A stretch of DNA of 64,000 nucleotides from positions 3,518,132 to 3,582,131 of the forward strand of contig OY282519.1 of NCBI GenBank assembly GCA_958296405.1, written 5' to 3'. Each line of letters opens with the position of its first letter. Position 1 is the stretch's first letter. This DNA comes from an uncultured Pseudomonadales bacterium. Its GTDB lineage: Bacteria; Pseudomonadota; Gammaproteobacteria; Pseudomonadales; Azotimanducaceae. Position numbers and translations under genes: made by a program. The notes below the pieces were generated by a model. It saw only the letters and a program-made list of their open reading frames with translations. It was not told where the DNA came from and made no database searches. Below are positions 1 to 64,000 of this stretch, piece by piece.

Positions 1-691
1 CCCCTGCATCATGGAGCGTGGACACCACGCGCAGACGCGCCGCCGGCGATGCGGTGCGCGGCTCTAATTTTGTCTTCAAGGCGTTGTCGAGGGTCGTCAC
101 GCTCACCATCACGGCAACCAGTTGTTGCTCGGCGAACGCATGCAACAGGTCCAAGTCGCGCAGCACGCCGGCGCCCTTGGTGACGATGCTCACGGGGTGG
201 CGGTACTCGAGCAGCGTCTCCAGCACTTGGCGGGTGACGCGAAAGCGGCGTTCGCCGGGCTGGTATGGGTCTGTGTTGGTGCCCATGGCCAGCGTCGAGC
301 AAACATAGCCTGGGCGCCCCAACGCTTCCCGCAGGCGTTGCGCCACATGGGTTTTGTGGAAGATCTTCGTCTCGAAATCCAAGCCCGGCGACAAGTCCAA
401 GAACGCGTGGGTGGGCCGCGCGTAGCAGTAAATGCAGCCGTGCTCACAGCCCTTGTAAGGGTTAATGGATTGGCTGAACGGAATGTCCGGCGAGCGGTTG
501 GTGGCGATGAGGTTCTTGGTGTCGTCTGGCAGGAACTCGGTTTGCGGAGCGGATGCCCCAAACGCATCGTCCGCGGCGCCCTGCCCCGCCGACGCCCAGC
601 CATCGTCCTCCGGCACGCTGCGGTGCTGCTCGAATCGGCCGGCGGGGTTGCTGACCGCCCCGCGGCCCTTATGCACCTCGCGTCGCTCCAT
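1..691 (-). CDS. PA0069-family radical SAM protein (5' part; runs off the left edge)
   Basis: About 230 N-terminal residues are visible; the gene continues beyond base 1. A radical SAM cluster motif CEHGCIYC lies near residues 82-89 (CxxxCxxC, binding a 4Fe-4S cluster and S-adenosylmethionine), preceded by the family-typical NPYKG. This matches the PA0069/Rv2578c radical SAM family, related to spore photoproduct lyase, whose substrate is not established. The start ATG at 691 opens MERREVHKGRGA. A strong promoter with an embedded LexA box sits 29-56 bases upstream, so it is most likely an SOS gene, as PA0069 is in Pseudomonas aeruginosa. It diverges from the glutathione transferase gene and has no operon partner in view. 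The family call is firm; a DNA-repair role is inferred from the family and its SOS control. Confidence 0.88.
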   Translation of the reverse strand, partial: MERREVHKGRGAVSNPAGRFEQHRSVPEDDGWASAGQGAADDAFGASAPQTEFLPDDTKNLIATNRSPDIPFSQSINPYKGCEHGCIYCYARPTHAFLDLSPGLDFETKIFHKTHVAQRLREALGRPGYVCSTLAMGTNTDPYQPGERRFRVTRQVLETLLEYRHPVSIVTKGAGVLRDLDLLHAFAEQQLVAVMVSVTTLDNALKTKLEPRTASPAARLRVVSTLHDAG

Positions 692-719
692 CGCTTGCCC
701 CAAGGGAGATGAACCGATG

Positions 720-747
720 ACTATAACTGTCTATCAGTACAGGTCAA
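720..747 (-). promoter_or_regulatory. sigma70 promoter with LexA (SOS) box
   Basis: Read on the minus strand, -35 TTGACC (742-747) and -10 TATAGT (720-725) are separated by 16 bp. Between and overlapping them is CTGTACTGATAGACAG (727-742), an exact CTGT-N8-ACAG LexA core. A repressor bound here would cover the RNA polymerase site. The -10 ends 29 bases upstream of the radical SAM start codon at 691, so it controls that gene. Confidence 0.85.
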
Positions 748-841
748 GCATCAAATGGGCGCTGGTGCCGGCGTTCGTCCTTGCGCCCCGCCACCACTTC
801 GGCGAGCATCCAGCCAAGCACGTCAGGGAAGGACAAGAGCC

Positions 842-1471
842 ATGGCGCTCGTCTTGTGGGGTGGCGCCACCACGCGCACCATCCGCGCGCATTGGGCGCT
901 GGAGGAACTCGGCCTCGAGTACGAGGCGAAGCTCATCGGCCCGCGCACCGGCGCAACGCAGACACCCGCGTTCCGCGCCCTCAGCATCAAAGAGAAGGTG
1001 CCGGTGCTGGTGGATGCCGGCTTGGTGCTCACCGAGAGCGCGGCCATCGTCACCTACCTCGGCGACAAGCACGGCGGCCTCACCCCGCCCCTCGGCAGCG
1101 CCGAGCGCGCCCGCTACTACGAGTGGATGTCCTTCATCCTCATGGAGCTCGACGCGCACACCCTCTACGTGATCCGCAAGCACCGCGATCTCGCCGCCTT
1201 GTACGGCGAGGCGCCAGCAGCCGTGGAGGCGGCGCACCAAGGCTTCGAGAAGCAGATCCGCTGGGCCGAAGAGCGTTTGGGCGACGCGCCCTACGCGGTG
1301 GGCGACGCCTTCTCCGGCGCGGACATCCTATTGGTCTCGTGCCTCGATTGGGCGCGCGCCTATGGCTTCACGCTGGCGCCGGCCCTGGACGCCTACCGCG
1401 AGCGCCATCACGAACGCCCGGCCTATCGGCGCGCCGCGGCGTTGAACAACTCCATCCAGCCCGGCGCCTGA
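842..1471 (+). CDS. glutathione S-transferase family protein
   Basis: A 209-residue two-domain GST. An N-terminal thioredoxin-like domain (about 1-78) carries TTRTIRAHWALEELGL, the glutathione-binding helix region, and VPVLVDAG followed by LTESAAIVTYL, the classic cis-Pro and Glu-Ser glutathione-binding signature. An all-helical C-terminal domain follows (about 90-209) with the SGADILL helix. Length is normal. The start at 842 is preceded by AGGGAAGGAC; an upstream in-frame start would add a low-complexity Ala/Arg tail. It would conjugate or reduce electrophiles with glutathione in the cytoplasm; the substrate cannot be read. It ends 44 bp before the convergent exporter operon and probably has no link to it. 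Confidence 0.88.
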   Translation: MALVLWGGATTRTIRAHWALEELGLEYEAKLIGPRTGATQTPAFRALSIKEKVPVLVDAGLVLTESAAIVTYLGDKHGGLTPPLGSAERARYYEWMSFILMELDAHTLYVIRKHRDLAALYGEAPAAVEAAHQGFEKQIRWAEERLGDAPYAVGDAFSGADILLVSCLDWARAYGFTLAPALDAYRERHHERPAYRRAAALNNSIQPGA

Positions 1472-1515
1472 CACACTGGCGCATCCCCGCCGCTGGCCGG
1501 GCCGTCGCTGCGGGC

Positions 1516-4428
1516 TCAGGCGATCTGCCGCTGCACCAAGTCCCGAAACGGGCCTTCGGCTTCCACGAGCTCGTCGAACGTGCCGGATTGCGCGATTTGG
1601 CCATCCTGCAGCACATAGATGCTGTCTGCCATGCGGATGGTCGAGAGCCGGTGCGCACTGACGAAGCGCGTCACGGCAAGCGCGGTCACGCTCTCCATCA
1701 CCCGCGCTTGGCTCTTGTTGTCCAGCCAGTTCGTGGCCTCGTCCAGAAACAACACGCACGGGTCTCGCGCCAGCGCCGCGGCCAACATGATGCGTTGCAC
1801 CTGCCCGCCAGAAAACAGCGCGCTCTCGCCCACAGGCGTGTGCATCTGCATCGGCATGGCGGCGATGTCCTCGTCCACCGCAGCCAAGCGAGCGGCCCGC
1901 CATGCGTCATCCTCCGTCAAATCCGTGGCGACGCCGATGATGTTCTCGAACACGGTGCCGGGCTGCATCGAGGCATCCTGCACCACCATGCCAATCCGGC
2001 TGCGCACGGCGCGTTTGTTGAGGCGCCCCAAGTCCAACCCGTCGTAGCAAACGGTGCCCGCAAGGGGCGTCTCCAACCCCAACGCCAGCCGGAACAAGGT
2101 GCTCTTGCCGGCGCCAGATTCGCCGACGATGGCCACGAACTCGCCGGCCCGCGCATGGATGGACAAGTCTCGCAGCACGAGCGGCCCGTCCTCGCCATAG
2201 CGGAAACTCACATGATCGAGATGCACCTCGCCGCTCAAGTCCGGCGGTGGCTCGCCGGTGTCGCCGCTCTGCGGCGGCGCGTCGAGAATGGGCTTCGTGT
2301 GTTCGTACGCGGGCAACACAGCCACCAACGCGGCCACCGAGCCTCCGAGCCCGGCCACCGCGGCGTAGAACGCCATGAACGCCACGTAAACGGTGAGGAA
2401 ATCGCCAATGCCAAGGCCGGCGCCATCGCGCAGCGTCGCGGCGAACACCGCCGCCGCCGCCAACAGGGGCGCCGCCGTGAGGAACGCGACGAGATGCTCA
2501 TTGATCTGGCCCAACCGCATCTCGGTTTGCTTCTGCGCCCGGTAGTCCTTAGCCCACAACGCGAATCCGATGCCTTCCGACCCGGTGGAGCGCAACTTGC
2601 CGATGCCGTTCAACAACTGCACCAGCTTGCCGGTCAAGCGTTCCGAAATCGTGAGCAGGCGGCGATGATGCGGCAGTTGACGCAGCGCGAACACGAGCGT
2701 CACCGCCGCGGAGCCGAGGCCCAGCGCCAGACCCAACCAGCCGATCGTCGCGTCGTACCAGAACAGGAGCGCAAACGTCGGCAGCAGGAAGATTACCGCC
2801 AACAGCGAGTTGGCCACAACGCCGGAGACTTGGTCGCGCACATGCTGGAAGGCCATGGCGCGCATCGCCAGTTCGCCGGCGGCAAAGCGGCGAAAGAACC
2901 CTTGCGGCTGATTGAGCACCCGATCCCAAACCGCAGCGCCCAGACGGGCGCCGGAGACCGCTTCCACCCGCATCATCGCCATGCCCTGCAAAACGAGGGC
3001 AAGCCCAGTGAAGGCCGCCAGCAGGGCGAGCGTGATGCCGACCTTGGCGAGGAACCAAGGCGAGCCGCTTGGGATCACGCTGTCGACCACGTTGCCGAGG
3101 AAGATGGCGGGGGTGAGCATCAGCAAGCCGAACGCGAGCCCGGCGACGGCAAAGCGCGCCACGTCCCATCCAAGCCCGCGCAGCCCGAAACGCAGCAACG
3201 CGCGCCCGCTGACGCGTTCCGATGGCGGGAACGGGCTGTAGAAACTCTCGGCGTCTTCTTCCAGTTCCGCGGCGAGCCGCGCATTCACCTTGACGGCCCG
3301 GCCCGTGTCTGCATCGATGGCGCGATAACGCCCCAGCGCACCCGGCACCAGCGCGACCGGCGCGCCAGACCCGCGGCGCCGAGCCAACAACGCACCGCTC
3401 TTGCCCAGCCACCAGCGCTCCTCGGCAGGCAGCCGCACTTTGCGCGAGCGCACGCCGGAGATGCGCTGGATATCCGCCAAGTCGGCACCGCGTTCGCCGT
3501 CATCTCCCGCCGCGGAAGCGGCCGGCGGAAACTGGAACTCGATGCCCTCGTGGCGGCCGATCCGCTGCAGGGCGACGCGCAGCGCCGAGCCGTCCTCACC
3601 GCCTCGCGCCGGCGCGGCCCGCTCCGCCTCCAGCACCCCGAACAGCGCATCCCTCGCCCGGGTTTCGCTTTCGCTGCGATGGATGCCTTGGGTTCGCAGC
3701 AGGTTGGCCATGTCCACCAGCATCAGGCGGCGGTGGGTGTCCTCTGCCGCCAACGCCACGCGGTGGAACTCGGACAAGGCCGGCAACAGCAGCCCCTGTG
3801 ACTGCAGCCAGCGCGTGGAGACAACTTGCAAGCGCACCGGGCGAAAGAGCCGCAGCCAGCTGTGCGCGGTGACGGGGATGTAGCCCGGGCCGTCGCCTTG
3901 CGTCTCACCCGTGTCCAGGAAGGCCACGTCCTGCGCCGGCGCTTGCACCCACACGACGCCGCCGCGCGTCGTCAGCACGTTCTCCTCTTCAATGAGCACA
4001 TCGTCGCCGGCGCTCAGGAACCGCTCCGGGCGCGGGCGCGGAATGATGTCGTGCGCGATGGTGGCGGCGATGCCGCGCACCCAAGCCTCAACTTCCCGGG
4101 CCAGCGGTTCGGCGGCGTCCGCCCCCATCACGTCCGCCACGGCCAAGCACCGCACTTCGGTGTCTGGCAAGCCCTTGCCGATGTACACCCCAGCCGGGGC
4201 GTCTGCGTCTCGGGCGACGCCGAAGATGAGCCGCCCCGGCTCCAAGCGCAGCAACTGCTTGAAGTCTGCCGCGGAGCCATCCTCGGACTGCTGCGCCGCG
4301 AACACGTCCACGGCGCCCTTGACGACGTACCACACCATCCCCGGTTCGGAGAGGGCGATGGGCCGGTTGCCACCGCCGACGAGCCGCTCCCCCCGCTGCA
4401 GGGCGATTTCGGCCAGCCGGTCGCTCAT
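1516..4428 (-). CDS. NHLM-type bacteriocin export ABC transporter, permease/ATPase subunit (ABC2)
   Basis: A 970-residue fused permease-ATPase of the NHLM_micro_ABC2 type. The first ~400 residues are a soluble region found in this family and contain no C39 peptidase motif. A six-helix ABC membrane domain follows, then an ATP-binding domain with Walker A GESGAGKST (about 769-777), signature LFSGGQVQR, Walker B VLFLDEA and H-loop SAHRLS. It is the last gene of the minus-strand order HlyD-type adaptor, ABC1, ABC2. Start 4428 follows GGAGG at a normal distance and lies 32 bp after the ABC1 stop. In NHLM systems it works with the peptidase-bearing ABC protein and the adaptor to export leader-cleaved peptides across the inner membrane. 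Its signature motif is SGGQV rather than SGGQR. Confidence 0.9.
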   Translation of the reverse strand: MSDRLAEIALQRGERLVGGGNRPIALSEPGMVWYVVKGAVDVFAAQQSEDGSAADFKQLLRLEPGRLIFGVARDADAPAGVYIGKGLPDTEVRCLAVADVMGADAAEPLAREVEAWVRGIAATIAHDIIPRPRPERFLSAGDDVLIEEENVLTTRGGVVWVQAPAQDVAFLDTGETQGDGPGYIPVTAHSWLRLFRPVRLQVVSTRWLQSQGLLLPALSEFHRVALAAEDTHRRLMLVDMANLLRTQGIHRSESETRARDALFGVLEAERAAPARGGEDGSALRVALQRIGRHEGIEFQFPPAASAAGDDGERGADLADIQRISGVRSRKVRLPAEERWWLGKSGALLARRRGSGAPVALVPGALGRYRAIDADTGRAVKVNARLAAELEEDAESFYSPFPPSERVSGRALLRFGLRGLGWDVARFAVAGLAFGLLMLTPAIFLGNVVDSVIPSGSPWFLAKVGITLALLAAFTGLALVLQGMAMMRVEAVSGARLGAAVWDRVLNQPQGFFRRFAAGELAMRAMAFQHVRDQVSGVVANSLLAVIFLLPTFALLFWYDATIGWLGLALGLGSAAVTLVFALRQLPHHRRLLTISERLTGKLVQLLNGIGKLRSTGSEGIGFALWAKDYRAQKQTEMRLGQINEHLVAFLTAAPLLAAAAVFAATLRDGAGLGIGDFLTVYVAFMAFYAAVAGLGGSVAALVAVLPAYEHTKPILDAPPQSGDTGEPPPDLSGEVHLDHVSFRYGEDGPLVLRDLSIHARAGEFVAIVGESGAGKSTLFRLALGLETPLAGTVCYDGLDLGRLNKRAVRSRIGMVVQDASMQPGTVFENIIGVATDLTEDDAWRAARLAAVDEDIAAMPMQMHTPVGESALFSGGQVQRIMLAAALARDPCVLFLDEATNWLDNKSQARVMESVTALAVTRFVSAHRLSTIRMADSIYVLQDGQIAQSGTFDELVEAEGPFRDLVQRQIA

Positions 4429-4460
4429 GCCATCCTCCACGTCAAGGTTGCCATCGCGCT

Positions 4461-6647
4461 TCAACCGGCGGAAACCAACTCTTGGTAGAGGCCGTCCTCC
4501 GCCATCAGCGTCTGGTGCGTGCCCCGCTGCACCTCGGTGCCAGCATCGAGCACCACAATCAAATCGCTGTCGCGAATCGTGCTCAGGCGATGCGCCACGA
4601 TCAGGCAAGTGCAGCCGCGGCGGCGCAACGCATAGTCGATGCGCACCTCGGTGATGGCATCGAGCGAGCAGGTCGCCTCATCCAAGATGAGGATGGAGGG
4701 GTCGTTCACCAACGCCCGCGCGATCTCCAAGCGTTGCCGCTGGCCGCCGCTGAAGTTGCGCCCGCCTTCCTCCACCGGCGCGTCGTAGCCGAGCGGCCGG
4801 GCGATGATTTCCTCATGGATCTTGGCGTCCCGCGCCGCTGCCGCCAGCATGTGATCCGGCACCTCCGGCACCCACATGGTGAGGTTCTCGCGGATGGTCT
4901 CGGCGAACAGGAAGATCTGCTGATCCACCAAGGACACTGAGTTGGTGAACAGCTCCTGCGGAATGGCGTGGCGCGGGTGCCCGTCGATGAGAATCTCGCC
5001 GGACCACGGCCGCTGCAGCCCCGCCACCAACGCCGACAGCGTGGACTTGCCAGAGCCGCTCGGGCCAACCACCGCCACCCGCTGCCCCGGCTCGATGACG
5101 AGGTTGAAATCCTTTAGCAACGGCTCTTGATTGCGCTGGTAGCCGAACGTGATGTCTTTGAGCTCGATGTGCCCCCGCAGGCGCAAGCGCCCGCGGAACG
5201 TGGCGACCTGCCCCGCCGGCGCACCGGCGGCCGGCTGCTCCACATCTTCCTGCTCCGGCGCGTCGAACACGTCGTCCAGGCGCTGCAAGTCTGCTTCCAG
5301 CATCTGAAACAGGTCCGCCAACTGGATGAAAGCCCCCACCGGACGCAGGAAGCTCACAGCCGCCATGTAGAACGCGGTGAGCGCGCCGACGCTCATGTCG
5401 CCCGACATCACGCGCCAGCCACCCAAGCCCAGCACCGCCGCGGCGGCGAGTATTTGGAAGGCGGCCGGCAACGCCGCATTGACGTAGCCGAGTTCGGCAA
5501 AGCGCTGCCGCGCGGCGAGTTCGCGCGCCTGATACCCCGTCCAGCGAGAGAAGAAGTCATCCTCGGCGGCGGTGGCCTGCAACGCATCGATCTTCGTGAG
5601 GCCGGACATGCCGATGCCCATCAGCATCCCCTGCTCGCGGCGCAGCCGGCGGTTCTCATCCACCCGCACACGCGCCAGCAAGCGCATCAACACCGCGCTC
5701 AACACCGCCAAGCCCACCACCACGCCAGTGAGCGCCGCGTCGTACGCCAGCATCAGACAAAGGAAGGCGACGCTCGTCAGCAACTCGATGCAGATGCCGA
5801 CCAAATGGCGCGTCATCACTTGGGACACCGAATCCAGCAAGTGCAGGCGCGAGGTCAAATCCCCCGACAGGCGGTGGGAGAAGAACCGCATCGGGAGGTG
5901 CAGCAGGCGCGTCATGAAGCGCTCGGCATGGTCGATGGAGAGGCGTATCGAAAGCCGCCTGAGACAGCGTTCGCGCAGCCAAGTGAGCACATAGAGCAAG
6001 GCAGCGGCGCCGACCAACGCGCCCACGATCGCACCGCCCCAAGACGGTTCACGCCCGGCGAGGACGTAATCCACGAACACGCTCACCAAGAACGGCATCG
6101 CCAACGCTGGCAGAGCCAATAGCAGGCCGCAGCCAATGGCGAACGCGAGCGGCTGCTTCACGTCTCGCAGCCACGGCAAGATGCGCTGCAGCAAGCCGGG
6201 CCGCACCCCGCCAGGCTGGAAATCCTCACGCCGCTTGAACGTGAGGGTGACGCCGGTGAAAGCCTTGTCGAACTCGTCCGCGCTGACGCTGCGATGGCCA
6301 TTGCCAGGGTCATTGATGAGGAACCGCCCGCGCCGGAACCCCTCAAGCACCACGAAGTGGTTGAACTCCCAGTAGAGGATCATGGGCAACGGCATGTCGC
6401 GCAGATGATGCGGGTCTCGACGCCATCCTTGCGGCTCCAAACCATACCGGCGCGCGGCGCGAAACACGTCTGCGGCGTTGCAGCCATCCCGACCTACGGC
6501 ACACGCCTCGCGCAGCTCCTCGATGGACACCCAGCGTCCGAAGTGGGCCAGCACGATGCCGAGGCAAGCGGCGCCGCACTCCGTCTGCGTGAGCTGCAAG
6601 AGCACCGGCGTGCGCAAGCGGCGATCCCCACGCGGCTTCGCACCCAT
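4461..6647 (-). CDS. NHLM-type bacteriocin export ABC transporter, C39 peptidase/permease/ATPase subunit (ABC1)
   Basis: A 728-residue protein with an N-terminal C39 cysteine peptidase: catalytic Cys in QTECGAACLG (about Cys24), His in FNHFVVLEG (about His97) and Asp in INDPGNG (about Asp113), all intact. A six-helix transmembrane domain follows (about 160-430), then an ATPase with Walker A GPSGSGKST, signature FSGGQRQRLEIARAL, Walker B LILDEAT and H-loop VAHRLSTI. The peptidase recognises the NHLP leader, cuts at the Gly-Gly or Ala-Gly site and passes the core to the channel. Start ATG 6647 is preferred; a TTG at 6659 in the same frame is possible, and neither has a strong ribosome site. It lies between the adaptor gene (98 bp upstream) and ABC2 (32 bp downstream), so one transcript is likely. 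The call is strong because all catalytic residues are present and two NHLP precursors are nearby. Confidence 0.93.
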   Translation of the reverse strand: MGAKPRGDRRLRTPVLLQLTQTECGAACLGIVLAHFGRWVSIEELREACAVGRDGCNAADVFRAARRYGLEPQGWRRDPHHLRDMPLPMILYWEFNHFVVLEGFRRGRFLINDPGNGHRSVSADEFDKAFTGVTLTFKRREDFQPGGVRPGLLQRILPWLRDVKQPLAFAIGCGLLLALPALAMPFLVSVFVDYVLAGREPSWGGAIVGALVGAAALLYVLTWLRERCLRRLSIRLSIDHAERFMTRLLHLPMRFFSHRLSGDLTSRLHLLDSVSQVMTRHLVGICIELLTSVAFLCLMLAYDAALTGVVVGLAVLSAVLMRLLARVRVDENRRLRREQGMLMGIGMSGLTKIDALQATAAEDDFFSRWTGYQARELAARQRFAELGYVNAALPAAFQILAAAAVLGLGGWRVMSGDMSVGALTAFYMAAVSFLRPVGAFIQLADLFQMLEADLQRLDDVFDAPEQEDVEQPAAGAPAGQVATFRGRLRLRGHIELKDITFGYQRNQEPLLKDFNLVIEPGQRVAVVGPSGSGKSTLSALVAGLQRPWSGEILIDGHPRHAIPQELFTNSVSLVDQQIFLFAETIRENLTMWVPEVPDHMLAAAARDAKIHEEIIARPLGYDAPVEEGGRNFSGGQRQRLEIARALVNDPSILILDEATCSLDAITEVRIDYALRRRGCTCLIVAHRLSTIRDSDLIVVLDAGTEVQRGTHQTLMAEDGLYQELVSAG

Positions 6648-6745
6648 TGAGCCGCTCAACGTTGCTGGCTCAACGCCATGCCCGCGCCATGCCGGCGGTG
6701 GCTGCGCTGCCGAAGCGCGGACCCGCGTTGACGCTCACCAGCGCA

Positions 6746-7645
6746 CTAAGCGCCGCCGCCCGTGAGCAAGAGCGACGCCAGCGATTGCTCGGCAAGCGCC
6801 ACCCGCGCCCGGCCGCCAGCGCCGTCCACCAACCCAGAGGGCAGCGGTTCGCTCAAGGCGAGGCGCAGCAAGTGCGAAGGCGCCCTGGCCGCAAGGCCGA
6901 AATCCTCAAGCCAAGCCGGCGCGGCGACGGGTTGCGGCGACACTTCGAGCACCTCTGCCGCCAGCGTGCGCGGCGCGGACTCGCCGGGCAGCAGCGCGAG
7001 CACTTGCGCCGCCATGCCGGTTTCAACCTGCGCCTCGTCAGCCGGCGACACGAAGGCGAACGCCTGCCAACCTCCCGCGGCGACGGCGCGAACTTGAGCA
7101 ACGGTTTCGCCGGCGCGGACCGCTTGGCCAGCCGCAAGCCGGCGCATCGCCAGCACACCGGCGCGGGGCGCCACGATGAGCTCCGCGGTGGCCAGCTCCG
7201 CCGCGCGCAGTTCGCCACGCGCCGCCGCGAGCAGTTGCCGGCGCAGGCTGGCGTCGCCTTCCGCCGCCGACATGCCATCTTCAACCACGGCCACGAGCCG
7301 CCGCGCGATCCGCGCTTGACGCTCCGCCTCCGGCAGCCGCACCTGGGCGATGGCTTGGCCAGCCTGCACGGCATCGCCAACGTCGGCGAGCAGTTCGACG
7401 ACGACGCCAGAGACTGGCGACGCCACCGCGACGCGCTCCCCAGGCTGCAGCAGCACCGCCGCGACGGCGACGCTGCGTTGCACCGTGCCGAAGACGCCCC
7501 ACAGGAGCAACACGGACAAGGCGACGCCAAGGCCGGCCAGCGCGACCCACTCATGCGGCGCGGTGACTTGGAGCCGGGCGTCCAAAGGTTCCGGGCGCGA
7601 GCGCCGGGCAACCGCCTTATCTCTGAAAACTTTGCTGCGGAACAC
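6746..7645 (-). CDS. NHLM bacteriocin system secretion protein, HlyD family
   Basis: A 299-residue membrane-fusion protein. One N-terminal membrane helix (about 32-52, ALAGLGVALSVLLLWGVFG) is followed by a biotinyl-lipoyl half (VAVASPVSGVVVELLADVGD), a short helical hairpin, the second lipoyl half (IVAPRAGVLAMRRLAAGQAV) and a beta-barrel region. It is shorter than classical HlyD, as is usual for the NHLM adaptor family. It would link the two ABC subunits to the periplasm or to an outer-membrane channel that is not encoded here. It starts with GTG after GGGAAGGG and is first in the exporter operon, with a TATACT -10 box about 30 bases upstream. It diverges from the VOC gene, so the two units share one regulatory region. 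Confidence 0.87.
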   Translation of the reverse strand: MFRSKVFRDKAVARRSRPEPLDARLQVTAPHEWVALAGLGVALSVLLLWGVFGTVQRSVAVAAVLLQPGERVAVASPVSGVVVELLADVGDAVQAGQAIAQVRLPEAERQARIARRLVAVVEDGMSAAEGDASLRRQLLAAARGELRAAELATAELIVAPRAGVLAMRRLAAGQAVRAGETVAQVRAVAAGGWQAFAFVSPADEAQVETGMAAQVLALLPGESAPRTLAAEVLEVSPQPVAAPAWLEDFGLAARAPSHLLRLALSEPLPSGLVDGAGGRARVALAEQSLASLLLTGGGA

Positions 7646-7674
7646 GCGCCCTTCCCACCAGCAGTGGCGTTCAG

Positions 7675-7704
7675 AGTATAGCCACTTGGCAACGGTTCGG
7701 TCAG
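7675..7704 (-). promoter_or_regulatory. promoter of the NHLM exporter operon
   Basis: On the minus strand a good -10 TATACT (7675-7680) lies 18 bp from a weak -35 CTGACC (7699-7704). Transcription would begin about 20-25 bases before the GTG start of the adaptor gene. The rest of 7705-7974, up to the divergent VOC gene, shows no further gene or clear hairpin. Confidence 0.5.
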
Positions 7705-7974
7705 CCGGTACAGGCTGAGGCGCACAGCGATGGAGCCGCGGGCGCGTCTGCGGGCCGAAACGCCGTGGTTAGCAAATGATCTGTCCGCTTCTGCAACACA
7801 TGGACTGTGCGCTTGCGGAAGACCGTGGAGGGCCGTGAAGAAGGCGCCCCGGGTGGCTTGGGATGAAAACGCCCGCGCAGGCTGCTATCGTCGCAACATG
7901 GCTGCCTGACCAGCAAGTTTTGGCCAGCAAGCGTCTGGAAGGTCTGCGAGCTCCACAACCCAAGGAGGTTCCCC

Positions 7975-8694
7975 ATGTCCAGCAGCCCGACCCTGCATCC
8001 CGATGGCGTACACCATCTCGCACTCCTCACCACCGACATCAAGGCCCAGCTCCAATTCTTCAACGACGTGCTGGGGCTGCCCTTGAAGGCCCTGTATTGG
8101 ATGCATGGGGTGAAGGGCTATTTCCACGGCTTTCTGGAACTGGCGCCAGATTCCCATGTGGCCTTCGTCGCCGGACCCGGCGTCTCCGGGGACATCCAGT
8201 ACGGCGTCACCCATTCCGGCAGCCCAATGGCACCCGGCACGGGCGGCACGATGCAGCATGTCGCCTTCCATGTGGACGGCTTCGACGATCTGCTTGCCAT
8301 GCGCGACCGCATTCGCTCCCGCGACGTTCACGTCCTGGGCCCGATTGACCACGGCTTCTGCCAATCGATCTACTTCGCCGGCCCCGAATCCCTGAGCCTT
8401 GAGGTGTCCTACGGCCAGCACATCGACGCCAACGCTTGGATCGATCCAGAAGTTGTGGCGCTGTGCGGCATCAGCGACGAGGAACTGGCCGCTTTGAAGT
8501 CTCCCGCGCCCTATCGGCGGCCAGCCGAACCGGTGCCGCAGCCGCCCATGGACACGGCGGCACCACGCATGCACCTGCCCCCGGAACAGTATCGATTGCT
8601 GCTGGGCGCGAGCGACCAGGACGTCTGGGACCGGATGAGCGAAACCACACCGCCGGTTGTCGTTGCGCCTACCGCGGCGGCGGTGAACGAATGA
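7975..8694 (+). CDS. VOC-superfamily (glyoxalase/ring-cleavage dioxygenase-like) metalloenzyme, possible peptide-tailoring enzyme
   Basis: A 239-residue protein. Residues 8-150 form a vicinal-oxygen-chelate unit with the expected metal ligands: His in VHHLALLTTDI, His in MQHVAFHVDG and Glu in LSLEVSYG. The C-terminal ~90 residues are Pro-rich and not recognised. The ribosome site AAGGAGG is very strong. The gene diverges from the exporter operon and ends about 150 bp before the first precursor peptide gene, which has its own promoter. VOC enzymes use Fe, Mn, Ni or Zn for dioxygenation, isomerisation or thiol transfer. By position it could modify the precursor peptides, but that is inference; it could equally be an unrelated small-molecule dioxygenase or lyase. 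Confidence 0.72.
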   Translation: MSSSPTLHPDGVHHLALLTTDIKAQLQFFNDVLGLPLKALYWMHGVKGYFHGFLELAPDSHVAFVAGPGVSGDIQYGVTHSGSPMAPGTGGTMQHVAFHVDGFDDLLAMRDRIRSRDVHVLGPIDHGFCQSIYFAGPESLSLEVSYGQHIDANAWIDPEVVALCGISDEELAALKSPAPYRRPAEPVPQPPMDTAAPRMHLPPEQYRLLLGASDQDVWDRMSETTPPVVVAPTAAAVNE

Positions 8695-8742
8695 CCGGAA
8701 AACGGCGGAGCGGCGGGGGCCGGCACCGCGGCTCGAATACGT

Positions 8743-8771
8743 TTGCCGCATCCATGTTGCCGCGATACGGT
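8743..8771 (+). promoter_or_regulatory. promoter of precursor gene 1
   Basis: A -35 TTGCCG (8743-8748) and -10 TACGGT (8766-8771) are separated by 17 bp. The same arrangement occurs upstream of the second precursor gene (13558-13586) with the same spacing, and the bases between promoter and start codon are also clearly related. Conservation between the copies is the main support. Confidence 0.5.
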
Positions 8772-8846
8772 TGGGATGTGGACGCGAGGCGGCGGCTCAC
8801 CGCGTCGCGTCGCGGTACGGAAACACCGGAGCAAAAGGGGAACGCC

Positions 8847-9155
8847 ATGGATAGCGCGAAAACCCACGAGCAGATGCGAGCGGAACTCATCGACAAGGCC
8901 GCCGGAGACCAGCACTTCCGAGCGCGGCTCATCGAGCAGCCGAAAGCCGCCATCAAGGAGGCCCTAGGCCTTGACCTGCCGGAGTCCGTGGCGGTGCAGG
9001 TTCACGAGGACACGGCGCTGACGGCGCACCTCGTGCTGCCACCGAGCAGCAGCCTGACCGACACGGAGTTGGAGGACGTCGCCGCCGGCCACACCTATCG
9101 AACCGGCATCTACCAAGAGGGCCCGCCGGAAGAGCACACGCACTGGCGGCCTTAG
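8847..9155 (+). CDS. NHLP-family natural product precursor peptide 1
   Basis: A 102-residue precursor. Residues 1-81 are a nitrile-hydratase-alpha-like leader: MRAELIDKAAGDQHFR, then LIEQPKAAIKEALGLDLP, VAVQVHED and a helix LTDTELEDVAAG. This ends in Ala-Gly where most relatives have Gly-Gly. The predicted core is 21 residues, begins HTYRTGIYQ and ends EEHTHWRP. It has no Cys or Ser, so it cannot form lanthionines, sactionines or thiazoles. A start with good ribosome site (AAGGGGAACGCC) gives 8847. The leader differs from that of precursor 2 at about 12 of 82 positions, the last being the His after the cut. It is the expected substrate of the C39 ABC transporter encoded at 4461-6647. What the core becomes is unknown. 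Confidence 0.92.
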   Translation: MDSAKTHEQMRAELIDKAAGDQHFRARLIEQPKAAIKEALGLDLPESVAVQVHEDTALTAHLVLPPSSSLTDTELEDVAAGHTYRTGIYQEGPPEEHTHWRP

Positions 9156-9325
9156 GCGGTTAAACGCCGTCGGCGCGTCCGCACGCCCAAAGTGCTGTGG
9201 GGCTCACCGGCCATCGAGACAATCCCTGGTCAGCCAGCCATGTTGGCGACCTCGGCAGCCTGCGCCGGCGTTCTCATCCCCACAGACTGACGGCGGACGC
9301 CCGTTGCCGGTGCTGACGTATGGCG

Positions 9326-9369
9326 CAACAGAATCGTTGTCAACCGTTTTGTTGACAACGATTCTGTTG
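9326..9369. repeat. perfect 19-bp inverted repeat, 6-nt loop
   Basis: The arm CAACAGAATCGTTGTCAAC (9326-9344) is repeated exactly in reverse complement at 9351-9369 around the loop CGTTTT. There is no T-run after the right arm, so a standard terminator is unlikely on the plus strand. It lies in the gene-poor 9156-9936 gap. It could be a regulator operator, a mobile-element end or a recombination site; nothing further can be read. Confidence 0.9.
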
Positions 9370-9601
9370 ACGCCTGCTGCCGGTGTCTTTCCTAGCAAAA
9401 GGCGAAGCAATGAGACCGAACGCAGGTGCTTGGGTGTCCGGCGATGGCGTATTCATCAGTTGAATATGCCGTGCCAGCACCTTTTGGCCGGACGCACCGG
9501 ACGCGGGATTTCCAGTGGGCGAATGTCCGCCAATCGTTGGTTCGCATGGTTCCACAGGCGTCCGCGCCAGTCCGCGAATACGCCCGACGGCCCGGTCTAA
9601 G

Positions 9602-9800
9602 GCACGGCTAGACGTCGGCAGCTCGCCTTTGTCCTTTCGCTCGGCCATCGTCCAAGCCTCGAACGCGTCGCGGGCATCGGCAATGGCGGCCACCACAGTC
9701 TCGCCATGCAGCTAGGGAGATCGGGCACGGTCACAAGATAGCCGCCGCCTTCATCAACGGGAAGCGGATCAATGCGAATGACGTGGTTCTCGAATCTCAT
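9602..9800 (-). pseudogene. broken HicB-like antitoxin gene
   Basis: From ATG 9800 the frame reads a HicB-type start, MRFENHVIRIDPLP, then GGGYLVTVPDLPSCMA, the partial RNase H-like fold of HicB. Near 9700 the reading frame breaks: the expected continuation ETVVAAIADARDAFEAW and then AERKDKGELPT is found in another frame. No recognisable C-terminal DNA-binding part follows. Upstream, a ~27-codon open stretch ends in a TGA overlapping this ATG (ATGA), as in toxin-antitoxin operons, but no intact HicA is present. The unit therefore looks like a dead toxin-antitoxin remnant. The remaining parts of 9156-9936 hold the inverted repeat and no other convincing gene. Confidence 0.65.
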
Positions 9801-9936
9801 TGCGTTGCCTCGATCAACCTGACCGATTGCCGGATACAGACCAGCTTGATCAGCTTGTCGAACGGGCCGCATGCAACACCGAGCCGTCAACTCGCGTCGG
9901 GCCGAGAGTCTGCTATGTCTGTGGCATCATTCGTCC

Positions 9937-11055
9937 ATGAGCTGGTCCTTTAAGGTCGTCCACTTCGCCGATCTGCACCTTGACGCAGGATTTGCTTGGT
10001 CGGGCGCGTTCAGCGATGCCGCAAGGCACCGTCGCCAAGGATTGCGCGAGACGCTGCGTCGCATCGTCTGCGTGGCGGTAGATGTGAAGGCGGATGCGAT
10101 CTTCTGCGCCGGCGACCTATATGAACATGAGCGGGCTACCCCGGACACCGCTGCGTTCCTCAAGCGCACTTTCGCGGACGTCGCGCCAATGCGCGTCTTC
10201 CTGGCACCAGGCAATCATGATTGGTATGGATCGATGAGCATTTACGCGCTCAACGATTGGAGTGAGAACGTCCATGTGTTCCAAGAACCGCGTTTGCAGC
10301 CTATCGACTTGGCCCCGGGACTCACTCTGTGGGGTGGCGCACATTTGGCCCCGCAAAAGGCGGACAACTTCCTGAAGGACTTCCGCACGACCGGCAGTGG
10401 AGTGCATTTGGCACTCTTCCACGGATCCGAAAACGCATGGTTCTTGAAACAAGAGGAAGGGAAGGCGCGACATGCCCCGTTCGAGGCTGCTGAGATTCCA
10501 AAGGCAGGGCTTGATCATGCGTTCATGGGGCACTACCACCGACCTCAAGATGCCGCTCACCACACTTATCCCGGCAACCCCGATCCACTGGCTTTCGGCG
10601 AGGAGGGCGAGCGGGGTGCCGTGATTGCGACGATCCAAAGCACCGGTACCGTTTGCCGGGAACGGCGGCTCGTTGGCTCGTTGGCTGTCCACGACGTGCA
10701 TCTTGACGTGAGCGGATGTGGCTCACAGCAGGCAGTGCGCGACCGCCTTGCGGGTAGCGTAAAGGGGCTGCGGGGAGTGGCGAGGCTTAACGTGCATGGC
10801 GACCTCGACCCAGATGTCGACTTGCGCGATGACGACTTGCGCGAGGTGCTGGTCGAGTGCTTCGACGCCGCAGTCATCCGCTATGGTGACGTGCGTCCCG
10901 GCTACGACATTGACGCCATCAAGCTCGAGCGCACTGTGCGGGGGCGGTTCGTAACCGATGTTCTGGCGTCCGACTTGCCGAAAGACGAGCGTCGGCGCGT
11001 GTTGACCGCCGGCCTGAGAGCCTTGGATGGCCGTTCTGATCTGGACGTGCGCTGA
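9937..11055 (+). CDS. YhaO/SbcD-like DNA repair metallophosphoesterase
   Basis: A 372-residue calcineurin-type nuclease with all five metal motifs: FADLHLD (Asp12, His14), CAGDLYE, PGNHDWY, ALFHG and MGHYHR. The N-terminal ~230 residues are the catalytic domain and the rest a capping and partner-binding region. ATG 9937 places the first motif at the usual distance from the N-terminus, although no clear ribosome site precedes it; a longer start at 9871 is possible. Its stop overlaps the start of the next gene (TGATG), so the two are translationally coupled. With that gene it forms an SbcD/SbcC-like (Mre11/Rad50-type) complex expected to process DNA ends. The pair is less GC-rich by eye than its surroundings and sits between the two copies of a duplication, which suggests acquisition. 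Confidence 0.85.
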   Translation: MSWSFKVVHFADLHLDAGFAWSGAFSDAARHRRQGLRETLRRIVCVAVDVKADAIFCAGDLYEHERATPDTAAFLKRTFADVAPMRVFLAPGNHDWYGSMSIYALNDWSENVHVFQEPRLQPIDLAPGLTLWGGAHLAPQKADNFLKDFRTTGSGVHLALFHGSENAWFLKQEEGKARHAPFEAAEIPKAGLDHAFMGHYHRPQDAAHHTYPGNPDPLAFGEEGERGAVIATIQSTGTVCRERRLVGSLAVHDVHLDVSGCGSQQAVRDRLAGSVKGLRGVARLNVHGDLDPDVDLRDDDLREVLVECFDAAVIRYGDVRPGYDIDAIKLERTVRGRFVTDVLASDLPKDERRRVLTAGLRALDGRSDLDVR

Positions 11056-13268
11056 TGCAATTCGAGTCTGTCACCGCCTTCGCCTTCGGCCCGTTCTACA
11101 ACAAGACATTAGACCTCGTGCCCGGCATGAACGTCGTCTATGGCCCAAACGAATCCGGCAAATCGAGCTGGCATGCCGCGCTCTACGCTGGCCTATGCGG
11201 GATAAGGCATGGAAAGGGTCCGCCAAGCAAGCAGGAGAAGGAGTTCGAGAGACGCCGAAAACCTTGGCAAGGCACCGACGGATGGGACGTGAGCGTTGTG
11301 GTCTCTCTTGCGGATGGGCGCCGGATCGCACTGCGTCAGGATCTTGCCGCCAAGGCTGGTCAAGCGCAGGACGCAGATTTGGCGGGCAAGGATTACTCGG
11401 CGGAGGTCAATCACGACGGCACGCTGGATGGTGCGCGTTGGCTCGGGCTGAACAGGGTGTCATTCCTAAACACCGGCTGCGTTCGCCAAGCAGAGATGCT
11501 CAGCGTACGTGAGGGTGCAGATAGCCTTCAGAACGCATTGCAGAAGGCCGCGGACAAAGCCGACAAGGACGCTACAGCCGCCCAAGCTCTGATCGAGTTG
11601 GCCAACTATCGGAAGGTGCAGATCGGTTCCCTCAAAGCGCACACTAAGCCGCGCCGCGTCGCAATGAAGGAGGTTGATGACGCCCGCCGTCTGTTAGAAG
11701 ACGCCAAGGGCCACTTGGCGGAATACGTAGAACGACAACACGAAGCCCAGGAGTTGGAAGCGGAAGTCGAAGCGCATCAGCGGCAGATACGAGCGGTACG
11801 AGCGCTCCAAGCTGAGAGGATTGCATCGGAGGCCACTGCTAGATTGCAGCGTGTGCGTGACTTGAGTGAACCATCTGTCGATGGGCCTCCAGCCCCATCC
11901 GTGGATGATGCGGACCTCGCAGATCAAGTGGCGGCGGCGATAGCGGCCTGGGATGGCGCACCGGATCCGCAGGGTCCACAAGGCGCGACGTACGAGGAAC
12001 TGGACGAGCAACGATCGGCTGTGCTGGCCCAGAAGTGCCAGCTCGCTTCGGTTCAACCAAGGCAGCGGCTCAAAGCGTCGCCACTGCTATTCGGGCTCGG
12101 CCTACTGGTCGTTGCTGGCACGTGTTTCTGGGCCCAAACGATGGTGTTGATGTTCCTCGGCGGGATGTGCGTAGCCGCGGGGATCGGAACCGTCTGGTTG
12201 GGAATAGCCCAGGCCAAGCGCACAGCCGCCGAGACACATGCGGCGCAGCTAGTCGTCTTGACCGAACGCCTTAGCCGCTTAGAAGACCAGATCAACCGCC
12301 GCCGTGCGGACGACTTGGCTTACAGCGACGCCATGCGGCGGCGTCAGGCGGACCAACAAACAGTACACCGTGTAGCCACAGCCGCAGGTGTTCAGGAGTC
12401 CGACACTAGCGCACAAGTTCGCGCCCTCCGTGACTGGCAGGAGAGGCGGCTAGCGCGCTTGGAACAGCTCGCCGAAGACACCAAGCGATGGGGCGAGCTG
12501 CAGAGTGCGCTGGCTGGACAATCGCGTGAGGAGATCGAGCGCGTAGCGGATACCCAGCGGGCGGAAGCAGACGCGCTGCTGCGCGAGTTCGATGAGGCAC
12601 AACTAGACGCTGCACGCACGGTCGTCGACGATTTGCCTCAGCTCTTGCATGCGGAGCAGCAAGCACAGGGGCGACTGGATCGAAAACGAGGCAGCCTCCG
12701 TGCGTTCGCCGATGGCATGCCGAGCGTTGCCGATGCGGAGGATGACTATGAAGATGCCAAACGACGATTGGAACGTCTTAACGAACTCGACGGGACGTTG
12801 GCGACGGCAACTGAGTTTCTTGAGAAGGCTCAGGAACGTGTGCATCGGGACGTCGCCGGCGTGTTGCGGCGTACGCTCTTGGAGTGGCTGCCACGAGTCA
12901 CCGGCGGACGCTACACCGACTGCCGAATCGACCCGCAAACCTTGTCGGTGGAAGTGCGTACCCAGCAAGGAGACTGGCGGAACGCCGAACTGCTGTCGCA
13001 CGGCACGGCGGAACAGCTATACCTGCTGCTTAGGTTGGCGCTATGCCGACATCTGGTAGCGGACAACGAAACCTGCCCGTTGATCCTTGATGATCCTGTC
13101 AGCGCCTGCGATGCCGACCGACAGCGCTTGATTCTGGAGACGCTGCTGCAGATCAGCCCATCTACGCAAGTGATTCTCTTTACCCATGATGATGACGTTC
13201 GGAAATGGGGGCTTCGGCGACTCGCCGCCGAGAACAATAGCCAAGTTGTCGAGCTGCCGAGCGCCTAA
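11055..13268 (+). CDS. YhaN/SbcC-like AAA ATPase with central membrane segments
   Basis: A 737-residue SMC-like ATPase. The Walker A YGPNESGKS is at about 29-37; long coiled-coil stretches follow (about 180-300 and 400-590). A hydrophobic pair (about 342-360 and 364-388, starting SPLLFGLGLLVVAG) could form a membrane hairpin, as in Bacillus YhaN-type proteins. The C-terminal ATPase half has signature LLSHGTAEQLYLL (about 643-655), Walker B LILDDPVSACD (about 675) and the switch His in LFTHDD. It would open or tether DNA ends for the coupled nuclease and may hold the complex at the membrane. Classical SbcC is longer and has a zinc hook; no CxxC hook is visible here. A defence role is conceivable but not shown. 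Confidence 0.83.
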   Translation: MQFESVTAFAFGPFYNKTLDLVPGMNVVYGPNESGKSSWHAALYAGLCGIRHGKGPPSKQEKEFERRRKPWQGTDGWDVSVVVSLADGRRIALRQDLAAKAGQAQDADLAGKDYSAEVNHDGTLDGARWLGLNRVSFLNTGCVRQAEMLSVREGADSLQNALQKAADKADKDATAAQALIELANYRKVQIGSLKAHTKPRRVAMKEVDDARRLLEDAKGHLAEYVERQHEAQELEAEVEAHQRQIRAVRALQAERIASEATARLQRVRDLSEPSVDGPPAPSVDDADLADQVAAAIAAWDGAPDPQGPQGATYEELDEQRSAVLAQKCQLASVQPRQRLKASPLLFGLGLLVVAGTCFWAQTMVLMFLGGMCVAAGIGTVWLGIAQAKRTAAETHAAQLVVLTERLSRLEDQINRRRADDLAYSDAMRRRQADQQTVHRVATAAGVQESDTSAQVRALRDWQERRLARLEQLAEDTKRWGELQSALAGQSREEIERVADTQRAEADALLREFDEAQLDAARTVVDDLPQLLHAEQQAQGRLDRKRGSLRAFADGMPSVADAEDDYEDAKRRLERLNELDGTLATATEFLEKAQERVHRDVAGVLRRTLLEWLPRVTGGRYTDCRIDPQTLSVEVRTQQGDWRNAELLSHGTAEQLYLLLRLALCRHLVADNETCPLILDDPVSACDADRQRLILETLLQISPSTQVILFTHDDDVRKWGLRRLAAENNSQVVELPSA

Positions 13269-13279
13269 CAGGTTGAGCC

Positions 13280-13450
13280 CCCGCGACCAGCCCCAAGCCG
13301 CAGTCCGAACGTATGACGAGCTGGTGACGCGGTTCGGCGAGAGCAACGACCCCCAAAAATGCGACTGCAGGTCGCCAACGCACTGTTCAACAAGGGCGCG
13401 GCACTTGGCCAGATGAACCGGCCCCAAGCGGCAATCAGAACGTACGACAC
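13280..13450 (+). pseudogene. fragment of a tetratricopeptide-repeat gene
   Basis: Two TPR-like units can be read: QPQAAVRTYDELVTRFGESN, then after a one-base frame change in the CCCCAAAAATG run, VANALFNKGAALGQMN and RPQAAIRTYD. The DNA for the two AxRTYD units is itself similar. Neither frame has a start, and the second runs out of repeat after RTYD, so this is a remnant of a longer repeat protein. It lies just after the YhaN-like gene and before the promoter of precursor gene 2. Confidence 0.6.
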
Positions 13451-13557
13451 CGCGACTGGCTGCTGTACGCCGGGGATTCGCCTCCACGCCCTCGGCGGCG
13501 TCCTGCCGCGGGGCGGCGGCAGTGGAGCGGTCGGGTCGGACCCGCCGCACAAACCGC

Positions 13558-13586
13558 TTGCCACATCCGCTCTACCGCAGTATTGT
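13558..13586 (+). promoter_or_regulatory. promoter of precursor gene 2
   Basis: A -35 TTGCCA (13558-13563) and -10 TATTGT (13581-13586) with a 17-bp spacer. It is closer to consensus than the matching promoter of gene 1. The leader sequence between it and the start codon is also shared (AGGCGGCGGCT, GGTACGGAAACAC), so promoter and untranslated region were duplicated with the gene. Confidence 0.55.
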
Positions 13587-13660
13587 CCGGGTGTTGGCGA
13601 GAGGCGGCGGCTGCCGCCTTGCGCCACGGTACGGAAACACGAGACCAAGAGGAGATTGCC

Positions 13661-13960
13661 ATGGATAGCGCAAAAACCCACGACGAGATGCGGGCGGAAC
13701 TCATCGACAAGGCCGCCGGGGATCAAGACTTCCGGGCGCGGCTCATCGAGCAGCCAAAGGCTGCCATCAAGGAGGCGCTGGGGCTTGACCTGCCGGATTC
13801 AGTGGCGGTGCAGGTCCACGAGGAGTCGGCGCTCACGGCGCACATTGTGCTGCCGCCGAGTGGCGGCCTCACCGACGAGGACTTGGAAGGCGTGGCTGCC
13901 GGCCACATCATGCGGGGTGGCTTCTACCAAGACCGCGAGGTGATCGAGCACACGCACTAA
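13661..13960 (+). CDS. NHLP-family natural product precursor peptide 2
   Basis: A 99-residue paralogue of the precursor at 8847-9155. Residues 1-81 are the leader (MDSAKTHDEMRAELIDKA, LIEQPKAAIKEALGLDLP, LTDEDLEGVAAG), ending again in Ala-Gly. The 18-residue core begins HIMRGGFYQD and ends IEHTH. Shared between the two cores are an Arg-x-Gly, an aromatic or aliphatic residue followed by Tyr-Gln, an acidic residue and the motif Glu-His-Thr-His. Like copy 1 it lacks Cys and Ser. The ribosome site AGAGGAGATTGCC is strong. The core has diverged much more than the leader, the pattern expected when one enzyme and export set serves variable products. Confidence 0.92.
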   Translation: MDSAKTHDEMRAELIDKAAGDQDFRARLIEQPKAAIKEALGLDLPDSVAVQVHEESALTAHIVLPPSGGLTDEDLEGVAAGHIMRGGFYQDREVIEHTH

Positions 13961-13980
13961 GGCTTCGACCGCCTCGCCTC

Positions 13981-14014
13981 GGCGCGAGCGGCCTCGTTCC
14001 GTGCCGCTCGCGCC
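13981..14014 (+). terminator. hairpin after precursor gene 2
   Basis: A perfect 12-bp stem GGCGCGAGCGGC / GCCGCTCGCGCC (13981-13992 and 14003-14014) with a 10-nt loop begins 20 bp after the precursor stop. It has no T-run, so it may be a weak or Rho-assisted terminator, or a transcript stabiliser. Confidence 0.5.
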
Positions 14015-14309
14015 TAAACCGGCGGCCGCTTTTGCGGGCGTCGCACGCCATTCGCGCGATTCGGCGTCACTGTGGTGATTTGAGCCCAAGCGCGGCCACG
14101 AGGAGGCATGGCTTGCGCCGATCGCACTCCGCGTTTGCGCTGATGGCGCTTCGCTCCTTTTGCCAATCTCTGCGTTGCTCTCGCAGGTGGCGCTTTGCTC
14201 TTTATGCCCACCGCGCTTCGCGCTTGCGGGGGGCGAGCGGGCCAAATCCGCCACTCCCATCCGTTGAAATCTGCCACCGCAGCACCCAAATTAGCAGGGT
14301 GAGAGCGAA
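14015..14309. other. non-coding gap before lon with imperfect short repeats
   Basis: No gene is supported. The stretch holds related short segments such as TGGCGCTTCGCTCC and TGGCGCTTTGCTCT, about 55 bp apart, and appears to be decayed sequence. The lon ribosome site (AGGGTGAGAG) is at its end. No sigma32-like promoter was recognised. Confidence 0.5.
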
Positions 14310-14312
14310 TTG

Positions 14313-16646
14313 GTGCTTGCCTTGAACGCATTGCCCGTCTTGCCGCTGCGCGATTCCCTCGTGTTCCCGGATCTGTTTGTCTCCATCAAGGTGGGGCGTC
14401 GCGCCTCCCTAGCGGCGCTCAAGGCCGCGGCCGAGGGCGACCGCCGCATTCTCACCGTGCTGCAGCGGCAGCCGGAAACGGACGAGCCGGCCCTTGAAGA
14501 CCTGCACGAAGTCGGCACGGTGTGCAAGATCACGCGCATCGAGCAAGGCGATCAGGACGCCATCGTCGTCGTGCAGGGGTTGGCGCGGGCGCACCTGACC
14601 GAGGCGGTGCCCAACGAAGCCTGCCTAGAGGTCGCCTTCAACGAGTTGGCGCCGCTCACCACGGCCGTGGACGACGCGGAGCAGCCGCGGGTGGACGCCC
14701 TCGTTTCCGAGACCCTCGAAGTGGCGCGGCGCATCGCCAGCCTCATCGACAGCGAGAACGGCGAGCAGATCTTCGCGCAGTTCATGGGCGCCAACGACAA
14801 CGACGTCACGCGCATGTACCGCATCGCGAGCTTCGCGCAGCAAAGCATCGAGCTGGAAGACCAGCAAACGCTGCTCGCCATCGAGTCTGCCCCCGCGCTG
14901 CTTGAGATGATGCTGGAGAAGCTCTCGCATCAGGTCTCCGTGATGAAGCTGCGGCAAGAGATCGCCAACAAGAGCCGCAAGGACATCGACAAACAACAGC
15001 GCGAGCAGATGCTGCGCCAGCAGAAGCGCACCATCGAACAAGCCTTGGGCGAGGACGACGGCGACGAAGAACTCGCCGAAGTGAAGGAGCAGCTGCGCCA
15101 AGCGCTGCTGCCGGAAGCCGTGCAGAAGGATGTTGAGCGGGAGCTCAAGCGCTTGGGGCGCATGTCGCCGAACGCCGCGGACTATCAGGTGGCGCGCAGC
15201 TATTTGGAACTGGTTGCCGAGCTGCCGTGGAACGTGGTCACAGAAGACACGCTGGACCTCGACCATGCCCAGAAAGTGCTAGACGAAGACCACTACGGCC
15301 TCGACGACGTGAAGGAGCGGATTCTGGAGACGCTCGCCGTCCTGCAGCTGAACCCAGACGCCAAGGCATCCATCCTCTGCTTCGTCGGGCCGCCCGGCGT
15401 CGGCAAAACCTCCCTTGGCCAATCCATCGCCCGCGCCATGGGGCGCAAGTTCGAGCGCATGAGCCTCGGCGGGTTGCATGACGAAGCGGAGCTCAGAGGC
15501 CACCGCCGCACCTACGTCGGCGCCATGCCGGGTCGCATCCTGCAGGCCGTGCGCCGCGCCGGGGTGCGCAATCCGGTGCTGATGCTGGACGAAATCGACA
15601 AGCTCGGGCGCGATTTCCGGGGCGACCCGGCGGCGGCGCTGATGGAGATTCTGGACCCGGCGCAGAACAAAGAGTTCCGCGACAACTACCTGAACCTGCC
15701 GTTCGACCTGTCCAAGGCGTTCTTCATCACCACCGCCAACACGCTCGAAGGCATTCCGCGACCGCTCTTGGACCGCATGGAAGTGCTGGAACTCACCGGC
15801 TACAGCGAGTTGGAGAAACTGGAGATCGCACTGCGCTACCTGATTCCGCGCCAGCGCGACAACGCTGGGCTGAAGGAGGATGCGTTCGCCTTCGACAGCG
15901 AGGGCCTGAAGCGCATCATCCGCCGCTACACCCGCGAAGCCGGCGTGCGCGAACTGGAGCGCGCCATCGGGCGCGTGGCGCGCAAACGCGCCCGGCAGCT
16001 GCTGCAGCAGGCCGAGGCGTGGACCGACATCGACGGCGCCGCCGTGCGCGATTTGCTGGGGCCGGAGAAGTTCAAGTCTGAGAAAGGCCGCGAGAACTTG
16101 AGCGCCGGCGTGGCGCCGGGCCTCGCTTGGACGGAAGCCGGCGGCGATGTGCTGTACGTGGAGGCGACGCTCACGCACAAGGACGAGAAAGTCACCATTA
16201 CCGGGCACTTGGGGCAGGTGATGCAGGAATCTGTGCGAGCGGCGCGTTCCTACATCTGGTCCGCCGCCGAGGGGCTGCGCATCGACCGCAAGCGCATCGA
16301 GGAGTGCGGCGTGCATGTGCATGTGCCGGCCGGCGCCGTGCCCAAGGACGGCCCTTCGGCCGGCATCACCATGGCCATGGCGCTCGCTTCGGCATACAGC
16401 GACAAGCATGTGCGGGACGACATCGCCATGACCGGCGAGCTCACGCTCACTGGCCTAGTGCTGCCGGTGGGGGGCGTGCGCGAGAAGGTGTTGGCCGCGC
16501 ACCGCACCGGCATCCGCCACGTGATTCTGCCGCGGGACAACGAGGCGGAGCTCGACAAACTCCCCGCGCGAGTGCGCGAGGAGATGGAAATCACCTTGGT
16601 GGACCGGCTCGAGGACGTCGCCAAAGTGGCGATTCCCGATTTGTAG
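14313..16646 (+). CDS. lon: ATP-dependent Lon protease
   Basis: A 777-residue protein with full Lon architecture. An N-terminal substrate-binding domain opens with LPVLPLRDSLVFP; a helical region with coiled coil follows (about 185-270). The AAA+ domain has Walker A VGPPGVGKTS, Walker B VLMLDEIDKLG, and LDPAQNKEFRDNYL. The C-terminal protease has Ser in PKDGPSAGIT (about Ser682) and Lys in GGVREKVLAAH (about Lys725), the expected dyad 43 residues apart. It degrades damaged and regulatory proteins in the cytoplasm. GTG 14313 is taken as the start; TTG 14310 directly before it is equally possible. It is convergent with the M3 peptidase gene, with 14 bp between the stops. Confidence 0.96.
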   Translation: MLALNALPVLPLRDSLVFPDLFVSIKVGRRASLAALKAAAEGDRRILTVLQRQPETDEPALEDLHEVGTVCKITRIEQGDQDAIVVVQGLARAHLTEAVPNEACLEVAFNELAPLTTAVDDAEQPRVDALVSETLEVARRIASLIDSENGEQIFAQFMGANDNDVTRMYRIASFAQQSIELEDQQTLLAIESAPALLEMMLEKLSHQVSVMKLRQEIANKSRKDIDKQQREQMLRQQKRTIEQALGEDDGDEELAEVKEQLRQALLPEAVQKDVERELKRLGRMSPNAADYQVARSYLELVAELPWNVVTEDTLDLDHAQKVLDEDHYGLDDVKERILETLAVLQLNPDAKASILCFVGPPGVGKTSLGQSIARAMGRKFERMSLGGLHDEAELRGHRRTYVGAMPGRILQAVRRAGVRNPVLMLDEIDKLGRDFRGDPAAALMEILDPAQNKEFRDNYLNLPFDLSKAFFITTANTLEGIPRPLLDRMEVLELTGYSELEKLEIALRYLIPRQRDNAGLKEDAFAFDSEGLKRIIRRYTREAGVRELERAIGRVARKRARQLLQQAEAWTDIDGAAVRDLLGPEKFKSEKGRENLSAGVAPGLAWTEAGGDVLYVEATLTHKDEKVTITGHLGQVMQESVRAARSYIWSAAEGLRIDRKRIEECGVHVHVPAGAVPKDGPSAGITMAMALASAYSDKHVRDDIAMTGELTLTGLVLPVGGVREKVLAAHRTGIRHVILPRDNEAELDKLPARVREEMEITLVDRLEDVAKVAIPDL

Positions 16647-16660
16647 CCGCGCCGAGCGCA

Positions 16661-18520
16661 TCAGCCGCCCACGGCATCGATCAGCTCAGCCAATCGGTCT
16701 ACGCGCGGTTCGAGGGCGGCTGCCGCCTCACGCCAGAACTCTGGCTGGGACAGGTCCACATTCAAGTGCTTGGCGGCCAAGTCCTCCACCGTCATGCGCC
16801 CGGTGTCGCGCAACAGGGCGACGCAGCGCGGAAAGAACTCGCTGCCAAACGCCTCGCGCCGGGCATAGACGCCCAAACTGAACAAGTAGCCGAAGAGATA
16901 CGGAAAGTTGTAGAAGCTGCGCCCCGAAATGTAGAAGTGCAGTTTGTTGGCCCAGAACATCGGGTCCGGTTCGGCGAGGCAGTCTCCATACCAGTGCGTC
17001 CATGCGGCGCTCATCATGTCGCACAGCTCGTCCGGGCGCTGTGGGCGTTCCATCCGCGCCGTGTAGAAGTTGCGTTCGAACTCGAAGCGGGCGGGAATGT
17101 TGAGCACAAACCCGATGAGGGCACCGGCCTCTTCCCAAACGATGCCGAGTTCCTCTGCCGGCGTCGCCGCCCGCTTCAGCATGGCGTCTCGCGTGATGGC
17201 TTCGCCAAGGGTGCTCGCCGTCTCCGCGATGGACATGCCATAACTGCGCTGCGGCGCCGGCAGGTCGCGCATGGCCCAAGAGTGAAAGGCGTGGCCGAGC
17301 TCATGGGCGAGGATGATGACGTTGGGGGCGGCGCCGCTGTACTTCATGTAGACGCGCGGCGAGCGGGACTTCGGAAATGTCATGCAGTACGCCCCGGGTT
17401 GCTTGCGCGGCGCGTCCGCGCCCTCGACCCAGCGGTTGGCGGACATCATGCGCACGAACTCGCCCCAGCTGGCGTCCACCCCGCCGCACGCGGTGGCGAT
17501 GATGTCGATGGCGCCATCGAACTCGATGGCCGGCGCCGTCCCGCCCAGCGCTGGCGCCGGCGCGCGTTGATCCCACGGGCCATAGTCCGCCTTGCCGTAG
17601 GCCTTGGCCTGCAGTCGCGCGGCGCGACGCGCCAACGGGCGCGCCGCCTGGGCCGCTTGCATCAACGCCTCCAAGGTGGCGCTCCGCATATGGTTGCCGT
17701 GCAGGGCTGGGGCGAGGAAAGGCACCGCTTCGCCGTTGCCGCGTTTGCGGCACATCTCAAGGCGCCACCCGGCGATGGCGTTGAGGGCGGCAGCGCAGCT
17801 CTCGACGTGTTCACCCCAGGCCTGATTGATGCCGCGCCAAGCGCGTTGCCGACGCGGCTCGTCGTCCCCCTGCATGAGGTCGCTGGCCGCGGCGAGACCC
17901 AAGGGCGCGGGTTCGCCTTCCACCCGACAGCGGATGGTGCCGGCCAATTGGTCGTAGAGGCGCCCCCAAGCGTGGATGCCGTCTTGGCTCAAGGCGCTCA
18001 CCAGCCGCTCTTGGGCGATCCCTAAGCGTTCGTGGCGGCGTTTGCGGGCATGCTCAACCGCGAACCGGGCTGGCGCGGTGGAGTCGTCTGCCAAGTACGC
18101 CTCAACCACCTCGTCCGATGCGCGGTCCAAGAATTGCTCAAGCGGCTCGGCCAATGCGGCCAAGCGTTTGCCGGGGGTTTGCAGGCGCCCCAACAGAGCC
18201 AGCGCCGCAGCGTTCTGGCTGTCCACGCTGACGAGGGCGCTCGCGTAGGCGCCGAGGTTGCCGAGCAGCAGCGACGCTTCCTCGCTCACCGCAAACACCG
18301 CCCGCGCCAAGGCGATGATGGCGTCTGCACGGGCCAGCGGCAGCGCCTCCACGTCTGCCAGATGCGGCTCAAGCTGTGCGCTTTGCACATCGAGGCGGTC
18401 GAGCGTCGCCGCCAAGCGCGCCAGCTCTTCCGCCACCGCGGTTGAGTCCGGCGCGGGGTACTCGGTGGATAGATCCCAAGTCGGCCCTTCCACCACAACG
18501 CGGCCCTGCGAAGACGTCAT
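16661..18520 (-). CDS. M3-family oligoendopeptidase (PepF type)
   Basis: A 619-residue zinc metallopeptidase. The HExxH motif is HELGHAFHS at about 406-414, and the third zinc ligand lies in SIAETASTLGEA about 25 residues later. The N-terminal half is the helical lobe typical of M3 oligopeptidases, with LYDQLAGTIRCRVEG before it; near the C-terminus is FYNFPYLFGYLFSLG, characteristic of the PepF/M3 group. It cleaves short peptides in the cytoplasm and would finish degradation started by Lon. ATG 18520 with GGAGCAGGA upstream is chosen over ATG 18544, which lacks a ribosome site. It is convergent with lon. Confidence 0.9.
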   Translation of the reverse strand: MTSSQGRVVVEGPTWDLSTEYPAPDSTAVAEELARLAATLDRLDVQSAQLEPHLADVEALPLARADAIIALARAVFAVSEEASLLLGNLGAYASALVSVDSQNAAALALLGRLQTPGKRLAALAEPLEQFLDRASDEVVEAYLADDSTAPARFAVEHARKRRHERLGIAQERLVSALSQDGIHAWGRLYDQLAGTIRCRVEGEPAPLGLAAASDLMQGDDEPRRQRAWRGINQAWGEHVESCAAALNAIAGWRLEMCRKRGNGEAVPFLAPALHGNHMRSATLEALMQAAQAARPLARRAARLQAKAYGKADYGPWDQRAPAPALGGTAPAIEFDGAIDIIATACGGVDASWGEFVRMMSANRWVEGADAPRKQPGAYCMTFPKSRSPRVYMKYSGAAPNVIILAHELGHAFHSWAMRDLPAPQRSYGMSIAETASTLGEAITRDAMLKRAATPAEELGIVWEEAGALIGFVLNIPARFEFERNFYTARMERPQRPDELCDMMSAAWTHWYGDCLAEPDPMFWANKLHFYISGRSFYNFPYLFGYLFSLGVYARREAFGSEFFPRCVALLRDTGRMTVEDLAAKHLNVDLSQPEFWREAAAALEPRVDRLAELIDAVGG

Positions 18521-18571
18521 CGTTCCTGCTCCATCGGATGCCATGGCACGCGGCTCGTCACCTGAACCGCC

Positions 18572-19813
18572 CTAGCCAACTTGCAGCGCATCGTAACGGT
18601 AAACGTCGTCCATTAGACGCGAGCCTTGCTTGGCAACGCCGTCGCGCACCCATGCGGCCAGGCCGGCGAGGTGGAACACCTTCGCGTTGCGGCGCGAGCG
18701 GCGCTGCATGGACGCGGTGCGGTCGCGCCGCAGCGTTGCGTAGCGGGCGAGCGCGGCGGGGATGTCGGCGCCGCGGCCAAGGCAGGCTGCCAACACCGCG
18801 GCGTCTTCAATCGCCGTGGCGGCCCCCTGCGCCATGAACGGCAACATCGGGTGGCACGCATCGCCGAGCAGCGCGGCGGCACCGGCGCTCCAGCTTGGCA
18901 ACGGCGCACGGTCACAGAGGGCCCATTTGTAAAGCGAGCCTTCATCCATGCAGCCGATGAGCGTCTGGATGTGCGGGTGCCAGGCGGCGAAATCGCCCTG
19001 CAACTCGCGGCGCTCGCCACGTTCCAGCCACCCTTCGCGCTCCCAACCGGCCTTCTCCACGACGCACACGCAGTTCACCAGCGCGCCGCCACGCACCAAG
19101 TAATGCACGCAGTGGCGACGCGGGCCCCACCACACGCAGGCCGCCGGCGGCGCCAAGCCGGCTGGCAGCCGGCGCGCCGGCACCAGCGCCCGCCATGCCA
19201 CGTTGCCGGTGAAGGTTGGCGCCTCGGCGCCGAACAACGCCGCGCGCACTGTGGAATGGATGCCGTCCGCGCCAATCAGCACGTCGCCGGCGTGGGTTGC
19301 TTCGCCGCCTGCCTCGGCGACGGTCAGCCGCACCTGCCCGCCGCGCTCGGCAACGGCGCGCACCGTGGCATCAGCGTGGAGCGTGATGTGGGATTTGGCC
19401 TGCGCGGCATCAACCAGCAGCCGCAACAGGTCGCCGCGATGGATGTGATAGTAGGGAGCGCCGTAGGCTTCTCGGCAAGCGTCGCCAAGGGGCGTTTGGG
19501 CGATGAGCTTGCCTCGGCGCCAGTGCCGGAACTCAATGCGCTCCGGCAAGCAGCCCACAGCCGCAAGGCGCGGCGCGAGCCCCAAGTGATGCAACACCCG
19601 GCTGGCGTTGGGGCTGAGTTGGATGCCGGCGCCCACCTCGCCAAACGCAGACGCTTGCTCGAACACCGCCACGTCGAAGCCAACGCGGGCCAGGCAGAGC
19701 GCCGCCGTCAGCCCGCCGATGCCGCCACCGGCGATGAGCGCTCGGCCGCGGCGCTTGCCGGCGGCGCGTTCCACGCCGACCAAGCCGCGTTCACTGAAGG
19801 CGCCAATCGTCAT
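18572..19813 (-). CDS. FAD-dependent aromatic monooxygenase (salicylate hydroxylase-like)
   Basis: A 413-residue class A flavoprotein monooxygenase. The FAD-binding motif ALIAGGGIGGLTAALCL is at about 24-40, DG motif GDVLIGADGIHS in the middle and the second FAD motif LLGDACHPMLPFMAQGAA near the C-terminus. These are the three signatures of the 4-hydroxybenzoate/salicylate hydroxylase group, which uses NAD(P)H and O2 to hydroxylate an aromatic ring. The substrate is not readable. ATG 19813 with GGGAG upstream is preferred to ATG 19915, which adds an unrelated tail. The C-terminal Tyr-Asp-rich end is normal for the family. Confidence 0.85.
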   Translation of the reverse strand: MTIGAFSERGLVGVERAAGKRRGRALIAGGGIGGLTAALCLARVGFDVAVFEQASAFGEVGAGIQLSPNASRVLHHLGLAPRLAAVGCLPERIEFRHWRRGKLIAQTPLGDACREAYGAPYYHIHRGDLLRLLVDAAQAKSHITLHADATVRAVAERGGQVRLTVAEAGGEATHAGDVLIGADGIHSTVRAALFGAEAPTFTGNVAWRALVPARRLPAGLAPPAACVWWGPRRHCVHYLVRGGALVNCVCVVEKAGWEREGWLERGERRELQGDFAAWHPHIQTLIGCMDEGSLYKWALCDRAPLPSWSAGAAALLGDACHPMLPFMAQGAATAIEDAAVLAACLGRGADIPAALARYATLRRDRTASMQRRSRRNAKVFHLAGLAAWVRDGVAKQGSRLMDDVYRYDALQVG

Positions 19814-19992
19814 TGTCGCTGAACTCCCTGCCCGGTTGCAGGCCGCCGCCACGCGCGGCCCGGAGCGCCGCCATGACGACCAGCGGCACTGGCCAAGGGC
19901 GTGCCGCCGTCCCACGCGATGATATGCCCGCCAGCGAACTCAGCTAGGCACACGTCGCTTGGCGTACGGGCTTGAGGCGCGGCACGACGCGC

Positions 19993-20021
19993 TTGTCCAA
20001 GCGCCGGGGATTGCGATACAA
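19993..20021 (+). promoter_or_regulatory. possible promoter of the broken gene at 20070
   Basis: TTGTCC (19993-19998) and ATACAA (20016-20021) are spaced by 17 bp and lie about 50 bases before the start codon. The match is moderate, and no other promoter-like pair was noticed in this gap. Confidence 0.35.
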
Positions 20022-20069
20022 AGGCAGCGTCCGCCGCGTTGCCGGCGCCCGGCTCAAGGAGTCCACGGG

Positions 20070-20559
20070 ATGGTGAAACGAAGAACCCTGCTCATCGGCG
20101 CCGCGGTGGCGCCGCTCGTGGCGATCAGCCGCGGCGCCACCGCACAACTTGCAGCGCCGCTCGACGCCTCCAAACTCGTCTACCTCACGCCCATCAAGAG
20201 CGATGGCGGAGAGAGCCGGTGCATGGCGGAGATTTGGTTCGCCCATGAGGGCGGCAACGTGTTTGTCGTCACCGCGCCGGACGCTTGGCGCGCCGAAGCG
20301 GTGGCGCCGCGGCCTCAATCGGGCGCGGCTGTGGGTCGGCGAGTTCGGCGTTTGGCACGATGCCGACGGCGCATTCCGCAACGCCCCGGAACTGATGGCG
20401 AACGCATCATTGGAGGCGAACGCCGAAACGCACGCGCGCATCCTCGCCATGATGGGCGGCAAATACGCCGACGACGGTTGGAGCAGCTGGGGGCCGCGCT
20501 TCAAGAAGGGCTTGGCCGATGGTTCGCGGGTGATGATCCGCTACGCCATCGACGCCTAG
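20070..20559 (+). pseudogene. frameshifted exported split-barrel (PPOX/Ddn-like) protein
   Basis: The first frame from ATG 20070 gives an export signal, MVKRRTLLIGAAVAPLVA, then SKLVYLTPIKSDGG and WFAHEGGNVFVVTAPDAW. After codon ~80 the frame turns to nonsense. Removing one C of the CC at 20307-20308 restores it: RGLNRARLWVGEFG, HARILAMMGGKYADDG and GLADGSRVMIRYAIDA to the TAG at 20557-20559. The whole would be about 162 residues with the look of flavin- or F420-binding split barrels. The single-base change could be a real pseudogene event or a sequencing error. The KRR before the hydrophobic stretch resembles a Tat or Sec signal. A ribosome site AAGGAG lies upstream. Confidence 0.65.
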
Positions 20560-20625
20560 CCCGAAGGGCGCCTAGCCCAAGAAGTGCCAGCCCCAAAGGC
20601 AAAGGCTTCCGGCACAAAGGCTGAC

Positions 20626-20667
20626 CGCGCTGCCCGCCGCTCGCAGCGGCGGGCGACGGGCAGCGCG
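20626..20667 (-). terminator. strong hairpin between the broken gene and hsp20
   Basis: CGCGCTGCCCG (20626-20636) pairs perfectly with CGGGCAGCGCG (20657-20667), and an inner stem CCCGCCGCT/AGCGGCGGG can form as an alternative. It lies after the ends of two convergent genes and could terminate both. On the minus strand it is followed by a short TTT. Confidence 0.55.
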
Positions 20668-20688
20668 TCTTGCGGGGCCGGCTAAGCG

Positions 20689-21093
20689 CTACTGCGCGAC
20701 CACCTCGATTTGCCGTGCGCGGCGCTGCTCGCGCTTGGGCACCGTCACTTCCAGCACGCCATGATGGGCGGCTGCGGCGATGCCGGCTTCGTCCGCATCC
20801 TCCGGCAGGCGGAAGTTGCGGGCGAACCGTCCGAAGCGCCGCTCCGCGCGATGCATGGTCTCGCCTTCACTGCGCTGGCGCTTGCGCTCACCGGTGATGG
20901 TGAGCACGCCTTCGCGGAAACTCACCTCGACCTCTTGCGGCGACAGCGCCGGCAACTCGACGTCCAGCCGATACGCATCTTGCGTTTCGCGCACGTCCAC
21001 CGGCGGCAGCCACTCGCCGCCGTTGCCTTGGGGGGCGGTGGCGAAGAAGAGCCGATCCAACTCCTGGGCGGGGTTCCAACGGATGATGTTCAT
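20689..21093 (-). CDS. Hsp20/alpha-crystallin family small heat-shock protein
   Basis: A 134-residue chaperone. After a short N-terminal arm (MNIIRWNPAQELDRLF) comes an alpha-crystallin domain: WLPPVDVRETQDAYRLDVEL, REGVLTITGERK, FGRFARNFRLPEDAD, and GVLEVTVPK near the end. The C-terminal IxV-type tail is Ile-Glu-Val, the usual oligomer contact. It holds unfolding proteins in the cytoplasm for later refolding. ATG 21093 has GGAGCAG upstream. A sigma32-like element faces it at 21128-21155. Confidence 0.93.
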   Translation of the reverse strand: MNIIRWNPAQELDRLFFATAPQGNGGEWLPPVDVRETQDAYRLDVELPALSPQEVEVSFREGVLTITGERKRQRSEGETMHRAERRFGRFARNFRLPEDADEAGIAAAAHHGVLEVTVPKREQRRARQIEVVAQ

Positions 21094-21127
21094 GTTCTGC
21101 TCCGGTTTCAGTGACTGGCGAACTCTG

Positions 21128-21155
21128 ATTTAGGGGTGGGTTGCGCGTTTGCAAC
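21128..21155 (-). promoter_or_regulatory. sigma32-like promoter of hsp20
   Basis: On the minus strand GTTGCAAA and CCCCTAAAT are separated by 11 bp, resembling CTTGAAA and CCCCATTTA. The -10 lies about 35 bases before the hsp20 start. It is a moderate match supported by the kind of gene. Confidence 0.42.
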
Positions 21156-21157
21156 GC

Positions 21158-21187
21158 CTTGAAAGCAAAGAGTTTGTCCCCACCTAT
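21158..21187 (+). promoter_or_regulatory. sigma32-like element facing away from hsp20
   Basis: CTTGAAA (21158-21164) and CCCCACCTAT (21178-21187) are 13 bp apart, a closer match to the heat-shock consensus than the element facing hsp20. No convincing gene follows on the plus strand; transcription would run antisense into the MaoC gene. Confidence 0.38.
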
Positions 21188-21301
21188 CGCCGCTTTTTCG
21201 TGCTGGCAGCCGGCGCCTTCTCCACACTGGCCGACGCCTTCCGCACGGGCGGCCCAACACTAGGCCAAGCACCCCGAGGCACTGCCGCTGCCATCCGCCG
21301 C

Positions 21302-22390
21302 TTACGCGCCCTTGCGCGGCAACGCCACCACCGCGGTGCCGAACGCCGTGGTGAGGCCAGACTGATTCACCACCCGCATCCGCGTCTCCACCAGCCCTTC
21401 GCCAGCCACGATGGATTTCCCAGCCACCTCGCCCAACACCACGTTCGTGTCGCCCACCACGTTCGGATGCCGAATGGACGCAGAGAGCTTCTGCAACGTG
21501 CCGTCGTCCCCCATCCAGTCCGTGACGATCTGCGCCAGCCAGCAGACGCGCTGCGGCCCGTAGTCGAACTGCCCCGGCATGTTGCGGCGCTTGCTGGCGT
21601 GCTCGGCGTCGAAGCGACCGCCGCCGCCCAACTCGGCAGACCCAGACGCCTCCAACGCCGCCCGCGTGCTGCGGTAGGTGCCCATCACGCCATGCGTGAA
21701 GAGGAACAGCTCCGACACGGAATAGGTGCCCTTCGGCAAATCGGGCAGCGCCTCGCCCTCGCGCACATCCTCCCAGTGGCGCGTCTCCCCGCCACGCCGC
21801 GCGCGCTCCCACACCAAGGGGTCCGCTGCTTCAGGCGCGGCCCCAGACGCCTGCGGCGCGCGCTCGTATTCGAGCGCATGGCCGGTGTTCTGGAACCGCG
21901 CCATCAGCGTCTTGAACGCCGCAACCCGCTCTTGGCGCTCATTCACATAATCCACGAACGCGGTGTTGAAGTTGATCGCGCCGATGCGTCCGCTTTCCTT
22001 GCGCACCGTGGGCCCCACGCGCTCCGTCGCCGTGATGCGATCCCCTCGCCAAATGGTGCCGAAGAACTCGATTTCCACGCCGGCGTAGTTCACCGGCAGG
22101 TATTGCGTGGACACGCGGGCGCGGTCGATGGCGCCCGTTTCGCCGGCGATGACGCCGAGGGCCACCGCGTAGGCGAACGTCGGCGGCGCGGTGATGGCGC
22201 CGAAGCGGCTCTTGGCGGCGTAGCCTTCGTCCCGCCACAGCGGGTTGTAGTCGCCAACGCCGTCGCCGAAGCGGCGGATGTTGTCGAGGCTGGCCTCTTT
22301 GACGGCGCGGTGCGGCAGCGTGGCGCCGATGCCGGCCTTGTATTCGGCCTCGAACTCATCAAGGGTGGTAATCAAGCTTGGCTGTGCCAT
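21302..22390 (-). CDS. MaoC-like double hotdog acyl-CoA dehydratase
   Basis: A 362-residue protein with two hotdog halves. The N-terminal half resembles the MaoC N-terminal (FAS1-like) domain: SLDNIRRFGDGVGDYNPLW, then SRFGAITAPPTFAYAVALG. The C-terminal half carries DVREGEALPDLPKGTYSVSELFLF, FDYGPQRVCWLAQIVTDWMG and a final beta strand SGLTTAFGTAVVALP. Such fused proteins hydrate or dehydrate 2-enoyl-CoA or hydroxyacyl-CoA esters. In this window the split form of the same arrangement occurs at 59684-60545. The start follows GGAGGAACGCAAC. It diverges from the glyoxalase-like gene at 22509. Confidence 0.82.
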   Translation of the reverse strand: MAQPSLITTLDEFEAEYKAGIGATLPHRAVKEASLDNIRRFGDGVGDYNPLWRDEGYAAKSRFGAITAPPTFAYAVALGVIAGETGAIDRARVSTQYLPVNYAGVEIEFFGTIWRGDRITATERVGPTVRKESGRIGAINFNTAFVDYVNERQERVAAFKTLMARFQNTGHALEYERAPQASGAAPEAADPLVWERARRGGETRHWEDVREGEALPDLPKGTYSVSELFLFTHGVMGTYRSTRAALEASGSAELGGGGRFDAEHASKRRNMPGQFDYGPQRVCWLAQIVTDWMGDDGTLQKLSASIRHPNVVGDTNVVLGEVAGKSIVAGEGLVETRMRVVNQSGLTTAFGTAVVALPRKGA

Positions 22391-22508
22391 GTTGCGTTCC
22401 TCCGAAGGCGAAGGCGCAGAGCATAGCTTGGCGCGCGCTGGCCGCGCCCTTGTTTCGTCCTGCCCTGCTCGGTTAGCTTCGCTTTCTCAACGGCCCGCGG
22501 AGCTCGGC

Positions 22509-22925
22509 ATGAAGTACCTGCACACGATGGTGCGCGTGACAGACTTGGACGCCTCGGTGGATTTCTACGAACGGCTTGGCCTGCGGGAGCTGCGGCGCAT
22601 CGACAACGAAGGTGGACGCTTCACGCTGGTATTCATGGCCGCGCCCGGAGACGACGCCGCCCAGGTGGAGCTCACCCACAACTGGGATGCAGAGGCGTTG
22701 AGCGGCGGGCGCAACTTCGGCCACCTCGCCTACGCCGTGGATGACATCTATGGGCTTTGCCAGCGCCTGATGGATGCTGGCATCGTCATCAACCGGCCGC
22801 CGCGGGATGGCTACATGGCATTCGTGCGCTCGCCGGATGGCGTGTCTGTGGAGCTCTTGCAGCGGGACGGGCCGTTGCCGCCGGCCGAGCCTTGGCAGAG
22901 CATGGAGAACACTGGCGAGTGGTAG
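22509..22925 (+). CDS. lactoylglutathione lyase-like VOC protein
   Basis: A 138-residue glyoxalase I fold protein: MKYLHTMVRVTDLDASVDFY with the first His ligand, VELTHNWD with Glu, FGHLAYAVDDI with the second His, and SPDGVSVELLQ with the final Glu. This metal-ligand set and length fit GloA, which turns the glutathione hemithioacetal of methylglyoxal into lactoylglutathione. ATG 22509 gives the expected N-terminus. A GloA function is likely, but close relatives have other substrates. Confidence 0.82.
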   Translation: MKYLHTMVRVTDLDASVDFYERLGLRELRRIDNEGGRFTLVFMAAPGDDAAQVELTHNWDAEALSGGRNFGHLAYAVDDIYGLCQRLMDAGIVINRPPRDGYMAFVRSPDGVSVELLQRDGPLPPAEPWQSMENTGEW

Positions 22926-23136
22926 GCTGTCGGCGCCGCGCCACTGCCCAATTCGCCATCTCTCCTTGCGCCTCGCGCCGGGGACATCACATCCAAAGAT
23001 ATGTTACCGTTCGTAACGCCATCGCTTGGTAGCCGTCGCGCTTAGCGGCGCCGCGGGCATCACGGGGGCAGCGGCGCGTACACGCCCTGTGTCGGCGTAA
23101 AATCAGCCACGCGCCAACGGTGGACGACCGGAGGCC

Positions 23137-24789
23137 ATGCGCAGAACCTACATCACCGCCATCGCCATCGCCGTCGGCGTCGTCATCTGGATTGCGTCCG
23201 GCGTCATCGGCAGCGCTGAGCAAACCGAACAGCCGAGCGTGGCCGAGCGCAACGTGCAGCGCGGCCTAGCCGCGCGGGACCGCGGCCTCGCCACCGTGCG
23301 CGCCCGCGTGGTCGAAGCGAGCCCGCAAACCGCCTACGCCAGCATCCGCGGCCGCACGCAGAACAAGCGCACCGTGGAGGTGCGCGCCGAAACCGTCGGG
23401 CGCGTGGTGGAGCGTCCCGTCGAACGCGGCGATCGGGTGCAGGCCGGCCAGGCGCTGTGCCGCCTTGCCTTGGATGATCGGAACGCCCGCTTGGTGGAGG
23501 CGCGGGAAGCCGTGAACCAAGCGCGCATCGAATATCGCGGCAGCTTGGAGCTCAAAGAGAAGGGCTACAACTCCGAGGCTGCCATCGCCGCCGCCAAGGC
23601 GCGCCTCGCAGCCGCCAACGCCCGGCTGAAGTCCATGCAAATCGACATCGTGCGCACCGAAGTGCAGGCGCCGTTCGACAGCGTGGTGGAAGTGACCCAT
23701 GTGGAGGTGGGCGATTACCTGCGCCCGGGCGAGCCCTGCGTCACCGTGGTGGACTTGGACCCGATGCTGCTCGTGGGCCAGGTGGCCGAACGGGACGTCG
23801 GCCGGTTGAATGTCGGCGGGGAAGCGTTCGGCGAGCTCGTCACCGGCGAGCGGCCCAGCGGGCGCATCACCTTCGTCGGCCAACAGGCAGACTCGGCGAC
23901 GCGCACCTACAGGGTGGAGGTGGCTGTCGCCAACCCGGATTACGCGCTGCGCAGCGGCATCACCGCAGACATCCTCATTCCCGCGGAGACGCGCATGGCG
24001 CATCGCGTCAGCCCGGCGCTGTTCACGTTGGATGACGCCGGCGCGGTCGTCGTGCGCACCGTGGATGCAGACCGGCGCGTCGCCATCCACCATGTGGACG
24101 TGCTGCGCGGCGATGGCGAAGGCACTTGGGTGACTGGTTTGCCAGCCGTCGCCACGCTCATCACCGTGGGCCATGAATACGTCGTGCCCGGCGAAGCCGT
24201 GCATGTGGACTATGAGCGAGCGCCGCCGAGCGCCGGCCCGGCGTCCCGCCTCGCGAGCGGCGAGCAACCGCCGGCGGCGCGGACGCAAGCGAGTTTCAGC
24301 CCGGCCGATGAGCCCAACCCGCAGGAGGACGTGCCGTCCTTTTCCATCACCATCGTCCACGAGGGCAGTTCCCCGGAGGACAGCGCCCGCCTGTTGGCGT
24401 TGCCCGTGGAGATGGCGCTGCGCGCCGTGGACGGCATCGAGGAGGTGCGCGCCTTCCCTTCGCAGGGCGTCGCCACGGTGCTGGTGGAGTTCAACGCAGA
24501 CTACGACCTCGACATCGCCCTCGCAGACGTGCGCGCGGCCGTCGCTCGCGCCAAGCCGGAGCTGCCCGTCACCGCGGAGGAGCCGATCATCGTCAAACAA
24601 AGCGCCAACGGCTTTCCCACTGCGCGGGTGAGCGTGGTCGGAAGCGGTGTGCCGGCGCGAATGCGCGATAGCATCGCCAAGGCGGCCCAAGAAGGCATTG
24701 AAGCCACGCCGAGCACGCTGCGGGCGCATCCGGCTGCTGGCGGCGGCGTCGCAGCCGGCCCATCCAGCAACGCACCCGGCCGCTCGTGA
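23137..24789 (+). CDS. RND efflux periplasmic adaptor with a C-terminal copied RND porter domain
   Basis: A 550-residue protein, about 150 longer than usual for this family. Residues 1-25 are a membrane anchor or signal (YITAIAIAVGVVIWIASGV). Residues 60-370 are a standard membrane-fusion protein with a short hairpin, lipoyl halves (VEVRAETVGRVVERPVERGD and VQAPFDSVVEVTHVEVGDYL), barrel and membrane-proximal domains. After a linker, residues ~402-530 (SFSITIVHEGSSPEDSARLL, VATVLVEFNADYDLDIAL, RAKPELPVTAEEPIIVKQ) closely copy residues ~46-172 of the pump encoded next. The stop overlaps the pump start (GTGA). Ribosome site GGAGG precedes ATG 23137. Both the adaptor and the copied part belong in the periplasm, so the fusion is topologically possible. 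Confidence 0.85.
   Translation: MRRTYITAIAIAVGVVIWIASGVIGSAEQTEQPSVAERNVQRGLAARDRGLATVRARVVEASPQTAYASIRGRTQNKRTVEVRAETVGRVVERPVERGDRVQAGQALCRLALDDRNARLVEAREAVNQARIEYRGSLELKEKGYNSEAAIAAAKARLAAANARLKSMQIDIVRTEVQAPFDSVVEVTHVEVGDYLRPGEPCVTVVDLDPMLLVGQVAERDVGRLNVGGEAFGELVTGERPSGRITFVGQQADSATRTYRVEVAVANPDYALRSGITADILIPAETRMAHRVSPALFTLDDAGAVVVRTVDADRRVAIHHVDVLRGDGEGTWVTGLPAVATLITVGHEYVVPGEAVHVDYERAPPSAGPASRLASGEQPPAARTQASFSPADEPNPQEDVPSFSITIVHEGSSPEDSARLLALPVEMALRAVDGIEEVRAFPSQGVATVLVEFNADYDLDIALADVRAAVARAKPELPVTAEEPIIVKQSANGFPTARVSVVGSGVPARMRDSIAKAAQEGIEATPSTLRAHPAAGGGVAAGPSSNAPGRS
24340..24720 (+). repeat. partial tandem duplication of the RND pump gene (matches 24924-25304)
   Basis: The two stretches align with an offset of 584 bp. 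Blocks such as GACAGCGCCCGCCTGTTGG and GGCGTCGCCACGGTGCTGG are identical in both, and by eye most bases match. The copied part begins just after the pump's first membrane helix and stops inside the second porter subdomain, so only periplasmic sequence was copied. The upstream copy is in frame with the adaptor gene. Confidence 0.85.
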
Positions 24790-27700
24790 ACAACCCGCTC
24801 ATCACCGCCGCGGTGCGCCGCACCCGCACCACGCTGCTGCTGTTGTTCGCGGTGCTGCTCGCGGGGACGGCAGCGCGCATCGCCATCCCCATGGAGTCCA
24901 ACCCGCGGGTGGAGGTGCCGTTCTTCACCATCACCATCATCCACCAAGGGATTTCCCCCGAAGACAGCGCCCGCCTGTTGGTGCTGCCCGTGGAGATCGA
25001 GCTGCGCACCGTGGAAGGCGTTGAGGAAGTGATGGCCTTCGCCTCAGAAGGCGTCGCCACGGTGCTGGTGGAGTTCGACGCAGACTACGACCTCGACATT
25101 GCCCTCTCAGACGTGCGCGAGGCCGTCGATCGCGCCAAGCCGGAGCTGCCCATCACGGCCGAGGAGCCGATCATCCTCGAGCAGAACACCGACGACTTCC
25201 CCATCCTGCAAGTGAGCGTGGTCGGCGATGACGCGCCGGAGCGGATGCTCTACAACATCGCCAAGGCCATCCAAGACGACATCGAGGCCATTCCAGACAT
25301 CTTGGAAGCGCGGCTGCAGGGGCACCGGGAAGAAGTGCTGGAAGTGGTCATCGAGCCAACGCAGCTAGACGCTTACGGGCTCACCAACGACCAGATCATC
25401 AACACGGTGCTGCGCAACAACCAGCTGATTCCGGCCGGCAGCATCGACACCGGCCAAGGGCGCATGTCGGTGAAGGTGCCGAGCGTCATCGAGACGGCGC
25501 CGGATCTCTTCGACCTGCCCATTGCCACCAACGGAGACTCGGTGGTGACGTTGGGCGACGTGGCCACCGTGCGCCGCACGTTCAAGGACCGCATGGGCCA
25601 TGCGCGCGTGAACGGCTTGCGCGCCATTTCCATCAACGCGGTGAAGCGCTCCACCGCCAACATCATTCATGCCATCGACCGGGTGAAGGCCGTGGTGGCC
25701 ACCCATCAAGCGAACCTGCCGCACCAGGTGGAGATCGTCTTCACGCAGGACCAAGGCCCCGAGGCGCGGCAAATGGTCGCCGAACTGGAGGGCAACATCG
25801 TCACGGCGCTGGCGTTGGTGATGACGCTGGTGGTGGCGGCGATGGGCTTCCGCAGCGGCCTCATCGTCGGCATCGGCATTCCGGTTTCGTTCCTGTTCGC
25901 GCTCATCTTCATCTACCTGTTTGGCTACTCATTCAACTTCATGACCATGTTCGGCATGTTGCTGGGCTTGGGGATGCTCATCGACGGCGCCATCGTGGTC
26001 ACCGAATATGCAGACCGGAAGATGGCTGAGGGCTACGACCCGCAGGCCGCCTACCTGCTCTCCGGCAAGCGCATGTTCTGGCCAGTCATCGCGTCCATCG
26101 CCACCACGCTGGCGGCGTTCCTGCCGCTCATGTTCTGGCCCGGCGTGGCTGGGAAGTTCATGCGCTACCTGCCGGTCACCGTGTTCACGGTGCTCACGGG
26201 TTCGCTGCTCTACGCCCTGATCTTCTGCCCGACCTTGGGCGCGTTGTTCGGTCGGCCCACTGGCTCGCAAGACGCGAAGCGGCGCAACCGGCTCGCGGTG
26301 CTGGAAAGCGGAGACCCGCTCACGTTGCCGGGCCTCACCGGCTGGTACGCGCGCCTCTTGTCCCTCGCCAGCCGCTACGCCGTCGTCACCATCAGCCTCA
26401 TCGGCGCCATGCTCGTGGCCTCGTTCTGGGCCTACGGCGAGTATGGCCGCGGCATGACCTTCTTCACCGACACGGACGCCGAATATGCCCGCGTGACGGT
26501 GCGGGCGCGGGGCAACCTCTCGGCAGACGAAGTGGACGCGCTGGTGGCGGAAGTGGAGCAGGAGATTCTCACCATCCCCGGCATTCAAGACGCCAACACA
26601 TGGACGAACGTGCCGGGCGGCGGCGGTGGCGTCTTCATGGGCTCCTCCCAAGCCAAGGACCGCATCGGCGTGATCTTCCTCGACCTGTTGGACCAAAGCG
26701 AGCGTGCGCTCAGAGGCAATGAGATCCTCGAACTGGTGCGCGAGCGGACGGCGCGGCTTGCCGGCATCCATGTCGAAGTTCAGCAGCAGGAGATGGGGCC
26801 GCCCATCGGCAAGCCGGTTCAGATTCAGTTCTCGGCCGCCCGCAAGGAGGCACTGCAGCCAGTGGTGGACCGGGTGCGCCGCTACATGGATGAGGAGGTG
26901 GCTGGCCTGCGAGACCTCGAGGACACCCGCTCGGTGCCGGGCGTGGAGTGGAACATCGGCGTCGACCGCGCCCGCGCGGCGCTGTACGGCGCCGACGTGT
27001 CGCTGGTGGGGCTGGCGGTGCAACTCGTCACCGCCGGCGTGAAGGTGGCGGAGTACCGGCCCGACGACGCCGACGAGCCCTTGGACATTCGCGTTCGCTA
27101 TCCGAGCGACGCGCGCGGCATCGCCGCCCTCGACGACTTGAAGATCGCCAGTGCGCAAGGGCTGGTGCCAATCTCCAATTTCGTCACCCGCGAGCCAGTG
27201 CCGAACGTGGACACCATCCAACGCATCGACGGCAAGGTGGTGGAGATCATCCGCGCCGAAGTGGCGCCCGGGGTGTTGGCAGACGACAAGGTGAAGGAAA
27301 TCAGCGCGTGGCTGGCGCGGCAGGATTTCGACCCGCGCGTCACCATCGATTTCCGCGGCGCCAACGAAGAGCAGGCCGATTCAATGGCCTTCATCAGCAT
27401 CGCTTTCACCCTGTCGCTGCTGTTGATGTTCATGCTGCTGGTGACGCAGTTCAACAGCTTCTACCAAGCTGCGCTGATTCTGGTGGCGGTGGTGATGTCC
27501 ACCGCTGGCGTGCTGCTTGGCTTGGTGGTGACGCAGATGCCGTTCAGCGCCATCCTCACCGGCGTGGGCGTGGTGGCCCTCGCCGGCATCGTGGTGAACA
27601 ACAACATCGTGCTCATCGACACCTACAACCACTTGCGGCGCGAACACCCAGAGCTGGACCACATCGCGTTGATCGCCCGCACCGGCGCGCAGCGGCTGCG

Positions 27701-28001
27701 TCCGGTGCTGCTCACCACAGTGACGACGGTGTGCGGCCTGCTGCCGCTGGCTTGCAACCTGTCCATCGACTTCATCAACCGCGAGGTGGTCTACAGCAGC
27801 CCGGTGTCGCGCTTCTGGGTGCCGCTGGCGCAAGCTGTGGTCTCTGGCCTCACTTTCGCCACCGTCCTCACCTTGGTGGCGACGCCGGCGATGTTGGCAT
27901 TGCCGCCACAACTCAAGCAGGCGGCGGCGTGGGCGCGCTCACGTCTGCCCAGTGTGAGGCCAGCGCCCACCGAGGCAGTCGCAGAAGCTGCCGGGGGCTG
28001 A
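24786..28001 (+). CDS. RND-family multidrug-type efflux pump (permease subunit)
   Basis: A 1071-residue inner-membrane pump of normal length. The first helix is TTLLLLFAVLLAGTAARIA; porter domain 1 follows (TITIIHQGISPEDSARLLVL). The helix bundle at 340-500 includes LLGLGMLIDGAIVVTEYADR, with the Asp expected in the proton relay. A second large periplasmic loop and the helix block LLMFMLLVTQFNSFYQAALI follow, then GVVALAGIVVNNNIVLIDTYN, which is typical of RND transporters. It would expel hydrophobic compounds using the proton gradient, together with the adaptor upstream. No outer-membrane partner is encoded next to it. It begins with GTG overlapping the adaptor stop. Confidence 0.92.
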   Translation: MNNPLITAAVRRTRTTLLLLFAVLLAGTAARIAIPMESNPRVEVPFFTITIIHQGISPEDSARLLVLPVEIELRTVEGVEEVMAFASEGVATVLVEFDADYDLDIALSDVREAVDRAKPELPITAEEPIILEQNTDDFPILQVSVVGDDAPERMLYNIAKAIQDDIEAIPDILEARLQGHREEVLEVVIEPTQLDAYGLTNDQIINTVLRNNQLIPAGSIDTGQGRMSVKVPSVIETAPDLFDLPIATNGDSVVTLGDVATVRRTFKDRMGHARVNGLRAISINAVKRSTANIIHAIDRVKAVVATHQANLPHQVEIVFTQDQGPEARQMVAELEGNIVTALALVMTLVVAAMGFRSGLIVGIGIPVSFLFALIFIYLFGYSFNFMTMFGMLLGLGMLIDGAIVVTEYADRKMAEGYDPQAAYLLSGKRMFWPVIASIATTLAAFLPLMFWPGVAGKFMRYLPVTVFTVLTGSLLYALIFCPTLGALFGRPTGSQDAKRRNRLAVLESGDPLTLPGLTGWYARLLSLASRYAVVTISLIGAMLVASFWAYGEYGRGMTFFTDTDAEYARVTVRARGNLSADEVDALVAEVEQEILTIPGIQDANTWTNVPGGGGGVFMGSSQAKDRIGVIFLDLLDQSERALRGNEILELVRERTARLAGIHVEVQQQEMGPPIGKPVQIQFSAARKEALQPVVDRVRRYMDEEVAGLRDLEDTRSVPGVEWNIGVDRARAALYGADVSLVGLAVQLVTAGVKVAEYRPDDADEPLDIRVRYPSDARGIAALDDLKIASAQGLVPISNFVTREPVPNVDTIQRIDGKVVEIIRAEVAPGVLADDKVKEISAWLARQDFDPRVTIDFRGANEEQADSMAFISIAFTLSLLLMFMLLVTQFNSFYQAALILVAVVMSTAGVLLGLVVTQMPFSAILTGVGVVALAGIVVNNNIVLIDTYNHLRREHPELDHIALIARTGAQRLRPVLLTTVTTVCGLLPLACNLSIDFINREVVYSSPVSRFWVPLAQAVVSGLTFATVLTLVATPAMLALPPQLKQAAAWARSRLPSVRPAPTEAVAEAAGG

Positions 28002-28208
28002 TTGATTGCCCAATCCGGGGGCAGGCCACCGCAAGCATTGACCGGCACCGAGTAGAGTGAGTCCGCATCCGACCGGCTACTCATTGAAGCGGACCTCGCC
28101 TTCCCAAGCGGCGCCCGCCAACGCCGTCGGCTGCGTTCGCCGCGGTTTCCCTTCCGCGCACGCTCAGTTAGGCTGCCGTCATTCCAAATGGGATTAGAAG
28201 GAGGCGGC

Positions 28209-29156
28209 ATGGCGCTGTCGCTCGGGGTTCACGTTGGTCAGCAGAACATGCCCATGGCCGAGCTGCGCGCCCTGTGGCGCCATCTCGACGCAGCGCAGGT
28301 GGATTGGATTTCCGCTTGGGACCACTTCTACGAGGCGCCGCCGAAAGGCGGCACGGAGCCACACTTTGAGGCCCTCGCCACTCTCGGCGCGCTCGCCGCG
28401 GAAACCCGCCATGCCCGCATCGGCTGCCTCGTCTTCTATGTGGGCTATCGCAACCCCGCCCTGCTCGCCAAGGCCGCGACCACCCTAGACCACATCTGCG
28501 GCGGGCGCTTCGAGCTTGGCTTGGGCGCCGGCTGGCACATCTGGGAAGCGTCGGCCTATGGCTATCCGTTCCCGGACGTGGGCACCCGCCTCGACATGCT
28601 CGACGAAGCCGCGGAGATCATCCGCCGCATGCTCACCGAAGACCGGGTCACCTTCTCTGGCATGCACTTCCAGACGGACGACGCTTCCTGCCTGCCCAAG
28701 CCAGTGCAGGCGCGGCTGCCCATCTGGGTTGGCGGCTTGGGCGAACGGCGCACGTTGGAAATCGCCGCGCGCCGCGCCGATGGTTGGAACGCAGCCTACG
28801 TGAGCCCCGCCGAGTTCACCCGCTTGAACAAGGTGCTCGACCATTGGTGCGAAGTGGATGAGCGCGACCCCGCTGCGGTGCGCCGCGGCGTCAACTTGGT
28901 GTTTGCGATGGCCATGGACGAAGCCGGCGTCGCCGCCGAGCGCGAACGCCTCGGCGCCGAGTGGGGCGCGAACGCGGAACGCATCATCGACGGCAGTGTG
29001 CTCTGCACCCCCGACGCCGCCGTGGAACGGGTATTGGAATACGTCGCGGCTGGGGCGCAGGAGGTGAACATCGCGCTGCGCGCGCCTTGGAACGCGGAAG
29101 CCTTGGACGCCTACCTCGAAGTGGCCATGCCGGCAATTCGCCGCGAAGCAGCGTAG
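28209..29156 (+). CDS. luciferase-like monooxygenase (LLM class, possibly F420-dependent)
   Basis: A 315-residue TIM-barrel flavin enzyme. LSLGVHVGQQ and DWISAWDHFYE come first, followed by RIGCLVFYVGYRNPALLAKA and the clear family block LDHICGGRFELGLGAGWH. RLPIWVGGLGERRTLEIAAR and ADGWNA complete the fold. The sequence around GAGWHxxE is typical of LLM oxidoreductases that use FMN or coenzyme F420. ATG 28209 follows AAGGAGG. It is convergent with the lyase gene 62 bp downstream. Which cofactor is used cannot be told by eye. Confidence 0.85.
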   Translation: MALSLGVHVGQQNMPMAELRALWRHLDAAQVDWISAWDHFYEAPPKGGTEPHFEALATLGALAAETRHARIGCLVFYVGYRNPALLAKAATTLDHICGGRFELGLGAGWHIWEASAYGYPFPDVGTRLDMLDEAAEIIRRMLTEDRVTFSGMHFQTDDASCLPKPVQARLPIWVGGLGERRTLEIAARRADGWNAAYVSPAEFTRLNKVLDHWCEVDERDPAAVRRGVNLVFAMAMDEAGVAAERERLGAEWGANAERIIDGSVLCTPDAAVERVLEYVAAGAQEVNIALRAPWNAEALDAYLEVAMPAIRREAA

Positions 29157-29217
29157 GCGCACGGCCCTTGCCGCCGCGGGTGGACGTCGGCGTTCGCCCG
29201 CACCGCCCGCGCTGCCG

Positions 29218-30081
29218 TCACCCGTCCCCGCGGGCAGCGATCGCCGCCGCAAAGGCCAACGCGCGTTCTGCCTCTTCGACGTGCATGTTCTCCACCAGCC
29301 GCCCGTCCACTTCCACGACGCCGCGGCCGGCCGCCCGCGCCGCTTCCCAAGCGGCTTTGGCCCGACGCGCGAAGGCGATCTCTTCCGGCGTTGGCGCAAA
29401 CACCTCGTTGGCCACCGGCACTTGGGTGGGATGGATGAGCGTCTTGCCGTCGAAGCCAAGGTCCCGACCTTGCTCGCAGGCGGCGCGAAAACCTTCCATG
29501 TCGCGAAACTCCAAATGAACGCCATCCAGGATTTCCTTGCCGGCCGCACGCGCCGCAATCACGCAGCGCTGCAGCGCATAGGTGACGCCGGCACGGTCGG
29601 CGCGGTGGCGGCCGCGCAACGCACTCACCAAATCGCTCGTGCCCATCGCCAGCACCGTCAAGCGCTCGGTGGCGGCCGCCAAGGCATCGACATTGCGCAC
29701 GCCCAACGGCGTTTCCACCAATATCCAGACCGCGCGCGCCGCGCCGCCGGCGGCATCCACCCGCGCCACGATCTCGCCCATTTGAGCCACCGTCTCCACC
29801 TTCGGGAACAACAGCGCCGCCACCGGCAGTTCGGCCATGGCGGCGACGTCCCCGTGCCCCCACTCCGTGGCCAAGCCGTTCACCCGCACCACCAGCTCCC
29901 GATGGCCATAGCCGCCGGCGCGCACCACGCCGGCCACCCGCTCGCGGGCATTCACCTTCTCCTCGGGCGCCACGGCGTCTTCCAAATCGAATACCAGCGC
30001 GTCGCAGTCGATGTCGCGGGCCTTCTCAAGCGCCCGCGCATTGGCGCCCGGCACATAGAGGACTGAGCGGCGTGGCGTCAT
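29218..30081 (-). CDS. HpcH/HpaI-type CoA ester lyase (citrate lyase beta-like)
   Basis: A 287-residue protein with the CitE-like pattern: MTPRRSVLYVPGANARALEKA, the metal-binding ALVFDLEDAVAPEEK, ELVVRVNG, LLFPKVET, ILVETPLGVRN and FDGKTLIHPTQV near the end. These residues build the TIM barrel that cleaves or forms malyl-CoA, citramalyl-CoA or related esters with Mg2+. Absence of citrate lyase alpha and gamma genes argues for a free-standing CoA ester lyase. The start is ATG 30081. Confidence 0.87.
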   Translation of the reverse strand: MTPRRSVLYVPGANARALEKARDIDCDALVFDLEDAVAPEEKVNARERVAGVVRAGGYGHRELVVRVNGLATEWGHGDVAAMAELPVAALLFPKVETVAQMGEIVARVDAAGGAARAVWILVETPLGVRNVDALAAATERLTVLAMGTSDLVSALRGRHRADRAGVTYALQRCVIAARAAGKEILDGVHLEFRDMEGFRAACEQGRDLGFDGKTLIHPTQVPVANEVFAPTPEEIAFARRAKAAWEAARAAGRGVVEVDGRLVENMHVEEAERALAFAAAIAARGDG

Positions 30082-30129
30082 GCGCGGCGCTGTTCGTTGC
30101 GGGGCGGGGCCTAGGACGACCCGGTTGGC

Positions 30130-30591
30130 TTAGGGCGTGGTCTGGGGGACTTGGCGCTGCGCTGGGGAGCGCCGCGGCGCGAAGCGGGCGATGATGCGCG
30201 AGGGCAGGCGCCACAAACGCTGCCCCGAGACGCCACGCGCGGCCTCAGTTCCCGGCTCAGCCTTCATGCGGGCGCTGAACTCGGCCAACGCGGGAATCAT
30301 GCAGAAGGCTGCCACCAGCAAGTTGGTGCTTGAATGGCCTTGGAAAATCCAATCGCCGCGCAGATGCGGCGCAATTTGGAAGAACAGGGAGAAGTAGCAG
30401 AACATGGCGGCGGTGGCGGCGGCGGCGCAGACCCACACGACCCAAACGGGCATGCGCGGTTTGAGCGTGGACAGTGCGATGAGCGACCCTGCGGCGTACA
30501 CGGGCAGCCAGATTTCCCAATCGCGCTCGCCAACCTGATTGAAGGCGATGACTAACAGGGCCATCCCGGCCATTCCGTTCACAAATCGCAT
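30130..30591 (-). CDS. predicted small integral membrane protein, unknown function
   Basis: A 153-residue protein with four likely membrane helices: GMAGMALLVIAF, LPVYAAGSLIALSTL, VVWVCAAAATAAMFCYFSLF and STNLLVAAFCMIPALAEF. A basic, Pro-rich cytoplasmic tail rich in Arg follows. ATG 30591 with GGAG close upstream is preferred to a longer start at 30657. I do not recognise the family. It lies 48 bp upstream of the CoA ester lyase on the same strand, so they may share a transcript. Confidence 0.6.
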   Translation of the reverse strand: MRFVNGMAGMALLVIAFNQVGERDWEIWLPVYAAGSLIALSTLKPRMPVWVVWVCAAAATAAMFCYFSLFFQIAPHLRGDWIFQGHSSTNLLVAAFCMIPALAEFSARMKAEPGTEAARGVSGQRLWRLPSRIIARFAPRRSPAQRQVPQTTP

Positions 30592-30867
30592 GTGCTCCAG
30601 CCCGCTCCCGCGTCCGCTCGCCGGAGTAATAGTCCTGTAACAGTTGGCACTATTCAAGCGTTTTTACATCCAGTGACAAGCGATTCGCCGGCTTGACGGC
30701 CTCTTAGATCAAACCGGCATAAAGGGTGCGATCTGCTAGCACCAATCGCGTCGATCGAGGCCGCCGCCCCGCAAAACGGGCTGCAGATCGCGTAAGCCGC
30801 CCCAAGGTGAGGTGACGCTCGGTCAGGGTGCGCCAGCCACCGCGGCGGCGGAACGCCCAGTGCCCGA

Positions 30868-31410
30868 TCAGAACCCGGGCACCCCTGCGTCCCGCTGCAC
30901 GCCCAGCGCGTTGAGGCCCATCGCGAGCATGTTGTATTGCCCCACGGTGAAGATGAGATCCATCATCTGGCGCGTGTCGTAGCGGGCGGCGAGGCCGCTC
31001 CAAGTGGCGTCGGACAGCATCGCGTCGGCGAACAACTCGTCGGTGGCGCGCAACAGCAGCGCATCCCGCGGATCGATGCCAGGCGCTTCGGGGCCCAACC
31101 GCGCCGCCTCGATGTCGGCGTCCGTCATGCCTTCTCGGCGGGCAATGAGCACATGCTGGCCCCATTCGTAATCCGAGCGCGCGTTCCACGCCGTGCGCAG
31201 GATGAGCAACTCCCGGTCGCGCACGGACAGCGTCGATTTGCCCAATATGTGGTTGGCGAAGACGAGCCAGCGCCGGAACAGATTCTGGTGATGGATGAGC
31301 GTCTTGAAGACGTTCAACGGCTGCCCCTCAAAGCGCTGCATCAATTCCGCTTGGTCGGCGTCCCACTCGGCCGGCTCGGCCGGCGCGATGCGCGGTGCTG
31401 ACAATCTCAT
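30868..31410 (-). CDS. carboxymuconolactone decarboxylase family protein
   Basis: A 180-residue all-helical protein of the CMD/AhpD superfamily: LFRRWLVFANHILGKSTLS, RDRELLILRTAWNARSDYEW followed by GQHVLIARREGMTD, and near the end MDLIFTVGQYNMLAMGLNALG. The conserved Glu, Trp and His of the CMD signature are present, but the CxxC pair of AhpD is missing. It is therefore more likely a decarboxylase-like or unknown enzyme than an alkylhydroperoxidase. Ribosome site AGGAGGAG is strong. It diverges from the enoyl-CoA hydratase gene. Confidence 0.83.
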   Translation of the reverse strand: MRLSAPRIAPAEPAEWDADQAELMQRFEGQPLNVFKTLIHHQNLFRRWLVFANHILGKSTLSVRDRELLILRTAWNARSDYEWGQHVLIARREGMTDADIEAARLGPEAPGIDPRDALLLRATDELFADAMLSDATWSGLAARYDTRQMMDLIFTVGQYNMLAMGLNALGVQRDAGVPGF

Positions 31411-31451
31411 TCCATGCTCCTCCTCTAGTTGATGCGCTGAAGCGAAGGCCC

Positions 31452-31473
31452 GCGCCCGCCCTCGGGCGGGCGC
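31452..31473. repeat. 9-bp GC hairpin between divergent genes
   Basis: GCGCCCGCC and GGCGGGCGC flank a CTCG loop in the 120-bp space between the CMD-family and hydratase starts. A possible -10 TACTAT (31494-31499) for the hydratase lies just after it. It may be an operator or a structured untranslated element. Confidence 0.5.
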
Positions 31474-31530
31474 TCCGCAGTGTCGAAAGGGCCTACTATA
31501 GACAAATCATCACCGATTCGGGCACCCGCC

Positions 31531-32295
31531 ATGAGCGTCAAGCAGGAGAAGCACGGCGATCTTGTCATCGTCACCATCGACCGTCCCGAGGTGCGCAACG
31601 CCGTGGACCACGACACGGCGCGCGGGCTGTTGGAGGCATTCCGGGCCTTCGACGCCAACAAGCAGCAGCGCGCCGCGGTGCTCACGGGCGCCGACGGCAC
31701 CTTCTGCGCCGGGGCAGACCTCAAGGCGGTGGCGGAAGGCCGCGGCAACCGCGTCACCCTTGATGGCGACGGCCCGCTGGGGCCGACCCGGATGCTGTTG
31801 AACAAGCCAGTCATCGCGGCGGTGGAGGGCCATGCAGTGGCCGGCGGCCTGGAACTCGCACTGTGGTGCGACTTGCGCGTCGCCGCGCAGGACGCGGTGT
31901 TCGGCGTCTACTGCCGGCGGTGGGGCGTGCCGTTGGTGGATGGCGGAACGGTGCGCCTGCCGCGCCTCATCGGCCAGAGCCACGCGCTGGACATGATCCT
32001 CACCGGGCGTGGCGTGTCGGGCGATGAAGCCCTCGCCATGGGCCTTGCCAACCGGCTCACGCCGCCCGGCGAAGCGCTGCATGGCGCGGTCGAGCTCGCC
32101 GAACGGCTGACGCGCTTTCCGCAGCGCTGCATGTTGAGCGACCGTCGCTCCACCATCACGCAGTGGGGCCGCGGCCTGGACGAAGCCCTGCAGCAGGAAA
32201 CGCTGCTGGGGCGGGAAACGATCAAATCCGGCGAGACGGTGGCGGGCGCGGCGCGCTTCAACGCCGGCGCCGGCCGCCACGGCGAGGGCGTCTGA
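31531..32295 (+). CDS. enoyl-CoA hydratase/isomerase (crotonase) family protein
   Basis: A 254-residue crotonase: IVTIDRPEVRNAVDHDT, oxyanion-hole segment GTFCAGADLKAV, second oxyanion-hole segment AVEGHAVAGGLELALWCDLR, and FGVYCRRWGVPLVDGGTVRLPR. The VxGGxxxLPR-like end matches hydratases that act on 2-enoyl-CoA, though the catalytic Glu positions cannot be assigned surely by eye. ATG 31531 is chosen; a GTG at 31480 would put the -10-like TACTAT inside the gene. It would hydrate acyl-CoA intermediates in beta-oxidation or a side pathway. Confidence 0.85.
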   Translation: MSVKQEKHGDLVIVTIDRPEVRNAVDHDTARGLLEAFRAFDANKQQRAAVLTGADGTFCAGADLKAVAEGRGNRVTLDGDGPLGPTRMLLNKPVIAAVEGHAVAGGLELALWCDLRVAAQDAVFGVYCRRWGVPLVDGGTVRLPRLIGQSHALDMILTGRGVSGDEALAMGLANRLTPPGEALHGAVELAERLTRFPQRCMLSDRRSTITQWGRGLDEALQQETLLGRETIKSGETVAGAARFNAGAGRHGEGV

Positions 32296-32328
32296 CGCAC
32301 GGCGATAGACCAGCGCCCTGCCCCGCTT

Positions 32329-33537
32329 TCACTCCAAGGTTTGCGCCGCGTAGCCGGCGCTTGCGAGCGCCCGCAGCACCACATCCGCCTGCTCTTCGCC
32401 GCGCATCCGCAAGGTGACGTCCACCAGCGACACGCTCACGGACGCCGCTCCGAAGGCGCGTTGATGGACAATCTCGATGATGTTGCTGTCGAGCTCGCCG
32501 AGGATCGCCGTCATCGCGGACAGGGAACCGGGCACATCCGGCAACTCCACCCGCAGCCGCACCAGCCGGCGACGCCGCACCAAGCCGCGCTGCAAGAGCG
32601 ACGACAGCGTCATCATGTCGATGTTGCCGCCAGACACCACCACCGCGACGTTCCTGCCCAAGAAGCGTTCGCGGTGCTTGAACACCGCCGCAAGCGCCGC
32701 CGCCCCGGCGCCCTCCGCAACCGTCTTTTCGACTTCGAGCAGCGTGAACACCGCAGATTCGATCTCCTCCTCAGACACGGTGACCATGTCGTCCACCCAA
32801 CGTTGGATCATGCCCAAGGTGAGGGCCGAGGGAGATTTCACCGCGATGCCCTCCGCCACGGTGCCGAACGCCGCGGCTGGGCGGCCGACGCTGCCGTGAA
32901 AGCGCTCGCACACCGCCGCGAACCGTTCTGCCTGCGCCCCGATGACTTGGATGTGCGGCACGGTGGACTTTGCGGCAAGGCTCGTGCCCGCGATGAGGCC
33001 ACCGCCGCCGACGGGGACGACGAGCGCATCCACTTCTGGGGCATCCGCCGTGATCTCAAGCCCCACGGTGCCTTGCCCCGCCACCACCGCTGGATCGTCG
33101 AACGGATGGATCAGCGTGAGGTGGCGCTCCGCGGCGAGCTGCTGCGTGAACCCCAAGGTTGCGTCGAAGGTGGCACCTTCGAGCAGCACTTCGGCGCCAA
33201 AGACGCGGGTCTGCTCCACCTTGGGGTTGGGGGTGTGACGCGGCATCACGATGACCGTGGGCACGCCGAGCCGTTGACCATGATAGGCAAGCGCCTGGGC
33301 ATGGTTGCCGGCCGACATCGCGACGACGCCGCCGGCGCGCTGTGCCGCGGTCATCGTCAACAGGCGATTCAGCGCCCCACGCTCCTTGAAAGAGGCCGTG
33401 AATTGCTGGTTCTCGAACTTGAGGAAGACGTTGACGCCGGTAAGCGCCGAGAGCGTCTCCGACTTGGCGAGCGACGTGCGGGCGACGCTGCCCTCAATGC
33501 GCTGCGCGGCAGCAAGGATGTCGGCGAAGGCAATCAT
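32329..33537 (-). CDS. ilvA: threonine ammonia-lyase (biosynthetic/catabolic threonine dehydratase)
   Basis: A 402-residue PLP enzyme. FENQQFTASFKERGA contains the Schiff-base Lys51; VVAMSAGNHAQALAYHG and the phosphate-binding VPVGGGGLIAG follow. The C-terminal ~80 residues are an ACT domain (RVELPDVPGSLSAMTAILG), which senses amino acids. One ACT domain and this length match the ~400-residue IlvA/TdcB-like class with a single regulatory domain, rather than the 500-residue E. coli IlvA. It converts threonine to 2-oxobutanoate and ammonia. ATG 33537 is chosen over an upstream start at 33696 that adds an atypical tail. Confidence 0.88.
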   Translation of the reverse strand: MIAFADILAAAQRIEGSVARTSLAKSETLSALTGVNVFLKFENQQFTASFKERGALNRLLTMTAAQRAGGVVAMSAGNHAQALAYHGQRLGVPTVIVMPRHTPNPKVEQTRVFGAEVLLEGATFDATLGFTQQLAAERHLTLIHPFDDPAVVAGQGTVGLEITADAPEVDALVVPVGGGGLIAGTSLAAKSTVPHIQVIGAQAERFAAVCERFHGSVGRPAAAFGTVAEGIAVKSPSALTLGMIQRWVDDMVTVSEEEIESAVFTLLEVEKTVAEGAGAAALAAVFKHRERFLGRNVAVVVSGGNIDMMTLSSLLQRGLVRRRRLVRLRVELPDVPGSLSAMTAILGELDSNIIEIVHQRAFGAASVSVSLVDVTLRMRGEEQADVVLRALASAGYAAQTLE

Positions 33538-33787
33538 GGGACTGGCCTTCCGACTGGAGCCCCTGCCTGCAAACTTTTGTGCATCGCGCTCGCCTCGGCG
33601 CACCGTCGCGCCCTCGGCAATCGCCCCCGCAGGCGTGTCAACGCCCGCGCTTGTGAGCGCCTTTGGAGCGCCGCCCTCGCTGACAGGCAGGGGCATCGTG
33701 GCTCGTCGCCGCCATTTTACCGCGCATTCCTATACGGACACGGTGCCTTGCGGATTCCGCCACCCCCAGCGCCCACCACGCCGAGCG

Positions 33788-34906
33788 TCAAGCCGCATAG
33801 CTCCCTTGCGACCGGCAAAGCGACGCTCGAATGGCGCCTGCCAGGGCTTCGGCTAACGGTGGCGGCACCGCGTTCGCCACTTGGCGATGCTGGTCCAAAT
33901 TGGCCACCGTGCCGGTGCGACGGCGGATGGGGCCCTCGAACACATGCGAATCCGGAAAGCCTTGCAGCCGGGCTGCTTCCCTTGGCGTCAGGTATCGGTC
34001 CAGCGTGGGGTGGTAGAGCGCCTCGCCACAACGCAGCGTCAAAGACGGCTGGTGGCGCGCGAGACGGCGGTATTTTGTGGTGTCCTTGCGCGTCAGCCGG
34101 CCGAGGATGTCCGGCGGCACGTCGGCCACTTTGGAGAGCCACGATCCCTCGGGCACGTGCGAAATCCGTTCCCGATCGCGCGCCGGCGTGACATCGACAT
34201 GGTTGGGCACCATCGGCTGCGCGCCCTTCGGCACCGCCGCAGGAAGGTCATCAATCGCTTCGCCAACCGTTTTGGGCGAGCCGAGCAAGCTAAAGGGGTA
34301 CCGGAAAGCCGACCCTTTGGGCAAACACACCACAATGGTGCGCAAACGGCGCTGCGCCACGCCGAAGGCAGCGGCGTTCAGGGTGGCGCTGTGCATGTCG
34401 TAGCCGAGGCTGGCGAAGCGCTCTTCGAGCAGGTCTCCCATGGCCATGCCGGACGCCACGGGCGACTGCAGAAACCTAGGCACCTGCTCGATCATCACCG
34501 CCGGCGGCCGCAGGCGCTCGGCGAAGCGGGCCATCTCAAACACCAACTGGCCACGCGGGTCCGCCATGCCCTGTCGCTTGCCGATTTGGCTGAACGGCTG
34601 GCACGGCGGCCCACCGTGCAGCAGCGTCAGGTCGCCCACGCCAAGGCCCAGTTCCTTGCCCACTTGCGCGGGGCAAACGCCGCGCACATCGGCCTCCCAC
34701 ACGCGCCGGGCGCCGGCATTGCGACGCAGGGTGGCCGCGCAATGCTTGTCAACCTCGACGGCGCCCACCGTTTGGAACCCCGCGCCTTCCACGCCAACAT
34801 CCATCCCGCCGGCGCCGGCGAACAGGCTCAATGCCTTGGGCATGGTCAGGCGGCCCGCCCCATCACCAGTTTCAAGACCCTTGGCAGTCGGTGGTTCGCT
34901 GGCCAT
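33788..34906 (-). CDS. DNA (cytosine-5) methyltransferase, orphan
   Basis: A 372-residue C5 methyltransferase. Motif I is SLFAGAGGMDVGVEGAG; motif IV is HGGPPCQPFSQIGK, with catalytic Cys102. Motif VI reads MIEQVPRFL, where nearly all relatives have ENV; motif VIII is AAAFGVAQRRLRTI. Motif X is QVANAVPPPLAEALA. The target-recognition region lies between about 185 and 290. It methylates C5 of cytosine in a short site that cannot be predicted here. No restriction nuclease or Vsr-like gene is adjacent, so it looks like a solitary methylase. Start 34906 follows GGAGG; ATG 34843 has no ribosome site. Confidence 0.9.
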   Translation of the reverse strand: MASEPPTAKGLETGDGAGRLTMPKALSLFAGAGGMDVGVEGAGFQTVGAVEVDKHCAATLRRNAGARRVWEADVRGVCPAQVGKELGLGVGDLTLLHGGPPCQPFSQIGKRQGMADPRGQLVFEMARFAERLRPPAVMIEQVPRFLQSPVASGMAMGDLLEERFASLGYDMHSATLNAAAFGVAQRRLRTIVVCLPKGSAFRYPFSLLGSPKTVGEAIDDLPAAVPKGAQPMVPNHVDVTPARDRERISHVPEGSWLSKVADVPPDILGRLTRKDTTKYRRLARHQPSLTLRCGEALYHPTLDRYLTPREAARLQGFPDSHVFEGPIRRRTGTVANLDQHRQVANAVPPPLAEALAGAIRASLCRSQGSYAA

Positions 34907-35067
34907 TGTACCTGCCTCCCCGGCCGCGGCTTAGCACTCACGAACGGCCCGCGCCGGGCCCCTGGCGCATCGCGCACTGCCTCACCCGCGCCCAGCCGCC
35001 GCCTCAATGACAACGGCGAACATGGTATCGTGCCGCCATTCACCATCGCCCCAAGGCGTCGTGGCCA

Positions 35068-35553
35068 ATGGCGGCGAGCCTACCCGTGAGCGCGAAACAC
35101 CTTCTCATCGTCTACCACACGCAGAGCGGCAACACGCGACGCATGGCGCAGGCGGCGTGGCGCGGGGCCACGGACGAGGCGGTGGAAGGCGTTGAGACGC
35201 GCCTCTTGCTCGCCAAGGACGCGGGGCCGGAAGACCTGCTGTGGGCGCATGGGCTGCTGCTCGGCACGCCGGAGAACTTCGGCTACATGTCCGGCGCCAT
35301 GAAGGACTTTCTGGACCGCACGTTCTACCCCGTCGAGGGCAAAATCCAAGCGCTCCCCTACGCCATCTTCATCAGCGCCGGCAATGACGGCACCGGCGCC
35401 GCGCGCGCCATCCACCGCATCGCCAATGGCTACCCCTTCAACGAAGTGCAGGCGCCGGTCATCGCCGCGGGGGAGCTCACCGAGGGCCACCTCGAGCGTT
35501 GCCACGAGCTGGGCTTGGCGCTGGCCATCGGCTTGGAAGCCGGCGTGTTCTAG
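35068..35553 (+). CDS. flavodoxin-like NAD(P)H-dependent oxidoreductase
   Basis: A 161-residue flavodoxin fold. The FMN phosphate loop is YHTQSGNTRRMAQA; the 50s loop GTPENFGYMSGAMKDFLDRT and SAGNDGTGAARAI form the isoalloxazine site. It is shorter than WrbA and closer to small single-domain flavin reductases. The start is taken at ATG 35068; GTG 35086 is possible. Its TAG stop shares the sequence CTAG with the stop of the convergent amidohydrolase gene. The role is probably electron transfer or quinone reduction; the partner is unknown. Confidence 0.8.
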   Translation: MAASLPVSAKHLLIVYHTQSGNTRRMAQAAWRGATDEAVEGVETRLLLAKDAGPEDLLWAHGLLLGTPENFGYMSGAMKDFLDRTFYPVEGKIQALPYAIFISAGNDGTGAARAIHRIANGYPFNEVQAPVIAAGELTEGHLERCHELGLALAIGLEAGVF

Positions 35554-37262
35554 GCTGCCGGACGCGCCACGCCGCCCCGGAACAGCCGGCCCGCTTCGGC
35601 GCCGGTGTGCTCGTTGTCCTCCAAGAACACTTCGCCGTTGACGATGGTGTGCTTGATGCCCCGCGCCACCTGCTTCAGGCGCTTGCCACCGGCCGGCAGG
35701 TCATTGACCACCTCCGGCATCGCCGGGCCGACGGTGTCTGGGTTGAACACCACCACGTCTGCATTCATGCCTTCGCGGATTAGGCCGCGGTCGTGCATGC
35801 CCCACTGCGTGGCGGGGTTGTAAGTGAGTTGCCGCACGGCGTCTTCAAGGCTGAGCGCCTGCTTCTCGCGCACCCAATGGCCAAGCAGATGGGTTTGCAG
35901 CGAGCTGTCCATGATCTGGCTCACATGCGCCCCGGAATCGGAGAACGTCACCACGGAGCGCGGATGGCGGATCATCTCCAACACATCGGCATCGCTTTCG
36001 TTGGCGGCCGGCTGGCGGAAAAACTGCTCGAAGCGCGTTTGCACGCCGAGATCGATCATGAGCTCCACCGGGTCCATGCCGCGCTCCTGCGCCAAGTCGC
36101 GCAGCAAGCGATCGTCACCGGAGGTGGAATCCATGACGTAGAAGTGGCCGTAGTCCGGCGGGCGCGCTTCCACGCCAACGATTTTCTTCGCCGGCGGAGC
36201 GCCGTTGGCCACCTCGACCAGTTTCGCCCGCAGCGCCGGATCGCAGAGTTTGGCGCGCTGTTCCTCCAACGGCAAGGCTCGCACTTCGCGCCACACGGGC
36301 CAGCCATCGAACGGCATTTGCGTCTTGAAGGACATCAGCACGTTCAGCGCCCGCGAATGCACCTGCACGAACATGCGCCCGCCGGCCTCCGCCGTCTCGT
36401 CCAACAAATCCACGAAGCCGCGCCAATAGTCCGGCGCGAAGCGGGAACTGAACATGCCCCACGTTTGCGGCACGCCGGATTCCACCGCCAGGTCGCGCAA
36501 TCGCTCGTGATACTCGCGCAGCCGTTCGGCGTCGCGCCCGGTGCGCTCGTGGGCGATCTCGAACACGCCGCGGCCAGTCTCGCCCACGGCGTTGACGATG
36601 GCTCGCACTTCGTCCCACGACGCCAGGCGGCTAGCCACCGGCCGGTCGTCCGCGGTGACGTGGTTCACGGTGCGCGAGGTTGAGAAGCCGATGGCGCCGG
36701 CTCGGACGGCTTCCTGAGTGAGGCGGCACATCGTCGCGAGTTCGTCCGCGGTGGCCGTGTCGGTGAAGGCGCGTTCACCCATCACATAGGTGCGCAGCGC
36801 CGAGTGGCCGATGTAGCCGGCGTAGTTGATGCCCTTCGGCAGCGCATCGATGGCATCCAGGAACTCTGGGAACGTCTCCCAACGCCAATCGATGCCGGCC
36901 AGCATGGCCGCGCGGGAGATGTCCTCGGCGCGCTCCAGGCTGCGGAACACCAAGTCTGCATCTTGTTCTCGACAGGGCGCGATGGTGAAGCCGCAGTTGC
37001 CCATCACGACGCTGGTGACGCCGTGGTAGCACGAGCAGGAACCCAGCTTGTCCCAGAAGATCTGGGCATCCATGTGGGTGTGGCCATCGACGAAGCCAGG
37101 CGCCACCACATGCCCTTGGGCATCAATGGTGCGTTTGGCGCGCTCGCGCAGGCGGCCAATGGCGGCGATCTTGCCGGCTTGGATGCCGACGTCCGCCCGA
37201 AAACGCGGCGCGCCGGAGCCATCCACCACGACGCCATTCCTGATGAGGAGATCGAGACCCAT
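35550..37262 (-). CDS. amidohydrolase, N-acyl-D-amino-acid deacylase-like
   Basis: A 570-residue metal-dependent hydrolase of the D-aminoacylase branch of the amidohydrolase superfamily. LLIRNGVVVDGSGAPRFRAD is the N-terminal barrel; the HxH metal motif is VDGHTHMDAQIFWD. Further metal or substrate residues occur in GVTSVVMGNCGFTIAP (a Cys ligand is typical of the D-aminoacylase group), FVQVHSRAL and SDSGAHVSQIMD. The C-terminal barrel includes YNPATQWGMHDRGLIREGMN. It would deacylate N-acyl-D-amino acids or related amides. The ends of this gene and the flavodoxin gene overlap by four bases at CTAG. Confidence 0.87.
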   Translation of the reverse strand: MGLDLLIRNGVVVDGSGAPRFRADVGIQAGKIAAIGRLRERAKRTIDAQGHVVAPGFVDGHTHMDAQIFWDKLGSCSCYHGVTSVVMGNCGFTIAPCREQDADLVFRSLERAEDISRAAMLAGIDWRWETFPEFLDAIDALPKGINYAGYIGHSALRTYVMGERAFTDTATADELATMCRLTQEAVRAGAIGFSTSRTVNHVTADDRPVASRLASWDEVRAIVNAVGETGRGVFEIAHERTGRDAERLREYHERLRDLAVESGVPQTWGMFSSRFAPDYWRGFVDLLDETAEAGGRMFVQVHSRALNVLMSFKTQMPFDGWPVWREVRALPLEEQRAKLCDPALRAKLVEVANGAPPAKKIVGVEARPPDYGHFYVMDSTSGDDRLLRDLAQERGMDPVELMIDLGVQTRFEQFFRQPAANESDADVLEMIRHPRSVVTFSDSGAHVSQIMDSSLQTHLLGHWVREKQALSLEDAVRQLTYNPATQWGMHDRGLIREGMNADVVVFNPDTVGPAMPEVVNDLPAGGKRLKQVARGIKHTIVNGEVFLEDNEHTGAEAGRLFRGGVARPAA

Positions 37263-37343
37263 GTCCTTGCCCCAAGCGAATCGAGTTGGCGAAGTGTGTC
37301 GCGTTGCCGCGTTGACGGCAAGGCGGTTCAGCGCGGCACGGCG

Positions 37344-37571
37344 TCAATCCCCGCGTGGGCTCGGCTTCTCGTCCCCGCCGCGATGGCGCCAGAACACCTC
37401 GGCATGGGCGAAGGCCATCAGAAACCACATCATGGTGTGCAGGTTGAGCATGAACGCTTCGCCAAAGATGTTGAAGTGCAGGTGTCCGCCCCAAATCGAC
37501 GCGGTGATGCCGCCCGCCAAGAAGACGAACGGCCAGATCTTGGGATAGGTTCTCTTCAACCGCCGCAGCAC
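37344..37571 (-). CDS. small two-helix membrane protein, unknown function
   Basis: A 75-residue protein with two likely helices (IWPFVFLAGGITASIWG and LNLHTMMWFLMAFAHAEVFW) joined by the His-rich turn GGHLHFNIFGEAF. It ends in a charged tail. GTG 37571 has AAGGAG at a good distance. I do not recognise the family; the codon use resembles its neighbours and the hydrophobic pattern supports a real gene. It sits between the amidohydrolase and copper genes on the same strand. Confidence 0.55.
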   Translation of the reverse strand: MLRRLKRTYPKIWPFVFLAGGITASIWGGHLHFNIFGEAFMLNLHTMMWFLMAFAHAEVFWRHRGGDEKPSPRGD

Positions 37572-37733
37572 AAACAGCTCCTTGGCCTGCGGCGCAACGG
37601 CGCAGGCGCTCGCGTTTCCTCTTTCCGCTCTAGGGCGTTTCTTGGGCGTTCGCTGCCCGGCTTTACGGCGTTCGCGGTGCGGCGCGGGCCGATGCGAGCC
37701 TTGTCCGCCGCTTGGCAGGTTGCGCCGGGCGGA

Positions 37734-38024
37734 TCACTCGCTGCTGCAGCCGCAGCGGGCGCCGGTGCCGCAAGCGCAAGGCTCGCAACGACAATTCGCA
37801 CATTCACAGGCAGCGTTGCCACATGTGCGCACGCCGAAGCCAGCATCCACGATGGCCGCGTACAGCGCTTCCGGATCCATGCCGTCGTGCTCCACGACAG
37901 CACTGCCATGCTCGTGATCAACGCTCGCCGCCGTCACGCTCGCCATGCCCCTGGCCAAGCGCTCCACGCTGGCTGAGCAACCGCTGCAAACCATGCCGGT
38001 GACGGCGAACTCCAGTTGGCTCAT
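37734..38024 (-). CDS. HMA copper-binding domain fused to a Cys-rich metallothionein-like tail
   Basis: A 96-residue protein. Residues 1-66 are a CopZ-like heavy-metal-associated domain: LEFAVTGMVCSGCSASVERL with the GMxCxxC metal site. The last ~30 residues are a tail with nine cysteines, in motifs such as CECANCRCEPCACG and CGCSSE, resembling bacterial metallothioneins. Simple CopZ proteins end after about 70 residues, so the tail is an addition. It would bind Cu(I) or Ag(I) tightly in the cytoplasm and act as chaperone or store. The start 38024 has GGAGG upstream. It is divergent from the cusCBA genes; an insertion element now lies between them. Confidence 0.85.
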   Translation of the reverse strand: MSQLEFAVTGMVCSGCSASVERLARGMASVTAASVDHEHGSAVVEHDGMDPEALYAAIVDAGFGVRTCGNAACECANCRCEPCACGTGARCGCSSE

Positions 38025-38151
38025 CTCGCATCCTCCAGCCGCGCCGGACAAGGCTCTCCGGCGCCAAGCGTGTGAAGCGGCAAGCCTAAGGCAGCGCCGC
38101 TCAATCCTCAAGGACGGGCACTTCGCTTGGGCTTCAAAACAGGCTGCCATG

Positions 38152-38166
38152 AGCGCCGCTTCAAGC
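38152..38166 (+). repeat. 15-bp target-site duplication, left copy
   Basis: AGCGCCGCTTCAAGC lies directly outside the left end of the insertion element and is repeated exactly at 39753-39767 outside the right end. The bases beyond both sides differ, so the duplication is exactly 15 bp. Confidence 0.93.
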
Positions 38167-39752
38167 TGTCAGCGCAAAGCAGTAATGTCCCCTTTCTGCA
38201 ATTCTAAAGTGTCCCCTTTTGACGACTTCTCCGGGGTGGGAATTGAAGTTCGAAGGGATGATGACGATGGCGGAGGCGGACAGGGCGTTGGTGGTGCAGG
38301 CGGTGTTGGAGAGGCGGCTGAAGCAGCGTGAGGCGGCGGAGCGCCTGGGCCTGAGCGTGAGGCAGGTGAAGCGCCTGGCGAAGCGGCTCCGGGAACGCGG
38401 CGTGGCGGGAGTGGCGTCGGGTCGCCGCGGCAAGCGCCCGAACAACGCGCTGGCCGCGGAGGTTCGGCAGGCGGCGACGTCGCTGGTTCGCGCGCGCTAC
38501 GCGGACTTCGGGCCGACGTTCGCGGCGGAGAAGCTGTCGGAGGAGCACGGCCTGTCGCTGTCGCGCGAGACGCTGAGGAAGTGGATGGCGGAGGACGGCC
38601 TGTGGCGCCCGAAGCGGCGGCGGGAGGCGCGCGTCCACCAGAGCCGTCCGCGCCGGGCGCGGGTCGGGGAGCTGGTGCAGGTCGACGGTTCGCCGCACGA
38701 CTGGTTCGAAGGGCGGGGGCCGCGCTGCGCGCTGATCGTGTTCATCGACGACGCGACGAGCCGGCTGCTGGCGCTGCGGTTCTTCAGGTCGGAGACGACG
38801 CAGGCGTACATGGAGACCTTGCGGAACCATCTGGCGGAGCACGGCCGGCCGGTGGCGCTCTACTCGGACCGCCACAGCGTGTTCCGCGTGAACCGCAAGG
38901 ACGGCGAGGACGCGCTGACGCAGTTCACGCGGGCGCTCAAGACCTTGGACATCGAGCCGATCCACGCCAGCACGCCGCAGGCGAAGGGGCGGGTGGAGCG
39001 GGCGAACCTGACGCTGCAGGACCGGCTCGTCAAGGAGATGCGGCTGCGGGGGATCGACGGCATGGAGGCGGCGAACAGCTATCTGCCGGAGTTCATGGCG
39101 GACTTCAACCGGCGCTTCGCGGCGCCGCCGCGGGACGCGGTGGACGCGCATCGCCCGGTGCTGCACGACGCCGAGGAGTTGTCGCTGATCCTCTGCGAGC
39201 AGGCGACGCGGAAGCTGTCGAAGAACCTGACGTTCAAGTTCGAGCGGCGCGAGTTCCAGCTGGTCGGGGAAGGCAAGGGCCGCCGGCTCCGCGGCGCGGC
39301 GGTGACGGTGTGCAAGGGCTTCGACGGCGCGGCGTCGGTGCTGCTGAAGGGGCGCAGGCTGGCGTTCCGGGTGCTGGCGGAAGGCGAGGCGGCGGTCGCG
39401 GTCGCTGGCGAGAAGGACGTCCGGGACCGGGTGGACGAGGCGAAGGCGGCGCAGGCCGCGCGCCCGGACTGGAAGCCGGCGCCGGACCATCCGTGGCGCC
39501 GGCCGTTCAAGCCGGCGCGCGCCGCGGCATGAGGGCCGCGCCGGGCCGGGGACGGCGCGTCCGAAGCGGCGCCGCGTTTGCCACCGTCTTCCCACCGCCG
39601 CTCTTTTGGGTGGGGGGACCGCGCCCGTGGAAAGACCGTGGAAAACGCTGCTCGGACGGGCTCGGCGGCTCGGCCGTTCAGGGGCTGCGTCGCCGGCAAA
39701 AGGGGACATCTCTGCTTTGCACAAAAAGGGACATCTCTGCTTTGCGTTGACA
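38167..39752 (+). mobile_element. complete IS1202/ISNCY-type insertion sequence (1586 bp)
   Basis: The ends are imperfect inverted repeats: left TGTCAGCGCAAAGCAG and right (reverse complement) TGTCAACGCAAAGCAG. Each end is followed by two spaced copies of ATGTCCC-TTT type sequence, as in elements of this group. A 15-bp target duplication flanks it, which fits the ISTde1-like branch of the IS1202 family (known for 15-17 bp duplications) better than the branches with 5-6 or 24-29 bp. One transposase gene fills it. The element lies between the HMA gene and the cus operon in their divergent promoter region. Confidence 0.92.
38258..39532 (+). CDS. ISNCY/IS1202-family DDE transposase
   Basis: A 424-residue transposase. 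The N-terminal helix-turn-helix (LERRLKQREAAERLGLSVRQ, then VKRLAKRLRE) binds the ends. A DDE catalytic core follows: Asp in GELVQVDGSPHDWFEG, Asp in ALYSDRHSVFR and Glu in TPQAKGRVERANLTLQ. A C-terminal beta domain with GRRLRGAAVTVCKGFDG completes it. It is intact. ATG 38258 is the most likely start; the open frame extends upstream with no ATG. The gene is more GC-rich and Arg-rich than its neighbours, which fits a mobile element. Confidence 0.9.
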   Translation: MMTMAEADRALVVQAVLERRLKQREAAERLGLSVRQVKRLAKRLRERGVAGVASGRRGKRPNNALAAEVRQAATSLVRARYADFGPTFAAEKLSEEHGLSLSRETLRKWMAEDGLWRPKRRREARVHQSRPRRARVGELVQVDGSPHDWFEGRGPRCALIVFIDDATSRLLALRFFRSETTQAYMETLRNHLAEHGRPVALYSDRHSVFRVNRKDGEDALTQFTRALKTLDIEPIHASTPQAKGRVERANLTLQDRLVKEMRLRGIDGMEAANSYLPEFMADFNRRFAAPPRDAVDAHRPVLHDAEELSLILCEQATRKLSKNLTFKFERREFQLVGEGKGRRLRGAAVTVCKGFDGAASVLLKGRRLAFRVLAEGEAAVAVAGEKDVRDRVDEAKAAQAARPDWKPAPDHPWRRPFKPARAAA

Positions 39753-39767
39753 AGCGCCGCTTCAAGC
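39753..39767 (+). repeat. 15-bp target-site duplication, right copy
   Basis: AGCGCCGCTTCAAGC directly follows the right end of the insertion element and matches 38152-38166 exactly. Without the element the two flanks rejoin through this sequence, about 90 bases before the start of the outer-membrane factor gene. Confidence 0.93.
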
Positions 39768-39859
39768 GTGACGCCGCAAGGCCTCGCTGTTACGCTCACA
39801 AGCCCTCGCGCAAGCCGACCTATCGCCATGCGAGCGTCATTTCGCAAGGCTCGCCGATC

Positions 39860-41122
39860 ATGATCCGCACGGCGCTGCATGCGCTGGGCACACTCCTGCC
39901 GGCGGCAGCCCTTGCGGCAACGCCCACGGCCGTGCCCGTGCTCACCCTCGCCGAGGCGGAGCGCTTGGCGCTAGCCGAAGAACCGGGGCGCGAAGCGCTC
40001 TTGGAGCGGGCGCACGCACTCTCGGACACCGCGGTCGCCGCGGCGCAGCTACCCGATCCGCAACTGCATTTCGGCGCCGCCAATCTGCCCCTTGAAACTG
40101 GCGACTTCCGCACTGAAGGCATGACGCACATGCGCCTCGGCGTGCGCCAAGCCTTTCCGCCGCGGGCGCAGCGGCGCGCCGCCAGCGAGCGGGCGTTGGC
40201 CGGCAGCCGCGAACAACGCGCCGCCGCCGAAGCGCGGCAGCGAGAGGCATTGAAGGCCGTGCGCAACGCATGGCTGGACGTCTACGCCGAAGAGCAGAGC
40301 CTCGCGCTGGTGGCGGAGTCGGAAGCCTTGTTTGCGGATTTGGTGGCGGTGGCGCGCTCGCAGTACGCCGTTGGCCGGCGCAACCAGCAGGATGTGCTGC
40401 GCGCGGAACTCGAGCAGAGCGGCCTCGACGGACGGCAAATCGCCATCGAGCAACGCCAGTCTGTGGCGCGGTCGCGCTTGGCGAGATGGGTGGGCGCCCA
40501 TGCCCAAGCGCCGCGGATGGCCGAGTTGCCAGCTTGGACGCCGCCGCCGGCGTTGGCGGCGTTGCATGCCCGCTTGGCGACGCACCCTGCCGTGGCGGCG
40601 GCCGCAGCCCGCCTTGAGGCCGCCGAGGCCGCCCTCGACATGGCGCGGTCGAGCTATCGGCCAAGCTGGAGCGTGGATGTGAGCTATGCCTATCGGGATG
40701 GCGCCCTGCCCAACGGCGCCCCGCGTTCAGACCTCTTCAGCGTCACGGCCAGCGTGGGGCTGCCCTTGTTCACGGCCAATCGGCAGGACCGGCGCGTGGC
40801 GGCGGCCGAGGCCGAGCAGCGCGCCGCCCAAGCAAGCCTGGACGATCTGCGGCGCGGGCTGGAAGGCGAATTGAGCGGCGAGTATGGCCGCTGGCAGGCA
40901 CTCACCCGCCGCGTCGCGCTCCACGAAGGCACCATCCGCCCGCAGGCCGACGCCAACGCTGCCGCGGCATTGAGCTCATACCGCAGCGAAGCCGGCGATT
41001 TCGCGGACATGATGCGCGCCTACATCGACGATTTGCAGGTGCGCCTCGTCAGCGTGGCATTGCGCGTGGAACGTCGCCGCAGCCACGCGGAACTCGCCTA
41101 CCTCGGCGGCTTCCCGCTGTGA
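39860..41122 (+). CDS. TolC-family outer-membrane factor of a Cu/Ag efflux system (CusC-like)
   Basis: A 420-residue outer-membrane efflux protein. A signal peptide (ALHALGTLLPAAALAATP) is followed by the paired helical and barrel repeats of the family: LTLAEAERLALAEEPGREAL, DPQLHFGAANLPL and VRQAFPPRAQR in the first half, then HPAVAAAAARLEAAEAALDM, FSVTASVGLPLFTANRQDR and YRSEAGDFADMMRAYIDDLQ in the second. It forms the exit duct for the pump. Its stop overlaps the next gene by four bases. The insertion element ends about 107 bp upstream, so its natural promoter may be changed. Confidence 0.88.
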   Translation: MIRTALHALGTLLPAAALAATPTAVPVLTLAEAERLALAEEPGREALLERAHALSDTAVAAAQLPDPQLHFGAANLPLETGDFRTEGMTHMRLGVRQAFPPRAQRRAASERALAGSREQRAAAEARQREALKAVRNAWLDVYAEEQSLALVAESEALFADLVAVARSQYAVGRRNQQDVLRAELEQSGLDGRQIAIEQRQSVARSRLARWVGAHAQAPRMAELPAWTPPPALAALHARLATHPAVAAAAARLEAAEAALDMARSSYRPSWSVDVSYAYRDGALPNGAPRSDLFSVTASVGLPLFTANRQDRRVAAAEAEQRAAQASLDDLRRGLEGELSGEYGRWQALTRRVALHEGTIRPQADANAAAALSSYRSEAGDFADMMRAYIDDLQVRLVSVALRVERRRSHAELAYLGGFPL

Positions 41123-42366
41123 CGAAGGCACTGGGGCTGGGCGTTGCGGCGCTGGCCATCGGCATTGCGGCCGGCTATTGGCTTGCGCCGGCCACGCCCG
41201 CTAGCGCCGCGGCGCAACCCGCCGAGCGCCAAATCCTCTATTGGGTGGCGCCCATGGACAAGAACTACCGCCGCGACCGGCCCGGCAAGTCGCCGATGGG
41301 CATGGACTTGGTGCCCGTCTACGCAGAAGACCAGGCGCCGGCAGACACGGGCGTGGTGAGCATCGACCCGGCCGTGGTGCAGAACCTAGGGCTGCGCAGC
41401 GCCCCGGCGCAACGCGGCCCGCTGCCGCGCCGCATCGAAACCGTGGGCTACGTGCAGTACGACGAATCGGTGATGCATCACATCCACACCCGCGTGGAGG
41501 GTTGGATCGAATCGCTGCATGTGCGCGCCGCCGGCGATCCGGTGGCGAAGGGGCAACTCCTGTTTGAGATCTATTCGCCGACCCTCGTGAACGCGCAGCG
41601 CGAGTACCTCACGGCGCTGACTGGCGGGCGCCCGAACATGGTGGTGGCGTCGCGGGAACGGCTGGCCGCGCTCGGCATGCCGCAAGCCGAAATCGCCGCG
41701 CTGGAGAACGCCAAGACGCCGCGCCAGCGGGTGCGCATCTACGCGCCGGCGGATGCCGTCACCACGCACTTGGGGGTGCGCGAGGGCATCTTCGTCACGC
41801 CGGCCGCGCACGTCATCTCCATGGCGGACTTGAGCCGCGTGTGGGTGCTCGCCGAAGTGTTCGAGCGCCAGACGGCGTGGGTGGCGGTGGGGCAACGCGC
41901 CGAGGTGGAACTGGATTATCTGCCCGGCCAGCGCTGGGACGGCGCCGTGGACTACGTTTATCCAGATCTGCACCCGGTGACGCGCACCCTGCGCGTGCGC
42001 ATCGGCTTCGACAACGCCGGCGAAGCGCTGCGGCCAAACATGTTCGCGCGGGTGGTGCTGCTCGGCGCCGACACCGAGCCGGTGGTACACATTCCGCGGG
42101 AGGCGCTCATTCGCGGCGGCGCGGTGGACCGGGTGGCCCTCGATCTCGGCGGCGGGCGCTTTCGCGCCGTGCCGGTGGCGGCCGGCATGGAAGCGGGCGA
42201 CCGCGTGGAGATCCGCTCTGGGCTCAAGGCCGGAGACCGAGTGGTCGTTTCCGGACAGTTCCTCATCGATTCAGAATCCAACCTGGAGCGGGCCCTGGCC
42301 CGCGCCGGCAGCGGCGAGGCGTCCCCACCGCTGGCGCAGCCGACGGCCGGCCCCCACGCACACTAG
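41119..42366 (+). CDS. cusB: CusB-type periplasmic adaptor of heavy-metal RND efflux
   Basis: A 415-residue membrane-fusion protein. After one N-terminal helix (GLGVAALAIGIAAGYWLA) comes a heavy-metal-binding segment, YWVAPMDKNYRRDRPGKSPM then GMDLVPVYAED, the Met/His metal-capture motif seen in CusB-type adaptors. Lipoyl halves follow (HHIHTRVEGWIESLHVRAAG and the RIYAPADAVTTHLGV region), with barrel and membrane-proximal domains. Periplasmic Cu(I) or Ag(I) would pass from the segment to the pump. It starts with GTG overlapping the previous stop by four bases. Confidence 0.9.
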   Translation: MTKALGLGVAALAIGIAAGYWLAPATPASAAAQPAERQILYWVAPMDKNYRRDRPGKSPMGMDLVPVYAEDQAPADTGVVSIDPAVVQNLGLRSAPAQRGPLPRRIETVGYVQYDESVMHHIHTRVEGWIESLHVRAAGDPVAKGQLLFEIYSPTLVNAQREYLTALTGGRPNMVVASRERLAALGMPQAEIAALENAKTPRQRVRIYAPADAVTTHLGVREGIFVTPAAHVISMADLSRVWVLAEVFERQTAWVAVGQRAEVELDYLPGQRWDGAVDYVYPDLHPVTRTLRVRIGFDNAGEALRPNMFARVVLLGADTEPVVHIPREALIRGGAVDRVALDLGGGRFRAVPVAAGMEAGDRVEIRSGLKAGDRVVVSGQFLIDSESNLERALARAGSGEASPPLAQPTAGPHAH

Positions 42367-42375
42367 GCGCCGCCA

Positions 42376-45300
42376 ATGATTCCTTGGATCGTCCACTGGT
42401 CCATCCGCCGCCGGTGGCTGGTGCTGCTCGCCACCGCAGCGCTCATCGGCTGGGGCATTCGTTCCATGCTGCTGACGCCGGTGGACGCGCTGCCAGACCT
42501 GTCGGATGTGCAGGTGATCGTTAAGACGCCCTACCCCGGCCAAGCGCCGCGAGTGGTCGAAGATCAAGTGACCTACCCGCTGGCCACCACGCTGTTGGCC
42601 GTGCCCGGCGCTGAGGCGGTGCGCGGCTATTCGTTCTTTGGCGACTCGTTCGTCTACGTCTTGTTCGCCGACGGCACAGACCTCTACTGGGCGCGTTCGC
42701 GGGTGCTGGAATACTTGAGCCAGGTGCGCCAGCGGCTGCCGGCCGGGGTGGCGCCGGCGCTCGGCCCGGATGCCACCGCCGTCGGCTGGGTCTACGAATA
42801 CGCGCTGGTGGATCGCACGGGCCAGCACGACCTCGCAGCGCTGCGCTCGATTCAGGATTGGTTCTTGCGCTACGCGCTGCAAGCGGTGCCCGGCGTGGCG
42901 GAAGTCGCCACGGTCGGCGGCATGGTGCGGCAATACCAAGTGGTGGTGGACCCAGATCGGCTGAGCGCCTTCGGCCTGTCGCTGGCCGCCGTCCGCACCG
43001 CGATTCAAGCTGCCAATCAAGAGGCCGGCGCTTCCGTCATCGAGATGGCGGAGGCCGAGTACATGGTGCGCGCCACCGGCTACCTGACGGGCCTTGAGGA
43101 CTTGGCGGCCGTGCCCCTCAAGGTAAACGAGCACGGCGTGCCCATCTTGCTGCGGGACGTGGCGGAACTGCGCGTCGGCCCGCAAATGCGGCGCGGCGTG
43201 GCAGACTTGAACGGCGAAGGCGAGGTGGTGGGCGGCATCGTCGTGATGCGGGCTGGCGAGAACGCCCGCGCCGTCATCGCCGGCGTGAAGACGCGGCTCG
43301 AGGAACTCGCGGCCGGCTTGCCGGACGGGGTGGAGGTCGTCACCGTCTACGACCGCTCGGCGCTCATCGACCGCGCCGTGGCGAACCTCACCGACACCCT
43401 GGCGGCAGAGTTCGTCATCGTTGCGGTGGTGTGCGCCATCTTCCTCTTCCACCTGCGTTCATCGCTGGCGGTCATCCTCAGCCTGCCGGTGGCCATCCTC
43501 GCGGCCTTTGCGGCCATGCGCGCGCAGGGCATCAACGCCAACATCATGTCCTTGGGCGGCATCGCCATCGCCATCGGCGCGATGGTGGACGGCACCATCG
43601 TGATGGTGGAGAACGCCCACCGCCGCCTGCAGGGCGGCCCTGCCGCGCCCAGCGAGCGCTGGCAGATCGTCGCGGATGCCGCGGCGCAAGTGGGCCGCCC
43701 GATCTTCTTTTCTTTGCTCATCGTGACGCTGAGCTTCGTGCCCGTGTTCGCGCTGCAAGCCCAAGAAGGCCGGCTCTTCACCCCGTTGGCCTACACCAAG
43801 ACTTACGCGATGGCGGCGGCTGCGGTGCTCGCCGTCACATTGGTGCCGGTGCTGATGGGCTTCTGCCTGCGCGGGCGCATCGAGGCGCGCGCCAATCCCG
43901 TGGAACGGGGCTTGGGCGCGCTGTACCGGCCAGTGCTCGGCGCCACGCTGAAACGCCCTTGGATCGTGCTCATCGGCGCCGCGGCGCTGACGGCGATCAG
44001 CATCTGGCCGGCGCTGCGCCTCGGCACCGAGTTCATGCCGCCGTTGGACGAAGGCGATCTCATGTACATGCCCACCACGCACCCGGGCATCTCCATCGAC
44101 AAGGGGCGCGAACTGCTGCAGCAGACCGACCGGCTGATCCGCACCGTGCCCGAGGTGGCGAACGTGTTCGGCAAAATCGGCCGCGCCGAGACCGCCACGG
44201 ACCCAGCGCCCCTCACCATGATCGAGACGATCATCCAACTCGAGCCGCGCGACGAGTGGCGCGCCGGCATGACCATGGACGGCCTGCGCGCGGAGCTGGA
44301 CCGCGTGGTGCGCATCCCCGGCCTCGCCAACACTTGGACGATGCCCATCAAAACGCGCACGGACATGCTGGCGACGGGCATCAAGACGCCGGTGGGCATC
44401 AAAGTGGCGGGGGCAGACCTCGCCGTGATCGAGCGCATCGGCACCAACATCGAGGCGGTGATCGCAACGCTGCCCGGCACCGCTTCGGTGTATGTCGAGC
44501 GCGTGGCGAGCGGACGCTACGTGGAGGTGGACATCGACCGCGCCCGCGCCTCGCGCTACGGCATGAACATCGCCGCCGTGCAAGACATTGTGAAGAGCGC
44601 CGTCGGCGGCTTGGACGTGACGCAAACGGTGGAGGGCATCGAGCGCTATCCGGTGAACCTGCGCTATCCGCAGCATGTGCGGGATTCAGTGGAGCGGCTG
44701 AAGATGCTGCCGGTGGTGACGCCGCGCGGCGCCCGCATCGCGCTGGCGGACCTCGCCGACATTCGGGTGACGGAAGGCCCGCCAGTCATCAAGAGCGAGA
44801 ACGCGCTGCCGAACGGCTGGATTTACATCGACATCGCGGATGTGGACCTCGGCACCTATGTCGAGCGGGCGCGGCAGGCGGTCGCCTCACAAGTGGCGCT
44901 GCCGGCCGGCTACTCGCTGCGTTGGTCCGGCCAGTACGAGTATCTGCAACGCGCTTGGCAGCGCCTCGCCATCGTCGGCCCGCTGACGCTCTTGGTGATC
45001 CTCGCCCTGCTGCACTTCGCGTTGCGGCGCGCCGCAACGGTGGCGATGGTGATCTGCACCCTGCCGCTGGCCTTGGCTGGCGGCGTTTGGGCGCTGCATT
45101 GGCTGGACTACGACCTGTCGGTGGCCGCCGGCGTAGGCTTCATCGCGTTGGCCGGCGTGGCCGTGGAGTTGGGCGTCATCATGGTGACGTATCTGGAACT
45201 GGCCGTTGCCGAGCGCCGCGAACGCGCCCAGGAAGAAGGCCGCCCGCTCACCGCCAACGACATCCACGAGGCGGTGCGCGAAGGCGCTGCCCGCCGCCTG

Positions 45301-45525
45301 CGCCCCGTGGCCATGACCGCGGCGTCCCTGCTGGCGGGGCTCACGCCCATCATGCTCGGCGACGGCGCTGGCGCCGACGTGATGCAGCGCATCGCGGCAC
45401 CGATGTTCGGCGGCATCGTCGGCGCCGCCGCCTTGGCGCTGGCCGTCATTCCGGCGTTGTTCCTGCTTTGGCAACGGCAGGAGCTCGGCCAGCCTGCCGG
45501 CAACCGCGCCGAGCATTCACCGTAG
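42376..45525 (+). CDS. cusA: CusA-type Cu(I)/Ag(I) RND efflux pump
   Basis: A 1049-residue heavy-metal RND pump. The N-terminal helix is followed by ALPDLSDVQVIVKTPYPGQA and GYSFFGDSFVYVLFADGTDL, typical of CusA. The proton-relay helix reads IAIAIGAMVDGTIVMVENAH. The periplasmic part FMPPLDEGDLMYMPTTHPGI, PLTMIETIIQLEP and RTDMLATGIKTPVGIKVAG keeps the three Met residues that bind Cu(I)/Ag(I) in E. coli CusA (Met573, Met623, Met672). This supports Cu/Ag rather than Zn/Co/Cd specificity. It starts 10 bp after cusB. No CusRS sensor pair or CopA ATPase is in the window. Confidence 0.94.
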   Translation: MIPWIVHWSIRRRWLVLLATAALIGWGIRSMLLTPVDALPDLSDVQVIVKTPYPGQAPRVVEDQVTYPLATTLLAVPGAEAVRGYSFFGDSFVYVLFADGTDLYWARSRVLEYLSQVRQRLPAGVAPALGPDATAVGWVYEYALVDRTGQHDLAALRSIQDWFLRYALQAVPGVAEVATVGGMVRQYQVVVDPDRLSAFGLSLAAVRTAIQAANQEAGASVIEMAEAEYMVRATGYLTGLEDLAAVPLKVNEHGVPILLRDVAELRVGPQMRRGVADLNGEGEVVGGIVVMRAGENARAVIAGVKTRLEELAAGLPDGVEVVTVYDRSALIDRAVANLTDTLAAEFVIVAVVCAIFLFHLRSSLAVILSLPVAILAAFAAMRAQGINANIMSLGGIAIAIGAMVDGTIVMVENAHRRLQGGPAAPSERWQIVADAAAQVGRPIFFSLLIVTLSFVPVFALQAQEGRLFTPLAYTKTYAMAAAAVLAVTLVPVLMGFCLRGRIEARANPVERGLGALYRPVLGATLKRPWIVLIGAAALTAISIWPALRLGTEFMPPLDEGDLMYMPTTHPGISIDKGRELLQQTDRLIRTVPEVANVFGKIGRAETATDPAPLTMIETIIQLEPRDEWRAGMTMDGLRAELDRVVRIPGLANTWTMPIKTRTDMLATGIKTPVGIKVAGADLAVIERIGTNIEAVIATLPGTASVYVERVASGRYVEVDIDRARASRYGMNIAAVQDIVKSAVGGLDVTQTVEGIERYPVNLRYPQHVRDSVERLKMLPVVTPRGARIALADLADIRVTEGPPVIKSENALPNGWIYIDIADVDLGTYVERARQAVASQVALPAGYSLRWSGQYEYLQRAWQRLAIVGPLTLLVILALLHFALRRAATVAMVICTLPLALAGGVWALHWLDYDLSVAAGVGFIALAGVAVELGVIMVTYLELAVAERRERAQEEGRPLTANDIHEAVREGAARRLRPVAMTAASLLAGLTPIMLGDGAGADVMQRIAAPMFGGIVGAAALALAVIPALFLLWQRQELGQPAGNRAEHSP

Positions 45526-45547
45526 CGCCGCAAGCGAAGTCAGCCCC

Positions 45548-46282
45548 TTACGGCCACGCCTCCAAGCCTGGCAGCTTCACTTGGAAAGGCCGCGCGCGCA
45601 GGCCGGCGACGAGGCCGAGGAAGTTCACCTCAATGCCCTCCTCCGCCGCGACGAGCACACCGAACAGGCCAAACACCGAGAACTGATAGCCGGTGCCGCT
45701 CGGCGCCGGGGCAAACACGTTGCCGTTGGGCAGGAAGTCCTTGCCGATGGCGATGTTCGGCATAGCGACGCGCAGCGCCGGGACGCGCCGCGCCACGAAC
45801 GCGGTGAAGGTGTTGCTGTTGGGGCCTGGCCAAGTGCGGTACGCGCGGCCATAGGGATAATCTGCCGCGGCGCGCTCGATCTGCTCAATGGCGGCGCTGG
45901 CGGCGGCGCCGCGCACATCGCTCAACAACGTTGGATGGTTGGAGAACCAGAAGCCGTCGGGCGGGCGATCGGTGCTGACCGCGAGCGACGAACCGGTGCG
46001 CGGCAGCCGCCAGCCGATGACCTCATAGCGGGTGTACTGAGCCGCGCCAGCGCGCTTGACGGCGATCCAAGTGTGGACGGCGACGGCGCCGCGCATGCCC
46101 CAAGTGCGGGCGGCGTACACCTGCGCGACCGCTTCTTGGTGCGAGGCAGGCGGCGGCGCTTGGCCTGTGCCGCCGTGCTCCGCGTCGCTCCAATGCGGGC
46201 GCTCGGCGAACACCCGCAACGCCACCGCGACCAAGGCCGGCGCCACGAAAACGGCGCACAGCGCCCAGCCGATCAAGCGCAT
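45548..46282 (-). CDS. DUF3750 family protein
   Basis: A 244-residue protein with one N-terminal membrane helix (LIGWALCAVFVAPALVAVAL). The DUF3750 pattern follows: YAARTWGMRGAVAVHTWIAV, YEVIGWRLPRTGS and the conserved YRTWPGPNSNTFTAFVARR, then IGKDFLPNGNVF. ATG 46282 puts the helix at the N-terminus; a longer start at 46579 adds unrelated sequence. The biochemical role is unknown; the pattern and single helix suggest a periplasmic or membrane-attached domain. It is convergent with cusA and not part of that operon. Confidence 0.8.
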   Translation of the reverse strand: MRLIGWALCAVFVAPALVAVALRVFAERPHWSDAEHGGTGQAPPPASHQEAVAQVYAARTWGMRGAVAVHTWIAVKRAGAAQYTRYEVIGWRLPRTGSSLAVSTDRPPDGFWFSNHPTLLSDVRGAAASAAIEQIERAAADYPYGRAYRTWPGPNSNTFTAFVARRVPALRVAMPNIAIGKDFLPNGNVFAPAPSGTGYQFSVFGLFGVLVAAEEGIEVNFLGLVAGLRARPFQVKLPGLEAWP

Positions 46283-46334
46283 TGGCTGCGACGCTTCACC
46301 GCGCCGCGGCAACCGGCATGGCGGGGCGGCGCAG

Positions 46335-46769
46335 TCAGGCCGGCTCCGCCAAGAAGACCGGGATGACCCGCTCCGTTTTCGCTTGGTAATCCGCGTACGG
46401 CGGGTAGGCCGCCACCGCCAACGACCACAGGCGCGACCGCTCGGCGGCATCCTCCACTTCGCGCGCCCGCATCGCGTAAACCTCCGTGCGGTCTCGGATT
46501 TCCACGCTGGCGCTTTCGCGCAAGTTGTACACCCACACCGGATGCTTGGGCGCGCCGCCTTGCGAACCCACCAGCACATAGCCGGCGCCGTCCTGCACGC
46601 GCATCAACGGCGTCTTGCGGATGACGCCGGTTTTGTTGCCGCGATGAGTGACGATGATCACCGGCAAGCCGGTGTCGAGGAGTTCGGTGCCTTCCAGGCC
46701 GCCGCTCCCCTCATAGCGCTCCACCTGCTCGCGCACCCACTTGATGGGCGATGGGACGTATTCAGCCAC
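46335..46769 (-). CDS. deazaflavin (F420)-type nitroreductase-family protein, Ddn-like
   Basis: A 144-residue split beta-barrel protein. The key blocks are TGLPVIIVTHRGNKTGVIRK, TPLMRVQDGAGYVLVGSQGG, APKHPVWVYNLRESASVEIR and WSLAVAAYPPYADYQAKT, matching the F420-binding reductase group first known from mycobacterial Ddn. It would use reduced deazaflavin or flavin in reductive chemistry. GTG 46769 with AGGGA upstream is preferred; TTG 46784 is in frame. It begins about 24 bp after the end of tRNA-Arg, on the same strand, so the two may be transcribed together. Confidence 0.83.
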   Translation of the reverse strand: MAEYVPSPIKWVREQVERYEGSGGLEGTELLDTGLPVIIVTHRGNKTGVIRKTPLMRVQDGAGYVLVGSQGGAPKHPVWVYNLRESASVEIRDRTEVYAMRAREVEDAAERSRLWSLAVAAYPPYADYQAKTERVIPVFLAEPA

Positions 46770-46793
46770 CCGCGTTCCCTGCAACCAATGAAG

Positions 46794-46870
46794 TGGCGCA
46801 CCCGACAGGATTCGAACCTGTAATCCCTGGTTTCGTAGACCAGTGCCTTATCCAATTTGGCCACGGGTGC
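46794..46870 (-). tRNA. tRNA-Arg (anticodon ACG)
   Basis: On the minus strand the acceptor GCACCCG pairs with CGGGTGC, followed by G and an encoded CCA. The anticodon stem is CTGGT/ACCAG with loop CTACGAA, giving ACG. The T arm is ACAGG-TTCGAAT-CCTGT. The D arm uses a short GCC/GGC stem. ACG is normally modified to ICG and reads CGU, CGC and CGA codons. The 3' end points to the deazaflavin reductase gene 24 bp away. Confidence 0.96.
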
Positions 46871-47659
46871 CTAACGGCGCATTATCGGCGCACGCAGACG
46901 GCGACGCAAATCGCCATGAGATCGAGACGGCATGGCGCCGGCGGCGCAAGCGCCCATGAAGCCACCGCCGAAGAACGTGACCGCGCACCCATGCTCATCA
47001 CTGTTTCCTCAGCCGGCGAGCGCCGGCCTGCACCAGCCGCTGCGTCACTTCCAAGTGCTGCGCGATGGCTTCCCGCGTTACCTTGCCGGCGCGTTTCGCC
47101 GCCCGCGCCCACACGACGTGGAAGCCAATGCGGTCAGCGAAACGCCGCCGAGCAGCAGCGCGTCAAGCACGGCCTTCGGCGGCACTTTCGAGGCGACCCG
47201 TTCCGCGTTATCGTCCGTTTCCTTGACGCGGCCCTCCGACTTGGCGGGTTGGGGCAAGCCACCTTCAGCCTTGTTGCGGCCGCGCCTCCGTCTCGGCATG
47301 TTTCCCCAACGCTCCGTACATGGTTGCGCCGATGCCTTCCAAGTCTCGCCTTTGCCCGTCCCGCGGATACGCAGGAACCACCAAGGTCACATGAAAGTCG
47401 CCAGCACCGCTCATTGTCCTCAACAAGGCACCGCCGAACGCTCGCCGACGACCAGCACGGCCTTCGCGCGCGTCCGCTGCCATTGACAGCGCTTTGTCGA
47501 GCATGTCGGTTCCTGCCATCGCCAAGCCTCCTTGAGGCACATTCAACAAATTCAACCAGCGTTCGTCAAGCATCGCGGGCTTCAGCTAGACGCTGCCGCC
47601 ATGCCACGCCCAGCGCCGAGTTTGTTAGTCTCTAACATTCATTTGGACAGGAAGGAAAC
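46871..47659. other. gene-poor stretch with possible decayed small genes
   Basis: No gene is convincing. On the minus strand, 47265-47573 can encode 102 residues (LLNVPQGGLAMAGTDMLDKA near the N-terminus) and 47078-47299 can encode 73 residues with basic ends. A helix-like segment AGKVTREAIAQHLEVTQRLV appears in a third frame at about 47000-47080, as if a DNA-binding gene had suffered frameshifts. No terminator or repeat is clear. It may be an old insertion or a degraded gene pair upstream of the tRNA. Confidence 0.4.
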
Positions 47660-48793
47660 ATGAAGAGCCCGGTCTGCGACATGTTCGGCATCGAGTTCCC
47701 ATTGTTCGCGTTCAGCCACTGCCGCGACGTGATCGCCGCGGTGAGCAACGCCGGCGGCATGGGCGTGCTCGGCGCCGTGGGCCACACACCCGAATCCTTG
47801 GACATCGAGTTGAGCTGGCTGGACGATCATGTCAACGGCAAGCCCTACGGCGTGGACCTGCTCGTGCCCACCAGCCTCGACAGCAAGGAAGATGCCCTCT
47901 CCGCGGCGGAGATCGAAGCGCGCATTCCCCCACAGCACAAGGCGCACGTGGAATCCATCCTCGCCCGTCACGGCATCGACACCAAGGGGCTGTGGGAGCG
48001 CCAGCTCGGCGACAACTTCGGCGACCACCTGCGCGAGAAAGGCGCCTCGGTGGTGCTGGACGCCGCTTTCGACCATCCGGTGAAGTTCGTCGTCAACGCG
48101 CTCGGCGTGCCGCCGCCGTTCATGTTGGAGCGCGCCCGTTCGGCAGGCGTTCCGGTCGGCGCGCTCACCGGCGCCAAGGAACACGCCGTCAAGCACGCTG
48201 AAGCCGGCACGGATGTGCTCATCGTTTCCGGCACCGAAGCCGGCGGCCACTGCGGCGAAGTGTCGACGATGGTGCTGATTCCGGAAGTGCTGGAGGCCCT
48301 CAAGCCGTATGGGGACATCCCCGTGTTGGCCGCCGGCGGCATCGTCACTGGCCGGCAAATGGCGGCGGTGATGGCGATGGGCGCCGCCGGCGCGTGGTGC
48401 GGCTCCGTGTGGCTCACCACCGCGGAAGCCGAAACGGCGCCGGCCGTGAAGGAGAAGATGCTGGCCGCCAGCTCGCGCCAGACGGTGCGTTCGCGCAGCC
48501 GCACGGGCAAGTACACGCGGCAACTGCGCTCCGCTTGGACGGACGCCTGGCATGACCCAGACAGCCCAGACCCCCTGCCGATGCCGTTGCAGCAGTTGGT
48601 GAGCGAGCCGGCGCTGGGGCGCATCAGCAAGCTGGCGGAGGGCGGCCACGCCGGCGCCCGACAATTGGCGACCTACTTCGTCGGCCAAGGCGTCGGCTTG
48701 ATGAACGCCACCATCTCCGCCCGCCAAGTGGTCTACGACTTCATGGAAGACTTCGCGGACTCCGCCGAACGGCTGACAGGGTTGATGGAGTAG
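47660..48793 (+). CDS. nitronate monooxygenase family flavoprotein
   Basis: A 377-residue 2-nitropropane-dioxygenase-like protein. The N-terminus CDMFGIEFPLFAFSHCRD and SNAGGMGVLGAVGHTPESL form the FMN barrel start. FVVNALGVPPPFMLERARSA, then the FMN phosphate region GTDVLIVSGTEAGGHCGEVS and PVLAAGGIVTGRQMAAVMAM complete the signature (GxEAGGH). The C-terminal ~90 residues are an extension seen in related enoyl-reductase-like members. It oxidises nitronates or acts on a similar substrate. The ribosome site GGAAGGAAAC is strong. Confidence 0.88.
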   Translation: MKSPVCDMFGIEFPLFAFSHCRDVIAAVSNAGGMGVLGAVGHTPESLDIELSWLDDHVNGKPYGVDLLVPTSLDSKEDALSAAEIEARIPPQHKAHVESILARHGIDTKGLWERQLGDNFGDHLREKGASVVLDAAFDHPVKFVVNALGVPPPFMLERARSAGVPVGALTGAKEHAVKHAEAGTDVLIVSGTEAGGHCGEVSTMVLIPEVLEALKPYGDIPVLAAGGIVTGRQMAAVMAMGAAGAWCGSVWLTTAEAETAPAVKEKMLAASSRQTVRSRSRTGKYTRQLRSAWTDAWHDPDSPDPLPMPLQQLVSEPALGRISKLAEGGHAGARQLATYFVGQGVGLMNATISARQVVYDFMEDFADSAERLTGLME

Positions 48794-48824
48794 CGCGACG
48801 GTCGCGGCCGGCCGCGGCAGGGCT

Positions 48825-50393
48825 TTAGGGCTGTGGCGGCGGGCTTGGCTCGCCGGCAGCCCCCATGTGCATGTGCCGGCGCAGCCACGGCGCCAACGCG
48901 AGCAGAACCAAGCCCACCGCCAACGCCACAATCATCAGGTATTGGAAGGTGTCGGCGTAGATGGCCAGCGAAGCGGCGCGGTTCAGCCCCTCGCTGGTGT
49001 CCACGCTCGCGCCGGCGGCGATCCAGCCCGCCACATAGTGCGAGAAGGCCGAAGAGAGGAACCACACCCCCATCATCATGCCGGCGACCCGCGCCACCGA
49101 CAGTTTCGTCACCATCGACAACCCCACCGGGGAGAGACACAGCTCGCCGGTGGTGTGCAGGAGATAAGCGAGGGCCAACCAACCGGCGGCCACGAGCTGA
49201 TCTTCCCCGGCCAAGGCTGCGCCGTACACCAGCGCCCCGAAGCCAAGCCCCACCTGCACGATGCCAAGGCCGAACTTCGCCGGCACGCTGGGTTCGGCGC
49301 CGCGGCGCGCCAACCACGGCCACAGCATGGCAAAGCACGGCGCCAAGAAGATGATGAAGAGCGGATTCAGGGATTGGAACTGCGAGGCTTGCACGGTGAC
49401 GCCCACCACTTCCCGATCCAAGTTGCGGTCCGCGAACAGGCTCATGGAACTGCCGGCCTGCTCGAACAGCGCCCAGAACACCACCGAGAACGCGGTGAGC
49501 GCGAGCAGCACCAACATCCGGCCGCGCTCCACCGCGGTGCAGCGGGCAACCGAGAACCACACCACGCCCACCACCACCGCGGCGCCGCCGGCCAAGAGCA
49601 GGCCGCCGATCACGCGCTGATATTGAATGAGTTGCCAAGTGAACAAGACGCCGACCAAGGCTGCCAATTGGATGACCCGTTCCCGGCTCAGCGGGCCGAA
49701 CAGCGGTTTGTCGAGCTGTCCGCTAGGTGGCGGCTCCCCGGCGCCCAACAGATGGCGGCGCCCGCGCAGGAAAGTGATGAGCCCCACCAACATGCCAATG
49801 CCGGCCAACCCGAAGCCATAGCGCCAGCCAAACGTCTGCCCCAAGTAGCCGCACAGCAGCCCGGCCGCGGCGGCGCCAAGATTGATGCCCATGTAGAAGA
49901 GCGTGAAGCCGCTGTCCCGGCGGCTGTCTTCCGGCCCATAGAGTTCCCCCACCATGTTCGAGATGCTGGATTTCAAGAACCCCACGCCAATGACGATGAA
50001 GGCCAGCGACAGGTAGAAAATCTGCAGCCCCACATCGTCCCGCAGCGCCGCGCCGTCCACCATCTGCGCCGGCGTGCCCTCGAAGGCCATGCCGAAGTGC
50101 CCCACGCACAACAGCACCGCGCCCACGATCACGGCTTTGCGGAAGCCCAGAAAGCGGTCTGCCACCATGCCGCCGATGACGGGCATCAGGTACACCATCG
50201 AGCCATAGGTGGCGTAGATGCCGGCCGACATCGCATCGTCGAACAGGAAGTGCTGCGTCAGGTAGAAGATGAGCAGCGCGCGCATGCCGTAGAAGCTGAA
50301 GCGCTCCCACATCTCGGCGAAGAACAACACGACAAGGCCACGCGGATGGCCGAGGACATCATCCCTTGCAGGGGCGAGGGCGGCGTCACTCAT
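48825..50393 (-). CDS. POT/PTR-family peptide:proton symporter
   Basis: A 522-residue transporter with about 12-14 helices. The family signature EMWERFSFYGMRALLIFYL (the ExxERFxYY-type motif) is at the N-terminus, and the second PTR motif block FTLFYMGINLGAAAAGLLCG follows. The C-terminal helix block contains GELCLSPVGLSMVTKLSVAR, normal for DtpT-like members. It imports di- and tripeptides with protons across the inner membrane. The gene follows the secreted protease gene at 50428-53271 on the same strand, 34 bp downstream, suggesting that one enzyme makes peptides and the other takes them in. Confidence 0.92.
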   Translation of the reverse strand: MSDAALAPARDDVLGHPRGLVVLFFAEMWERFSFYGMRALLIFYLTQHFLFDDAMSAGIYATYGSMVYLMPVIGGMVADRFLGFRKAVIVGAVLLCVGHFGMAFEGTPAQMVDGAALRDDVGLQIFYLSLAFIVIGVGFLKSSISNMVGELYGPEDSRRDSGFTLFYMGINLGAAAAGLLCGYLGQTFGWRYGFGLAGIGMLVGLITFLRGRRHLLGAGEPPPSGQLDKPLFGPLSRERVIQLAALVGVLFTWQLIQYQRVIGGLLLAGGAAVVVGVVWFSVARCTAVERGRMLVLLALTAFSVVFWALFEQAGSSMSLFADRNLDREVVGVTVQASQFQSLNPLFIIFLAPCFAMLWPWLARRGAEPSVPAKFGLGIVQVGLGFGALVYGAALAGEDQLVAAGWLALAYLLHTTGELCLSPVGLSMVTKLSVARVAGMMMGVWFLSSAFSHYVAGWIAAGASVDTSEGLNRAASLAIYADTFQYLMIVALAVGLVLLALAPWLRRHMHMGAAGEPSPPPQP

Positions 50394-50427
50394 TGCAACT
50401 CCTTAAGCGCAGGCCAGCGCGACAACC

Positions 50428-53271
50428 TCACGGCGCCGTCCTGGTGGAAAGATTGGCCAAGTTGCCGGTGGGGCTCTCCAGCAGGCTCAACACGAATATC
50501 GGCTGGTCTGCCGTCACAGACAGACGCCACTTGCCGGCGCCGTCGCCGAGGCGGCCGGCCAAGGTGGCCTGCCCGGCTTCCAACTCCTGCGCGGCGAGCG
50601 TGCGGGAACGCGCTGGGCCCAGCGTCAAGCGCACCTCCCCGCCCGGCGCCGGCGCCCCGGCATCGTCAATGGCGGAGATGGTCACCCTAGCCGTGCCGGC
50701 GCCGCGGTTGATGAGACGCAAGCGGCTCCGCTGATCGCGGTTGCTGCCCGGATTGAACGTCGGCACGGTGTGCCGCCCGTCCGCGCGGCGGACGAAATCG
50801 GCCATGCTGGTGACGAACCCATCCTCGGTGCGCACGTAGGCGTGTCCCTGCACCGATTCCAGATTCGTCGTCAAGATGAGCCGCCAATCGCCAACGCCGG
50901 CGCCGAGGCCGCCGACGAGGCCCTTCTCCACATTGCCCTGCTCCAGATCCGTCGAGTTGAAGTGGGCCGTCTGCCATGGGCCGAGCGTGAGCTCGGCGGG
51001 GCCGAACACGCGCCCGGTGTCGTCTGCGGCCTGGATCGTCACAGTGCCCCGTTCACCAGTGCCATTGCTCACCCTGGCGAAGCCCTGCCGACCGGGGCTG
51101 GACGCCGGCAGAAACAGCGGGAACCACAAGGCGCCGTCAACGGCGTCGCCGGCGCCGAGCGAGGACAGGTTGGCGAGGTTGCCGGTGGGCGCCTCAAGCA
51201 GGTTCATCACTTGGATGGCACGGTCCGATGCCACCGTGAGCGACCATTTGCCGGTGCGGTCGCCGAAGCCGCGGCTCAACCCCTCGCCCCGCTCCAACTG
51301 GCGCGCCGTGAGCGTCCGCGCCGTGCCCGGCGACAGCGAGAGCCGCGCGGCGGCTGGCTGGAAACCTGCATCGTCCCGACCCATGATCCGCACGTTGGCC
51401 GCGCGGTCGCCTAGATTCACGAGGCGCAACTTGCTCACCTGCCGAGCGTTGCTGCCGGGGTTGAAGAACGGCACCGGATAAGTGTGCTCGGATTCGGTGG
51501 CGGCCTTTGGCACCACGTCATGCATGGTGGTGACGAAGCCATCCGCGGTGCGCACATACGCCAGCGCCTCGATGTTGAGGGACGTCGCAAGTTCCAAGCG
51601 CCAATCGCCTTGGCCCGACCCCACCCCTCGCGGGAGGCCCTTGGCGCGGTTGCCCAGCTCCAAGTCATCCGAGTTGAAATGGACGGTGCGCCCCGCACGG
51701 AGCGCCAAGGTGACGGGGCCGAACCGCTCGCCAGCGTCGTCGATGGCGGTGATCTGCACGTCGCCATCCCAATCCGAGTGATTAACGATGCGGGCGAAGC
51801 CGTGCCGACGCGGGTGCGAGGCTGACAGGAAGAGGGGAATGGCGCGGCCGGCGCAGGCATCATCCGGGGTGAGCCACGGACAGACTTTCGGGTGGAAATC
51901 TGCGAAGTTGCCGTACACGTCGCCGCCGCCGCACTGTTCCTCGCCACCGCCGGACAAGACGCCAACGAGGCGATCCCCCTCAAAGAGGGCCGAGCCGCTG
52001 CTGCCCGTCTCGGTCAGGCCCTCCACCCACTCCACTTCAATGGCGTTCAAGGTCACCTGCGGCGGGGCGGCATCAGAAAGCTCCGCATTGATGTTGCCTG
52101 TGGTCGCGCCAGCCGAGTACTTCTTGTAGTCCCCTCGCGGGTGGTGGATGCCAAAGACCGCGGTTCGGTGCGATAGCGGGGCGGAGCTCCAGCCCGAATA
52201 GGTGGCGCGGATCGGCACACGGTGGCCGAGCCGCAACAGCGTCGCATCCTGATCCACGGACGTGGCCAAGAGTTGGGCGCTGCCGGTCGTCGTCACACCG
52301 CGCTCCGCGGGCGCCGTGGAATTGCAGCTTGGGCGCTCAAAGAACCAAGTGGCGATGATGGAGCGCGCCGCCGCCGGCGTCGAGACGCAGTGGTTGGCCG
52401 TGAGCAGATACGGCGCAAAGTCCTCCAATTGGTTGTTCAACAAGGTGGCCGAGCAGAGCCCGGATCGCCCGTCCTGCTCGAACTCGATCCTCACCACGGC
52501 GTCTTGCAGCCCGTCCGGAATCCTGCTGATGCGGCATTGCACATCAAGCTGGCCCCGGCATTGCGCGGCGGGTGGAGGCGGAGAGCCGAGGCCGCGCGCA
52601 TGCCGATGGGAGACCTTGGGAAGGCGCAGCGAGAAGCCGGCGATGGCGGCGCGGGAGGGCAACATCACCTCGATGCCGATGGCATCGCCTTGGATCACCG
52701 GCGACCAAAGCGGCTCCATCGCTCCATCTGGCCGAATGTGGAAATCCCCTGCGGCGGTGACGCGGAAGGCCCGCTCCGGTTCCGCTGGGCGGAAGAAGCG
52801 AATCTCGCCCCGCGGCGGCAGCTGCGCCAACAGCGCCACCCGGATGGCTGCCGCGCCGGGCGAAGCGACGGTGAGGGAGGCGACCACGCCGCCGCCGGCC
52901 ACCGCCGTCCACTCAAAGCGCCTGGCCAAGTCCCCTTGGAAGCGCGCCGGCAGCGCGCGATGCAACCCGATGCGCGCTGGGCCACCCCTGGCTCGCGGTG
53001 CCTCGAGGCGGCCCGGCGCCGCCGCCGCGAGGGCAATGCGAAGCCCGGGCTCAACGGCCGCATAGTCCAGCCGCGTGCGGCGACCCTGCTCCGCCTGCGC
53101 CGCGGCCGGCGCCGCCGGCCGCACGGCGCTGCCTAGCTGCCGCTCTTGGGCGCCGGCCGCAGGGCAGATGGCCAGCGCAGCGAGCAACGTTGCCGCGCAC
53201 CGCCAAGGCACGCGCTTCACGCGCCGCTGCAGGTGGCCGCGAACGGCGTTTCTGCACAGGGAACGCAGCAT
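50428..53271 (-). CDS. secreted trypsin-like serine protease with repeated C-terminal domains
   Basis: A 947-residue exported protein. A signal region (RVKRVPWRCAATLLAALAIC) leads to a ~200-residue N-terminal region, then a lysyl-endopeptidase-like chymotrypsin fold: His in YLLTANHCVS, Asp in SVDQDATLLRLG and Ser in ETGSSGSALFEGDRLVGVLS, so the triad is complete. The last ~430 residues are two copies of a two-part unit, each part about 105 residues. Part A has HPRRHGFARIVN or SPGRQGFARVSN and ends in AYVRTxDGFVT. Part B starts NPGSN and ends EAPTGNLANLS or ESPTGNLANLS. Start ATG 53271 follows GGAGGGG. It is probably an extracellular degradative enzyme with beta-rich binding domains. Confidence 0.86.
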   Translation of the reverse strand: MLRSLCRNAVRGHLQRRVKRVPWRCAATLLAALAICPAAGAQERQLGSAVRPAAPAAAQAEQGRRTRLDYAAVEPGLRIALAAAAPGRLEAPRARGGPARIGLHRALPARFQGDLARRFEWTAVAGGGVVASLTVASPGAAAIRVALLAQLPPRGEIRFFRPAEPERAFRVTAAGDFHIRPDGAMEPLWSPVIQGDAIGIEVMLPSRAAIAGFSLRLPKVSHRHARGLGSPPPPAAQCRGQLDVQCRISRIPDGLQDAVVRIEFEQDGRSGLCSATLLNNQLEDFAPYLLTANHCVSTPAAARSIIATWFFERPSCNSTAPAERGVTTTGSAQLLATSVDQDATLLRLGHRVPIRATYSGWSSAPLSHRTAVFGIHHPRGDYKKYSAGATTGNINAELSDAAPPQVTLNAIEVEWVEGLTETGSSGSALFEGDRLVGVLSGGGEEQCGGGDVYGNFADFHPKVCPWLTPDDACAGRAIPLFLSASHPRRHGFARIVNHSDWDGDVQITAIDDAGERFGPVTLALRAGRTVHFNSDDLELGNRAKGLPRGVGSGQGDWRLELATSLNIEALAYVRTADGFVTTMHDVVPKAATESEHTYPVPFFNPGSNARQVSKLRLVNLGDRAANVRIMGRDDAGFQPAAARLSLSPGTARTLTARQLERGEGLSRGFGDRTGKWSLTVASDRAIQVMNLLEAPTGNLANLSSLGAGDAVDGALWFPLFLPASSPGRQGFARVSNGTGERGTVTIQAADDTGRVFGPAELTLGPWQTAHFNSTDLEQGNVEKGLVGGLGAGVGDWRLILTTNLESVQGHAYVRTEDGFVTSMADFVRRADGRHTVPTFNPGSNRDQRSRLRLINRGAGTARVTISAIDDAGAPAPGGEVRLTLGPARSRTLAAQELEAGQATLAGRLGDGAGKWRLSVTADQPIFVLSLLESPTGNLANLSTRTAP

Positions 53272-53603
53272 GTCACCCCTCCGCTGAGCGATGCGGCTGA
53301 CTCTACACCAGCAAACCGCGCCGGCAAAAGCCGCAGCGCCGAGCATCAAGGCGGCAGCGCTCCGCCCAAACGCCGGGAGCGCCAAGCCACACCGCGCTGG
53401 GCACTTCACCGGCAAACGCGGCTAGCCGACCTTTGGCGTCCACTCCGCCGCGTCTTCAGAAGGCGCGTCAAGCTGCGTGCCGGCGATGCGCTCAAAACGG
53501 GCGCAAACGCATGGCGGCGGCGATGTTCCGATGCGCCGCCGAGCCAGCCAAGCTGCGTGTTCACGAGATTGCGCTCCCCATGCCGCGGCCGCGGGTGCGC
53601 CAA
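53272..53603. other. intergenic stretch, no gene supported
   Basis: This stretch lies upstream of the protease gene and downstream of the metallophosphoesterase gene. Open frames here are Arg- and Ala-rich and do not look like proteins. No clear hairpin or promoter pair was noticed. Confidence 0.5.
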
Positions 53604-54380
53604 CTAGAGGAAGCCCACGGCGCGTGGCGCCTCGGCCTCCCTCGCATCCACCAGCCGCCGCGACACTGCGACGCCCTGTTGCGGACACAGCGTCGCGATG
53701 GCCACATGGCCGCCAGGATCGCTCGCGTAGCCGGCGACGGGCGAACCCGGGTAAAACGCGGTGGTTGGCCCCTCGCTCATGTCCGACCACACATGCACAT
53801 GGCCCAAGGCCAAGTAATCGAACCCGGAATCGCGGATTTCGCGCCGGGTGATTTGTGAGGAGCCAATGCCGGCGCGTTCCTCCACCACCAAGCCGTGCGC
53901 CAAGCCGATGTTCCAGACGCCTTGGCGGCGCGCGGGGGCGCCGTCAAGCGGTTCGTTCTCTGGCGTGTGCGCCTCCATCGCCCGGCCCCAAGCGGTGACG
54001 CCAAGTTCGGGAAAGTCGATGCTCGCCCCGGCGACATCGAGCAGCAGATGCACATGGTTGGCCGTGCTCCGGGCCACGATTCTGCGCCACACCGATTGCG
54101 CGTCATGCACGTCGTGGTTCCCCGGCAGCGCGATGACGGGGCAGGCGACGCGGGCGAGCTGCGCCGCCACGAAGGTGAAGTCCTCCTCGCGCACCCGATT
54201 GTTGTCGAATAGGTCGCCAGCGATGAGCAACAGATCCGCCGCCTCGTCCAAGGCGACATCCACCACCGCCGCGAACGCCCGTTCCGCCGGATTGCGGAAG
54301 CCGCCCGGCGCTTCACTGCTGAAGCGACCATCGAGGTGGACGTCCGACGTGTGGACGAGCTTGACGCGGCGCGGCGGCAT
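53604..54380 (-). CDS. SbcD-like metallophosphoesterase, stand-alone
   Basis: A 258-residue calcineurin-type phosphoesterase with full motifs: LVHTSDVHLDGRFSS, LLIAGDLFDNNRV, IALPGNHDVHDA, LAHGLVVE and YLALGHVHVW. It has the size and pattern of short DNA-repair exonuclease relatives and lacks the long C-terminal cap of SbcD. No SbcC partner gene is adjacent. Its substrate could be DNA or a nucleotide or phospholipid phosphoester. It is not closely similar to the YhaO-like protein at 9937. Confidence 0.82.
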   Translation of the reverse strand: MPPRRVKLVHTSDVHLDGRFSSEAPGGFRNPAERAFAAVVDVALDEAADLLLIAGDLFDNNRVREEDFTFVAAQLARVACPVIALPGNHDVHDAQSVWRRIVARSTANHVHLLLDVAGASIDFPELGVTAWGRAMEAHTPENEPLDGAPARRQGVWNIGLAHGLVVEERAGIGSSQITRREIRDSGFDYLALGHVHVWSDMSEGPTTAFYPGSPVAGYASDPGGHVAIATLCPQQGVAVSRRLVDAREAEAPRAVGFL

Positions 54381-54492
54381 GGGTGGGCATGTTAACCCGA
54401 CTTGCGCCCGCTACGGCCCCTGCCTCGCCCCCCGGCCAACCCGCTCGGGCCGGCAGTGGGCGGCGGGTTGGCAGCGAGATTGCGGCCCGGCC

Positions 54493-54939
54493 TTACCCCG
54501 TGTCCGCCATCTGGGCGACGCGCGCTTCGATGTCTTCTGGCGTGAGCTGCTCCACCACCGCGCAAATCGTCCAGCGGTTGCCGCCGACATCGCGCACCGT
54601 GCCAGAGCGGTAGCCGTAGAACTGATCCACCGGCTCGGCGAGCGACACGGCGCCGGCATCGAGCGCTCGCTGAAACGTCGCGTCCACCGCCGCCGCGTCA
54701 TCCACATAGAACGACAGCGAGGCCGGCATCGGCTTATCGCCCGCCATTGGGTCGCCGATCATCACCACCGAATCGCCAATGCGGATCTCTGCGTGGGCGA
54801 TGGAGCCGTCGGGATTGTCGTGGCGTTCGGTGAGGACGCCGCCGAACGCCCGGGCAACGAACTCAAGCACCGCCGCCGCGTTGGGCACGCTGGCGCCCGG
54901 CGTGATGACATGATGGCCTTCGGGACGCGGAAAAGACAT
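54493..54939 (-). CDS. PhnB-like VOC family protein
   Basis: A 148-residue protein of the glyoxalase-like PhnB group: HHVITPGASVPNAAAVLEFV, a Phe-Gly-Gly, AHAEIRIGDSVVMIGDP and SFYVDDAAAVDATFQRALDA, then FYGYRSGTVRDVGGNRWTI. This last block is the usual end of PhnB/YdcS-type VOC proteins. The metal ligands of true glyoxalases are only partly kept. No function can be given beyond the family. Confidence 0.82.
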   Translation of the reverse strand: MSFPRPEGHHVITPGASVPNAAAVLEFVARAFGGVLTERHDNPDGSIAHAEIRIGDSVVMIGDPMAGDKPMPASLSFYVDDAAAVDATFQRALDAGAVSLAEPVDQFYGYRSGTVRDVGGNRWTICAVVEQLTPEDIEARVAQMADTG

Positions 54940-55039
54940 TGCTGCCTCCTAATCTGCGCTGTTGCGCAACCGCGGCTACCGTAACACGGCGACGGGTTAG
55001 GCCGGCGTGGCCGCTTGGAGCGGCTTGGCGAGCGGCGGT

Positions 55040-55306
55040 TCAAGCGAAGCGCTTGGCGGCGCGAGCGCGGGCCTTGGCCGCCTCCGTCTGCCGGTCTTTC
55101 ACCGGCGCCGCGGTGACGAGGCCGGCGAGCAATCGCTGCGCCGCTGCCGACACTTCCCGCACGCCAAGATCGAAGGCCGCCGCGTTCGCCTTGGACGGGC
55201 GATTGAAGCCGCTCAGCTTGCGGACGAACTGCAGCGCTGCGGCATGGACTTCCACTTCGGTGGCCGGCGGCTCAAAGTTGTAGAGCGTGCGGATGTTGCG
55301 GCACAT
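55040..55306 (-). CDS. DUF2277 family protein
   Basis: An 88-residue protein with the unmistakable family start MCRNIRTLYNFEPPATEVEV, then HAAALQFVRKLSGFNRPSKA and a basic C-terminus (AKARARAAKRF). The family is conserved in many proteobacteria and actinobacteria; its function is unknown. ATG 55306 gives exactly the family N-terminus. It diverges from the porin gene. Confidence 0.9.
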   Translation of the reverse strand: MCRNIRTLYNFEPPATEVEVHAAALQFVRKLSGFNRPSKANAAAFDLGVREVSAAAQRLLAGLVTAAPVKDRQTEAAKARARAAKRFA

Positions 55307-55538
55307 CGTGGATCTTCGCTCCCGGCTGCCCCTTGCGGCGGCCATGATGCGCAATGCGCAGCGGACGGTAAACCCCAAGGCGCGCCCGCGGCTCGGATGG
55401 CGTTTGACGCCGCGGCCGCCGACCGCGGCAGCTTGCCATGACGCGAACCCCCTGCAGGCATCCGCTCGCTCACGCACAGCGGTGGAACGAAGTAAGATAT
55501 GCTGCGATGAAGCGGTGCCATGCGTTTGGGAGGTCGTC

Positions 55539-56744
55539 TTGAACGTCGCAACCTTCTTGCCAGTCTGCGCCCGCCTGACCGGCCTCGCCGCAGCGTTGGG
55601 CGCAGCGACCGCCGGCGCGTCGGAACTTGCCCAAGCCGTTGCCCAAGGCAGTGTGGATTTGAGCCTGCGCTACCGCTTGGAGCGGGTGAATCAAGACGGC
55701 TTCGACGAACGCGCCACCGCCTCCACCGCGAAGGCCCGGTTCACTTGGGCGTCGGGAGACTTCGGCCACACCAGCTTCGGCATCGAAGCGGACTACGCCT
55801 TCGTGGTCGCCATTGAAGACTTCAACTCCACCGACAACGGCAAAACCGAGTTTCCCATCGTCGCAGACCCGCAAGGGTTCGACCTCAACCAAGCCTTTGT
55901 GCGCCATCAGCGCGGCGGCGCCACGATCACCGCTGGCCGACAGCGCATCCTGCACGGCTCGCAGCGCTTTCTCGGCGGCGTCGCATGGCGGCAAAACGAG
56001 CAAACCTACGACGCCTTGCGGATGCAGTTTGAGCGCGGGCGCGCTGCCATCGATTACAGCTACATCCACAACGTCAACCGCATCTTCGGGCCGGGCGACG
56101 GCGCGCAGCCTGGGGACTGGTACGGCGACACCCACGCCATCTACGGCACGGTGCAGCCAGCCGAAGGCCAGACGCTGGCCGGCTTCGCCTATTTCATCGA
56201 CCTGACGAACGACAACGGCCCACCCAATTCCAACCGCAGCTACGGCATCGATTACACGGGAGCGTTCGGGCCGCTGACGCTCACCGCATCGGTGGCGCGG
56301 CAAGCTGATTGGGCGGACAGCCCACTTTCCTATGACGCCACCTACTACATGGCGCAAGGCGCTTGGCAACTGCCGGCGGCGACGTTCACGGTGGGCTACG
56401 AGGTGCTCGGCAGCGACGACGGACAGGCCGGTTTCCGCATGCCGCTCGCCACCCTGCACAAGTTCCAAGGCTGGACCGACCGCTTTCTCGGCACCCCCGC
56501 CAACGGCGTTCGGGACGCCTACTTCACATTGGGCGGCAAGGTGCGGGACGTCAACGTCTTAGCCGCATGGCACCGCTTCAGCGCCGACGAAGGCGGCATG
56601 GACTATGGCGACGAGATCGGCTTTTCCGCGGTGTGGGCGCCGAACGACCACTTGGATTTGCAGTTCAAGGCTGCGCAGTACAGCGCCGACGAGTTCGCCC
56701 GCGACATCACCAAGTTCTGGTTGATGGCAACCGTCAAGTTCTAG
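55539..56744 (+). CDS. outer-membrane beta-barrel porin (alginate-export-like)
   Basis: A 401-residue protein with a signal peptide (LTGLAAALGAATAGASELAQ) followed by amphipathic strands: VDLSLRYRLERVNQDGFDE, WASGDFGHTSFGIEADYAF, FDLNQAFVRHQRGGATITAG and the C-terminal strand KFWLMATVKF, ending in Phe as barrel proteins do. The GRQRI-GSQRFLGGVAWRQNE part resembles AlgE-like alginate export porins, but the substrate may differ. The TTG start at 55539 follows GGGAGG and gives a proper signal peptide. It converges with pnuC 15 bp away. Confidence 0.8.
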   Translation: MNVATFLPVCARLTGLAAALGAATAGASELAQAVAQGSVDLSLRYRLERVNQDGFDERATASTAKARFTWASGDFGHTSFGIEADYAFVVAIEDFNSTDNGKTEFPIVADPQGFDLNQAFVRHQRGGATITAGRQRILHGSQRFLGGVAWRQNEQTYDALRMQFERGRAAIDYSYIHNVNRIFGPGDGAQPGDWYGDTHAIYGTVQPAEGQTLAGFAYFIDLTNDNGPPNSNRSYGIDYTGAFGPLTLTASVARQADWADSPLSYDATYYMAQGAWQLPAATFTVGYEVLGSDDGQAGFRMPLATLHKFQGWTDRFLGTPANGVRDAYFTLGGKVRDVNVLAAWHRFSADEGGMDYGDEIGFSAVWAPNDHLDLQFKAAQYSADEFARDITKFWLMATVKF

Positions 56745-56759
56745 ACGGGCGCGCCTCTT

Positions 56760-57380
56760 TCAACGCGCGTCGGTTGCCGCCGCCGCGCGCTGCGCCATGG
56801 AACGAGACCACTCCCGGTAGCCCAGCACCGCGAGGCCCAAGTAGATGACGTAGAGCACTGCGTACAGCGCCAACTCCTGCGCGAAGTACACAGCCACGGA
56901 AATCACATTCACCACGAACCAGATGATCCAGTTCTCGATCTTCTTGCGCGCCGTCAGCCAGAAGGCCGCCAAGCTGAGGGCCAGTATGGCGCTGTCCCAC
57001 AGCGGAAACGCGGCGTCCGTTTGCGTGTGGAACCATGCGCCGAGGCCGGCCGCGCCGACCGCGCACAGCGCCATGACCGCCGCCAGCGCGCGCCGGCTGG
57101 CCCGCGTCACCGGCAGCTCGTCGCGGGCATCGCCGCCGAACAGCCAGTGGTACCAGCCATAGAGGTTGAGGGTGAGGAAGCCGACGAGATGCAGCAGGAG
57201 GTTGGCGTAGAGGCGCGCCTCCCACAGCACGGTGATGGAGACCAGCACATACACCACGCCCACAGGCCAAGCGAGGGCGTTCTCGCGCACAAGGAACCAC
57301 ACCGCGAGCGTGCCGAGGGCCAAGCCCGCCCACTCGTCAGCGACGAGCCAGCCGTGCCAGACGGCGCTTGCGGCCTCCAC
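56760..57380 (-). CDS. pnuC: nicotinamide riboside/mononucleotide transporter PnuC family
   Basis: A 206-residue membrane protein with about seven helices and the PnuC motif set: WPVGVVYVLVSITVLWEARL, YANLLLHLVGFLTLNLYGWY-H-W, SAILALSLAAFWLTARKKIE and ENWIIWFVVNVISVAVYF. Aromatic residues line the vitamin channel. It moves nicotinamide riboside inward by facilitated diffusion, trapped by phosphorylation. No NadR gene is seen. The gene converges with the porin gene. Confidence 0.87.
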   Translation of the reverse strand: MEAASAVWHGWLVADEWAGLALGTLAVWFLVRENALAWPVGVVYVLVSITVLWEARLYANLLLHLVGFLTLNLYGWYHWLFGGDARDELPVTRASRRALAAVMALCAVGAAGLGAWFHTQTDAAFPLWDSAILALSLAAFWLTARKKIENWIIWFVVNVISVAVYFAQELALYAVLYVIYLGLAVLGYREWSRSMAQRAAAATDAR

Positions 57381-57512
57381 CGATCGCCCCGCTAACGGGG
57401 GCTGCGGCCCAAGGGCACGGCCTCAGCTCGCCCGCGCGCCGCGGCCAAGCCGCGCCGGGCGCCGGCGTTGCCGAACGACGGCAGTTGGGGCTGGCTCATG
57501 CCGGTCACGGCG

Positions 57513-58676
57513 TCAATCTGGCAAGCCGAGCACGCGCTTCGCGATGATGTTGAGCTGCACTTCGTTGCTGCCGCCGGCGATGGAACGCGCCTTGCCGGCG
57601 AGCCATGCGCGGGTCATGTCCGCGATGCTGGGATCAACCGATGCGTCCTCGCCGGCCACGCCCCGGGTGCCCAAGATCGACACCTGCAGCTCGCTGCGCC
57701 GTTTGGCGAGGCTGGCGCCGTAGTACTTGAAGATCGAGGTGGCGGCGCCGGGCGTGCCGGCTGCGGATTCCTCTGCGACGCGGCGCTGCGTCAGCCGGAA
57801 GGCATGGGTGTCCATCCGCTGGCGGGCCACGTCGTCGCGCAGCCACGGATCGCTGATGCGGCCTTGGCGTTCGCCCACATGCGCCTTCGCCAGTTCCGCC
57901 GGGTCTGGCCCGACCTCGCGGTTGCCGCCGGCCATCAGCGCGCCGATGCCGGAACGTTCGTGCTGCAGCAGGCGCTTCGCCACCGTCCAGCCCTTGTTCA
58001 AGCCGCCGATCAGGTCATCCTTGCGGGCGACGGCGGCGTCGAGGAACGTCTCGCAGAAGGGCGATGCCCCGGAGATGAGCCGGATGGGCTTCACCGTGAC
58101 GCCGCTCTGGTGCATGGAGAAGAGCACGAAGCTGATGCCTTGATGCTTCGGCGCTTCCGCATCCGTGCGCACCAGACAGAAGATCCAATCCGCGAACTGC
58201 GCGCCGGTCGTCCAGATCTTCTGGCCGTCGATGACGAAATGGTCGCCCTTGTCCGTGGCGCGGGTGCGCAGGCTGGCAAGGTCGGAACCGGCGCTCGGCT
58301 CCGAGTAGCCCTGGCACCACCACACCTCGCCGCGCGCGATCTTGGGCAGATGCCGCGCCTTCTGCTCTGCGGTGCCGAACTCCAACAGGGTCGGCCCGAT
58401 CATCGCGGTGCCCATGCCGGCCACCGGCGCTGGCGCTTGGATGCGGCGCATCTCTTCCAGCAAGATGAGGTGCTCCTCGCGTTCGAGGCCAGCGCCGCCG
58501 TACTCCGCTGGCCATGCCGGCACCGTGAAGCCGCGTTCCGCCGCGCGTTCGAGCCATAAGCGTTGATCCGCCGTCATCGGCGCCTTGGTGCCGCCACCGG
58601 GCGCCTCGCCGGGGCCGCGGCAGCCGTCCGGGCAGTTCGCTTCCAGCCAAGCGCGGGTTTCTGTGCGGAAGCTCAT
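57513..58676 (-). CDS. acyl-CoA dehydrogenase
   Basis: A 387-residue acyl-CoA dehydrogenase. The N-terminal helical domain starts MSFRTETRAWLEANCP; TVPAWPAEYGGAGLEREEH follows. The FAD-binding block is WWCQGYSEPSAGSDLASLRT and GDHFVIDGQKIWTTGAQFAD. The C-terminal helix domain ends with ARSIAGGSNEVQLNIIAKRV then LGLPD, the usual FAD-contacting end. It oxidises an acyl-CoA and passes electrons to electron transfer flavoprotein. ATG 58676 overlaps the stop of the TauD gene (ATGA), so the two are translationally coupled. The substrate may be a branched or unusual acyl chain. Confidence 0.9.
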   Translation of the reverse strand: MSFRTETRAWLEANCPDGCRGPGEAPGGGTKAPMTADQRLWLERAAERGFTVPAWPAEYGGAGLEREEHLILLEEMRRIQAPAPVAGMGTAMIGPTLLEFGTAEQKARHLPKIARGEVWWCQGYSEPSAGSDLASLRTRATDKGDHFVIDGQKIWTTGAQFADWIFCLVRTDAEAPKHQGISFVLFSMHQSGVTVKPIRLISGASPFCETFLDAAVARKDDLIGGLNKGWTVAKRLLQHERSGIGALMAGGNREVGPDPAELAKAHVGERQGRISDPWLRDDVARQRMDTHAFRLTQRRVAEESAAGTPGAATSIFKYYGASLAKRRSELQVSILGTRGVAGEDASVDPSIADMTRAWLAGKARSIAGGSNEVQLNIIAKRVLGLPD

Positions 58677-59578
58677 GCCGCTGCCAACTCGGTGGCCACG
58701 TCGCCATCGACGCGGGTGTGGCACATCACGCGGCGCTCCGAGGGGTGCCACGGGCGGCTGCGGTGCAGCACCCGGCGGTTGTCCCAGATCACCGTGTCGC
58801 CGGGTTGCCAGCGGTGGGCGAGGACCCGCGGCGGGCGGCACGCGAAGTCCATGAGATCGGCGAGCAGCTCCGCGGACTCCTCTGCGGCAAGGCCGGGGAT
58901 GCCACAGGCGTGGCGGCCAATGAACAAGGCGCGCCGCCCGGTGACCGGATGCGTCTTCACCAGCGGCCGCAGCGGCGGCTTGCCGTCGGCTTGGCCGTCC
59001 GGGCCAGGGTCGGCATTGGCTGTGTCGGTGCCGCCCGGCGCCACGGCCCGGAGCTGGACGAGGGCATCCTTCACCTCTTCGGCGGCCTGCCCCATGCGCG
59101 CCTGCGACTGCCGCAACGAGTGATGGGCGCACAAGCCATCGATGCGGGCGCGCAGCGCCGGCGCGAGCGCATCGTACGCGGCGGCCATGTCCGCCCACTC
59201 CGTCTCGCCGCCGCGCTCCGGCACTTTGCTGGCGGAGAGGATGGACGCCTTCGCAGAGAGCCGCCGAAAGGAGCTGTCCGTATGCCAATCCTCATTGCCG
59301 CGCAACAGCCGCATCACCGGATCGTCCGGTTCGCGCAGGGCGCCGTCTGCGCGCTCGTTGCCGAGGGGCTGCGCCGCGATGGACAACTCGCCGAAGCGCC
59401 GCCCGAAATCCATCTTCTCGGCCACGCTCAGCCACTGGCCCGGAAGGATGAGCACGGCGCGGTTGCTGAAGGCCGTCTCCACGCGCCGCCATTGCGCCTC
59501 CGTGAGGTCCGGCAGGCGCGCGCCGGTGACGACGGCGCCGAGCGTCGCCGGCGTGTGTTCGACGCTGAGTTCAGCCAT
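58673..59578 (-). CDS. TauD/TfdA-family Fe(II)/2-oxoglutarate dioxygenase
   Basis: A 301-residue TauD-like enzyme. The iron ligands are His99 and Asp101 in EDWHTDSSF and the distal His in RVLHRSRPW; the 2-oxoglutarate-binding Arg follows in SERRVMCHTRVDG. The ends HTPATLGAVVTGARLPDL and WQPGDTVIWDNRRV are as in TauD/TfdA. It hydroxylates a small organic acid, ether or sulfonate with O2, making succinate and CO2. It is the first gene of a two-gene unit with the acyl-CoA dehydrogenase and diverges from the MaoC pair at 59684, suggesting one pathway. Confidence 0.9.
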   Translation of the reverse strand: MAELSVEHTPATLGAVVTGARLPDLTEAQWRRVETAFSNRAVLILPGQWLSVAEKMDFGRRFGELSIAAQPLGNERADGALREPDDPVMRLLRGNEDWHTDSSFRRLSAKASILSASKVPERGGETEWADMAAAYDALAPALRARIDGLCAHHSLRQSQARMGQAAEEVKDALVQLRAVAPGGTDTANADPGPDGQADGKPPLRPLVKTHPVTGRRALFIGRHACGIPGLAAEESAELLADLMDFACRPPRVLAHRWQPGDTVIWDNRRVLHRSRPWHPSERRVMCHTRVDGDVATELAAA

Positions 59579-59683
59579 GTGCTGCGTTCCTCCGAGGACT
59601 TCGCAAGGCCTTTAGTATTGAACAAGCGGGCGTTCAAGGCCAACATAGCCGTTTGCGACGGCAACCTTCAACCGGGGAGCAGC

Positions 59684-60130
59684 TTGGACGACGACATCTT
59701 GGCCTTGCGCGAGGAGTACCTGGGCCGCGAGTTCGATGAGATCACCTTCGCCATCGACGGCCGGCGCTTCTCGGAGTACGCCCGCGCCTGCGGCGAGCAG
59801 GACCCGCGCTTCACGGATGCGGCGCATCCAGACTTCCAAGCGCCGCCGACCTATGTGTCCACCCTCATCGGCGGGCGCTCGCGGCCAGACGGCTTTCCGC
59901 AACTGTCCGGCGTCGGCATGGACGCCGGCAAGGGCGTGCAGTGGATGGCGCCCATCCGCGACGGCGCCACGCTCACGGGCAAATCCCACCTGCACGACAT
60001 CTACGTCAAGACGGGGCGCTCGGGGCGGATGATCTTCTTGGTCGCCCGCATGGAACTCTATGACGAGCATGGCACCCACGTCGCCAACGCCGACACGCGC
60101 ACAGTCATCCGGGAGCGGCCCAGTGAGTGA
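59684..60130 (+). CDS. MaoC N-terminal-domain (FAS1-like) dehydratase subunit
   Basis: A 148-residue single hotdog protein. LREEYLGREFDEITFAIDGR starts it, with YARACGEQDPRFTDA (the family active-site helix region), QAPPTYVSTLIGGRS and RMIFLVARMELYDEHG near the end. It resembles the non-catalytic or N-terminal half of two-subunit hydroxyacyl-CoA dehydratases. TTG 59684 has GGGGAG at the right distance; no ATG fits well. The next gene overlaps it by eight bases, so the two make a heterodimer unit. Confidence 0.78.
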   Translation: MDDDILALREEYLGREFDEITFAIDGRRFSEYARACGEQDPRFTDAAHPDFQAPPTYVSTLIGGRSRPDGFPQLSGVGMDAGKGVQWMAPIRDGATLTGKSHLHDIYVKTGRSGRMIFLVARMELYDEHGTHVANADTRTVIRERPSE

Positions 60131-60545
60131 CCTTGTGAAGACCATCGCCGACGTCGAGTTCGGCGCCGAGCTGCCGGCGTTCCAGCCAGACACCAGCCTC
60201 GACAACGTGAAGCGCTTCGGCAAGCACGTCGGCTGGGACAGCCCGCGCTTCACCGACCACGAGGCGGCGCGCAAGGAGGGCTTCCCCGCCGCCTTGGTGC
60301 CGGGCGTGATGAGCCAAGGCTTCTTGGGCGCGATGATCCACCGCTGGGCGCCGGCGGCAGAGATCGTGGAAATCGATACGGTGTTTCGGGCACCCGTGCT
60401 CGTCGATCAACCGCACTCCGTCGTGGGCGTGGTGACAGACGTGGACGAAGACACCGGCACCGCGGAGATCGACATCACCATCACGAACGCCGCGCAGGAA
60501 ACCCGCGTCTTCGGCACCGCCAAAGTGCGCCTGCCCACCGGATAG
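60123..60545 (+). CDS. MaoC-type hydratase subunit
   Basis: A 140-residue catalytic hotdog protein: FQPDTSLDNVKRFGKHVGWD, then FPAALVPGVMSQGFLGAMIH, which carries the hydratase-like Ser/His-poor loop of the family. The end VFGTAKVRLPTG closes the fold. GTG 60123 has GGGAG upstream. Together with the preceding gene it equals the fused protein at 21302-22390, and would hydrate an enoyl-CoA made by the acyl-CoA dehydrogenase on the opposite strand. Confidence 0.8.
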   Translation: MSDLVKTIADVEFGAELPAFQPDTSLDNVKRFGKHVGWDSPRFTDHEAARKEGFPAALVPGVMSQGFLGAMIHRWAPAAEIVEIDTVFRAPVLVDQPHSVVGVVTDVDEDTGTAEIDITITNAAQETRVFGTAKVRLPTG

Positions 60546-60664
60546 CGCACCCTTCACCGCCGCGCGCGCCGATGCTGGCTGCTAAGAGTGCCGCCAGCAT
60601 GGCCCCAATTTCTCGCGCCACTACAACGCTGGCAGCCCCTAGCGACCGCCCGGTAAAGCTCCAC

Positions 60665-62458
<1,794 letters not shown>

Positions 62459-62581
62459 GGGCCGGGGGCATCTCTCCCGGCGGGGGCCGGCTGGGCCCGG
62501 CCCGAGGCAACGCAACAGGCCGCATGCGCCCATAGCGTCGCGCGGCCCACACTATCGCACCACGCGCCGGCGACAGCGCGA

Positions 62582-63358
62582 TCAGGCGTTCTGCAGATAC
62601 CAGCGCGTGCCGCAGACATCCACGCGATCATCGGAGACGTGGCAACCCCGCGCCCGCGCCGCTTCCAGAACGTGGCCGCGATCGCGCACCGCCAAATCAA
62701 TGCCACCCAACCCGGCACCGCGCCCATCGGTTGCTTCCACGAAGCGCAGCGTCACGTTGTTGAGGGCGATGTTGAGCGCCGCGCCATCGCGTTCGACCGG
62801 CAGCCCGGTGACGCGGCCCCAGAGTTCCGCCATGGCCACTGGGTCTTCCCCCTGCAGTTCCACGCCGCGGTAATCCTGCGTGACGGCTTGGGTCACGGCG
62901 CCTTCCCAGCCCGTGCCACCGGCAGGATGCCAGTTGCCGTTGAAGTCGTTGTTCACGTCCCAATCGATTTCGAGGAACGCAGCCACCATGTCGCGCGGGT
63001 GGAGTTGGCAGATGCTCCACGTTTCGCGGTCTGCCTCGTGGGCGACGCGCACCCCGGCGTCCAGCGCGCGCTGGCGCACGGCTTGCTGCGCGTCCTTGCT
63101 GCTGGCTTGGCAGATCACCATGTAGCCGCCATCGCCGCCCCGACGGTCTAGGTAGCGGCCGCCGGCGGTGTGCTCCTGCACCGGCGCCACCACCTCCAAG
63201 AAGTTGCGCCCCACCGGCATCAGCGTGTTCTCCAGCCCGAACACGCCCACGCCAGGATCCACGAAGCAGGGCTTGATGCCGAACACGGCGCACAAGTCGT
63301 CGATGACGGGCTGCAGCCGCCGGGCGACCAAGCAGATTTGGCGAAGTTGGATGGTCAT
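62582..63358 (-). CDS. VOC-family protein (two-repeat, ring-cleavage-like)
   Basis: A 258-residue protein: IQLRQICLVARRLQPVIDDL, VGVFGLENTLMPVGRNFLEV, GGDGGYMVICQASSKDAQQA, HPRDMVAAFLEIDWDVN, and in the second half VTQDYRGVELQGEDPVAMAE. The folds are like two VOC modules. The glutathione or metal ligands are not obvious, so the substrate and even catalysis are uncertain. It lies between typA and the DsbA-like gene, with its own start ATG 63358 and AAGGAGCC nearby. Confidence 0.7.
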   Translation of the reverse strand: MTIQLRQICLVARRLQPVIDDLCAVFGIKPCFVDPGVGVFGLENTLMPVGRNFLEVVAPVQEHTAGGRYLDRRGGDGGYMVICQASSKDAQQAVRQRALDAGVRVAHEADRETWSICQLHPRDMVAAFLEIDWDVNNDFNGNWHPAGGTGWEGAVTQAVTQDYRGVELQGEDPVAMAELWGRVTGLPVERDGAALNIALNNVTLRFVEATDGRGAGLGGIDLAVRDRGHVLEAARARGCHVSDDRVDVCGTRWYLQNA

Positions 63359-63462
63359 GTTGGCTCCTTGTCTCTCTATGCGTCTTGTTTCGGGCCGCTC
63401 TCAGGCCGCGCCCCTTCAGCCGGCGACTCTGCAGCCACCCCACCGCGCTATGATGTTCCACC

Positions 63463-64000
63463 ATGCGCATTGAAATCTATTCGGACATCGTCTGCCCTTG
63501 GTGCTTCATCGGCAAGCGGCGGCTGGACGCCGCGCTGCAGACGCCAGCCGGCAATGGCGTCGAGGTGGTGTGGCGGCCCTATCAGTTGCATCCCAACCTG
63601 CCGCCGGCGGGGCTGGACCGCGAGGACTATCTGGCGCGCCGGTACGGCGAAGCCGCAGGGCGTGCCCGCGCGCCGCGACGCATCGTCGCCGAGGGCTTGG
63701 ACGCCGGCATCCACTTCAACTTCGACGCCATGCGCCGGATGCCGAACACCCTCGCCGCGCATCGCCTGCTCCACTGCGCGCAAACCGAAGGCAACCAACA
63801 CGCCTTGGCAGAGACGCTGTTTCGTTTCCACTTCTGCGCCGGAAGAGACGTCGGCGACATCGAAACGCTGTGCGAAGCGGCCGAAGAAGCCGGCATGGAC
63901 GCTGCCGCTGCCGGCGCTTGGCTACGCAGCGACCGCGGCGAGGCGGCCGTGCGCGAACAGATGCAAGGCGCCTTGGCGCACGGCGTGGCCGGCGTGCCGT
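63463..64000 (+). CDS. DsbA-family oxidoreductase (FrnE-like), partial
   Basis: About 179 residues are visible; the gene runs off the right edge. IEIYSDIVCPWCFIGKRRLD carries the CPWC active site of the FrnE-like branch, followed by the helical insertion (LHPNLPPAGLDREDYLARRY, AMRRMPNTLAAHRLLHCAQT, ALAETLFRFHFCAGRDVGDI). No signal peptide is seen, so it is likely cytoplasmic, as FrnE-like proteins are. It may reduce or isomerise disulfides or act like a glutathione-dependent isomerase. Confidence 0.85.
   Translation, partial: MRIEIYSDIVCPWCFIGKRRLDAALQTPAGNGVEVVWRPYQLHPNLPPAGLDREDYLARRYGEAAGRARAPRRIVAEGLDAGIHFNFDAMRRMPNTLAAHRLLHCAQTEGNQHALAETLFRFHFCAGRDVGDIETLCEAAEEAGMDAAAAGAWLRSDRGEAAVREQMQGALAHGVAGVP

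Follow-up and report, generated by a model that had tools for sequence, protein, structure and literature searches.

An NHLP export locus with two precursors

The window (by which we mean the whole 64,000-nucleotide stretch of DNA analysed here) contains an export locus of the nitrile-hydratase-leader (NHLP) type, two precursor genes and several neighbours, as follows (window coordinates):

1516..4608, minus strand: ABC2, second ABC permease/ATPase of the NHLP exporter (best match TIGR03797)
4461..6659, minus strand: ABC1, C39 peptidase-ABC of the NHLP exporter (TIGR03796, Peptidase_C39)
6746..7645, minus strand: HlyD-type periplasmic adaptor (TIGR03794, HlyD_3 PF13437)
7975..8694, plus strand: VOC/glyoxalase-fold protein adjoining precursor 1 (PF00903, 46.5 bits)
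8847..9155, plus strand: NHLP precursor 1, 102 aa, predicted core HTYRTGIYQEGPPEEHTHWRP (TIGR03793, 67.3 bits)
9871..13268, plus strand: SbcD/Mre11-like phosphoesterase and SbcC/Rad50-like ATPase, between precursors 1 and 2
13661..13960, plus strand: NHLP precursor 2, 99 aa, predicted core HIMRGGFYQDREVIEHTH (TIGR03793, 68.8 bits)
41119..45525: CusAB-type copper/silver efflux pair, approximately 27 kb off

An earlier note on this DNA had claimed three exporter parts and two precursors with nitrile-hydratase-type leaders, and all of these are present. ABC1 scored over the cut-off of its family (902.3 versus 853.3 bits), carries a C39 peptidase domain (PF03412, 112 bits) and is predicted to cleave after (A/G)G and to export. 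ABC2 scored 697.9 bits (699.5 in a second search) against a cut-off of 709.4, by far the highest of the genome's TIGR03797 matches; its true start is likely near position 4428, at the Met that aligns with homologues of 964–985 aa, and most of the gene lies outside the locus as the earlier note had drawn it, starting at 4461. For the adaptor, TIGR03794 was the best NCBIfam match (85 bits, well below the cut-off of 156.2), and the cut-off of HlyD_3 was passed. Both precursors exceeded the cut-off of the leader family TIGR03793 (50.9 bits). The genome is a single contig of 3.83 Mb (tool-estimated completeness 98.3%), and no second NHLP exporter was found elsewhere on it.

Precursors dispersed over the chromosome

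The window precursors are 2 of the 15 full precursors of this genome (15 of its 16 TIGR03793 matches were over the cut-off, and the sixteenth is without a core), which lie at five chromosomal loci, with ten in one array at 2.56 Mb. The core pattern His1...Tyr...His-x(1,2)-His was found in all 15, as well as in 12 of the 12 precursors of a sister genome (G008), and (A/G)G followed by His occurs at the predicted cleavage site in all 27 full precursors of the two genomes. Among the 15 cores of the window genome there is no Cys, and the invariant columns are His1, Tyr and one His of the HxH motif; outside these columns the cores are hypervariable, with 19% identity compared with 73% for the leaders.

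In the TIGR03793 search, 12 of 97 genomes (own included) reached the cut-off, and none of 14 control genomes had a match. A search for the core type, using an alignment of 13 of the 15 precursors of the window genome and 1 of the 12 of the sister genome, returned matches in 10 of 369 genomes of the class and 15 of 398 of the phylum (own included in both). The His/Tyr core type was not seen in a third genome among the cores read in three of the nine other class genomes (G274, G163 and G290). In the remaining 6 class and 14 phylum genomes, most matches end before the core, in frames of at least about 170 aa that we take for nitrile hydratase-type proteins; matches in G758 and G654 extend to model positions 89 and 83 of 98, respectively.

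Maturation enzymes near the exporter and genome-wide

No recognisable maturation enzyme was found in the island around the exporter, which bears out the earlier note, and the LanM or YcaO gene that it had allowed for just outside was likewise not found, with 0 matches in the genome to PF02624 (YcaO) and 0 to PF05147 (LANC-like). Two other candidates were considered and set aside. The only radical-SAM-like CxxxCxxC frame called in the window and the 13 kb upstream (window −394 to 703) adjoins the exporter and is a curated match to the PA0069 family (464.4 bits, cut-off 360), which to our knowledge is not a RiPP family. The genome's one MNIO (2208384–2209178) was set aside as a partner of the precursors, as 74 kb separate it from the closest TIGR03793 match.

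A distant operon and an array-associated oxygenase

Candidate tailoring genes were found at two other places, namely a four-gene operon at 2.04 Mb, 1.5 Mb from the window, which consists of a precursor and the first three genes below, and the end of the ten-precursor array (genome coordinates):

2039358–2040395: 345-aa protein with the predicted fold of an ABBA aromatic prenyltransferase
2.04-Mb operon: class II terpene cyclase, 324 aa (predicted alpha-toroid fold, DxDD-type motif)
2037356–2038228: extra farnesyl diphosphate (FPP) synthase, 290 aa (NF045485)
2563578–2564489: 2OG-Fe(II) oxygenase directly after the ten-precursor array (PF13640)

The predicted model of the 345-aa protein matches the PT-barrel fold of alpha-alpha-beta-beta repeats, with 34 Foldseek matches, including PagF (PDB 5tu6), at modest query-normalised TM-scores of 0.39–0.54 and rmsd of 6.7–10.3 Å. 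Sequence searches of the family returned no Pfam match for three members (E 0.05) and two more (E 1), four single matches among nine members at E 10, none of them to a prenyltransferase, no NCBIfam match for three members and no PDB sequence match. We regard this protein as a candidate peptide prenyltransferase of novel sequence, missed by the profile libraries searched.

The ABBA-fold protein was found in 11 of the 12 genomes with NHLP precursors over the cut-off (own included) and in none of the 85 others, so that the earlier note's suggestion to look in relatives for a conserved tailoring gene leads to this protein; one homologue had no match in a plasmid collection. The order precursor, ABBA-fold protein, cyclase and FPP synthase was observed in just two close genomes. 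Neither an ABBA nor a cyclase gene was found within the window or the 40 kb surrounding the array. At one MNIO-type locus (L087) among those with -LCCCW or Cys-rich cores, the ABBA-fold protein is present and the cyclase absent, and the 30 kb examined in G274 likewise yielded no cyclase.

The 324-aa protein combines its predicted alpha-toroid fold with a DxDD-type motif in which the catalytic Asp is present. Its family scored below the Pfam SQHop_cyclase_C cut-off of 26.1 (16.7 for the sister-genome copy, 16.0 for G163 and 15.2–24.6 for three leader-fused copies), and the only NCBIfam match of the copy in the window genome was far under its cut-off. In nine genomes the cyclase is fused in one frame to an NHLP leader. 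The FPP synthase exceeded the cut-off of NF045485 (292.8 versus 275 bits). The 2OG-Fe(II) oxygenase scored 68.3 bits against PF13640 (cut-off 27) with the HxD..H residues kept (H-x-D...H...R in the alignment), is P4H-like (best PDB match 4iw3, E 7.7 × 10−5) and belongs to a family that occurs in lasso-like clusters; a Tyr target would be no more than a suggestive point in common with 2OG-linked lasso-type precursors.

Between the outcomes weighed in the earlier note, these results favour a product made by enzymes encoded elsewhere or a new RiPP class, and the notion of a self-contained island gives way to a system that extends beyond it, with 15 precursors and tailoring candidates at other loci. 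The exporter would lack an enzyme beside it because precursors and candidate enzymes are dispersed over the genome.

Proposed pathway

We favour, with moderate confidence, a reading in which the window serves as the hub for export and leader cleavage in a proteusin (NHLP) system whose precursors are dispersed over the genome, and in which ABBA, cyclase and 2OG tailoring yields terpenylated and perhaps hydroxylated peptides. The distant operon suggests a terpene tag on the fifteen peptides, which are probably all shipped by the sole NHLP exporter found, that of the window. From the observed gene content, core pattern, single exporter, co-occurrence, predicted folds and catalytic motifs, we infer the chemistry of the whole pathway, including the pairing of enzymes and substrates, the acceptor residue, the order of reactions and the product. 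The NHLP leader would direct each precursor to the ABBA-fold peptide prenyltransferase, which would add a C15 farnesyl group, supplied by the dedicated extra FPP synthase, to the side chain of a conserved aromatic residue, with the Tyr as the likeliest acceptor and a His as the alternative. The class II cyclase would then cyclise the farnesyl group on the peptide (alternatively, FPP would be cyclised first and then transferred), and the 2OG-Fe(II) oxygenase beside the array may hydroxylate some cores. Finally, the C39-ABC of the window would remove the leader by cutting after G, so that His becomes the N terminus, and export would proceed through ABC1, ABC2 and the HlyD-type adaptor.

Because the ABBA and cyclase genes lie 1.5 Mb off, and none was found in the window or around the array, the case that they act on the window precursors depends on the common leader, the common core pattern and the presence of a single exporter. 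The acceptor residue is uncertain because the ABBA-fold protein also occurs in relatives with -LCCCW or Cys-rich cores that lack both Tyr and HxH.

Comparison with known systems

Proteusins and other NHLP/NHLM systems (TIGR03793, TIGR03796, TIGR03797 and TIGR03794), as described by Haft et al. 2010 (PMC2887384), share with the present system the leader family, the (A/G)G site, the hypervariable core and the C39-ABC/ABC2/HlyD exporter. This system differs in its five dispersed loci, its fixed H1..Y..HxH cores without Cys and the lack of a YcaO or LanC-type enzyme in the genome, with an ABBA prenyltransferase, a class II terpene cyclase and a 2OG oxygenase as candidate tailoring enzymes instead. 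The srp clusters of marine-sponge microbiomes, as presented in PMC10286304 and PMC10858898, combine an SrpE core ending in -LCCCW with a YcaO (SrpC) and a brominase (SrpI), unlike the window genome, which has no YcaO and has His/Tyr cores. Eight relatives with a -LCCCW precursor and one with -LSCCW carry the ABBA-fold protein and an NHLP-leader-fused cyclase alongside; Pfam confirmed a YcaO and a Trp-halogenase-family gene in G014, and both were noted by eye in others. The word 'terpene' is absent from the main text of PMC10858898.

Among peptide prenyltransferases, the lanthipeptide enzyme MppC performs leader-dependent prenylation with a preference for GPP (PMC12715784). The cyanobactin enzyme PagF is a fold match of the ABBA-fold protein, which had no sequence match in the libraries searched and which, unlike PagF and MppC, goes together with a class II terpene cyclase, an FPP synthase and an NHLP leader. 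The monodomain or HAD-fused class II terpene cyclases MstE and AsDMS/drimenol synthase share the fold and the catalytic Asp motif of the 324-aa cyclase; here, by contrast, the cyclase gene shares an operon with a RiPP precursor or the cyclase carries a fused NHLP leader, and the 324-aa protein is without a HAD phosphatase domain. Among the papers listed in the literature searches, where subscription papers were few, no RiPP pathway (NHLP or other) with a class II terpene cyclase was found; prenylated RiPPs are already known, and we found no description of a terpene tag combined with a single exporter for dispersed precursors.

A broader proposal, which we advance tentatively and hold to be somewhat short of likely, is a class of RiPP-terpenoids, with the present system as the first branch seen, in which the ABBA enzyme farnesylates NHLP peptides and a class II cyclase then closes the chain while it is attached to the peptide; in relatives this cyclase would itself carry an NHLP leader as a docking domain. 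The srp peptides would belong to the same class, their terpene step having been overlooked, and the 15 cores would exit through the one exporter as terpene-tagged peptides with an N-terminal His, able to bind copper. If true, this would bring together ribosomal peptides and terpenoids, both large natural-product families, in a single leader-guided pathway, would add a sequence-novel family of peptide prenyltransferases missed by the profile libraries searched, and would suggest a direct way to test whether a step has been missed in the sponge-symbiont srp peptides. It would also show that an NHLP export locus is not necessarily an orphan when no enzyme gene lies next to it, as precursors and enzymes can be spread chromosome-wide. 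Prochlorosins, in which many precursors with one leader type are served by few enzymes, likewise have precursors and enzymes spread over the chromosome; the window genome differs from them in having no LanC-type enzyme, another leader family and another core chemistry.

Alternative readings

The prenyl/terpene operon might serve only its own precursor, with the window and array precursors modified solely through hydroxylation by the 2OG enzyme and then exported. The conserved residues, P4H-likeness and lasso-like associations of this enzyme agree with such a role, as does its place directly after the array of ten, which recurs in the sister genome; this adjacency, however, is confined to these two close genomes, the other ten NHLP genomes having no match, and a different chemistry for one precursor of fifteen is less simple because the operon's own precursor shares the core pattern of the other 14. 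We consider this reading unlikely.

Histidine-brace copper sites are known from LPMOs, and the peptides might be unmodified, secreted metal-binding peptides in which the freed N-terminal His, the HxH and the Tyr form such a site. The His that directly follows the cleavage site in 27 of 27 precursors, the invariant His1, Tyr and HxH His, the lack of Cys and the CusAB-type pair in the window would all be in keeping with this, but it gives no role to the ABBA/cyclase/FPP synthase operon or to the 2OG oxygenase, the Cus genes lie some 27 kb from the locus, and metal binding is compatible with modification; we judge it improbable. Still less probable is a small non-peptide terpenoid as the product of the ABBA-fold protein, cyclase and FPP synthase, with the nearness of a precursor incidental: drimenyl diphosphate synthases do act on free FPP, judging by entry titles, but the co-occurrence of the ABBA-fold protein with NHLP precursors and the nine leader–cyclase fusions argue for a peptide substrate, and MstE, a close fold match of the cyclase, uses a prenylated acceptor (again from entry titles).

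That the VOC-fold protein is the maturation enzyme seems barely credible, for although its gene sits between exporter and precursor 1 in both the window genome and its sister and is weakly associated with NHLP genomes (7 of 12 versus 19 of 85, P = 0.014), homologues with 48–61% identity are common in relatives without NHLP precursors over the cut-off. At E < 1 × 10−50, 26 of 97 genomes (own included) had it, and 19 of these lacked NHLP precursors over the cut-off; in the five further NHLP genomes with a copy, this copy and the precursors are on different contigs (in fragmented assemblies), and no fixed place within NHLP loci of other genera was seen. Among 31 named loci with VOC homologues, 30 besides that of the sister genome, a leader match was found in L054 only (a 204-aa frame that we take for nitrile hydratase) and none in 29. 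We reject the protein as a maturase on its distribution, with the weak association remaining, and judge it a bystander.

Other genes in the window

We read the Mre11/Rad50-like pair between the two precursors as an insertion outside the RiPP system; at this site the sister genome has, by eye, pieces of a Rieske-type oxygenase instead. In a defence library, the matches of the Rad50-like ATPase include LmuB (63.3 bits).

Exporter and precursors

All parts of the NHLP export locus claimed by the earlier note, namely the exporter and two precursors with an NHLP leader (TIGR03793, cut-off 50.9 bits), were found in the window, although its span of 4461..13960 starts too late, leaving most of the second ABC gene outside.

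Features of the window
1516-4608, -, second ABC (ABC2); best match TIGR03797, 697.9 bits against a cut-off of 709.4
4461-6659, -, C39-ABC (ABC1)
6746-7645, -, HlyD; best match TIGR03794, 85 bits against a cut-off of 156.2
7975-8694, +, VOC-fold gene, between HlyD and precursor 1
8847-9155, +, NHLP precursor 1
9871-13268, Mre11/SbcD-like and Rad50/SbcC-like pair between the two precursors, with lower GC3
13661-13960, +, NHLP precursor 2

Because ABC2 and HlyD each gave these models as best match and lie in the gene order of an NHLM exporter, we take their sub-cut-off scores to reflect probable divergence. A search of the bacterium's own genome (G000, a single contig of 3,825,434 bases in which the window spans 3518132-3582131) recovered the window's ABC2 as the sole NHLM-type ABC2 (699.5 bits, with its own ABC1 at 337.8 and the next gene at 303.5), and TIGR03793 gave 16 matches, 15 of them over the cut-off. 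Together these counts indicate that one exporter is common to 15 full precursors at five loci, as predicted from sequence.

Loci elsewhere in G000
1294963, 2040527 and 3196244, single precursors
2037356-2040769, operon on one strand with short gaps: precursor, 345-aa protein, 324-aa protein, polyprenyl synthase
2283305-2283511 (match at 2283311), leader-only gene of 68 aa, under the cut-off and without a core
2558394-2563261, array of ten precursors
2563578-2564489, 2OG-Fe(II) oxygenase directly after the array (PF13640, 68.3 bits)

A free-standing 68-aa leader domain without a core is present in the sister genome, G008, as well. In that genome precursor 1 (L082, G008:C1 about 2670570-2671124) ends after 47 leader residues, which leaves a single intact window precursor. 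The single precursor at 3196178-3196483 is overlapped at its end by a gene that is HEAT-repeat-like by eye (3195510-3196238), an arrangement retained in G008.

A conserved core motif

The cores share a His directly after (A/G)G, a Tyr and His-x(1,2)-His (15 of 15 in G000 and 12 of 12 full cores in G008). Of the 15, 14 fit the stricter H-x-H, and the invariant columns in G000 comprise His1, the Tyr and a single His. Outside these columns mean pairwise identity in G000 is 19% for the core versus 73% for the leaders. When residues were shuffled within cores, on average 0.24 of the 15, and never more than 3, showed the strict ordered motif; since the precursors are paralogues, the shuffles alone are no proof of selection, and the main weight is on the contrast with the remaining core. 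The other NHLP precursors inspected end in -LCCCW, -LSCCW or Cys-rich tails, or have unrelated cores. The 293 core residues of G000 include no Cys, leaving azoline or lanthionine chemistry without a thiol, and this single-contig genome returned no match to YcaO or to a LANC-like protein; its one MNIO lies elsewhere than the window.

A candidate terpene-peptide pathway

The operon at 2037356-2040769 places a precursor (core HLQTAGIYGPSRIVPHSH) beside a predicted ABBA aromatic prenyltransferase fold (345 aa) and a predicted class II terpene cyclase (324 aa), in an order identical in G008, there with two precursors. Neither the window nor 40 kb around the array yielded an ABBA or cyclase gene. 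Both models were run against 97 genomes (own included). NHLP exceeded the cut-off in 12 of them, 11 of which also had the ABBA-fold protein at E<1e-100, compared with 0 of the remaining 85 (Fisher p 1.2e-13; at genus level 3/3 versus 0/70, p 1.6e-5), a single weak match in G015 (4.9e-4) being left out of the count; the NHLP genome without an ABBA match, G006, is 64% complete.

The simplest reading is a putative leader-guided terpene-peptide pathway. The extra synthase would make FPP, the ABBA enzyme would transfer it to the conserved Tyr, or to a His, the class II enzyme would cyclise the prenyl chain on the peptide, the 2OG enzyme might optionally hydroxylate, and the window system would then cleave and export. 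The shared leader, shared core motif and single exporter suggest one pathway for all 15 precursors. Alternatively the chain could be cyclised before it is transferred, in the manner of drimenyl diphosphate synthases; transfer followed by cyclisation is favoured because MstE, a close fold match to the cyclase whose structures contain prenylated benzoates (from entry titles), is likewise about 350 residues, and because the relatives' cyclase carries an NHLP leader. Cyclase domain and leader share a frame in nine genomes (G001-G005, G007, G014, G040 and G046), the motif being DLDST in seven of the eight read (all but G003) and DLDSS in G007; all nine have an ABBA gene and a precursor ending in -LCCCW (eight) or -LSCCW (G040).

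The array's 2OG-Fe(II) oxygenase (closest solved relative the P4H-like 4iw3, E 7.7e-5) also directly follows the array in G008 and was matched in none of the ten remaining genomes whose NHLP exceeds the cut-off. It has six near-full-length G000 paralogues (37-44% identity), and the paralogue regions inspected contain Asn synthase, PqqD and sulfotransferase genes and lasso-type precursors bearing a PWAKPT-like leader motif; we read the group as a probable RiPP-tailoring family of this lineage. Several lasso-like clusters of G000 (L123-L127, 95-103 kb and 831-893 kb) contain Asn synthase, PqqD, HPr-kinase-like, sulfotransferase and glycosyltransferase-like (by eye) genes and TPR-N-terminal 2OG oxygenases.

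Prenylation is known among RiPPs from the cyanobactins. Excerpted text adds MppC for lanthipeptides (PMC12715784), and in the literature found, as excerpted, a RiPP pathway that uses a class II terpene cyclase is nowhere named.

Related loci and neighbouring genes

Leader-cyclase fusions with DLDST lie in srp-type loci (L084:5398-6696, L086:12391-13692, L088:5033-6331 and others); L084 also encodes a fatty-acid desaturase that includes a GlnE-like part. Pfam identified YcaO, desaturase and Trp-halogenase-family genes at the G014 locus, and in others they were identified by eye. A -LCCCW core accompanied by YcaO and a brominase is the make-up of the srp system of sponge microbiomes, as excerpted (PMC10286304). 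Two more distant genomes also have ABBA homologues. That of G163, which belongs to a different family of the class, is divergent (E 2.4e-15, with a model built without it), and its gene shares one base with an adjoining DTDDTA cyclase gene. In G274 the homologue (E 1e-101) is accompanied by what look by eye like exporter and YcaO-like genes, and no cyclase was found within the 30 kb examined. At L087 (G005:C21), a second locus of that genome, two ABBA-fold homologues adjoin an MNIO, with three NHLP precursors having short Cys-containing cores; no cyclase was found at this locus, and a second NHLM exporter is apparent by eye. At L159 (G290) a precursor lies near a cupin/JmjC-type oxygenase-like gene (by eye), recalling the pairing of NHLP with cupin-type (cupin-4) enzymes in sponge metagenomes described in excerpts of PMC9426513.

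Two window neighbours were set aside. At E<1e-50 the VOC protein has matches in 26 of the 97 genomes, of which 19 lack NHLP over the cut-off. Five NHLP genomes besides G000 and G008 have it, each time on a different contig from the precursors; a weak association remains (p 0.014). Across 31 named loci of its homologues, NHLP precursors occur only at the sister genome's locus; a leader match at L054, two stretches of a 204-aa frame, we take for a probable nitrile hydratase. The Mre11/Rad50-like pair, whose ATPase matches LmuB of Lamassu (63.3 bits), is replaced at the same place in G008 by Rieske-type oxygenase pieces (by eye). CusB/CusA-type copper/silver efflux genes lie at 41119-45525, about 27 kb from the precursors.
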